34,210 nt of DNA from a virus: positions 1 through 34,210 of the IMG/VR virus record IMGVR_UViG_3300043410_000496; one strand, given 5' to 3'. Below the pieces are notes generated by a model. It had not been told where the DNA came from. It worked only from the letters and a program-made list of their open reading frames with translations, and did not search any database. The first letter of the stretch is position 1, and the number at the start of each line of letters is the position of its first letter. Shown one piece after another: positions 1 to 34,210 of this stretch. A program made the translations under genes and the position numbers.

Positions 1-114
1 AATAGGATTGTGGTGGCATCTAACCCAGAAAAATCAGATATATCGATTAATTATGCAACCTCATCTCTGTATAAGAATGTATTGTGGTTATCTGAAAATA
101 TTAAACCTGTATAG
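1..114 (+). CDS. 3' end of an unidentified gene (left edge partial)
   Basis: Frame 1 is open from the first base to a TAG at 112-114, giving a 37-residue C-terminal tail that begins NRIVVASNPEKSD and ends ENIKPV. The fragment is too short to show a domain. Its place directly before a small gene and the portal gene is where the large terminase subunit often sits, so a terminase end is possible, but nothing in the residues proves it. The stop codon lies three bases before the extended -10 box of the next gene. Confidence 0.55.
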   Translation, partial: NRIVVASNPEKSDISINYATSSLYKNVLWLSENIKPV

Positions 115-116
115 TG

Positions 117-125
117 TGGTATACT
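117..125 (+). promoter_or_regulatory. Extended -10 promoter, predicted leaderless start
   Basis: TGG followed by TATACT (120-125) matches an extended -10 element (TGn plus hexamer). No -35 hexamer is seen 16-18 bases upstream. The next ATG is at 133, seven bases after the hexamer, which is where transcription would be expected to begin, so the transcript would have essentially no 5' leader. Confidence 0.5.
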
Positions 126-132
126 TGTGGTT

Positions 133-522
133 ATGAAACAACCACAAATGAGATTTCCTGGTCAAATTGGCAAGACCAAGGTTCAAGTAATTAATGAGTC
201 GTACACTAACGCTGGCATCTATGTTTGGAAACTTCCAACTGGAAAATACTTTACCGATGGTGAAGGCAATGCTCTTAGTATCGAATCAATGAAGGGTGAT
301 CAAGCCAAGATCACAGAACTTACTCAAGCTGCTGCGTATTTTGGTCAAGCAGAGGGTTCTGCAGAGTTTTTCCCAGGAGTAAGAAAAATTACCGATGAAG
401 AATATTCTGAGCAGGTAGACAGAATGGCTCAGGGACTAATCCCATCAGAAAATGACCTAGGAGCACTTATTGCTGCTAAGAAAACTCTAGACACATATGG
501 AGCAGGTGCATTCGATGAGTAA
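133..522 (+). CDS. Small phage protein of unknown function upstream of portal
   Basis: A protein of about 129 residues starting MKQPQMRFPGQIGKTK. A GTG at 127 could extend it by two residues, but it lies too close to the -10 box (120-125); ATG 133 fits a leaderless transcript. The N-terminal half looks beta-rich (KVQVINESYTNAGIYVWKL) and the C-terminal half helical and acidic, ending GAGAFDE. I recognise no family. Its 3' end overlaps the portal start by eight bases, so the two are probably translated together. A packaging or head-assembly accessory role is suggested only by position. Confidence 0.75.
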   Translation: MKQPQMRFPGQIGKTKVQVINESYTNAGIYVWKLPTGKYFTDGEGNALSIESMKGDQAKITELTQAAAYFGQAEGSAEFFPGVRKITDEEYSEQVDRMAQGLIPSENDLGALIAAKKTLDTYGAGAFDE

Positions 523-2119
523 TGAGATTACCAAAATTGCTATCCCAGTAAAGTGGGACAATGAGATTGAAATAGAGAATCCGTTTAAGGACTCTGACCC
601 ATTCAAAAAGAATTGGGACGAGATCAAGGACTACAATGGTCTAGACTTAAACTTTAAACGTAGAACTGCCAGAAACCTTACTAAGGTTCAGGCAACAGGA
701 CAATACATGGACTCAGCACTTGCTGTGCAGTCTGGAACTGGGGCACAGTCAAAAGCTATTAATCCAGGAATGGTATATCGTAATGCATACGGTCTATTTG
801 ATGTGATTACCCCTCCATATGACCTATATGAACTTGCAAACTATTATGATACCTCATTCGCTAACCACGCAGCTATCGATGCTAAGGTTGAAAACATTGT
901 TGGACTTGGATATGATTTCGTTATTTCAGACAAAACAACTATGAAGCTTGAGGCACAGCAGGATGCTACAGCAGTATCTCGTGCCAGAAATAGAATTGAA
1001 AGATTAAAGATCCAGCTAAGAGATTGGCTAGAAAGCCTGAACCAGGACGAAAGCTTTACTCTTATCATGGAAAAGGTCATTACGGACCTGCACTCAACTG
1101 GTAATGGATATATTGAAATTGGTAGAACTGTAACTGGAGATATTGGATATGTAGGACACATTCCTGCTACCACTATCCGTGTTCGCCGTCTACATGATGG
1201 ATTTGTCCAGGTTATTGGAAACAAGGTTACATACTTCCGTAATTTCGGGGCATCTAACAATAACCCAATTACTGACGACAAGCGTCCTAATGAGATTATC
1301 CACCTGAAGGAATACTCACCACTGAATACCTTCTATGGAGTTCCAGATGTAATCGCAGCAATGCCATCACTTCTAGGAGATGCCCTTGCATCACAATACA
1401 ACATTGACTATTTCCAGAACAAGGCAGTTCCTCGCTACATTGTAACCCTTAAGGGTGCACAGCTATCTGCCGAATCAGAAGACAAGCTATTTAGATTCCT
1501 TCAGACTGGACTAAAGGGGCAGAGCCACAGAACTCTATATATCCCTCTTCCAGGAGATTCTGAGACTAACAAGGTTGAATTTAAGATGGAGCCAATTGAG
1601 AATGGGGTTCAGGAAGGTTCATTCTCTGTTTATCGTAAGCAGAACCGTGACGACATTCTTGTTGCTCACCAGGTTCCACTTTCAAAACTTGGTGGTGGAG
1701 ACTCTTCAGCTATTGCAGCATCTCTAGCACAGGACCGTACCTTTAAAGAGCAGGTAGCAAGACCAGCACAGAGAAACATTGAAAAAGTTCTTAATAAAAT
1801 TATTCGTGAGAAAACAGATATCGTAGAACTTAAGTTTAACGAACTAACCCTTACTGATGAACTTGCACAGTCGCAGATTCTCACTAACTATGTTAAGAAT
1901 CAAATCATGGTTCCTAATGAAGCTCGTGAAGTTCTCAACCTACCAGAACGTGAAGATGGAGATAAGATTGTTCTTCCAACAGCACGTCAGTCTGCCGATG
2001 CAAATGCAAATAATGCACAGAATAGAACTCGTGATGCACAGAGACAACAGGCTCAAGCAGATAATACTGCAACAGCCTCTGGTAGGAATGCAAAAGGAGA
2101 GGGAAGTAGATCAGAATAG
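515..2119 (+). CDS. Portal protein
   Basis: The portal is the dodecameric ring at the capsid vertex through which DNA is packaged and to which the neck attaches. This 534-residue protein has the general build of HK97/PBSX-type portals: an N-terminal arm, a core with segments such as NGYIEIGRTVTGDIGYV and EIIHLKEYSPLNTFYGVPD, a helical region with HQVPLSKLGGGDSSAI that resembles the usual portal pattern before the clip and crown, and a disordered Gln/Ala/Asn-rich tail. An upstream in-frame ATG at 497 exists, but ATG 515 is preceded by AGGTG (504-508) at good spacing and gives the short coupled overlap with the previous gene, so it is preferred. Portal, protease and capsid follow in the standard head order. 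Confidence 0.93.
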   Translation: MSNEITKIAIPVKWDNEIEIENPFKDSDPFKKNWDEIKDYNGLDLNFKRRTARNLTKVQATGQYMDSALAVQSGTGAQSKAINPGMVYRNAYGLFDVITPPYDLYELANYYDTSFANHAAIDAKVENIVGLGYDFVISDKTTMKLEAQQDATAVSRARNRIERLKIQLRDWLESLNQDESFTLIMEKVITDLHSTGNGYIEIGRTVTGDIGYVGHIPATTIRVRRLHDGFVQVIGNKVTYFRNFGASNNNPITDDKRPNEIIHLKEYSPLNTFYGVPDVIAAMPSLLGDALASQYNIDYFQNKAVPRYIVTLKGAQLSAESEDKLFRFLQTGLKGQSHRTLYIPLPGDSETNKVEFKMEPIENGVQEGSFSVYRKQNRDDILVAHQVPLSKLGGGDSSAIAASLAQDRTFKEQVARPAQRNIEKVLNKIIREKTDIVELKFNELTLTDELAQSQILTNYVKNQIMVPNEAREVLNLPEREDGDKIVLPTARQSADANANNAQNRTRDAQRQQAQADNTATASGRNAKGEGSRSE

Positions 2120-2156
2120 TGTATAATGTTATTGTAACAATTATATAAAAAGGGTC

Positions 2157-2162
2157 TATAAT
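2157..2162 (+). promoter_or_regulatory. -10 box TATAAT before protease gene, predicted leaderless start
   Basis: TATAAT at 2157-2162 lies eight bases before the ATG at 2171, leaving no room for a ribosome binding site. A second TATAAT is at 2122-2127, right after the portal stop. A weak -35-like TTGTAA (2132-2137) precedes the downstream box at 19 bases. The two boxes may be tandem promoters for the protease/capsid genes, with the first giving a 40-base leader. Confidence 0.45.
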
Positions 2163-2170
2163 ATAGTAGT

Positions 2171-3451
2171 ATGACTATTCAAAAAGCACATTGGGATACA
2201 GAGGGTGAAAATGTTCGCCTATCGATGCCATTCAGTAAAGTAGATGCAGAGCGTAGAATTGTTTCGGGCTTTGCTACTCTTGACAATATTGATAGACAGG
2301 CAGATATCGTAACTACAGAAGCAAGCCTAAAGGCTTTCCAGGCATTCCGTGGAAACATCCGTGAAATGCACAAAGACATTGCTGTTGGAAAAATGGTATC
2401 ATTTAAAGAGGACAAATACTTCGACCCAGAAACAAAGAAGTTCTATTCAGGAGTATATGTTTCAGCTTATGTATCGAAGGGTGCTCAGGATTGCTGGGAG
2501 AAGGTTCTAGATGGAACCTACTCAGGCTTTTCAATTGGTGGTAGAATGAACGACTACGAGAATGCATATGACGAGAGCATTGACTCTCCAGTGCGTATAA
2601 TTAAAGATTATGATTTAACTGAGTTGTCTCTAGTAGACAATCCAGCAAATCAGTTTGCAAACATTTTGGCAATTCAGAAAAATCAGAATGGAGACACCGT
2701 AGTTAGCGGAACTTCATCAGATGTTATGATTGAAAATGTATTTTGGGATAAAGAGAACGGTATCGTAACCATCTCTGAAGAAGAGGTAGCAGTAAGTCCA
2801 GTATCTGGAATCCCAATGCAGAACATAGGTTTCGTTGAGAAAAATGACAGCGAAAAAACAGATATGATCAAATTCTTAGTTGACAGTGCTAAAGGCATTT
2901 CAATTGCTAAGAATCTACAGGAGGATAATATGGCAGACAACGAAATTGTTAATGCTCCAGTTGCAGATGATGCAGCTGAAGTTGTTGTTGCAGAAGTCGC
3001 TCCAGAGGCAGATGCTGAGATTGCAACCCCAGCCGTTGAGGTTGAGGAAGTTGCAAAGGCAGATACTAAGCCAACTGATGAAGAGGCAGCAGAGGGCGAA
3101 GAGGATGCAACCGAATCTTCACAAGAGGAAGACAAGGAAAAGGTATCTAAGTCAGATGAGGCAATTGCTGATCTGAAGACTAGTATTTCATCGGCCTTTA
3201 GCGATATTCTTGAGGTGGTCAAGGCACAAGCTGCCGAGATTGCTGAACTACAGAAGTCAATTGGTAATGTTTCAGCGAAAATTGCTGATGCAGAATCAGG
3301 CTTCGGAAATCTTGGAAAGCGAATTGATGCAGTAGAAGCAGATACCGCTTTCCGCAAATCTGGCGATCTGGGCGAGATCGTTCAGGAACCAGCAATGGTT
3401 GAAAAATCAATATGGGGCGGAAGTTTCCTCAAATCATCCGATCTATTTTAG
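2171..3451 (+). CDS. Prohead protease with C-terminal scaffold domain
   Basis: Residues 1 to about 180 match the HK97-type prohead serine protease family (peptidase U35/S78-like), which cleaves scaffold and capsid proteins during maturation. Visible landmarks are SGFATLDNIDRQADIV near the N-terminus, the likely catalytic histidine H67 in REMHKDIAVG, the likely serine S121 in YSGFSIGG, and LTELSLVDNPAN. Beyond residue 253 the protein changes to a Glu/Ala/Val-rich acidic stretch, then a predicted coiled coil (AEIAELQKSIGNVSAKIADA) and a short hydrophobic C-terminus (SIWGGSFLKSSDLF), typical of phage scaffolds. The 426-residue length is about twice that of a protease alone, consistent with a protease-scaffold fusion. 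The capsid gene follows directly. An internal start at 2930 is described separately. Confidence 0.9.
   Translation: MTIQKAHWDTEGENVRLSMPFSKVDAERRIVSGFATLDNIDRQADIVTTEASLKAFQAFRGNIREMHKDIAVGKMVSFKEDKYFDPETKKFYSGVYVSAYVSKGAQDCWEKVLDGTYSGFSIGGRMNDYENAYDESIDSPVRIIKDYDLTELSLVDNPANQFANILAIQKNQNGDTVVSGTSSDVMIENVFWDKENGIVTISEEEVAVSPVSGIPMQNIGFVEKNDSEKTDMIKFLVDSAKGISIAKNLQEDNMADNEIVNAPVADDAAEVVVAEVAPEADAEIATPAVEVEEVAKADTKPTDEEAAEGEEDATESSQEEDKEKVSKSDEAIADLKTSISSAFSDILEVVKAQAAEIAELQKSIGNVSAKIADAESGFGNLGKRIDAVEADTAFRKSGDLGEIVQEPAMVEKSIWGGSFLKSSDLF
2930..3451 (+). CDS. Nested scaffold protein from internal in-frame start
   Basis: Within the protease gene and in the same frame, AGGAGG (2919-2924) precedes an ATG at 2930 by five bases, a much better ribosome binding site than that of the full gene, which has none. 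Translation from here gives 173 residues beginning MADNEIVNAPVADDAAE: the acidic region plus the coiled coil, with no protease domain. This is the arrangement known in lambda, where Nu3 scaffold is made from within gene C. It would supply many scaffold copies per protease copy. The Shine-Dalgarno and frame are seen directly; use of the start is inferred. Confidence 0.65.
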   Translation: MADNEIVNAPVADDAAEVVVAEVAPEADAEIATPAVEVEEVAKADTKPTDEEAAEGEEDATESSQEEDKEKVSKSDEAIADLKTSISSAFSDILEVVKAQAAEIAELQKSIGNVSAKIADAESGFGNLGKRIDAVEADTAFRKSGDLGEIVQEPAMVEKSIWGGSFLKSSDLF

Positions 3452-3487
3452 ATAAACAAAAAACAAAAATTCATGGAGGTGAAAGAT

Positions 3488-4576
3488 ATGTCGGAAGAAA
3501 TTCTAAAGAATAATCCAGGTGCAACCTACCCAAACGCAGAGGGTGGTTTCGCAGCTGGTGGTATTGGTGGTGTAACTGATCCAGGCTTTGCTTACCTAGG
3601 TAACACAGCTGACGCAAACTTTGGTCTTACAAGCGGTCCTAACGCTGTAAATCCATCGAACACTGCCAACCCTAATTACCCAGGTGCTGGTATCCTGCGT
3701 CCAGAGCAAGCTCGTCGTTTTATTGACTATGTTTGGGATGCAACCACACTTGCAAATGACGGTCGCCGTGTAACTATGAGAGCTAACACAATGGAGCTTG
3801 AGAAGGTTAACGTTGGTGAGCGTGTAGTACGTGCTGCTAACCAGGGAGATGCAAGCTTCACAAATGCTGGAGCGACATTCTCAAAGGTGGAGCTTACTAC
3901 AAAGAAGCTACGCCTTGACTGGGAAGTCTCGGCTGAGGCCCTAGAGGACAATATCGAAGGAGGTGCTCTTGAGGACCACTTGGTTCGCTTGATGACCACC
4001 GCTTTCGGTAATGACATCGAAGACCTAGCTATCAATGGTGACACTGCACAGTCAGGAGACGCATTCCTTGGTATTATGAACGGTTTCGTTCAGCACACCA
4101 AGAATGACGACTTCGCACACCAGGCAGTTGTTTCAAATGGTGCTGATTGGACCACTGAGGATCTACAGAAGCTAATCTTGGCTATGCCAAGACGCTACCG
4201 TGCTCTGCAGTCAGGTCTTAAGTTCTATGCTGGAACTGACACCTTTGCAAATATCGTTAAGAACAACGGAACCTCGTTCAACGCCATCGGTTCAACCGAA
4301 GGTGCACGTGGTGACTACTTCGCAGGTCTAGACCAGACCTTCGGTGGAGCACGACAGACTCGTGTTCTAGGTGTTCCTGTTCTTGAGGTCCCTTACTACC
4401 CTGCAGACTATGTAGATCTTACATTCCCTGCTAACCGTATTTGGGGATTCCAGCGTGACATCACCGTCAACCGCTTCTACGTTCCAAAGAAGGACACAAT
4501 TGAATACACCGTATTCGTCCGCTTCGGAATTAACTGGGAAGAGCAAGACGCTGTTGCATTCGCAACCAAGGGCTAA
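3488..4576 (+). CDS. Major capsid protein, HK97 fold
   Basis: A 362-residue protein with the features of HK97-fold capsid proteins: a flexible Gly/Asn/Pro-rich N-arm (residues 1 to about 65), ILRPEQARRFIDYVWD, an E-loop-like stretch around GERVVRAANQGDASFTNAG, a spine-helix region (LEDHLVRLMTTAFGNDIEDL) and a beta-rich C-terminus. An ATG at 3473 lies upstream in frame, but GGAGGTGA (3475-3482) would then be inside the gene; this strong Shine-Dalgarno sits five bases before ATG 3488, which gives MSEEILKNNPGA. The gene is followed by a strong terminator, as expected for the most abundant virion protein. Confidence 0.9.
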   Translation: MSEEILKNNPGATYPNAEGGFAAGGIGGVTDPGFAYLGNTADANFGLTSGPNAVNPSNTANPNYPGAGILRPEQARRFIDYVWDATTLANDGRRVTMRANTMELEKVNVGERVVRAANQGDASFTNAGATFSKVELTTKKLRLDWEVSAEALEDNIEGGALEDHLVRLMTTAFGNDIEDLAINGDTAQSGDAFLGIMNGFVQHTKNDDFAHQAVVSNGADWTTEDLQKLILAMPRRYRALQSGLKFYAGTDTFANIVKNNGTSFNAIGSTEGARGDYFAGLDQTFGGARQTRVLGVPVLEVPYYPADYVDLTFPANRIWGFQRDITVNRFYVPKKDTIEYTVFVRFGINWEEQDAVAFATKG

Positions 4577-4605
4577 TCCCTAAACTATAACTGAATATAG
4601 AAACG

Positions 4606-4640
4606 GAGGGGCAGGAGAGATCCTGCCTCTCTTTTCTTTT
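4606..4640 (+). terminator. Rho-independent terminator after capsid gene
   Basis: An 11-bp stem (4606-4616 with 4621-4631, one G-T wobble) closes a GAGA tetraloop and is followed by TTTTCTTTT. It ends capsid transcripts and could also protect the mRNA 3' end. Confidence 0.9.
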
Positions 4641-4646
4641 AATTAA

Positions 4647-4655
4647 TGATATAAT
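4647..4655 (+). promoter_or_regulatory. Extended -10 promoter after capsid terminator
   Basis: TGA plus TATAAT (4650-4655) is a perfect extended -10 element right after the capsid terminator, with no recognisable -35. The start at 4682 has its own AAAGGAG (4667-4673), so this transcript has a short leader of about 20 bases. It would restart transcription into the connector genes. Confidence 0.6.
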
Positions 4656-4681
4656 TAAAATATTGAAAAGGAGATGATTTT

Positions 4682-5107
4682 ATGTCAGAAACTGAAAAGG
4701 TAGACGTAGCAGAGAATGCTGTAGTCGAAACTCCTGCAGAAGAGAAGGTAGAAGCAGTTGAGGCTGCTCCAGCTCCAGCAGTAGAAGAAGTAAAAGAAGT
4801 TCCAGCACCAGCTGCAGAAGAAACCGAAGGCAAAGGCCTGGGGGTAGTTAAAGGTGGAGCTATTGGTAGCACTGTAGTAAAGAATAAGAAGAAGGTAGAA
4901 GTTGTAGCACCAGCTGCACTACCTGCAAAGGATGAAACTGTAGCTCTTTACTCAAAAAAGAATTATCACTGGGCAGAGAACGGTGGAGCACTAAAGAGTG
5001 GCTACAACATTGTAGATAAGGCAAAGGCTGATAAGTGGCTTACACTTGCTGGAGTTAGAGTTGCTACTCCAGAAGAGGTAGCTGCTGCTTTTGGTTCAGG
5101 TAAGTAA
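4682..5107 (+). CDS. Acidic Ala/Glu/Pro-rich head protein with small C-terminal domain (paralogue A)
   Basis: A 141-residue protein. Residues 1 to about 60 are low-complexity acidic sequence rich in Glu, Val, Ala and Pro (APAPAVEEVKEVPAPAAEE). A basic linker (KNKKKVEVV) leads to a compact domain of about 50 residues at the end, with VALYSKKNYHWAENG and KADKWLTLAGVRVATPEE. The same plan, including the K(A/S)(E)AD-W-L core, is repeated in the next gene. I recognise no named family. The position after the capsid and before the connector suggests a capsid decoration or head-tail joining protein, but function is not shown. The start has a clear Shine-Dalgarno eight bases upstream. Confidence 0.8.
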   Translation: MSETEKVDVAENAVVETPAEEKVEAVEAAPAPAVEEVKEVPAPAAEETEGKGLGVVKGGAIGSTVVKNKKKVEVVAPAALPAKDETVALYSKKNYHWAENGGALKSGYNIVDKAKADKWLTLAGVRVATPEEVAAAFGSGK

Positions 5108-5109
5108 TT

Positions 5110-5385
5110 ATGGAAGACCAGATTGTTGAGCCAGAGGCTGTAGCAGAAGATGTAGTTGTTCCAGAAGCTATTGCTGAACCAGCTATTGAAACTGTTGTTG
5201 AGCCAGTAAAAGAAGAAAAGCCAAAGAAAAAGTCAGAGGGCTATGTTGAGGTATTTGCACTTAAGGGTGTATCTCAAAAAGGCCTTCCAGATATCAAGCC
5301 TGGAATTAATAGGCTAACAAAGAGTGAAGCAGATGCCTGGCTGGCACTGAAATCCTATATCACTCTTTATGAGGGAGACAAGTAA
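5110..5385 (+). CDS. Acidic small head protein (paralogue B)
   Basis: A 91-residue protein two bases after its neighbour. It has an acidic Glu/Val/Ala/Pro-rich N-terminus (residues 1-40), a Lys-rich linker (EEKPKKKSEG) and a short domain with YVEVFALKG, INRLTKSEADAWLALKSYI and a C-terminal TLYEGDK. The order and spacing match paralogue A, with a shorter tail, so the pair probably arose by duplication. Function is unknown; decoration or connector accessory is a guess from location. AGG (5099-5101) lies eight bases before the ATG. Confidence 0.78.
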   Translation: MEDQIVEPEAVAEDVVVPEAIAEPAIETVVEPVKEEKPKKKSEGYVEVFALKGVSQKGLPDIKPGINRLTKSEADAWLALKSYITLYEGDK

Positions 5386-5388
5386 TAC

Positions 5389-6318
5389 ATGGAAATTTTG
5401 AGAGTTCCGCCATATCCAATTACAACTACATGGGATGTGCCACTGGCAAATCACACGTATTTTATTTATCTTGAGGACGTAGTGGATCACTCAATTGAAA
5501 CATCGACTGTAACTTCTACAGATGATGCACAAGTATTATATATTTTGCCAAGAGCAAAAGTCCAGTTTGACCGTGACTTTGCTATTAAGATCTACGACAC
5601 TAACCTACTTGGCGAGGTAGTCGTAGAATCAAACCTAACGGTTTACAGACCATATGTGGACCCAAATATGTTAGGAACAACTGCTTCAGAAATTGCAGAA
5701 TACAAAAGGCTAGAGATCATTGCTCGTGCAATCATTGACGCTTACTTAGGAAATGATTCAGCAACAGGTGAAGGATTCTATAACCATAAACTTGTAGTCC
5801 AAACTACAGGCCAGGGAACAGACTATATTCCAATGTGGCACAATCCTAAGAAAATTTTGAAGGTATATGAGAACAATGTTCTTGTATATGACCCAGAAAC
5901 ACCAGACTCAAATGCCTATACATATGTAATTACTCCAGATAACTCTGCAATCATGAGACTACAGGCTGGAGAATATAATAGGCTGGAGCAGTTGCCTCCA
6001 CGTCTTCCTATAGGAGTCGGAGACTTAGGGTTCTTTGGAAAAGTTGGTGCAGCATTCCCACAAGGAGCAGACTACACATTCATTCTTGATGTTGGATATA
6101 AGGCAGTTCCACCAGATGTAGAACAAGCTGCCATTATGCTCATTAAAGATCTTCAAAATGACAATAACAGCTATTACCGTAACTTTGTTCAACAATATAG
6201 TACAGACCAATTCGATCTAAAGTTTGCACCACAATTCCTAACAGGAACTGGAAATAACATTGTAGACAAGATTCTTGACAACTATAAGGGAAATGTTATT
6301 AAAGCAGGAGTAATCTAA
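5389..6318 (+). CDS. Head-tail connector protein with N-terminal beta domain
   Basis: A 309-residue protein in the position of the connector that docks under the portal. The N-terminal 85 residues look like a beta-sandwich (PYPITTTWDVPLANHTYFIY, then ESNLTVYRPYVDP). The remainder has the helical plan of HK97 gp6/SPP1 gp15-like connectors: IAEYKRLEIIARAIIDAYLG early, a beta insert with VVQTTGQGTDYIPMWH and KKILKVYENN, and PPDVEQAAIMLIKDLQNDNN plus IVDKILDNYK near the end. The connector family is usually 90-200 residues, so this one is long because of the beta domain. Assignment rests on helix pattern and gene order, not a strict motif. Confidence 0.7.
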   Translation: MEILRVPPYPITTTWDVPLANHTYFIYLEDVVDHSIETSTVTSTDDAQVLYILPRAKVQFDRDFAIKIYDTNLLGEVVVESNLTVYRPYVDPNMLGTTASEIAEYKRLEIIARAIIDAYLGNDSATGEGFYNHKLVVQTTGQGTDYIPMWHNPKKILKVYENNVLVYDPETPDSNAYTYVITPDNSAIMRLQAGEYNRLEQLPPRLPIGVGDLGFFGKVGAAFPQGADYTFILDVGYKAVPPDVEQAAIMLIKDLQNDNNSYYRNFVQQYSTDQFDLKFAPQFLTGTGNNIVDKILDNYKGNVIKAGVI

Positions 6319-6319
6319 T

Positions 6320-6772
6320 ATGGCTGTAGTAGAGCAAACAGATTTTATCTATCCACTTCTTGCAGATGTATACTTTCCAATAATTGAGCAAAGTGCTTAT
6401 GGAAATGTTAAGAAGCGTTGGGTATTAGATAGAACAATTGCTTGTGCTTTCAATCCAGCAGGTCGTAAGTTTAAAGAAGACATGCAGGTAAATGATGCTC
6501 TAATCAATATGGATAACTCAATGGTTGGAAGAATTAAGACGGACATCCTGACGCTAACTCGTGAAAACCAGGTATCCATGAATAATATCCTAATTACTAA
6601 TATTAGAGATACTAAAGGAAACATAATTTTTAATGAATCTGCTGGAGTTAGAGCAGGGAAAGCAACCCTATTTGAGGTAGCAACATACAACCCTATCGTT
6701 GGACCATTTGGTACAACAGAATATTACAAGGTTGTTGTTAGACGCTCAGAGAATCAGGGTGCTGATGTATGA
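6320..6772 (+). CDS. Head closure / stopper candidate
   Basis: A 150-residue, mostly beta protein beginning MAVVEQTDFIYPLLADVYFP, with MVGRIKTDILTLTRENQVSMNN and ending in a strand pair (EYYKVVVRRSENQGADV). Placed after the connector and before a gp10-like protein, this is where the stopper (SPP1 gp16-like/HK97 gp7-like head closure) normally lies, and the small beta-barrel-like strand pattern agrees. AGGAG (6306-6310) precedes the start. The end overlaps the next gene by ATGA, implying coupled translation. Confidence 0.6.
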   Translation: MAVVEQTDFIYPLLADVYFPIIEQSAYGNVKKRWVLDRTIACAFNPAGRKFKEDMQVNDALINMDNSMVGRIKTDILTLTRENQVSMNNILITNIRDTKGNIIFNESAGVRAGKATLFEVATYNPIVGPFGTTEYYKVVVRRSENQGADV

Positions 6773-7443
6773 TAGCAGCAACTATTGATATTGCTGGACT
6801 AGAAAAAGATTTTGCAAACATCATTGGATATTCAGAAGGATTCTTAAAAGGCGTAGAGGCTGGAAAGACAAACTTCTTTAATAATCTTGGAAAAACATTC
6901 TTAGAGATTGCCTATACATTTATCGATTCAAATGCAAAAGCAAACCCAGCTATGCTTCACCACGTATACGAATGGTATAGAACTGGAAGTCCAGAAGCAA
7001 GACTATACGATATATCATTCGTATCTGATGATGCAAAAATATCCTTTAGATCAACTTTTAAAAAATCTCAATCCCTACAAGATGGCTCAAATATTCCTTT
7101 TTGGAATAAGGCTAGCATTATGGAATCAGGATCTCCAGTAACAGTAACCCCTAGAGGACAAAACCCTCTGGTATTCCAAGATGGTGGAGAAACAATTTTT
7201 ACAAAAGCCCCAGTGACAATAGAGAACCCAGGTGGTCCTGCTGTTCAAGGTGCATACAAAGATATTTTCGATTTATTCTTCAATAAGTATTTAACTCAGT
7301 CTTTTTTAAGATCTAGTGGTATCATTAATTATATAGAATATCCAAAAGAGTTCAAAGCTAACTTCAGGCTTGCACAAACAGGTGGAAGATCAAAGGGGTT
7401 TGATGTGGGGTATAAATGGATTTCTAAGGCAGGAACACTATGA
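6769..7443 (+). CDS. HK97 gp10-like neck/tail completion protein
   Basis: A 224-residue protein beginning with DIAGLEKDFANIIGYSEGFLKG, then helices with ALA-poor segments around NPAMLHHVYEWYRTGSPEARLYD, strands (AKISFRSTFKKS), and a C-terminal helix (DIFDLFFNKYLTQSFLRSSG). An N-terminal helix pair followed by a conserved His/Trp region and a beta sheet is the usual plan of gp10-like proteins (HK97 gp10/SPP1 gp16.1 neighbourhood). It is flanked by ATGA overlaps on both sides, so it belongs to a tightly coupled neck cluster. Exact role is by synteny. Confidence 0.6.
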   Translation: MIAATIDIAGLEKDFANIIGYSEGFLKGVEAGKTNFFNNLGKTFLEIAYTFIDSNAKANPAMLHHVYEWYRTGSPEARLYDISFVSDDAKISFRSTFKKSQSLQDGSNIPFWNKASIMESGSPVTVTPRGQNPLVFQDGGETIFTKAPVTIENPGGPAVQGAYKDIFDLFFNKYLTQSFLRSSGIINYIEYPKEFKANFRLAQTGGRSKGFDVGYKWISKAGTL

Positions 7444-7967
7444 CAAATTTAAACTATGCTCCAATTTTTATTAATCAATACTTAGCTGAAAAGATACCAG
7501 CAAGTATTCCTAATCGTTTTTCTGGAAGCTTATTATTCTTTCCAGTATCACCAACAGACATCAATGCTCTGACCGAGACATTCCCAGAAGCTGCCAACAA
7601 CGTGTTTGCTGTATATGACAGAATGTTTAGAATGCGTCACAAGGCATTTCCACACATTAAATCAGAGCAACTACTTTATTATTTCTACAAAATGGCAGGG
7701 GACCCAGAAGCCCTCATTGAGACTACACAGGTAATCTATGATCTACTTGATAGAGAAGATGAATCCGCAGAGGAAATAAATACCTGGATTAGAAGCAAGT
7801 TAGTAAATGGCGTTCTTACTATTGACGGTAAAGACTTTAAGCCAATCTACTTTCATAAACTAAAAGTTTATCAGCTACAAGAAACCAGAGATATTGTTAA
7901 TTTTGCTACAGCAAGAACATACGCTGGTAATAAGATTATCGTAGACTACGACTATCACCAGCTATAA
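7440..7967 (+). CDS. Tail terminator candidate
   Basis: A 175-residue alpha/beta protein just before the major tail protein, the usual place for the tail terminator (lambda gpU/SPP1 gp17-like), which caps the tail tube and joins it to the head. Segments such as IPNRFSGSLLFFPVSPTDIN, LIETTQVIYDLLDREDES and IYFHKLKVYQLQETRDIVNF alternate strands and helices as that fold would. No diagnostic motif is visible, so the call depends on gene order. Its stop codon is part of an inverted repeat overlapping the next promoter. Confidence 0.55.
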   Translation: MTNLNYAPIFINQYLAEKIPASIPNRFSGSLLFFPVSPTDINALTETFPEAANNVFAVYDRMFRMRHKAFPHIKSEQLLYYFYKMAGDPEALIETTQVIYDLLDREDESAEEINTWIRSKLVNGVLTIDGKDFKPIYFHKLKVYQLQETRDIVNFATARTYAGNKIIVDYDYHQL

Positions 7968-7984
7968 CAAAAGGCTGTTATACT
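7963..7984 (+). promoter_or_regulatory. Extended -10 promoter of major tail gene overlapped by inverted repeat
   Basis: TGT plus TATACT (7979-7984) is an extended -10 element with no clear -35. The perfect 7-base inverted repeat TATAACA (7963-7969) and TGTTATA (7976-7982), separated by six bases, covers both the stop codon of the previous gene and the -10 box. It could be an operator or a small hairpin. Confidence 0.45.
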
Positions 7985-8009
7985 TAATAGTGAGGAAACA
8001 CGCCCATTA

Positions 8010-8021
8010 TTTCTATAGAAA
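8010..8021. repeat. 12-bp perfect palindrome in leader of major tail gene
   Basis: TTTCTATAGAAA is its own reverse complement. It lies between the predicted transcription start (about 7990) and the ribosome binding site (8024-8030). It may be a protein binding site; as RNA it would make a poor hairpin because it has no loop. AT-rich chance occurrence is possible. Confidence 0.35.
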
Positions 8022-8036
8022 AAAGAGGTGAAAACT

Positions 8037-8660
8037 ATGGCATTTACAAACAGTTACAATCGTGGTGACGCTAAGAACATCGTTGTAGGAGCTGCTGCAT
8101 TGTTTATCAATGACACTGCAGAGGCAGAACTACCAGCGATCACTACCGATGGTGAAGGTGTATCGTACAAGGAGCAGCTATCCAACACAACAGGTTGGAC
8201 AAGCGTTGGTTATACAACTAACGGTCTTGAGCTGACTTTCCAGCCTGACTTCGGTGAGGTTAAGGTAGACCAGATGCTTGACGTTGCAAAGCTTTACAAG
8301 CAGGGAATGAAGGTAGAACTAAAGACTACTTTCGCAGAGGCAACTCTAACCAACCTTCTTGTGGCTACAGCAGCAACAAGCACTACCCTTGGTAGCGACC
8401 TTGGAGGAGACAGCATGGACATGCTTGCTGGAGAACTTGGAGCTTATCCAATCGAACGTTCTCTTATTGCAGTTGGTGCTGGCCCACAGCCTACCACAGG
8501 AACTACTGAGCGTATCTACAAGGCCAACCGTGTTCTGTCAATTCAGAACGTTACGGTTGCTGCAAAGCGTGATACAGCTACTGAATTTGAGGTTACTTTC
8601 CGTCTACTTCCAGACTCAACTGGATCATACGGTAAGATTATCGACCGCACATTCCCATAA
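8037..8660 (+). CDS. Major tail (tube) protein
   Basis: A 207-residue protein starting MAFTNSYNRGDAKNIVVGAA. The pattern of an N-terminal strand region, EQLSNTTGWTSVGYTTNGLELTFQPDFGEVKVDQ, and a C-terminal sheet with TATEFEVTFRLLPDSTGSYG is typical of siphovirus tube proteins (gpV-like fold). It is flanked by its own promoter and a strong terminator, as expected for an abundant virion subunit, and lies before the chaperone and tape measure genes. A GTG at 8028 could extend it, but AGAGGTG (8024-8030) is the ribosome binding site for ATG 8037, so the ATG was chosen. Confidence 0.85.
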   Translation: MAFTNSYNRGDAKNIVVGAAALFINDTAEAELPAITTDGEGVSYKEQLSNTTGWTSVGYTTNGLELTFQPDFGEVKVDQMLDVAKLYKQGMKVELKTTFAEATLTNLLVATAATSTTLGSDLGGDSMDMLAGELGAYPIERSLIAVGAGPQPTTGTTERIYKANRVLSIQNVTVAAKRDTATEFEVTFRLLPDSTGSYGKIIDRTFP

Positions 8661-8676
8661 TAGGTAAAACCTGAAG

Positions 8677-8712
8677 ATAACCGTCTAGCGAAAACTAGGC
8701 GGTTATTTTTTT
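8677..8712 (+). terminator. Rho-independent terminator after major tail gene
   Basis: A 12-bp stem (8677-8688 with 8695-8706, one T-G wobble) around the loop CGAAAA, followed by seven Ts (8706-8712). Confidence 0.92.
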
Positions 8713-8720
8713 GGTAAACT
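8712..8720 (+). promoter_or_regulatory. Extended -10-like promoter, predicted leaderless start of chaperone gene
   Basis: TGG plus TAAACT (8715-8720) follows the terminator T-run directly. The ATG of the next gene (8727) is six bases after the hexamer and has no Shine-Dalgarno, so the transcript is predicted to be leaderless. The hexamer is weaker than TATAAT, which would suit low expression. Confidence 0.45.
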
Positions 8721-8726
8721 TAATGA

Positions 8727-9434
8727 ATGGCAAATAAAGTATATAAAAGTGAAACATTAGGGCTTGTAGATGGGAGTTCTATTTATGTTACTCCGTTAAA
8801 AATAAAATATCTGAGAGAGTTTATGGACTCGTTTAGAGAAATTAAAAAAGCGGTAAATGATGAAGATGCAATGGATAGACTTATACAATGTGTCTCTATA
8901 TGCATGAGGCAATACAGTCCACATAGAAGTACTATAGAGGACGTAGAAGATTTATTCGATCTAAAGACGATGTATCGTGTCTTAGAAATATCTGCAGACA
9001 TAGACATGTCTGAAAAGAAAACTAACAATGTTCAAGAGAGTGTGTCAGCTTCGAAGGCAGATTCCTGGGAAGACCTAGATTTGGTATCCCTAGAGTCTGA
9101 AATATTCTTAATTGGTATGTGGAAAGATTATGAAGATCTAGAAAGTTCTCTATCTATCCCTGAAATATTAGCAACGCTAAAAGCAAAGAGAGATGCGGAC
9201 TATATTGAAAAGAAGTTCCATGCAGCAATACAGGGCATTAATCTAGATGAGCAAATGGGACAGCAAGAGGAAGATCCTTGGGAACGAGTCAAGGCCAATG
9301 CTGCTGCTATTGCCAGTGGAAAAGATCCAAACCAAGTCAGGGTAGATTCAAATGATATTACATCAGTAACTGGAGTTGCAGCTAAACAAGCTGGTTTTGG
9401 AATCGGTATGGGACTTGAATATGAATCCATATAA
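8727..9434 (+). CDS. Tail assembly chaperone candidate, long form
   Basis: A 235-residue protein between the major tail protein and the tape measure, where siphoviruses encode tail assembly chaperones that coat the tape measure during tail assembly. Residues about 10-95 (LVDGSSIYVTPLKIKYLREF, RLIQCVSICMRQYSP, VEDLFDLKTMYRVLE) are clearly related to the whole of the next gene. A further 140 residues follow, acidic and helical, with SWEDLDLVSLESEIFLIGMW and KRDADYIEKKFHAAIQGIN. This is the gpG-T-like layout: a shared N-domain plus a unique extension. Here it is one continuous frame, not a frameshift product. The start lacks a ribosome binding site (leaderless). Confidence 0.75.
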   Translation: MANKVYKSETLGLVDGSSIYVTPLKIKYLREFMDSFREIKKAVNDEDAMDRLIQCVSICMRQYSPHRSTIEDVEDLFDLKTMYRVLEISADIDMSEKKTNNVQESVSASKADSWEDLDLVSLESEIFLIGMWKDYEDLESSLSIPEILATLKAKRDADYIEKKFHAAIQGINLDEQMGQQEEDPWERVKANAAAIASGKDPNQVRVDSNDITSVTGVAAKQAGFGIGMGLEYESI

Positions 9435-9444
9435 AACTAATCTA

Positions 9445-9453
9445 TGTTATAAT
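9445..9453 (+). promoter_or_regulatory. Extended -10 promoter of short chaperone and tape measure genes
   Basis: TGT plus TATAAT (9448-9453), a perfect extended -10 element without a visible -35, in the gap between the two chaperone genes. The following gene has AAAGGAG (9467-9473) before its ATG, giving a leader of about 18 bases. Confidence 0.6.
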
Positions 9454-9477
9454 TAAATAACCTACAAAAGGAGAACA

Positions 9478-9786
9478 ATGGCTATTACAATTAATGAAGC
9501 AACAGCTATTAAACTATTAGATGGAACTGTAGTAAATGCACGTCCACTAAAACTATCTCTTCTTCGTGAATTCTCAAAGGCATTTGCCAAGATTTCTGAA
9601 GTAGCGGATGATAACGATAAATCGCTTGATCTTCTTCTAGAGTGTGTAAAGATTGCGTTTAAGCAGTACGACCCAACACTACTAGAAAAGACTCAAGCAG
9701 AACTGGAAGACATGCTTGACATCAAGCTTGTTTACCAGATCATAGAAGAGGCATCAGGAGCAACTCTTGGTGAAGGACTTTTCTAA
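9478..9786 (+). CDS. Tail assembly chaperone candidate, short form
   Basis: A 102-residue protein that aligns over its length with residues about 1-95 of the preceding gene: LLDGTVVNARPLKLSLLREF against LVDGSSIYVTPLKIKYLREF, LLECVKIAFKQYDP against LIQCVSICMRQYSP, and LEDMLDIKLVYQIIEEA against VEDLFDLKTMYRVLEIS. It corresponds to gpG, the abundant short chaperone. It has a good Shine-Dalgarno and a better -10 box than the long form, so it is probably made in larger amounts. No downstream frame could be reached by a frameshift before the tape measure start at 9815. Confidence 0.78.
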   Translation: MAITINEATAIKLLDGTVVNARPLKLSLLREFSKAFAKISEVADDNDKSLDLLLECVKIAFKQYDPTLLEKTQAELEDMLDIKLVYQIIEEASGATLGEGLF

Positions 9787-9814
9787 AAAATAAAAATTAA
9801 AAGAGGTGTTATAG

Positions 9815-12800
9815 ATGGCTGAGGACATTCAGTCCAATATTAGGATAAATGTTGATACCGCTGGTGCTCTAGCGAATATCAAGAATTTACAAGGAAGTCT
9901 TTCAGCCTTCTATAGCCAAATGGCAAAATCAGGTGCAGCATCAAATGCTGTTGTATCTGGAATGCAACAAAATTTTATCAACTCCGTAAATATGTCTGGC
10001 AAGTTTGCTGCCAGCATCCAAACCATCAAGAGTTCTACTGAGTCATTTAACCAGTCTCTTGAAAAGAATAAATTCTCCCTTAACGAATATTTCCGTTATG
10101 GTATTGCTGCATCAAAATCTTTCGGTAAGGTATTCAAGACTGAATACGAAACCATTAATAAGGTTGCTACTGAACGTGTCAAAGATATCCAGACTCAGTA
10201 CATCAAGATGGGTCGTGATGCAAATGGAGCACTCAAGTCTATTGCAATTAGACCACTTGCTCTTGATATGGAAAACCTATCAACAAAAACTCAGATGGCT
10301 GCTCAAAAACAGCAGATTCTTAATCAGCTTCTGAAGCAGGGTTCTACACAACTTCTAAACTGGGGTAAGAATACTCAGTGGGCTGGTCGTCAGCTTATGG
10401 TTGGTTTCTCTATTCCAATTGCTATGGCTGGAGCAGCAGCTGCAAAGGCATATCAGCAAATTGAGCAAGGCTCAATTCAGATTAGACGTGTCTATGGTGA
10501 CCTAAATACTACAGCACAAGAAACCGACATGATGGTTGGTAAGATTCAAAAGCTTGCAGCTTCATATACACAATATGGTGTAGCAGTATCTGACACAATG
10601 GCTATGGCAGCCCAGGCTGCTGCAATGGGTAAAACTGGAGCAGACCTTCTTGCTCAGATTGACCAGGCAACAAAACTTTCTGTTCTTGGTGGGGTAGACC
10701 AAAAGCAAGCACTAGAAACAACTATCTCACTTACCAATGCATTTGGTATTTCAACTTCTCAACTATCAGATAAGATTAATTATCTTAACGCAGTAGAAAA
10801 CCAGACAGTTCTATCCATTGAAGATATGACAACTGCTATTCCAAAGGCTGCTCCAATTGTTAAGCAGCTTGGTGGAAACGTAGAAGATCTAGCCTTCTTC
10901 ATGACTGCAATGAAAGAAGGTGGAGTCAACGCATCTGAAGGTGCTAACGCCATCAAATCTGGTCTTGCAGCTATAATTAATCCTACTAAGAAGGCATCAG
11001 ACTTCCTTTCTGGATTTGGAATCAATGTTTCAAATATTGTTAAGAATGATAAGGGAAACCTAAAGAAAACAGTTGTTGATTTTGGAAATGCTCTAAATAC
11101 TCTTGACCCACTTAACCGTGCAAAAGCAATCGAAATGATGTTTGGAAAATTCCAGTTTGCACGTATGTCAACCTTGTTTAAAAACGTAACAGACGAATCA
11201 AGCCAGGCATCAAAGGCTATGGAACTTGCGAACATGTCTGCAATTCAAAGAGCAGCAATGGCAAGGAAAGAGTTGGACAAGATTCAGTCTTCCCCAATGT
11301 ACAAGTTCCAAAAGGCAATGGCAGACTTCCAGCTTAAGATGGCTCCCGTAGGAGAAGCATTCCTAAAAGCTGTAACTCCTGCACTTGAGGTAGTTGGAAA
11401 ACTGCTTACATGGTTTAATAAGCTTGGTGATGGATCAAAGAGTTTTATTGTAAACACTATTGCTGTTGTTGGTGGACTTGCTCCAATTGTTCTTATGACA
11501 GTTGGTCTAGTTGGAAACGGTATCGCAAACTTCCTAAAGTTATTCTCATGGGTAAAGAGTGTATTTAACAAGGCTACAACAGCATCTCAGGTACTTGGAG
11601 AGACAACAAGCTACATGACCCAAGAGCAGCTTCAGGCTGCTTCAGTAGCTGCATCTCTTGACCAGATTCACTCAAAACTTAAGCAAACGATTACTTCTGA
11701 AGCAGAAGCAATCTCTCTATACACACAAGAGCTAAAGAAGGCTAATCTAGCTGCAAGCCAATTTGTAGGACCTGTAATGGCCTTTAGAGGTAATGGCGGT
11801 AGGAAGATGGCTACTGGAGGTATGGTTGTTGGCCCTGGTGGTCCTAAAGATGATGCTGTACCTACTAATCTATCTAATGGTGAGGCAGTAATTGACGCTG
11901 CTACAGTAAAGAAGAACCCAGCAATCATTAGTGCTCTTTTCCAGGGTAGAAAGATCAATGTTCCTGGATTCAAAGATAATAACTCAAAGATGTTCCGCAC
12001 GTATACAAATGCTGTTGCACTTCTTGGTAGCGATACAAACCAAGCACTAAAGGGCGGAGGAGTCTCATCAAGCAATCTTAGCTCTGAGATTAAATCTTTG
12101 GGTGCAGGAATGAATGCTCCAATTATTGAAGCAGTTGCTAAATCTCTGGGTGCTACAAACAACAAGCAAGTGTTGGCTATGTTGCAGTCAAATCCAGAAC
12201 TTGCAAAATTTGCAACAGATATTCAAATTGGAGTTGCGACTGCAATAGAAAAACAGGGTGGAAAAATAAATGACCCTAAGCTTTCAGAAATTTATCAAAA
12301 TGTTGCTAGAAAAGAGTCTGCCAAGAGGGGCCAGGCCTATGCTGATGCTACTGAACAATTCTTAACTCAACCAACAACATTTGAAGACTCAACAATTCAA
12401 AGAGTATCTTCATCAAATCCAAACAAGACTAGATCTGTAGGACGAAAGTCTATATTTAAAGGCCTTCAATCATATAGAAGTAAAAACTTTACCCCTATTG
12501 CAAATGCTCTAGGGACAGACACTACTGGTCTTGTAAAAGCTCATATGAGCGAACCACAGATGTCAGATCTAAATACTATAGCAAACAAGTATAATCTAGA
12601 ACTATCTACTGTGGCAACCGCTGCAGCTCAAAGAATGAAAGATGGTATTGTATCAACATACCAGAGCGTATCTAAGGCAGTTAGAGAGTCTACTCGTCAA
12701 GCATCGCCATCTAAAGATGCGTATGATGCAGGAGCTAATATTGGTAAGGGTGCTATTAATGGAATTAAGTCAGAGCAACCAGAAGCAGAGGCAGCAGGAA

Positions 12801-15800
12801 AAGCAGTAGCTGAAGCTGTAAATTCTGGGGTAACTCAGGCAAAGAAGCAAAATGTTGGAAGCATTACTAGACAAGCATATTCTAGAGATTACCAATTAAA
12901 GAGTCTTGAGATTCAGCGTAAGCAAGCACTAATGATGGGTGCAGATACTGCAGCCATTGACAAAGAGATTAAGGCACGTAGAGCATCTCTGGCTGCATCT
13001 GTTAAAGAGCGTATTGCTAAAGAAAAACTTGCATCTGTAGAGACTCAAGAGGCAATTGCAGCTGTACAAGCTGGAACTGCTAAAAAGATGATGACAGTAG
13101 GAGAGGGTCTCTCAAAACTTGATGGTAAGTTCACCAAGTTCAGTGCAGGAATCACTACTGCAGTATTCTCATTAGGAATGCTTCCTGGACCATTAGGAGA
13201 TATTGCAAATGCAATTAGTCCAGTAATTGGAATCATAAGCCTACTCGGCAGCGGACTTGAGTTCCTATCAAAGAAAGTAGCAATATCTTCAACAGCTATT
13301 GATGTCGAAAATGCTGCAAGAGCTGTTGAAACAGGAGAGATGGAGGCTGAGAATGTTGCTAGAGGCATTGAGGTAGCAGAAACAGGTGCTCTAACAATAG
13401 CTCTTGGTGCTTTAGAGCTACCACTACTTCCAGTTATTGCAGGATTTGTGGCCCTAGCTGCAATTATTGGTGTTGGTATAGCAATCAATAATTCCCTGAA
13501 TGAAGCAAATAAAAAAGCTTTGGAAGATGCTAAGAAGCCTAAGCAGATTGCAGCAGATACTAAAGCAGCTATGGGAGCTTTTGGAAATCTAACTGGGTCA
13601 ACACTAAAAATGCCACAAATTGCTGGTGCAGCTGCTGGAGCAGCTAGTAAAAATGGAAAGCAAGCTGGAGATATTCAGACATTACTAGACAGTTCAGATT
13701 TTAAGAATAAAGATAGCGAAATTGGAAAAGTTATTGGTGATGTCAAGGGCATGGGGGCAAAGAATGCAAAGAACTACATCAAGAATCTAGGCCAAACATT
13801 GCTAGCAAGCGGAATGGATAAGGCTGCAGTAGATAGCCTGATTAAGGCAATTCAAATTGCTGCTGGTAAAGAAAATCTTAAAATTGAATTTGCTGATATT
13901 GACCTAACAACAAAGACTGGTCGTGCAGGATTTGCTAAAACTGCAGCTGAGACCCTGGCAAAAATTTCTACAAATACGAATTCTTCAGAATTTAAACAAT
14001 GGCAAAGGGGTGCACGTTTAAGTAGGGATGCAAAAAATGGGAAGGTTGATCTAGGATTTGCTAGTCAAGAAGATATTAATGCTGTCAATGCATACAAAGC
14101 TAACATGGCAGCATATCTTAAAATTGCCACAGCGTCTTCCGCAGCATCCACTGACTTTAAGCAGGGGATTGCAAATATCTCAACTGAGTTGGCTAATGGA
14201 CTTATTACTTCAAAACAGTTTACTGGCTCTCTTAGTGAGATGGCTGTAAATATTTCAAAATCAGCAGCTGGAAAAACTAATTTGCTGAATACTATTGGTT
14301 CTCTAGGAGGGCAGACAGCAAAGGATGCTGCTAGCTCACTTAAATCAGTAAATGATCAGCTATTGCTAATGACAATCCTACAAGCAGATCCTACAAAGGG
14401 ACAGAGTATTGTAAGCCTTATAAAGGACAAAAAGATTGCACAAGCAAAAGCAGAAATGGCTAAGTTTGGATCAGTTATTAAATCAGCACTTGGTTCTGAT
14501 TCAGGCTCAGGCTCTGGTGGAGGCGGTGGAGGCGGTGGCTCCACTAAGACAAACCTACTAAAGCAAACATCAACAGATATTGCTAGTGCAAATCTTAGAC
14601 TAACAATGCTTAAGGATTCAAAGAAATATGTTGCTGGATTCATCGATCTACTAGCAACAGCTGATGATGCCACTAGAAAACAATACATTGTTGCTGGAAA
14701 GCTTACTAGCAAGGGGCTAAAGCTAAAGGAGCTATTTGACCAAAAAGTAGTTTCTGAATTTATTGTAAAGCAAAAAACTGCAACAGTTGGTTTTGCAGAA
14801 GAAGTGAAGGTACGAGCAAGTCTATCTGCTAAAGTAAAGGATCAGACAACTCTGACAAAGATGCTTGCAGATGCAGACTTCAAAGCAGCATATGCATCAG
14901 CCTTGAATATTACTAATGCAGTAAAGCGTAAAAAGGCCATCAATGATCTAATTGCTGCAGAGACAAACTTTATCAATGCAGAACAAACATCTGCTAATGC
15001 ATCTCTTACTGCAGCAGAAAAGCAACAAAAGGTAGTTGACTACCTCCAGGCCAAGCTTGATAAGGCTACTGCTGAAAGCGGAATGCCAATTCTTCAAGAT
15101 AAGATTGATGTCTATAATGATGGACTAAATGTTATTTCGGTCAAGGAAGATGCAATTAACAAAGCATATGATGCAAGAGTTAAAGCACTTGAAGAAATTC
15201 AAAAAGCACAAGAGGATATATCTCAGCAACAACAAGATCAACTAGATGTTGCAGATGCAATCACTAAGGGTGATATGGCAGCAGCAGCAAGAGCCGTTCA
15301 ACAGTCACGTAAGAATGCTGCGGAACGTGCAATGAGAGATCAAAGCACTGCTCTAGAAACAGCAAGACAAACAGAGCTAAATAGCATTTTGGTATCAATT
15401 AATGGCGAAATGCTAAACAGAGAATCAATTGAAAAGAGAATCTCTGACATTCAGGCTAAAATGTATGATATTCAGCTTAATACCTTAGATGCTATTAAGT
15501 CTCAAGTAGTTGAGGCTCAAAGAACTCAGACTATTCTTGCTGCCAATCAAACAATGAGTGATGATGCAGCATTTGCTAATCAAACGCCAGCAGCACCTGC
15601 TCCAATTAGCAAAACAGAAGCTGCTAGACTTGCACTTATTCACCTTCAAAGCAGTAGTGTAGAGGCTCTATCGGCTGAGGAAAGAGCACTTTTAAACATA
15701 TCTTTGAGTCCTAAGACTCCTGTAGCACCAGCTGCTCCAAAGGCCTTGGTCCAGGCTCCAGCAGGACTACAGTTCCTTCCAAAAGATGAATTAGCTAAAA

Positions 15801-16162
15801 TGGGTTATTACGCTACAGGTGGATTTATTGCTAGAGGATCAGATACTGTTCCTGCAATGCTGACTCCTGGAGAGTTTGTAATGAACCGTGGTGCAGTATC
15901 AAAATATGGCTCAGGACTTATGGATAGAATTAATTCTGGAACATTTGACATGCCTTCTTATGTAACTGCACCTCAAATTTCGCAGGTATCACCAGTAAAC
16001 AATAACATTTCATCAAACGTTGACAACAGTTCAGTGTATAATAATAGCTATAGTGTTAATATTCACACTACTGGCTCACAGGATACAGATTCGATTGCTA
16101 GAGCAGTAATTGGAAAGATCCGTGAATACGATAGCCAGCGTGTAAGAGGAGTTAGAATTTAG
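9815..16162 (+). CDS. Tape measure protein
   Basis: The 2115-residue protein is the longest in the window. It sets tail length and helps DNA leave the virion. Residues about 230-450 carry the TP901-type tape measure core (VSDTMAMAAQAAAMGKTGAD, LSIEDMTTAIPKAAPIVKQL, MKEGGVNASEGANAIKSGLA). Hydrophobic segments near 545-575, 1115-1150 and 1190-1225 could insert into or cross the host membrane. A Gly-rich linker (about 1565-1576) precedes a long helical, coiled-coil-rich part. Two copies of an ATGG motif occur near 665 (ATGGMVVGPGG) and 1998 (ATGGFIARGSDTVPAMLTPG). No peptidase or lysozyme domain was recognised. AAGAGGTG precedes the ATG. The stop overlaps the next GTG start by one base. Confidence 0.95.
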   Translation: MAEDIQSNIRINVDTAGALANIKNLQGSLSAFYSQMAKSGAASNAVVSGMQQNFINSVNMSGKFAASIQTIKSSTESFNQSLEKNKFSLNEYFRYGIAASKSFGKVFKTEYETINKVATERVKDIQTQYIKMGRDANGALKSIAIRPLALDMENLSTKTQMAAQKQQILNQLLKQGSTQLLNWGKNTQWAGRQLMVGFSIPIAMAGAAAAKAYQQIEQGSIQIRRVYGDLNTTAQETDMMVGKIQKLAASYTQYGVAVSDTMAMAAQAAAMGKTGADLLAQIDQATKLSVLGGVDQKQALETTISLTNAFGISTSQLSDKINYLNAVENQTVLSIEDMTTAIPKAAPIVKQLGGNVEDLAFFMTAMKEGGVNASEGANAIKSGLAAIINPTKKASDFLSGFGINVSNIVKNDKGNLKKTVVDFGNALNTLDPLNRAKAIEMMFGKFQFARMSTLFKNVTDESSQASKAMELANMSAIQRAAMARKELDKIQSSPMYKFQKAMADFQLKMAPVGEAFLKAVTPALEVVGKLLTWFNKLGDGSKSFIVNTIAVVGGLAPIVLMTVGLVGNGIANFLKLFSWVKSVFNKATTASQVLGETTSYMTQEQLQAASVAASLDQIHSKLKQTITSEAEAISLYTQELKKANLAASQFVGPVMAFRGNGGRKMATGGMVVGPGGPKDDAVPTNLSNGEAVIDAATVKKNPAIISALFQGRKINVPGFKDNNSKMFRTYTNAVALLGSDTNQALKGGGVSSSNLSSEIKSLGAGMNAPIIEAVAKSLGATNNKQVLAMLQSNPELAKFATDIQIGVATAIEKQGGKINDPKLSEIYQNVARKESAKRGQAYADATEQFLTQPTTFEDSTIQRVSSSNPNKTRSVGRKSIFKGLQSYRSKNFTPIANALGTDTTGLVKAHMSEPQMSDLNTIANKYNLELSTVATAAAQRMKDGIVSTYQSVSKAVRESTRQASPSKDAYDAGANIGKGAINGIKSEQPEAEAAGKAVAEAVNSGVTQAKKQNVGSITRQAYSRDYQLKSLEIQRKQALMMGADTAAIDKEIKARRASLAASVKERIAKEKLASVETQEAIAAVQAGTAKKMMTVGEGLSKLDGKFTKFSAGITTAVFSLGMLPGPLGDIANAISPVIGIISLLGSGLEFLSKKVAISSTAIDVENAARAVETGEMEAENVARGIEVAETGALTIALGALELPLLPVIAGFVALAAIIGVGIAINNSLNEANKKALEDAKKPKQIAADTKAAMGAFGNLTGSTLKMPQIAGAAAGAASKNGKQAGDIQTLLDSSDFKNKDSEIGKVIGDVKGMGAKNAKNYIKNLGQTLLASGMDKAAVDSLIKAIQIAAGKENLKIEFADIDLTTKTGRAGFAKTAAETLAKISTNTNSSEFKQWQRGARLSRDAKNGKVDLGFASQEDINAVNAYKANMAAYLKIATASSAASTDFKQGIANISTELANGLITSKQFTGSLSEMAVNISKSAAGKTNLLNTIGSLGGQTAKDAASSLKSVNDQLLLMTILQADPTKGQSIVSLIKDKKIAQAKAEMAKFGSVIKSALGSDSGSGSGGGGGGGGSTKTNLLKQTSTDIASANLRLTMLKDSKKYVAGFIDLLATADDATRKQYIVAGKLTSKGLKLKELFDQKVVSEFIVKQKTATVGFAEEVKVRASLSAKVKDQTTLTKMLADADFKAAYASALNITNAVKRKKAINDLIAAETNFINAEQTSANASLTAAEKQQKVVDYLQAKLDKATAESGMPILQDKIDVYNDGLNVISVKEDAINKAYDARVKALEEIQKAQEDISQQQQDQLDVADAITKGDMAAAARAVQQSRKNAAERAMRDQSTALETARQTELNSILVSINGEMLNRESIEKRISDIQAKMYDIQLNTLDAIKSQVVEAQRTQTILAANQTMSDDAAFANQTPAAPAPISKTEAARLALIHLQSSSVEALSAEERALLNISLSPKTPVAPAAPKALVQAPAGLQFLPKDELAKMGYYATGGFIARGSDTVPAMLTPGEFVMNRGAVSKYGSGLMDRINSGTFDMPSYVTAPQISQVSPVNNNISSNVDNSSVYNNSYSVNIHTTGSQDTDSIARAVIGKIREYDSQRVRGVRI

Positions 16163-16779
16163 TGTCAACAAAAGATTATATTATTGGAAGACAAAAGTTT
16201 GTCAATGAAGTAAGTGGTGTTCTGCGTGGTCGTCCTGCAGCACTACTATTTTCAAATAATCCAGGAACAATAAGCAATGGATATTTCGTTCCAGATGGAG
16301 TAGAGTTTGAAGACTTCATTATAGTTTCAGAACACAACCGTGATGCAATTCAAATGAAAGCAAATCGTATTGAGCAGCGAAAGAGAACCATCAATGGTAA
16401 AATGCGTTCTTACCACATTGCAGATAAACTGTCTCTGTCAGTATCCTGGAACATGCTTCCATCTAGATCGTTCAATAGCTCACCAGTATTCAATGAGTCT
16501 GGAACTCTTAGTGGTACAGACGAAGTAACCGTAGACGGTGGAGCAGGTGGAGCTGAACTTCTTAACTGGTATGAGAATCACTATGGTTCATTCTATGTCT
16601 ATTTGGCATATGACAAGTACACAGAATTTAATCCAAACTCAACAAATCAGTATGGGCATCTTCACGAATACAACCAAGTATTAGAAATGTTTATTGCAGA
16701 TTTTTCTTATTCTATAGTAAAGCGTGGAGCCAATGAGCACGATCTTTGGAACGTATCTATAACTTTGGAAGAGGCATAA
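16162..16779 (+). CDS. Distal tail / tail tip protein
   Basis: A 205-residue protein that starts with GTG inside the tape measure stop (TAGTG). Segments NRIEQRKRTINGKMRSYHIA and LSVSWNMLPSRSF in the middle, and FIADFSYSIVKRGANEHDLW near the end, suggest a beta-rich tail tip protein. Its place directly after the tape measure is that of the distal tail protein (Dit-like), which links the tube to the hub. No single diagnostic motif is present. It overlaps the next gene by TAATG, so the tip proteins are likely made in fixed proportions. Confidence 0.6.
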   Translation: MSTKDYIIGRQKFVNEVSGVLRGRPAALLFSNNPGTISNGYFVPDGVEFEDFIIVSEHNRDAIQMKANRIEQRKRTINGKMRSYHIADKLSLSVSWNMLPSRSFNSSPVFNESGTLSGTDEVTVDGGAGGAELLNWYENHYGSFYVYLAYDKYTEFNPNSTNQYGHLHEYNQVLEMFIADFSYSIVKRGANEHDLWNVSITLEEA

Positions 16780-19700
16780 TGTTTACAGACTCAATACTTA
16801 CAAATCACTTACAAACAAGTTCATCAATTAAAAGCCAAGCCCTCATTCTGATGGAATGGAATCTTAATGATGCTATGAATATTTCAAAAATTGGAAATTA
16901 TAAGTATAGAAAAACAGACCCACAATACTCTACCCCATATGGACAGTTTGACAGTACAGATACTGGAAGATACTATGATAATGGAACCAATGCCGATGCA
17001 GTAATTACAGGCGGTAATGATTCAAATAATGATCCAATATTCTTTACAAAGAAAAAGATAAAGGAACAGCTTTACTATTCGCTAGAAGACTGCCTAGGAA
17101 GATTTAGACCAAGATCTGGAATTAATAAATTACGTTATTTTGACAAAGCAGGACAAATACTGCAGATCGGTCAAAGCATGTCGGAAGATGTTTCTATCAT
17201 TGAAAAGCGACCAAGATATTACGCTTCTGACAAAGATGATATTTTTAAATATTGGACATCGTATAAAACTGAATGGGACACTACAGAAAAGGTTTTAGCA
17301 ACACGAGGATACTCCTCTAGCACAGCTAGCATAGACGGTGGCTATGCCATTGACGATGTTGCCCCATTCGTTGTTTATAAAAATTCTATTGCAGCCAACA
17401 AAATTGTAATCAAAATGCAAACCAACGTTGGATCAGTTAACCTGGGAGTTCTCAAAACTTCATCTGGAAAAGTGGTTAATGACCCATTCTATGGTGACAC
17501 GAATAAGACTGTTCCTAAGAAATGGAAACTTCAAAAGTTGCACGGTACTGATTGGACAGACATTGTAGACTATACTAATATGCCAACTGACATAGCAGAA
17601 GATGGCTATGTAGAATTTTCTTTTGGCCTTCAGGTTCCAGACCAGTATAAGGATATATTTGTGTTTGCTGGAGAGCTATCATCCACAGCAGCACTACCAG
17701 AAACATCATATCTTGGTTATGCTTATCTTATTAAATCAAGTAATACAGATATTGGAGCATTCCATATTTGGACAAATGAAGATTACAACAACCCATACGA
17801 GATCTTTACCCCTACATATTCTTGGCTGCCTAGTAGCCAAACTATCAGTAGTAGAACAATCTACTTGACCGATCCAATCAAAGCTAATAGCTCATATACT
17901 CAGTCTGGAATAGACAAGTTCCGTCAGTTTGAATATCTAGATGGAATCAGAATCGTTGTAGACGAGATGAATACTCCCAATTCAACATTCGACTTAATCG
18001 AAATGTCTCCTAGACTATTTATGAATGTTTCAGATAGAGTACAGTCTTACGATATTACAAAGCCAGCCTCAGACCTATCTGGTGCAGGACTTCCAGTATC
18101 AAAAATGATGGCAGGAACAGGAACAATTTCCATGTTCGATTTTGACCAGGCATTTTCAGAGAACAATCTAGATAGCATCATCTATGGACTAAGAACCAGA
18201 AATATTCAATTTAAATTCTACGAATCAATCTTTGATGTAGATAATAATGGAACGCTCTACGACTACCATGTTCCAATCAAAACGATGTATTCAGACGATG
18301 CTCCAAAGCTAAACTCTTCAACTAGAGACCTAGTGATTCAGCTTAGAGATTTAAGCATCCTTCTAGAGACTACAATTGCACCCCAGATGATGATGGTAAA
18401 TAAGCCATTGCTATATATCATCTCAAGACTTCTAGATAGTATTGGTTTTTCTAACTACAGATTCTATGCAACAAAAATTAATAATGACATCATCCCCTAT
18501 TTCTTTATTGGACCAGATACAAATGTCTCACAAATTTTGGAGCAGTTGGCGGTATCCACTCAATCAGCAATGTTTTTTGATGAACAAAATAATTTTGTTG
18601 TAATGACAAGAGACTACATGATGCCAGCAGCTAACGATAGAGAAGTAAACTTAACTATAGATGCATCTAGCAACATTGTGGATATTGCTTCATCAGATAC
18701 AACTATCTTTAATAGTGGAAAGATTACATATTCTAATAAATATATTCAAAAGACTTATGGGTCTGTAGCTCAGTCTAGCTATGGGCTAAAAGCAAAAAAC
18801 TGGATATATAAGCCATCCCTACTTTGGGAAGTCTCTCCAGAATCAAACCTAAACCCAACTAATGGAGAAACATCAGCACAAAGTGCATATACCTTATCAG
18901 CAATTCCACTATCTGGGTCACGAACTGACGGTATTGGTCTATCAAAGACTCTGCCAACAGTAAACTCACTAGGTACTGTAGTAGACAACATTATTGAATT
19001 CGGTGACGGTATTCAGTTTATCTCAAAGTATGCAGGATATTTCTATGCAAATGGAGAAGTGATTCGATACGATGCTGTGGAGTTTTCAATCTCTGGTCCA
19101 ACAGGTACGGCATCTCTTATATGGATTTCAAATCCAAAAGACTTTGAGTACTACTTTGCAAAGCTTACATTAGGGCAAAGAATTTATCCAACAGGAAGAG
19201 TTAGAATATACTCAGAGCCAGCAGTTAACTCAGATGGGTCTTACAAAGTTGGAGATGTTGCTAAACACGGTCGTGGACAGTTTGGTACAGAAATTGTAGA
19301 CCACTACTATGGACTTTCATCTACCTGGACTAATCCAAATAATCTTAAGGGATGCTTCATGGATTCAGAGTTGCTCTTGAGCGGTGGAACAACAACGGTA
19401 TCAAATGCAAATGGAAAAGCAGGTATTGAATCTTCAAATAAGAACAATACAACTATCTCAAGTGTAATAAAGAATGTATTCACTACGACAGATGAGTCAA
19501 TCCCTGCAACTGTTCAGGCATCTGCCCTAGTAATGAATGGGCCATCATTTAGTAGCTCACAAAACCCAATTGACTATGTATCATATGTATACAAGCAGCT
19601 GCCTACAAGATATACACACTTTGGAACAAGAACTAGAATTGTCGGGTCTGTTGGAAATGGATCAGGTTATGACCAACAACCAGTTGGAAACTCTACGATG

Positions 19701-21143
19701 TATTCGCTAAAAGAGACTACTTATCCAAAGACCATCACAAACTCAGATGGAACAACTACAACTATTAACGTAACCTCTAAGGCTCAGGTTCTTGGTGGAT
19801 CTAGTGGAGGCGTTGCCATTCTTATTGATCCAACAACAAACAATGGATATTACTTTGAGATTGCAGCATTAACAAATAATAATGTTAACAATTACTCTGG
19901 AACAGTCCCAATCAACAACATGTTCTTCTATAAGTTGCAAAGAAATGGAACAGCCACATCTGATGCAGATAAGGCTATCCCAAATGTTCTTTGGTCTGGA
20001 CTAGCTCCTATCCTTGTAGATGATGGAAAGTTTACGGGGCAGTCAAGACTGATGAATGAAACATCTCCTACAGTTTACGATATTGCAGTTGAATACGAAA
20101 GAGTTTCAAATACAACAAAGAAGTTCTATCTATTTGTCAATGGGCAGGTAGTTGGAACGGTAGAAGATAAAGATGCACTACCAGAAAACAATAGCTCTAC
20201 AACTAACGTAGCCCTATTTACACGTGGATCTTCACGCTTAATGTTTGAAAATGTATATGGTTTGGTCAAAAACTATTCTCAAACAAACGACTCTCTCCTA
20301 GATGTTCCAATTGGAAATGACACTGCAAAAGCATTTGGCTTTGGCTCTAACTATACAGGACACATCTCTGTGACAGATTCCTTTAGAAAATATGCAATGA
20401 GCGGAATGATTAATGGCTCCTACCTATCAGGAATTGGGGCACAGTCAGACCCAGCATATAGCATATTCTATGATGAATTCGGAACTATTATGCGTGAATG
20501 TGCATATATGAATGTCAGATTTGACAAGGCATATCCAGCATTATATTCAGTAGTATCTCCCACATTTAACAGTCTAAAGGGATACACTATTTCAGGATTC
20601 AAGTCAACTCCATATGGAGCAGAATTCTTAATTTTCAATAACACAGATACCTTGCTAACCCTAGATGAATCTAGCGGAAACTATCTGAGAATCCAGGGAG
20701 TTGCCTTTACACAGCAGACACAGAATGAGCTGACAGTAGACCAGTTCTTCTTGAAAAACAGTGATTTCTCTAACTTTAAGCTATCAGCAAAAGAAGAGCT
20801 AAAAAACAAGAAAACCTATGATGATATTAAAGCAAGCCGAATGACTTATGGCAAGAAAGAATTTACTCTAGATACTCCATATATACAGTCTGAAGACTTG
20901 GCTAACAAGCTAATGTCCTGGGTAACACAAAAAGTCATGAGACCAAGAAAGTCAGTAGGTGTTGAGTTATTTGGAATGCCAATCTTGCAACTAGGAGATA
21001 TCATAAAAATTGATTACCAGGTCAATGGGGTTGATGAAGCAGTTTCTCCAGATTCAAAGTTTGTAGTATATAACATTCAGTATTCAAAGGGCCTAGATGG
21101 AATCAAGAATACTGTATACTTGAGTGAAGTAGGAGGAGTGTAA
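16779..21143 (+). CDS. Large tail tip/hub protein with lectin-like insertion
   Basis: A 1454-residue protein, second after the tape measure, where the tail-associated hub lies. The segment NIVDIASSDTTIFNSGKITY near residue 632, and the C-terminal LGDIIKIDYQV (about 1404) with KFVVYNIQYSKGLDGIKNTV, resemble gp27/Tal-type hub proteins. Between them sits a long insert. Part of it, with VAILIDPTTNNGYYFEIAAL (about 1008), FYLFVNGQVVGTVED (about 1116) and MFENVYGLVKNYS (about 1155), has the look of a concanavalin-like/laminin-G jellyroll that binds sugars. An upstream TTG at 16746 could extend the frame, but ATG 16779 overlaps the previous stop by one base and gives MFTDSILTNHLQ. Hub is likely; the lectin call is tentative. 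Confidence 0.7.
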   Translation: MFTDSILTNHLQTSSSIKSQALILMEWNLNDAMNISKIGNYKYRKTDPQYSTPYGQFDSTDTGRYYDNGTNADAVITGGNDSNNDPIFFTKKKIKEQLYYSLEDCLGRFRPRSGINKLRYFDKAGQILQIGQSMSEDVSIIEKRPRYYASDKDDIFKYWTSYKTEWDTTEKVLATRGYSSSTASIDGGYAIDDVAPFVVYKNSIAANKIVIKMQTNVGSVNLGVLKTSSGKVVNDPFYGDTNKTVPKKWKLQKLHGTDWTDIVDYTNMPTDIAEDGYVEFSFGLQVPDQYKDIFVFAGELSSTAALPETSYLGYAYLIKSSNTDIGAFHIWTNEDYNNPYEIFTPTYSWLPSSQTISSRTIYLTDPIKANSSYTQSGIDKFRQFEYLDGIRIVVDEMNTPNSTFDLIEMSPRLFMNVSDRVQSYDITKPASDLSGAGLPVSKMMAGTGTISMFDFDQAFSENNLDSIIYGLRTRNIQFKFYESIFDVDNNGTLYDYHVPIKTMYSDDAPKLNSSTRDLVIQLRDLSILLETTIAPQMMMVNKPLLYIISRLLDSIGFSNYRFYATKINNDIIPYFFIGPDTNVSQILEQLAVSTQSAMFFDEQNNFVVMTRDYMMPAANDREVNLTIDASSNIVDIASSDTTIFNSGKITYSNKYIQKTYGSVAQSSYGLKAKNWIYKPSLLWEVSPESNLNPTNGETSAQSAYTLSAIPLSGSRTDGIGLSKTLPTVNSLGTVVDNIIEFGDGIQFISKYAGYFYANGEVIRYDAVEFSISGPTGTASLIWISNPKDFEYYFAKLTLGQRIYPTGRVRIYSEPAVNSDGSYKVGDVAKHGRGQFGTEIVDHYYGLSSTWTNPNNLKGCFMDSELLLSGGTTTVSNANGKAGIESSNKNNTTISSVIKNVFTTTDESIPATVQASALVMNGPSFSSSQNPIDYVSYVYKQLPTRYTHFGTRTRIVGSVGNGSGYDQQPVGNSTMYSLKETTYPKTITNSDGTTTTINVTSKAQVLGGSSGGVAILIDPTTNNGYYFEIAALTNNNVNNYSGTVPINNMFFYKLQRNGTATSDADKAIPNVLWSGLAPILVDDGKFTGQSRLMNETSPTVYDIAVEYERVSNTTKKFYLFVNGQVVGTVEDKDALPENNSSTTNVALFTRGSSRLMFENVYGLVKNYSQTNDSLLDVPIGNDTAKAFGFGSNYTGHISVTDSFRKYAMSGMINGSYLSGIGAQSDPAYSIFYDEFGTIMRECAYMNVRFDKAYPALYSVVSPTFNSLKGYTISGFKSTPYGAEFLIFNNTDTLLTLDESSGNYLRIQGVAFTQQTQNELTVDQFFLKNSDFSNFKLSAKEELKNKKTYDDIKASRMTYGKKEFTLDTPYIQSEDLANKLMSWVTQKVMRPRKSVGVELFGMPILQLGDIIKIDYQVNGVDEAVSPDSKFVVYNIQYSKGLDGIKNTVYLSEVGGV

Positions 21144-21144
21144 T

Positions 21145-21987
21145 ATGCCAACAGCAGATAGTCTAGCATCTAGTGCTACCCTGAGAGCAGATTATCAGGC
21201 AGCCTTAGCAATCGCAGCTTCAGCTCAAGCAGCAGCAGCAAAAGCAGCAGCAGCCAGACAAGCTGCTCAAACTGCAATTAAAGCAGATGATGCTGCAGCA
21301 GCAGCAAGTGTTGCCCAGACAAAAGCAGCTACTGTAGCCGTGTCAAATATGACATACTCTCAAGCTGACGCTGCTGGAATAGATCATGGAATTATTAGAG
21401 CAGCCCAGTCCTATGTGACTGGATCGCAAGATTTCCCTGCCCCACCTGTGGTTACAGTTACTCCAACACCAATTACAATAACAGCCACAGGGGACACTTC
21501 AGGAGCAACAGGTTCATCTTCACAAAATACTGGAAATGCCTCCATTACAATTAAGCTTGCTACAGATAACCTATTAGCATTTAAGCCAGACACAATCGAT
21601 GCCGAAGCAACTGCCAACATGTTGTTCCAATCAATTGGCGGAATAGAGTTATTAGAATACTCTAGATCTGACATGATCTATAATATAGATAACCAGGCAT
21701 TACCATACCAGGTATTTTCAGACCTATCAGCACTACAAAGCAAATACTCTCCAAAAAGTTTGTCTGGGCTACAAGATGCAATCGGAGACAGTCTAACTGC
21801 ATTTCCCTTAGACATTTCAAAATATATTCCACTAGTACCAACAAGAGCATTCTATGTTTATGTTGAGGACAACGTAGCCTCAGCAAACCTAGATAATTTA
21901 ATTATTGAGGTCATAGGCATTACAGATAAATCTTCAGAAACGGTACAGGTAGAAGTTATGAATTCGTCAGAGGTATATAGCTATTAA
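21145..21987 (+). CDS. Minor tail protein with Ala-rich coiled-coil N-terminus
   Basis: A 280-residue protein. Residues about 10-75 are almost pure Ala/Gln/Lys/Asp helix (ASAQAAAAKAAAARQAAQTA), a likely coiled coil. A Thr/Pro-rich linker (PPVVTVTPTPITITATGD) and a mixed domain of about 140 residues follow, ending in strands (AFYVYVEDNVASANLDNLII). The coiled coil and linker suggest a trimeric fibre or baseplate spike attached to the hub. I recognise no family. AGGAGGAGTG just before the ATG is a strong ribosome binding site, unlike the two leaderless genes that follow nearby. Confidence 0.7.
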   Translation: MPTADSLASSATLRADYQAALAIAASAQAAAAKAAAARQAAQTAIKADDAAAAASVAQTKAATVAVSNMTYSQADAAGIDHGIIRAAQSYVTGSQDFPAPPVVTVTPTPITITATGDTSGATGSSSQNTGNASITIKLATDNLLAFKPDTIDAEATANMLFQSIGGIELLEYSRSDMIYNIDNQALPYQVFSDLSALQSKYSPKSLSGLQDAIGDSLTAFPLDISKYIPLVPTRAFYVYVEDNVASANLDNLIIEVIGITDKSSETVQVEVMNSSEVYSY

Positions 21988-21996
21988 TGCTATAAT
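21988..21996 (+). promoter_or_regulatory. Extended -10 promoter, predicted leaderless start
   Basis: TGC plus TATAAT (21991-21996) begins on the base after the stop codon of the previous gene. The ATG (22003) follows after six bases with no Shine-Dalgarno. No -35 element is visible. Confidence 0.6.
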
Positions 21997-22002
21997 AGAT
22001 TT

Positions 22003-23076
22003 ATGTTTACAAATTCTGGTTCTTCTCTTTTAGCAAAATATATGTTAGGTCAGTTACCTGCATTTGCTACCCACATTGCTATTGGCTGTGGAACAAAAGC
22101 TCTTACGACAGAACCATCTGGCAACCCATATATCAACCAATCAAAGCTAGACTTTGAAACCTATAGATCAAAGATCATTTCGAGAGGGTACGTAAACAAT
22201 GGCGGTGTTCCAGAATTATCTCTTATTGCAGAATTGCCAACAAACAACAGATATGGCATTACAGAGATTGCCCTATTTCCAGGACTAGAGAACCCATCTG
22301 CCAAAGACTATGACAGTAGAATATTGCTTAACTTTGTAGACGAGTCTTATGTATATAGCTCCACAAGCATTACTGACATTTCTTCTACAACTATAAACAT
22401 TCCAAACAGTGGAACCATCAGCGACTCAGGAAAAACAGAGCCATTCTTCATCAGTTCATCTGATGGGCAGCTAACCTCTGAAGATAGAGAAAAGAGATTA
22501 GAGGCCCCAAGATTCTTGGATAAAGCATTAATCATGAAATCAACATCGACTGGGGTAGTTGAAGCAAGAAACATCAATATTGATCTAAGCAAAAACTCTC
22601 CAGAAGACTATGTATCATTAGCATACTCATTCCTAAATGATGCTGTTGGTGATGGTCTAGGAGTCCAAAATACCTATACTGTAACTATGCAGCTAATGAC
22701 ATCATCTGAGACTGATTATTATACACACTCATTTACTATTGATGCAGCAAGTCTAACAGATTCAAGATACAATGTAGAAGCTTTCCAGATTAAGGACTTG
22801 ACAGCAGTGGGAACATCTCCTACGCTATATAACATTAACAGAGTAAGATTCTCAATCGCAAAAACAGGGGGATCTGCAACAGAGCTTAACTGGCTACTTC
22901 TTGACGGACTCAGAATTGATAATACTTCATCATTTAACTCATCATTTGGATTAGTTGCATATAAAGTAATTGTTAATCCAGTAACTATTGGAATGACTAC
23001 ATTGGGAATGCCAATTATTAAAGCATCGAATACTACAAACTTTATCGAATTTAGATTTAGGTTGGATGTCACATAG
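22003..23076 (+). CDS. Minor tail / baseplate protein
   Basis: A 357-residue protein beginning MFTNSGSSLLAKYMLGQLPA, with ATHIAIGCGTKAL, RYGITEIALFPGLENP and long beta segments toward the end. The opening resembles phage tail proteins in which AIG-G and ITEI-LF mark a collar-like beta domain found at baseplate and fibre-attachment proteins, but I do not assign a family with certainty. The middle (residues about 190-300) contains YTVTMQLMTSSETDYYTHSF and LNWLLLDGLRIDN, possibly a jellyroll. The start has a -10 box six bases upstream and no ribosome binding site, so it is predicted to be leaderless. It overlaps the next gene by TAGTG. Confidence 0.65.
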   Translation: MFTNSGSSLLAKYMLGQLPAFATHIAIGCGTKALTTEPSGNPYINQSKLDFETYRSKIISRGYVNNGGVPELSLIAELPTNNRYGITEIALFPGLENPSAKDYDSRILLNFVDESYVYSSTSITDISSTTINIPNSGTISDSGKTEPFFISSSDGQLTSEDREKRLEAPRFLDKALIMKSTSTGVVEARNINIDLSKNSPEDYVSLAYSFLNDAVGDGLGVQNTYTVTMQLMTSSETDYYTHSFTIDAASLTDSRYNVEAFQIKDLTAVGTSPTLYNINRVRFSIAKTGGSATELNWLLLDGLRIDNTSSFNSSFGLVAYKVIVNPVTIGMTTLGMPIIKASNTTNFIEFRFRLDVT

Positions 23077-23600
23077 TGGTAGACGCAAACATCAAGAAGG
23101 TTATCTACCCAGCATCTAAGCTGCCTATCCTGAGCCTTATTGGTGAGGATGAATTAGTTTATCCTATTAGATATCGTATTGTTTCTCAGGACGGTACTGA
23201 AACATCTGCCTGGTCTCCAATATACGAAGTGCCAATTAGATCTTTCCCACAATTAGATGTAAACATTTCAGTATCTTCTACAGGTACTTTGGCATCAATC
23301 GTTTGGGACAACCCTGCAAACAAAATAGGAGTTGACGTAGATAACAATCCTATTCGTGGTATTAATACAAACTTTTTCGATATATACGTAAAATGGAAAG
23401 ATGCATCAAATGCATACCTTACAGGATTTTCTGACTATGTTCATGCAGGAACAACTGCTTCTCAGCCAACATATAACTTGTTTACCCTAAGAGTTCCTGC
23501 TACTGCAAAGCATTTGGATGTTCTTATCCAGGTTGCTACAAATCCGCATAAAGAGGTTGCTACTGCAAAAGTTTGGGCAGCTACCAACTTTTCAGTCTAG
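23076..23600 (+). CDS. Fibronectin type III-like tail protein
   Basis: A 174-residue protein starting with GTG in the previous stop (TAGTG). The stretch LVYPIRYRIVSQDGTETSAW with SPIYEV at residues about 27-50 is like an FN3 strand pair, and ISVSSTGTLASIVWDNPAN starts a second beta unit. FN3-like domains are common surface modules on phage tails and are thought to hold weakly to the cell envelope. It probably works with the preceding baseplate protein, with which it is translationally coupled. Confidence 0.6.
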   Translation: MVDANIKKVIYPASKLPILSLIGEDELVYPIRYRIVSQDGTETSAWSPIYEVPIRSFPQLDVNISVSSTGTLASIVWDNPANKIGVDVDNNPIRGINTNFFDIYVKWKDASNAYLTGFSDYVHAGTTASQPTYNLFTLRVPATAKHLDVLIQVATNPHKEVATAKVWAATNFSV

Positions 23601-23602
23601 TA

Positions 23603-23611
23603 TGCTATAAT
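23603..23611 (+). promoter_or_regulatory. Extended -10 promoter, predicted leaderless start
   Basis: TGC plus TATAAT (23606-23611) lies two bases after a TAG stop. The next ATG (23619) is seven bases beyond the hexamer. No -35 and no Shine-Dalgarno are visible. Confidence 0.6.
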
Positions 23612-23618
23612 TGAACCT

Positions 23619-24032
23619 ATGAGCAGATTACCAAACATTAGTCCTGGACAGCCAGTTGACGCACTATTCTTAACAGACATGGTGGCTTCCATCAATTCAC
23701 TGTATGATACACAAATTACTAGTGGAAAGAATGCCAACATTAGTGGTAACATCCTTCCAACTGCTAATCTTTCTGTAATCGCTTTTAAGCAAACTATTTC
23801 TGCATCTGGAACATCTGTTCCTGTTGGATTTGGAACTGCCAAGTTCGCAGCACCACCAATCGTTACTGCAACCATTGACTCATCTGGAATTGCAAGCACT
23901 AATAACCTATCGGTATCTGTGCAAAGCATCACTACAGGTGGATGTAATATTGTTGCTAAGTTTGATACTGGAGTAGCATCTGTTGTAGTAAATGTTATTG
24001 CAATTGGATACCCTTCAGCAACTGGAGCATAA
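23619..24032 (+). CDS. Small tail fibre / receptor-binding candidate
   Basis: A 137-residue protein. Residues 1-40 (GQPVDALFLTDMVASINSLY) look like the helical attachment segment found at the start of small tail proteins. The C-terminal 85 residues (VPVGFGTAKFAAPPIVTATI, NLSVSVQSITTGGCNIVAKF) resemble the H-lectin-like beta-sandwich at the tips of some phage fibres, with the pattern of a strand, PP-VTATI, then SV-S-T--G. That resemblance is by eye. It has its own leaderless promoter and overlaps the regulator gene by TAATG. Confidence 0.6.
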   Translation: MSRLPNISPGQPVDALFLTDMVASINSLYDTQITSGKNANISGNILPTANLSVIAFKQTISASGTSVPVGFGTAKFAAPPIVTATIDSSGIASTNNLSVSVQSITTGGCNIVAKFDTGVASVVVNVIAIGYPSATGA

Positions 24033-24562
24033 TGGCTCTAAGAACTAGAGAAGACTATAACAATGCTCCTCCTGTAAAATCGGTAGCTAAGATCTGGTTT
24101 CTTAATGGAGATCTAGTAAGAGTTCACCATCTAAATAGGTCTAATGGAATCATGTCTGTTTTTAATATCACAAAAGATCAGATTGAGAGCTGCCTAATTG
24201 CCGATTTTAAAAAGAATCGTGAGAGAGCTTATACTGTTAATCAAACTGCCGAACTTGTAAATAGGCATAGAAAGTATATGCCACAGATTGTCAAGAAGGG
24301 CATTATTCCTGGTCCAACAGGAGCACAAAAGGGTGGAGCAATTGCGTGGCAAGTAAGAGCATACTATTCAGAGTCGCAAGTTCGTGAGATTCGTGATATA
24401 CTTGCTTCCTACCACCACGGTAGACCAAGAAATGATAAGCTTATAACAAATGATGTAACTCCCACAAAACAGGAGTTGACAAGACGTATGGGCGATGGTA
24501 TACTAACATATACGAGGACTGAAGATGGACGCTATATTCCTATTTGGTCTGAATCAATTTAA
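24032..24562 (+). CDS. Helix-turn-helix DNA-binding regulator
   Basis: A 176-residue basic protein. Residues about 67-93 (AYTVNQTAELVNRHRKYMPQ then IVKKGIIPGP) form a helix-turn-helix of MerR/excisionase type, followed by a wing-like stretch and a helix with SESQVREIRDILASYHHGRP. The N-terminal 55 residues (KIWFLNGDLVRVHHLNR) are probably a separate beta domain. It lies exactly between tail and replication modules, and is coupled to the tail fibre gene by TAATG, so it would be made late with structural proteins. It could shut off or activate replication promoters such as the one embedded in its own 3' end. An excisionase role is less likely as no integrase is seen here. Confidence 0.7.
   Translation: MALRTREDYNNAPPVKSVAKIWFLNGDLVRVHHLNRSNGIMSVFNITKDQIESCLIADFKKNRERAYTVNQTAELVNRHRKYMPQIVKKGIIPGPTGAQKGGAIAWQVRAYYSESQVREIRDILASYHHGRPRNDKLITNDVTPTKQELTRRMGDGILTYTRTEDGRYIPIWSESI
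24476..24504 (+). promoter_or_regulatory. Consensus -35/-10 promoter for replication module, inside regulator gene
   Basis: TTGACA (24476-24481), a 17-base spacer, and TATACT (24499-24504) preceded by TGG: a full -35 plus extended -10. It lies in the last 90 bases of the regulator gene. Predicted transcription start is near 24511, about 75 bases before the next gene at 24585. Confidence 0.7.
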
Positions 24563-24563
24563 T

Positions 24564-24580
24564 TGTTCTTGAAAGGAACA
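24564..24580 (+). promoter_or_regulatory. Small hairpin covering the ribosome binding site of the next gene
   Basis: TGTTCTT (24564-24570) can pair with AGGAACA (24574-24580), one wobble, around a GAA loop. The right arm includes the AAGGAA ribosome binding site for the ATG at 24585. The stem is weak, so any control of translation would be mild. Confidence 0.3.
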
Positions 24581-24584
24581 GGGT

Positions 24585-24794
24585 ATGAATAACGAAGAAA
24601 CTAAGGTATCTGTAACTCTAGGATACACTCTTAATCTAGGAAACTTCCAGTCGCTACGTATTGACCTGGCAGTATCAGATAATCGCCGTGATGGTGAAAA
24701 CATTAATGAAGCATTTGAGCGTGTCTATAGCTTTGTTGAGAACAAGCTTCAGGAAAAGGTTGCTGAAGCACAAGGTGAGATCGAAGGCAAGTAA
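24585..24794 (+). CDS. Small conserved-looking phage protein, unknown function
   Basis: A 69-residue acidic protein, first gene of the replication module. It has two predicted strands (KVSVTLGYTLNLGNFQSLRI, DLAVSD) and a C-terminal helix (NINEAFERVYSFVENKLQEK). The compact beta-beta-alpha pattern is well formed, which argues for a real gene, but I cannot name a family with certainty. It ends TAATG into the next gene, so it is co-translated with the helicase region. An accessory role in DNA replication is only an inference from position. Confidence 0.7.
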   Translation: MNNEETKVSVTLGYTLNLGNFQSLRIDLAVSDNRRDGENINEAFERVYSFVENKLQEKVAEAQGEIEGK

Positions 24795-25102
24795 TGGCTG
24801 AACGCAAAGACCGTATGGCTTTGCTCAGTCGCTATGCTAAGTTGCACACAAAGCACTATGAGCAAAGAGTCACACTCAATCTAAATGTTGAGCAATGGGC
24901 TGCAGATGCACTTATTGAATCATACACTTTACCATATTGCTATGATCTGTTAGAATATTATTTCGGGGTAGCCCAGTCACCCAATTGGAAATATTTCGCA
25001 AACTATGCAGACAAAATTATTGATGCACGAGAAGACTACAACCAAGATTTAAAGGAGAGAGCCGAACGCCGTTTAAGGGCTAAGGAGTGGTTAAATGAGT
25101 AA
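24794..25102 (+). CDS. Hypothetical helical protein upstream of helicase (loader candidate)
   Basis: A 102-residue protein, mostly helical, with an aromatic middle (LPYCYDLLEYYFGVAQSPNW) and a charged C-terminal helix (DLKERAERRLRAKEWLNE). It is coupled to the gene before by TAATG and overlaps the helicase start by eight bases. A small gene directly before a DnaB helicase often encodes a loader or other replication accessory, so that is the best guess, but no AAA+ motif or known loader motif is visible. Confidence 0.65.
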   Translation: MAERKDRMALLSRYAKLHTKHYEQRVTLNLNVEQWAADALIESYTLPYCYDLLEYYFGVAQSPNWKYFANYADKIIDAREDYNQDLKERAERRLRAKEWLNE

Positions 25103-26315
25103 TACAGAGTCAAAGCTAATTTCAGCAGTTCTACAGGACAAGCAGGTTCACGTTTTGCTACAGGCAAACGTAGAGGGCATTCTTAGAACTCACAATGATA
25201 TCTGGCAATTTATTCGTAACTACGCCGATATGAATGGTACGGTTCCTCCTACTAGTCTCGTAGTCGAAAAGTTTCGTGATTTCGTCCCTGTAGAGGGCAT
25301 AGGAGCCACGAAGTACCACCTAGAGGAATTGCAGTCAGAATTCCTTACAGACAGCCTCAAGGACGTTCTGAGGACCACTGCAGCCGATGTTCAGGCAGGG
25401 CAGGGAGTCAAGGCACTAGAAGACATTATTACTAAGACTTCTGCTCTTCGTAAGAACACTACTGTTATTCGTGATATTGATGTTATTGATATTGAGGATG
25501 CTGTTGCTTATTATGAGCATGTTAAGAAGCAGAATGAGCTTGGTTCTATTGGTATTAAGACTGGTCTTGCTGGTTTTGACAATTATCTTCCTGCTGGTAT
25601 CACTCCAGGACAGCTAGGCGTATTCCTTGCTTATCCAGGTATTGGTAAGTCATGGATGGCCCTATACTTTGCGGTACAGGCATGGAAGCAGGGAAAGTCA
25701 CCACTAATCATCTCTCTTGAAATGAGTGAGACAGAAGTCCGTAACCGTGTATTTACTATCATGGGTGAAGGTCTTTGGTCACATCGTAAGCTTTCTGCTG
25801 GTGCTGTAGAGACTGATGATCTTCGCCGTTGGCACAAGAAGGAACTTCAGGGTAAGCCAGAGTTCCACATTATCTCTAATGACGGAGCAGGAGATGTTTC
25901 TCCATCTGTTATTCGTGCAAAGATTGACCAGTATAAGCCAGACCTTATTATTGTAGACTACCTACAGCTCATGAGTCCAAACCAGAAGTCGGACAACGAG
26001 ACTGTTCGTATGAAGAACCTTTCTCGTGAGCTGAAGCTTTTGGCAATTGCAGAAGAGATGCCAATTATCGCTATCTCGTCAGCAACTCCAGATGATGTTA
26101 ATAAGCTTGATACTGTTCCTACTCTGGGACAGACTGCTTGGTCACGTCAGATTGCCTATGACGCTGACTGGGTTCTAGCACTTGGTCGTGGAACCAACTC
26201 TGATATTATTGAGTGTGTATTTCGTAAGAACCGTAACGGATTCATGGGTGAGTTCTTGGTCCAGGCTGACTTCGACAAGGGCTGGTATAAGTACAAGGAT
26301 TATGAAGATAACTAG
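25095..26315 (+). CDS. dnaB: Replicative DNA helicase, DnaB family
   Basis: Ring helicase that unwinds DNA ahead of the fork. The C-terminal RecA-like domain carries Walker A AYPGIGKS (residues 179-186, with K185), followed by LIISLEMSETEVRNRV, a Walker B IIVDYLQLM (D288) and a C-terminal segment QTAWSRQIAYDADWVLALGR typical of DnaB. The N-terminal 150 residues are helical (QDKQVHVLLQANVEGILRTH) and correspond to the primase-interacting domain. At 406 residues it is shorter than bacterial DnaB (about 470), as is common in phages. Start ATG 25095 overlaps the previous gene by eight bases and has AAGGAG seven bases upstream. Confidence 0.93.
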   Translation: MSNTESKLISAVLQDKQVHVLLQANVEGILRTHNDIWQFIRNYADMNGTVPPTSLVVEKFRDFVPVEGIGATKYHLEELQSEFLTDSLKDVLRTTAADVQAGQGVKALEDIITKTSALRKNTTVIRDIDVIDIEDAVAYYEHVKKQNELGSIGIKTGLAGFDNYLPAGITPGQLGVFLAYPGIGKSWMALYFAVQAWKQGKSPLIISLEMSETEVRNRVFTIMGEGLWSHRKLSAGAVETDDLRRWHKKELQGKPEFHIISNDGAGDVSPSVIRAKIDQYKPDLIIVDYLQLMSPNQKSDNETVRMKNLSRELKLLAIAEEMPIIAISSATPDDVNKLDTVPTLGQTAWSRQIAYDADWVLALGRGTNSDIIECVFRKNRNGFMGEFLVQADFDKGWYKYKDYEDN

Positions 26316-26321
26316 TATAAT
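26316..26321 (+). promoter_or_regulatory. -10 box TATAAT, predicted leaderless start
   Basis: TATAAT (26316-26321) follows the helicase TAG stop without a gap. The ATG at 26328 is six bases beyond it and no ribosome binding site is visible. No TGn extension and no clear -35 are present, so it is weaker than other boxes here. Confidence 0.4.
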
Positions 26322-26327
26322 AGATGT

Positions 26328-26675
26328 ATGTTTAAACACATACATCATAAGCCTATAAAGAAGTTTGGGTTTGCTGGATCTATTCACGATGATTCAGCAA
26401 TCCAGCGTCTTCGTGCTGAGTATATGCATTTAATAGGTTTAGAGATGAAAGATTCGGGGTACGTTCCAAGATTGGATATTGACCCAGACTTCACTATCAG
26501 TTATAATCATATAAGAGAACACTTTGAATTTACATTATCAGTATATGGATCGTATGTAGGAAAGACTAGAGCAAAATGGACAATAGGAATAGACGGAACA
26601 GAAGTAATAGCTATACAGCAGAGCAAATCAAACGTATCCTCGTTGGATCAGGAATCTCAATTGAATCAGAAGTAG
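26328..26675 (+). CDS. Small protein of unknown function overlapping primase
   Basis: A 115-residue protein. The first half is basic and helical (MFKHIHHKPIKKFGF, AIQRLRAEYMHLIGLEMKDS), the second a predicted beta-sheet (FTISYNHIREHFEFTLSVYG, AKWTIGIDGTEVIAI). The last 25 residues or so are encoded in the 100-base overlap with the primase start and look Ser/Gln-rich and unstructured. The pattern is that of a folded alpha-beta protein, but no family is recognised. Its own -10 box makes it likely to be expressed independently of the helicase gene. Confidence 0.6.
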   Translation: MFKHIHHKPIKKFGFAGSIHDDSAIQRLRAEYMHLIGLEMKDSGYVPRLDIDPDFTISYNHIREHFEFTLSVYGSYVGKTRAKWTIGIDGTEVIAIQQSKSNVSSLDQESQLNQK

Positions 26676-27520
26676 ATTCTGACTACATCATCTTTTGCCC
26701 ATACCACAATAACTCTCGCTCACCTGCTGGTGAAGTTGACAAGACTAGCGGAATCTTCTTTTGCTTTTCTTGTCAAAAGATTGCAGAACTTCCAGAATTC
26801 CTAATGCATACATCTGGTCGAACCTATTTTGAGGCTGTTCGTTTCATTAAATCTAAAGAAACAGAGACAGATATCTCTAGCGAAATTGATAAGAAGCTTA
26901 TCGATAAGCCCATGTATACCCCATATGATGATGTTCTAATTAAGCGACTAAATGTCCAGGCACTTGAAGCACCACGTGCTATGCGTTACTACAATGGACG
27001 ATTAATTAATGAAGCATCTGTCAAAAAGTTTGGATTGGGATTTTCAGAAAAGCAGGACATGGTAACTATTCCTGTTCACTCACCAGATGGAATTGCTGTT
27101 GGCTTTGTTGGTCGTTCAATTGAGGGCAAAGAGTTTAAGAATACTCCAGGACTACCTAAGTCAAAAGTACTTTTTAATCTACATAGAATTAAGACTGCAG
27201 GAAAGGTATATGTTGTCGAATCATCATTCGATGCTATTCGACTTGACCAATGCGGTTTTCCAGCGGTAGCTACATTGGGTGCAAACGTATCCAACTACCA
27301 AACAGACCTACTTCAAAAATACTTCAATGAGATATATGTCATTGCAGATAACGATGAAGCTGGCGGTAACATGAAGGATAAGTTGATCGAAAGACTTGGT
27401 TCTCGTGTTAGCGTTATTACACTAGATAAACAATATAAGGATATTGGCGATATGTCTGATGAAGCAATAAAAAATATTGAAGAATCGTTTGACAAATCTA
27501 TCGCTGCTATGCTAAACTAA
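26576..27520 (+). CDS. dnaG: DNA primase, DnaG type with CHC2 zinc ribbon and TOPRIM
   Basis: Makes RNA primers for lagging-strand synthesis. A CHC2 zinc ribbon is formed by C41, H44, C63 and C66 (CPYHNN, then FFCFSCQK). The TOPRIM fold carries the catalytic E215 in KVYVVESSFDAIR and the acidic DxD at D258/D260 in IADNDEAGG. The 314-residue length is about half of bacterial DnaG (about 580): the C-terminal helicase-binding domain is missing or minimal, which is usual for phage primases. The best start is ATG 26576, inside the previous gene; the next in-frame starts would cut into the region before the zinc ribbon. Confidence 0.88.
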   Translation: MDNRNRRNRSNSYTAEQIKRILVGSGISIESEVDSDYIIFCPYHNNSRSPAGEVDKTSGIFFCFSCQKIAELPEFLMHTSGRTYFEAVRFIKSKETETDISSEIDKKLIDKPMYTPYDDVLIKRLNVQALEAPRAMRYYNGRLINEASVKKFGLGFSEKQDMVTIPVHSPDGIAVGFVGRSIEGKEFKNTPGLPKSKVLFNLHRIKTAGKVYVVESSFDAIRLDQCGFPAVATLGANVSNYQTDLLQKYFNEIYVIADNDEAGGNMKDKLIERLGSRVSVITLDKQYKDIGDMSDEAIKNIEESFDKSIAAMLN

Positions 27521-27551
27521 AATACCAATTCAGATACAGGAGAAATATATT

Positions 27552-28205
27552 ATGAGTATTATCAAGGGACTAAAGGACATCAGTGCAATCCTAGACAAGC
27601 CGAAGTTTGAGTCTTCGGGTCAGAAGGTTCGCTGGGTCAAGTTGGCAGACGGACAGTCTGCAAAGATTCGATTTGTTGAGGAGCTGGATGAAGATTCGGC
27701 AAGTTACTCAGCTGAACGTGGTCTGTCGGTTGTGATCGCAGAACACACTAACCCAAAGGACTACAAGCGTAAGGCTGCTTGTACTATGGATACTGAGGGT
27801 CGTTGCTATGGTTGTGAGATGGCACGTAAGGATCCAAAGAGTGGCTGGCGTTCACGTCTCCGCTTCTACTGCAACGTTATCGTAAATGATGGTATTGAAG
27901 ATCCATATGTAGCCGTTTGGTCGCAGGGTATCTCAAAGCAGTCAGCGTTTAACACCATCCGTGAGTACGCTCTTGATACTGGTTCGGTATCTAACCTTGA
28001 GTGGAAGATTAAGCGTAATGGACAGGGAACTGAAACCAACTATACGCTTCTTCCAATTAAGCCAGACGCAGAACCATACCAGTGGGGAAGCCTGGACACC
28101 TTCGATCTTGAGAAAGTAGTTCGTGAAGTTCCTTACGCAGAGCAGGAGTCGTTCTACTTTGGATTCGATACTTCGTCTGCTACCTCGTCAAACACTGACT
28201 GGTAA
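27552..28205 (+). CDS. T4 gp32-like single-stranded DNA-binding protein with zinc site
   Basis: A 217-residue protein resembling the core of T4 gp32, which covers ssDNA during replication and recombination. The zinc ligands match in order and spacing: H65, C77, C85, C88 (ACTMDTEGRCYGCEMARKD), compared with H64, C77, C87, C90 in T4 gp32. Around them are OB-fold strands (VRWVKLADGQSAKIRFVEE, RLRFYCNVIVNDGIEDPYVA). The acidic C-terminal half (EVPYAEQESFYFGF) and Ser/Thr/Asn tail fit a protein-interaction tail. AGGAGAA precedes the ATG. A strong terminator follows, so it ends this operon and is probably made in quantity. Confidence 0.8.
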   Translation: MSIIKGLKDISAILDKPKFESSGQKVRWVKLADGQSAKIRFVEELDEDSASYSAERGLSVVIAEHTNPKDYKRKAACTMDTEGRCYGCEMARKDPKSGWRSRLRFYCNVIVNDGIEDPYVAVWSQGISKQSAFNTIREYALDTGSVSNLEWKIKRNGQGTETNYTLLPIKPDAEPYQWGSLDTFDLEKVVREVPYAEQESFYFGFDTSSATSSNTDW

Positions 28206-28219
28206 CATTAATTAGCTTT

Positions 28220-28249
28220 GGGGAGATAGGGAAACTTATCTCCCCTTTT
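28220..28249 (+). terminator. Rho-independent terminator after ssDNA-binding gene
   Basis: A perfect 9-bp stem (28220-28228 with 28237-28245; GGGGAGATA with TATCTCCCC) around an eight-base loop, followed by TTTT. Confidence 0.88.
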
Positions 28250-28253
28250 GCTA

Positions 28254-28282
28254 TTGACTTTTGAAATAAACTGTGTCATACT
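28254..28282 (+). promoter_or_regulatory. Full -35/-10 promoter of DNA polymerase operon
   Basis: TTGACT (28254-28259), a 17-base spacer, and CATACT (28277-28282) with TGT before it. It lies just after the terminator. AAGGAAG (28300-28306) is the ribosome binding site for the ATG at 28312, so the leader is about 20 bases. Confidence 0.68.
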
Positions 28283-28311
28283 TTTAAGACAACAAACGAA
28301 AAGGAAGATAT

Positions 28312-31300
28312 ATGAGTTACGCTGGACTTCACGTTCACACTCACTACAGCCTATTTGATGGCATCGCTACCCCACAGGAATATGTGGACCGAGCTGTAGA
28401 AATTGGTATGCCAGCCATTGCCATTACTGACCACGGTTCGCTATCTGGACACCGTGAAATGTACCGTGCTGCTAAGGAAAAGGGCATCAAGCCAATCCTG
28501 GGCATTGAGGGGTACATTACTAAGGATCGCTTCGACCACGAAGATAAGAAAGACAAGAATGACCCACTTGACCTAAACTACAACCACCTCATTGTTCTAG
28601 CTAAGAATGAGAAGGGTCTTGAGAACCTTAACAAGCTAAATGAACTTGCCTGGACTGAGGGATTCTTTAAGAAGCCTCGTATGGACTGGGCAATTCTAGA
28701 GCAGTATAAGGAAGGCCTTGTAATCACCTCTGGCTGTCTTTCAGGATACCTAGCTAAGGCAATCGAAGCAGATAACCTAGCTGCTGCTAAGATGCACCTT
28801 CAGTGGGCAAAGAACACCTTTGGTGACGACTACTACATTGAGGTAATGCCTCACAACCCTGCAGAAGTAAACAAGACTATTCTTGCTCTTGCAGATGAAT
28901 TTGGTCTAAAGCCTATCGTTACTCCAGACTGCCACCACGCAGATACTTCTCAGCGTGAGATTCAGGAGCTAAAACTTATCCTCAATTCTTATGCAAATAA
29001 GACTGTTAAGGATGTTAGCTACGACAAGTCTGCAGAGATGGATAATCTCATGGACCGTCTAGACTATCTATATGGTGCAGACCGCCAAATGACTTTCCGT
29101 GACTTTGAGATTCACCTACTTTCGGATGTAGAGATGCACCAGGCTATGGAAGCCCAGGGTATCGATCGTCAGGACATGTACGACAACACCCTTGAAATTG
29201 TAGATAAGATTGAAGACTACAACATTAAGGACCACCTAGACCTTCTCCCTGCACAGTACCAGGACCCAGACAGCGAAGTAAAAGGCCTCGCAATTGAGGG
29301 ACTAACTGCTATGGGTCTAGAAAAGAATGAGGAATACCTAGCACGTCTTGAGGAAGAGCTTCAGGTCATTAAGGACAAGAAGTTCGGACCATATTTCCTA
29401 GTAGTTCGTAACATGATTAACTGGGCTAAGAAAGAAGACATCATGGTAGGGCCAGGTCGTGGCTCTGCTGCTGGTTCGCTAGTATGCTACGCCCTTGGAA
29501 TCACTGATATTGATCCTATCAAGCATGGTCTACTGTTCTTCCGATTCATTAACCCAGAACGTAATGACTTCCCAGATATCGATACTGACATCCAGGACTC
29601 ACGCCGTGAAGAGGTCAAGGACTATCTAGTTCGCCAGTATCGTCACGTAGCCTCTATCGCAACCTTCCTTGAATTTAAGGGCAAGGGTATCGTACGAGAC
29701 ATTGCTCGTGTTCTGATGGTTCCACTAACTGACGTTAATAAGGTTCTAAAGGTTGTTGACGACTGGGACGACTATTGTTCGTCAAAGCAGACTCAGTGGT
29801 TCCGTGAGAAGTATCCTGAGATTGAAGAGTATGGAGAGCAACTTCGTGGTCGCATTCGTGGAACTGGTATCCACGCTGCAGGTGTTGTAACATCAAAGCA
29901 GCCTATCTTTAAATTTGCACCACTAGAGACTCGAACCTCGCCAGGAAATAAGGAACGTATCCCTGTTGTGGCGGTAGACATGGAAGAAGCAGAGCGTATT
30001 GGTCTTATTAAGATTGATGCACTGGGTCTTAAGACCCTATCTGTTATCCAGGATACTCTAAAGATTATCAAGGATCGTACTAGCAAGACAATCGACCTGC
30101 ACGACATTGATATGGAAGATAAGAACGTCTATAGTATGCTATCTGATGGATACACTAAGGGTGTCTTTCAGTGTGAAGCTACTCCATATACAAACCTACT
30201 AGTCAAGATGGGTGTAAAGAGCTTTGCAGAACTTGCTGCATCGAATGCTCTAGTTCGTCCAGGTGCTATGAATACTATTGGTAAAGACTACATTGCTCGT
30301 AAGCATGGTAAGCAGAATCTAGACTACAAGCACACCAAGATGAAGGCATTTACCCAGGAGACCTATGGCTGTATTCTGTACCAGGAACAGGTTATGCTTG
30401 CCTGTACAGAACTTGGCGGTATGACAATGGCTGAGGCTGATAAGGTTCGTAAGATCATTGGTAAGAAGAAGGATGCTAAGGAATTCGACCAGTTCAAGGA
30501 CAAGTTCGTATCTGGAGCTTCTCAGTATTTGAACCCAGCAGTAGCAGAAGAGCTATGGCATGACTTTGAGGCCCACGCAGGGTACTCGTTTAATAAGTCT
30601 CACGCTGTAGCATACTCTACCGTATCATACTGGACTGCATGGCTGAAGAATTACTACCCAATTGAGTTTATGTATTCGCTACTTAAGAATGAAAGCGATA
30701 AGGATGCTCGTACAGAGTACTTGATTGAAGCAAAGCGTATGGGAATCCCTGTACGTCTACCACACATCAATGATTCAGACATTGACTTTAAGATTGAGGG
30801 CAAGGGTATCCGATTTGGACTATCAGCAATTAAGTTCATTTCAGACAACATCGCTAGCAAGTATATTGCTGCTCGTCCTTTTGGCTCGTACAAGCAACTT
30901 GAGGAATTCACTTTTGGTAAGGGTAATGGTGTTAATTCTCGTGCTCTTCAGGCTCTTAGAGTTGTTGGTGCTGCAACCTTTGAAGACAATCCACGAGACG
31001 ATGAAGAGGTTCGTGAAAACCTTTATGAGTATCTAAACCTACCAGAGTTTAACATCTCTGTTCCACAGCACTATCACGCATTCATCAATGACGTAGATGA
31101 TTTTGAGGAAAAGGGTTCATTCATTCTTATGGGAATGATCAAGGGCATCAAGCGTGGTAAAGGATGGTCTCGTGTAGAAATCCTTGACAAGACTGGTAGT
31201 GTTGGTATCTTCGATGAAGAGCAGACACAGATTGAGCCAGGAAAAACCTATCTGCTTCTAGCAAGTGACAACCGTATTGTCAATGCTATCCCAGCAGATG

Positions 31301-31590
31301 AAATTAAGGGCAACCAGTCTGGACTGGTAAAGATTCTTAATTACAAGCAATTGCCATACAAGGAAGAAGAGCTATTCGTAGTTTCCTTTAAGCCTCGTAT
31401 GACAAAGGCAGGGAAGAAGATGGCTTCTCTAGTTCTAGCAGACTCGTCTCGTGAACTTCAGAGTGTCACCGTATTCCCAACGGCATTCTCAAAGGCATAC
31501 ATGAAGATTGATGAGGGTGGCGTATACAAATTCACTTTGGGTAAGACCAAGGATGGTACAACGATTATGGAGGACGTAACTAATGTTTGA
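28312..31590 (+). CDS. dnaE: DNA polymerase III alpha subunit (DnaE) with PHP domain
   Basis: A 1092-residue C-family DNA polymerase, the phage's replicase. The N-terminal PHP domain keeps metal-ligand candidates seen in active bacterial PHP exonucleases: H7 and H9 (LHVHTHYS), D40 and H41 (ITDHGSL), E66 (LGIEGY), H92 (YNHLIVLA) and later TPDCHHADTS. In E. coli DnaE several of these are lost. The palm domain has GRGSAAGSLVCYALG and PDIDTDIQDSR, with catalytic D422 and D424. A C-terminal OB domain (SFILMGMIKGIKRGKGWSRV) ends the protein. Length is close to bacterial DnaE (about 1160). The stop overlaps the next start by eight bases. No separate epsilon-type exonuclease is in the window, so PHP proofreading is likely. 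Confidence 0.95.
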   Translation: MSYAGLHVHTHYSLFDGIATPQEYVDRAVEIGMPAIAITDHGSLSGHREMYRAAKEKGIKPILGIEGYITKDRFDHEDKKDKNDPLDLNYNHLIVLAKNEKGLENLNKLNELAWTEGFFKKPRMDWAILEQYKEGLVITSGCLSGYLAKAIEADNLAAAKMHLQWAKNTFGDDYYIEVMPHNPAEVNKTILALADEFGLKPIVTPDCHHADTSQREIQELKLILNSYANKTVKDVSYDKSAEMDNLMDRLDYLYGADRQMTFRDFEIHLLSDVEMHQAMEAQGIDRQDMYDNTLEIVDKIEDYNIKDHLDLLPAQYQDPDSEVKGLAIEGLTAMGLEKNEEYLARLEEELQVIKDKKFGPYFLVVRNMINWAKKEDIMVGPGRGSAAGSLVCYALGITDIDPIKHGLLFFRFINPERNDFPDIDTDIQDSRREEVKDYLVRQYRHVASIATFLEFKGKGIVRDIARVLMVPLTDVNKVLKVVDDWDDYCSSKQTQWFREKYPEIEEYGEQLRGRIRGTGIHAAGVVTSKQPIFKFAPLETRTSPGNKERIPVVAVDMEEAERIGLIKIDALGLKTLSVIQDTLKIIKDRTSKTIDLHDIDMEDKNVYSMLSDGYTKGVFQCEATPYTNLLVKMGVKSFAELAASNALVRPGAMNTIGKDYIARKHGKQNLDYKHTKMKAFTQETYGCILYQEQVMLACTELGGMTMAEADKVRKIIGKKKDAKEFDQFKDKFVSGASQYLNPAVAEELWHDFEAHAGYSFNKSHAVAYSTVSYWTAWLKNYYPIEFMYSLLKNESDKDARTEYLIEAKRMGIPVRLPHINDSDIDFKIEGKGIRFGLSAIKFISDNIASKYIAARPFGSYKQLEEFTFGKGNGVNSRALQALRVVGAATFEDNPRDDEEVRENLYEYLNLPEFNISVPQHYHAFINDVDDFEEKGSFILMGMIKGIKRGKGWSRVEILDKTGSVGIFDEEQTQIEPGKTYLLLASDNRIVNAIPADEIKGNQSGLVKILNYKQLPYKEEELFVVSFKPRMTKAGKKMASLVLADSSRELQSVTVFPTAFSKAYMKIDEGGVYKFTLGKTKDGTTIMEDVTNV

Positions 31591-31918
31591 CGACATTTGT
31601 GAGCAGTTGCATGAGACTGCAGTTAAAAAGGGTTTCTGGGGTGTCTTGGAGGACGCTACACAGGAGCAAACAGATATCTTCGTAACCAAGCAGCTAATGA
31701 TGATCGTGTCAGAAGCTGTAGAGGTTATGGAGGCTATCCGCAAGGATAAGGGAGAAGAAGAGATTGCAGATGAAATGGCAGACATTCTAATTCGTACCTT
31801 TGACCTATATGCAGGTCTAGTAGAGCATGGGTATACCAAAGTATCTCTAGATCACGCATTTGAAAAGAAGACAAATATCAACCAGGCACGTCCTGAGAAG
31901 CATGGAGTAAGATTCTAA
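31583..31918 (+). CDS. MazG-like nucleotide pyrophosphohydrolase
   Basis: A 111-residue all-helical protein with the MazG metal-binding signature: E44xxE47 (SEAVEVMEAI) and E64xxD67 (DEMADILIRT). The end, NINQARPEKHGVRF, matches the usual MazG tail with RP and KHG. These enzymes hydrolyse NTPs or dNTPs to the monophosphate and PPi, removing abnormal nucleotides or adjusting pools; a role in lowering ppGpp has been proposed for phage homologues. It overlaps the polymerase gene by eight bases and the NrdH gene by TAATG, so it belongs to the same replication/nucleotide operon. Confidence 0.82.
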   Translation: MFDDICEQLHETAVKKGFWGVLEDATQEQTDIFVTKQLMMIVSEAVEVMEAIRKDKGEEEIADEMADILIRTFDLYAGLVEHGYTKVSLDHAFEKKTNINQARPEKHGVRF

Positions 31919-32139
31919 TGATTACCGTATATACAAAGCCATCATGTGTTCAATGTGATGCTACTAAGAGACATCTAAAGAAGCTCAACATTGAGTTTGC
32001 TACAGTAGATATCACCCAGGACCAGGAAGCATACGACAAGATTGTTGCTTTGGGCTTCCAGGCTGCTCCAGTGGTAATTACTGACAGCGATTCATGGGCA
32101 GGATACAAGCCAGACAAGCTAGATGGGCTGGCTAATTAA
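31918..32139 (+). CDS. nrdH: NrdH-like glutaredoxin
   Basis: A 73-residue thioredoxin-fold protein with the redox motif C10-V-Q-C13 typical of NrdH, the cis-Pro segment AAPVVITD, and WAGYKPDKL like the conserved NrdH W-S-G-F-R-P region. NrdH passes electrons from thioredoxin reductase to ribonucleotide reductase. This suggests that the phage or its host uses a ribonucleotide reductase needing NrdH; the phage's own copy may lie outside the window. Starts in the previous stop (TAATG) and does the same with the next gene. Confidence 0.9.
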   Translation: MITVYTKPSCVQCDATKRHLKKLNIEFATVDITQDQEAYDKIVALGFQAAPVVITDSDSWAGYKPDKLDGLAN

Positions 32140-33155
32140 TGACAACAGTCGAAGAAGCTCTCGCACAACTGGACCCAAAGATTCGTAAGCGTCTAACAAC
32201 TGGAATTGGTTTTAAGACTGAGTTCCAGAAGACTCCTAGCTTTGGCCTTAATCGTGCTCTGAATGGCGGTTTACCATATGGTAGACAGGTTCTTATTTGG
32301 GGTTCAAAGTCGTCTGCAAAGTCCTCTATGTGCCTTCAGATGATTGCCCTAGCCCAGCAAGAGGGAAAGCTTTGTGCCTGGATCGATGCCGAGATGTCAT
32401 ATTCTGAAGAGTGGGCAGAAAAGCTAGGGGTAGATACAGACAAGCTAATCGTATCACAAGCAAGAACAATTAACGAGATGGTAGACGTAGGTGTTGCACT
32501 TATGAATGCAGGTGTAGACTTGATCGTAGTAGACTCTATTACATCACTATTGCCAGCTATCTACTTTGAAAAGGGAACAGATGAGCTTAAGGAACTTGAA
32601 AACACAAAGCAAATTGGAGCTGAGTCTAGAGACTTTAGTAACGCATGGAAGATGCTCAACTATGCCAATAATAAAGTCAAGCCTACGATGCTTGTTCTTA
32701 TTAGTCAATCTCGTAACAATATTAGTGCTATGTATACGTCTCAACAGCCTTCGGGTGGGCAAGCGACTAAGTTCTATAGCTCAACAGTTATCAAGCTTTT
32801 CTCGTCTGAGTCAGACAATCAAGCTATTAAAGGCAAGATTGCGGTTGGAGATAAGCTTATCGAAGAGAAGATAGGACGTAAGGTTCGTTGGGAAGTTCAG
32901 TTCTCAAAGACCTCTCCTGCCTTTCAGTCTGGAGAATATGATTTCTACTTCCGTGGTGACGTGGGTGTAGACAGCATTGGAGACCTCGTAGACACTGCTG
33001 AAATGATGGGTATCGTAGAGCGTACTGGTGCTTGGTACATCCTTCCTGATGGCAGTGGAGATAAACTCCAGGGTAGAGAAAAGTTCGTAGCAAGAGTCCG
33101 TGAAGACTTAGACCTACAAGATTTAATTAAGGAAAAGGTTAATGGCACGGTATAA
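32139..33155 (+). CDS. recA: RecA-like recombinase
   Basis: A 338-residue strand-exchange ATPase. Walker A is GSKSSAKSS (residues 55-63, K61) where bacterial RecA has GPESSGKT; alanine replaces the conserved glycine before Lys. Walker B is VDLIVVDSITSLLP (D132). The region LINPERNDF-like patterns are absent, but SQSRNNISAMYTSQQPSGGQ resembles the RecA L2/NQ-R-ggnalkfyas segment, with QATKFYSSTVIKLF following. The C-terminal part (GEYDFYFRGDVGVDSIGDLV, GAWYILPDGSG, LQGREKF) matches the RecA order GID--geLvdlg, gaWy and kGRena. It likely supports recombination-dependent replication with the gp32-like protein. The C-terminal acidic tail of cellular RecA is shortened. Confidence 0.85.
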   Translation: MTTVEEALAQLDPKIRKRLTTGIGFKTEFQKTPSFGLNRALNGGLPYGRQVLIWGSKSSAKSSMCLQMIALAQQEGKLCAWIDAEMSYSEEWAEKLGVDTDKLIVSQARTINEMVDVGVALMNAGVDLIVVDSITSLLPAIYFEKGTDELKELENTKQIGAESRDFSNAWKMLNYANNKVKPTMLVLISQSRNNISAMYTSQQPSGGQATKFYSSTVIKLFSSESDNQAIKGKIAVGDKLIEEKIGRKVRWEVQFSKTSPAFQSGEYDFYFRGDVGVDSIGDLVDTAEMMGIVERTGAWYILPDGSGDKLQGREKFVARVREDLDLQDLIKEKVNGTV

Positions 33156-33327
33156 CATATACCCAGGCTCATTTGTATGTCATGTGTGTAAGGCGGAGGT
33201 TAAAACCCTCCGCTCTTACCCAGATCTAAAGAAGCTAACCTGGATGTGTCCAGATAAGCATCTAAGTGAAGTAGATCTTAATACAAAGAAGAAAAAGGGA
33301 GACTATGAGCGAACAGAGCGAGAGTAA
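33142..33327 (+). CDS. Small zinc-ribbon-like protein
   Basis: A 61-residue protein overlapping the recombinase end by 14 bases. It contains C13-x2-C16 (FVCHVCKAEV) and a second pair of possible ligands at C36 and H40 (WMCPDKHLSE), which suggests a zinc ribbon, although with spacing less regular than a classic one. The C-terminus is Lys-rich (NTKKKKGDYERTERE). It could bind DNA or RNA or another replication protein. No family is assigned. AAGGAAAAGG lies upstream of the ATG. Confidence 0.65.
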   Translation: MARYNIYPGSFVCHVCKAEVKTLRSYPDLKKLTWMCPDKHLSEVDLNTKKKKGDYERTERE

Positions 33328-33592
33328 GCGTATTGGAGCAAAGCAGCACAAGAATTCTGGTAGAGGAACTCATAAGGGGGATGCTACATGGGAAAACTTT
33401 ACAGTCGATTTTAAAGAGGTTGGGAAAAGCTTTACTCTTAATAAAGATGTTTGGGCTAAGGCTACTACTGATGCTATCAGGAATGGTAATGATCCTGCTA
33501 TCGTTGTTGTTATTGGCGACAATGCCCCGAAGACAAGATTAGCAATAATTGAACTTTCACTACTTGAACAAATCCTATCCGATGATGTATAA
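33305..33592 (+). CDS. PD-(D/E)xK nuclease, Holliday junction resolvase-like candidate
   Basis: A 95-residue basic-to-neutral protein with the pattern of a small PD-(D/E)xK nuclease: G25-D26 (THKGDATWENF) for the first acidic residue, then D35-F-K37 (TVDFKEVGKSF) for the (D/E)xK part, then a helix (NKDVWAKATTDAIRNG) and a strand (PAIVVVIGDN, RLAIIEL). Small nucleases of this kind in phages act as Holliday junction resolvases or nicking enzymes. It sits between the recombinase and a Cas4/RecB-like gene, which supports a recombination role. The assignment is from motif shape only. Confidence 0.6.
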   Translation: MSEQSESKRIGAKQHKNSGRGTHKGDATWENFTVDFKEVGKSFTLNKDVWAKATTDAIRNGNDPAIVVVIGDNAPKTRLAIIELSLLEQILSDDV

Positions 33593-33593
33593 T
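33564..33593 (+). promoter_or_regulatory. Promoter with TATAAT and -35-like TTGAAC
   Basis: TATAAT (33588-33593), which begins inside the end of the previous gene, preceded by TTGAAC (33564-33569) at 18 bases. The next gene has a Shine-Dalgarno (AAGGAAA, 33610-33616) before ATG 33621, so this is not a leaderless start. Confidence 0.5.
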
Positions 33594-33620
33594 AGATATA
33601 CAATGTTTTAAGGAAACTAA

Positions 33621-33926
33621 ATGGAACAAGAAAAAACGACAATTGACATGATCAACGGTCTCTCAGAGATTGCTGACTTTATGAATGATGAAGAGCTTAC
33701 GACAGCTCTAACATTCATTGCCAAACTAATTATCAAACCAGATATTCCACTAAATGTTGCTACAGTAGAGATTGTACGCCTTCAGGCTATTGCAGCTAAG
33801 ATGGCATTCAAAGCTACTTGGATGGTAAACGTAGATAAAGGAGACAGAGCAAAGAAGAATATTTACTTCACTGCAGCGGAAGCAATCAATGAACTGGTTG
33901 CAGCCCTAAAGTATATTGCTCGTTAA
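33621..33926 (+). CDS. Helical protein of unknown function
   Basis: A 101-residue, almost entirely helical protein (MINGLSEIADFMNDEELTTA, ATVEIVRLQAIAAKMAFKAT) ending with EAINELVAALKYIAR. The regular amphipathic helices suggest a small helical bundle that binds a partner protein or dimerises. No catalytic or DNA-binding motif is evident. It has its own promoter and ribosome binding site between the resolvase candidate and the Cas4-like gene, so a role in DNA processing is possible only by position. Confidence 0.7.
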   Translation: MEQEKTTIDMINGLSEIADFMNDEELTTALTFIAKLIIKPDIPLNVATVEIVRLQAIAAKMAFKATWMVNVDKGDRAKKNIYFTAAEAINELVAALKYIAR

Positions 33927-33931
33927 AAATT

Positions 33932-34210
33932 ATGGCTAAAAATTTATTGCAGCAGGTAATGCTAAAGAAGATGGAAAACGGTCCAGAATCAAAACCATCA
34001 TTTCTTGACAAAGAAGCATTAATTGCAAAGATCAACTCTGGGTATACAGTTAATCGTGTAACCAAGTTCACACAGAAAAAGTCATTTGCACCAAGCACAA
34101 TCGCATTCTCTCATGGAGAATGCCCTCGTTACTGGTATCTAGCATTCAACGGTGCTGACTTCACCGATAATGCAGATGCATATGGTGCAGCAAACATGAC
34201 TTCTGGAACT
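33932..34210 (+). CDS. Cas4/RecB-like exonuclease, N-terminal part (right edge partial)
   Basis: An open frame of 93 codons running off the window: it starts MAKNLLQQVMLKKMENGPES and ends at GAANMTSGT. The stretch APSTIAFSHGECPRYWYLAF (about residues 59-78) is like the N-terminal C-P-R-x-W-Y-L motif of Cas4 and RecB-type nucleases, where the Cys is the first iron-sulfur ligand. The nuclease motifs and remaining cysteines would be beyond the window. Phages use such enzymes to trim DNA ends for recombination. The start lies five bases after the previous stop, with no strong ribosome binding site. Confidence 0.65.
   Translation, partial: MAKNLLQQVMLKKMENGPESKPSFLDKEALIAKINSGYTVNRVTKFTQKKSFAPSTIAFSHGECPRYWYLAFNGADFTDNADAYGAANMTSGT

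Follow-up and report, generated by a model that had tools for sequence, protein, structure and literature searches.

Separate short and fused long tail assembly chaperone genes in place of a programmed frameshift in a clade related to Streptomyces phages

Two adjacent genes of an uncultured virus, here termed LONG and SHORT, very likely encode the equivalents of lambda gpGT and gpG, respectively, with a gene fusion, a second copy of G and separate starts replacing the programmed frameshift at a slippery site that is usual for chaperones of this type and absent in the virus's clade. The genes were found in IMG/VR record IMGVR_UViG_3300043410_000496, analysed over its positions 1 to 34,210 (34,210 nucleotides; hereafter the window). 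Both sit between the major tail protein gene and the tape measure gene, as in gpG/gpGT-type chaperones. On the plus strand, the major tail protein gene (8028..8660; phrog_2175, E 5e-32; phrog_885, major tail protein, E 3.5e-4), whose homologues carry that annotation in Streptomyces phages, is followed by LONG (8727..9434), which encodes 235 residues in one frame, comprising an N-domain (residues ~1-98), a linker and a T-domain (residues ~114-235). SHORT (9478..9786) encodes 102 residues with the N-domain only, and the tape measure protein gene (9815..16162; 2115 residues; phrog_10030, tail length tape measure, E 1.3e-84) lies downstream. An earlier sequence-only reading of this DNA had placed both open reading frames at these coordinates. 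It had also described the order as opposite to the usual one; LONG does precede SHORT, but "opposite" is partly a matter of wording, since LONG sits where G-T did in the ancestor, and the addition is SHORT, placed before the tape measure gene.

The two proteins share an N-domain, as had been read from the letters. Residues 1-87 of LONG align with SHORT at 34% identity and 62% positives over 90 columns (BLASTP, E 8e-19), and a profile-profile comparison returned 99.9% probability over 98 columns. The extension of LONG beyond SHORT, put earlier at about 140 residues, amounts to ~137. The family phrog_10504 matches both LONG residues 1-98 and SHORT (E 8.5e-11), while phrog_10474 matches LONG residues 131-204 and not SHORT. 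In tblastn searches, LONG bridges two open reading frames annotated as tail assembly chaperone in Streptomyces phages; such homology with annotated chaperones is expected for the gpG/gpGT type. By homology, LONG is G plus T, its two halves matching two families that are separate in the cultivated Streptomyces relatives. Structure prediction, proposed earlier as a check, yielded AlphaFold models of moderate quality (pLDDT 71 and 63), in which SHORT and the LONG N-domain have the same element order, two strands and then helices. Among viral folds, SHORT comes closest to an annotated tail assembly chaperone (TM 0.80, E 1.5e-5); the solved HK97 chaperone 2ob9 gave a non-significant match (TM 0.36, E 6.8). 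Searches of Pfam and of the sequences of solved structures returned nothing useful for the pair, and no relative of SHORT was found in GTDB bacterial genomes.

Apart from one Rhodococcus record, the cultivated relatives that we found are all Streptomyces phages, those with a classification belonging to Stanwilliamsviridae; this suggests an actinobacterial host for the window's phage. In the Streptomyces phages inspected, the N and T families are two open reading frames with T in the -1 frame, and a joined chaperone CDS is annotated in Emma1919 and Yaboi. The chaperones of Stanwilliamsviridae (such as MulchMansion, Yaboi and Emma1919) resemble those of the window in their homologous N and T domains and in their slot between major tail protein and tape measure, but they have one N-domain, and their T, in the -1 frame, is accompanied by a slippery CCCAAAT or CCCGGAA. 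A scan with T-domain profiles collected 38 distinct unfused loci. In all 38, T lies in the -1 frame, overlapping by 40-91 nt, and a single N-domain is present; most carry a slippery CCCAAAN or GGGAAAC, and the remainder carry CCCGGAA, whose position suggests that it is their slip site. Four environmental contigs with unfused genes (L203, L216, L229 and L250) have T domains that score near those of the window's clade.

Throughout the window's clade, the search for the pair in related phages recovered the fused arrangement. In the best 80 relatives, a one-frame LONG follows the major tail protein gene, with SHORT and then the tape measure gene behind it; among them only L056 is without SHORT, and it ends after LONG. 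Five of 113 further fused loci, some of which are the same contigs as the best 80 relatives, are without SHORT, each ending within 136 nt of LONG. Every complete fused locus thus carries one SHORT. Among the loci examined, no mixed state was seen, neither a fused LONG whose downstream region is complete yet lacks SHORT nor a frameshift pair accompanied by SHORT. Comparison of the two groups supports the exchange at the level of sequence: the sisters have a -1 slippery overlap and one N-domain, whereas the window's clade has G and T fused in one frame, no slippery site conserved at the junction and a second N-domain gene.

In trees built with FastTree and quick IQ-TREE, the fused clade lies within the frameshift phages. 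In the tape-measure tree, the fused loci come out as one group (support 0.997), as they do in the T tree (0.869), where they are nested among frameshift phages; the major-tail-protein tree does not recover them as one group. Single groups are also formed by the LONG N-domains (0.99) and by the SHORT proteins (0.944); deep branching in the N-domain tree is poorly resolved, with a support of 75 for SHORT plus LONG. Mean identity to the nearest frameshift G proteins is 56% for SHORT and 40% for the LONG N-domain. SHORT may derive from uptake of the G gene of a related frameshift phage rather than from copying in place. Because the major-tail-protein tree differs and the N-domain tree is weak at depth, both this route and in-place duplication are possible.

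The start signals of the two genes differ consistently. LONG is preceded by a predicted intrinsic terminator in the gap behind the major tail protein gene (8679..8712, plus strand; AACCGTCTAG..CTAGGCGGTT followed by a T-run; stem dG -17.2) and by an extended -10, TGGTAAACT (8712..8720, plus strand), which ends 6 nt before the LONG ATG and is predicted to be a leaderless promoter. The extended -10 of SHORT, TGTTATAAT (9445..9453, plus strand), stands 24 nt before its ATG, and a Shine-Dalgarno sequence, AAAGGAG, is read at 9467..9473 (plus strand). Defining leaderless spacing as an extended -10 TGnTAnnnT ending 6-9 nt before the ATG, we found it at LONG in 55/57 distinct loci, the remaining two keeping the hexamer without TG, against 68/8973 other ATGs (0.76%). 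It recurred in 72/80 further distinct loci that had not been used to find the signals; of the eight loci without it, several have a wrongly called start or differ by one base. The Shine-Dalgarno match of LONG is 0-3 nt in the 57 distinct loci. At SHORT, 56/56 distinct loci show an extended -10 at a distance of 23-48 nt upstream together with a Shine-Dalgarno match of 4-7 nt, and 76/76 further distinct loci show an extended -10 within 60 nt, in agreement with the promoter claimed for it earlier. The tape measure gene has a Shine-Dalgarno sequence, and an extended -10 in one locus only. Both promoters are predicted from consensus matches; a generic scan for sigma-70 promoters and terminators gave no excess and listed neither of them nor the upstream terminator, missing the promoters because extended -10 promoters lack the -35 that it requires. 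Most frameshift relatives start G with a leadered extended -10 and a Shine-Dalgarno sequence, as at SHORT; the leaderless start of LONG is therefore a new element.

A terminator-like hairpin occurs at the junction of major tail protein and LONG in 56/56 distinct loci (median -21 kcal/mol), and at 0/56 junctions of LONG with SHORT and 0/53 of SHORT with the tape measure gene. The promoter motifs named in the sequence-only reading held up, but the terminator before LONG had been overlooked. The description of the LONG promoter as weak and leaderless was right as to spacing, but weakness does not follow from the -10 alone: an exact TATAAT is found in 18/57 LONG promoters, and in 53/56 SHORT promoters. 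A weak LONG start rests also on the missing Shine-Dalgarno sequence and on codons. Measured against the major tail protein gene, SHORT exceeds LONG in codon adaptation in 45/47 loci; the rare codons AGR/ATA make up 1.6% of SHORT and 5.5% of LONG. No gene measured in the window is less well adapted than LONG (0.344); the value for SHORT is 0.614.

We then propose a model for how the clade makes its two chaperones. In the order of events that we infer, the G and T frames of the clade ancestor became one open frame, which would have abolished the -1 frameshift, and a second G-domain copy was gained between T and the tape measure gene. SHORT would have kept the ancestral start, with extended -10, leader, Shine-Dalgarno sequence and good codons, and LONG would have gained a leaderless promoter behind the terminator of the major tail protein gene, together with poor codons. 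In lambda, whose short and long chaperones share an N-domain and serve here as the model for function, excess gpG binds the tape measure and rare gpGT recruits the tube protein via T, at a gpG:gpGT ratio of ~30:1 (PMC5009743). Lambda makes the pair by a -1 frameshift, whereas the window's clade has two genes; by homology, SHORT and LONG should act in the same way, SHORT coating the tape measure in many copies and LONG, as a minor species, recruiting tail-tube subunits through its T domain. As proposed earlier, transcription and initiation most likely determine the short:long ratio, which fits the conserved promoters, the terminator, the Shine-Dalgarno contrast and the codon bias; the ratio would be the joint product of the two promoters, the two modes of initiation and the choice of codons. 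Transcripts from the LONG promoter may run on into SHORT, because no terminator was found between the genes. In the actinobacterium M. tuberculosis, leaderless transcripts are extensive (PMC3898074). The fuller history, in which an actinophage clade exchanged the frameshift once for fusion plus duplication, the leaderless LONG and leadered SHORT starts behind the terminator set the ratio, and the freed N-domain of LONG diverged, is probable.

The consistent differences between the LONG N-domain and SHORT at a few conserved positions would also suit a paralogous SHORT with another role, such as that of a specialised chaperone of tape measure or tube, with LONG having taken over assembly and the ratio being irrelevant. 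We consider this unlikely: SHORT is closer to the frameshift G proteins than the LONG N-domain is (56% against 40%), has its promoter and Shine-Dalgarno sequence laid out in the ancestral way, and occurs at all complete fused loci but at none of the frameshift loci. Still less probable is that LONG itself yields a short form, by a dnaX-like shift into an early stop or by proteolysis, with SHORT merely adding to it. The -1 and +1 frames do reach a stop soon past the junction, at a median of 5-6 codons, and the linker varies, but off-frame early stops of this kind are expected by chance, and a search for a residual frameshift site, raised earlier as a possible refutation, found no in-frame slippery heptamer at the junction common to at least five of 57 distinct LONG genes; the widespread in-frame heptamers of LONG sit only away from it. 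Owing to the one-frame fusion and the missing conserved junction heptamer, we do not class the window's pair as a frameshift chaperone. An assembly or sequencing artefact, conceivable for an uncultured contig, is refuted by the breadth of the fused family, since the arrangement recurs in many diverged contigs of different metagenomes (57 distinct LONG genes, then 84 more), and we give it practically no weight.

Chaperones encoded by a separate short gene and a fused long one are a known kind, going by a citing paper: some T4-like phages have one short gene and one long fusion gene, and no frameshifting (Vladimirov, Gautam and Davidson 2022, cited in PMC10885494). The sequence-only reading was right to propose a gene pair instead of a frameshift, but did not mention this precedent. 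As far as that citation goes, the likeness is one of gene layout, with a long gene fusing the short part to a downstream part; the window's clade differs in consisting of relatives of Streptomyces phages, in its adjacent genes, in a traceable change from a -1 frameshift and in its conserved leaderless versus Shine-Dalgarno starts, and its origin is seemingly independent. EA1 Microbacterium phages resemble it in that their chaperones are predicted as separate open reading frames where related phages frameshift; the excerpt of that report (PMC6856279) does not mention duplication of the short domain in a fused long gene. In Gordonia cluster DJ phages, no chaperone gene was recognised and a candidate is without a slippery site (PMC12859696), which makes them a possible place for a two-gene or fused arrangement. 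The literature searched, which included few subscription papers, yielded no account of the arrangement in this clade. What is new is the phage group, the traceable transition from the frameshift state and the conserved asymmetric start signals.

The chaperone frameshift is among the most conserved recoding events of tailed phages, and why it is retained is a standing question. Sister groups with homologous proteins, one using the frameshift and the other two genes, offer a natural comparison of what coupling does: whether the ratio alone is enough, how it is kept without coupling, and whether identity of the shared N-domain is required. Annotators also gain a reason to expect fused long genes rather than missed frameshifts.

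Elsewhere in the window, a perfect extended -10, TGCTATAAT, stands 6-7 nt ahead of the start of two other genes (21988-22003 and 23603-23619), and leaderless promoters may therefore be general in this phage. Further extended -10 motifs lie at 4647-4655, 26 nt before the gene at 4682, and at 7976-7984, 43 nt before the major tail protein gene; from these, several promoters seem to lie inside the late region. The adjacent proteins of 4682-5107 and 5110-5385 have acidic, alanine- and glutamate-rich N-terminal parts and ends that look alike, and are possibly another paralogous pair. The protein of 23619-24032 has a sub-threshold match to an H-type lectin (E 3.7e-4) and is possibly a receptor-binding part. 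A replication set at 25095-33155 comprises a DnaB-like helicase, a DnaG-like primase, DNA polymerase III alpha, a MazG-like protein and RecA.
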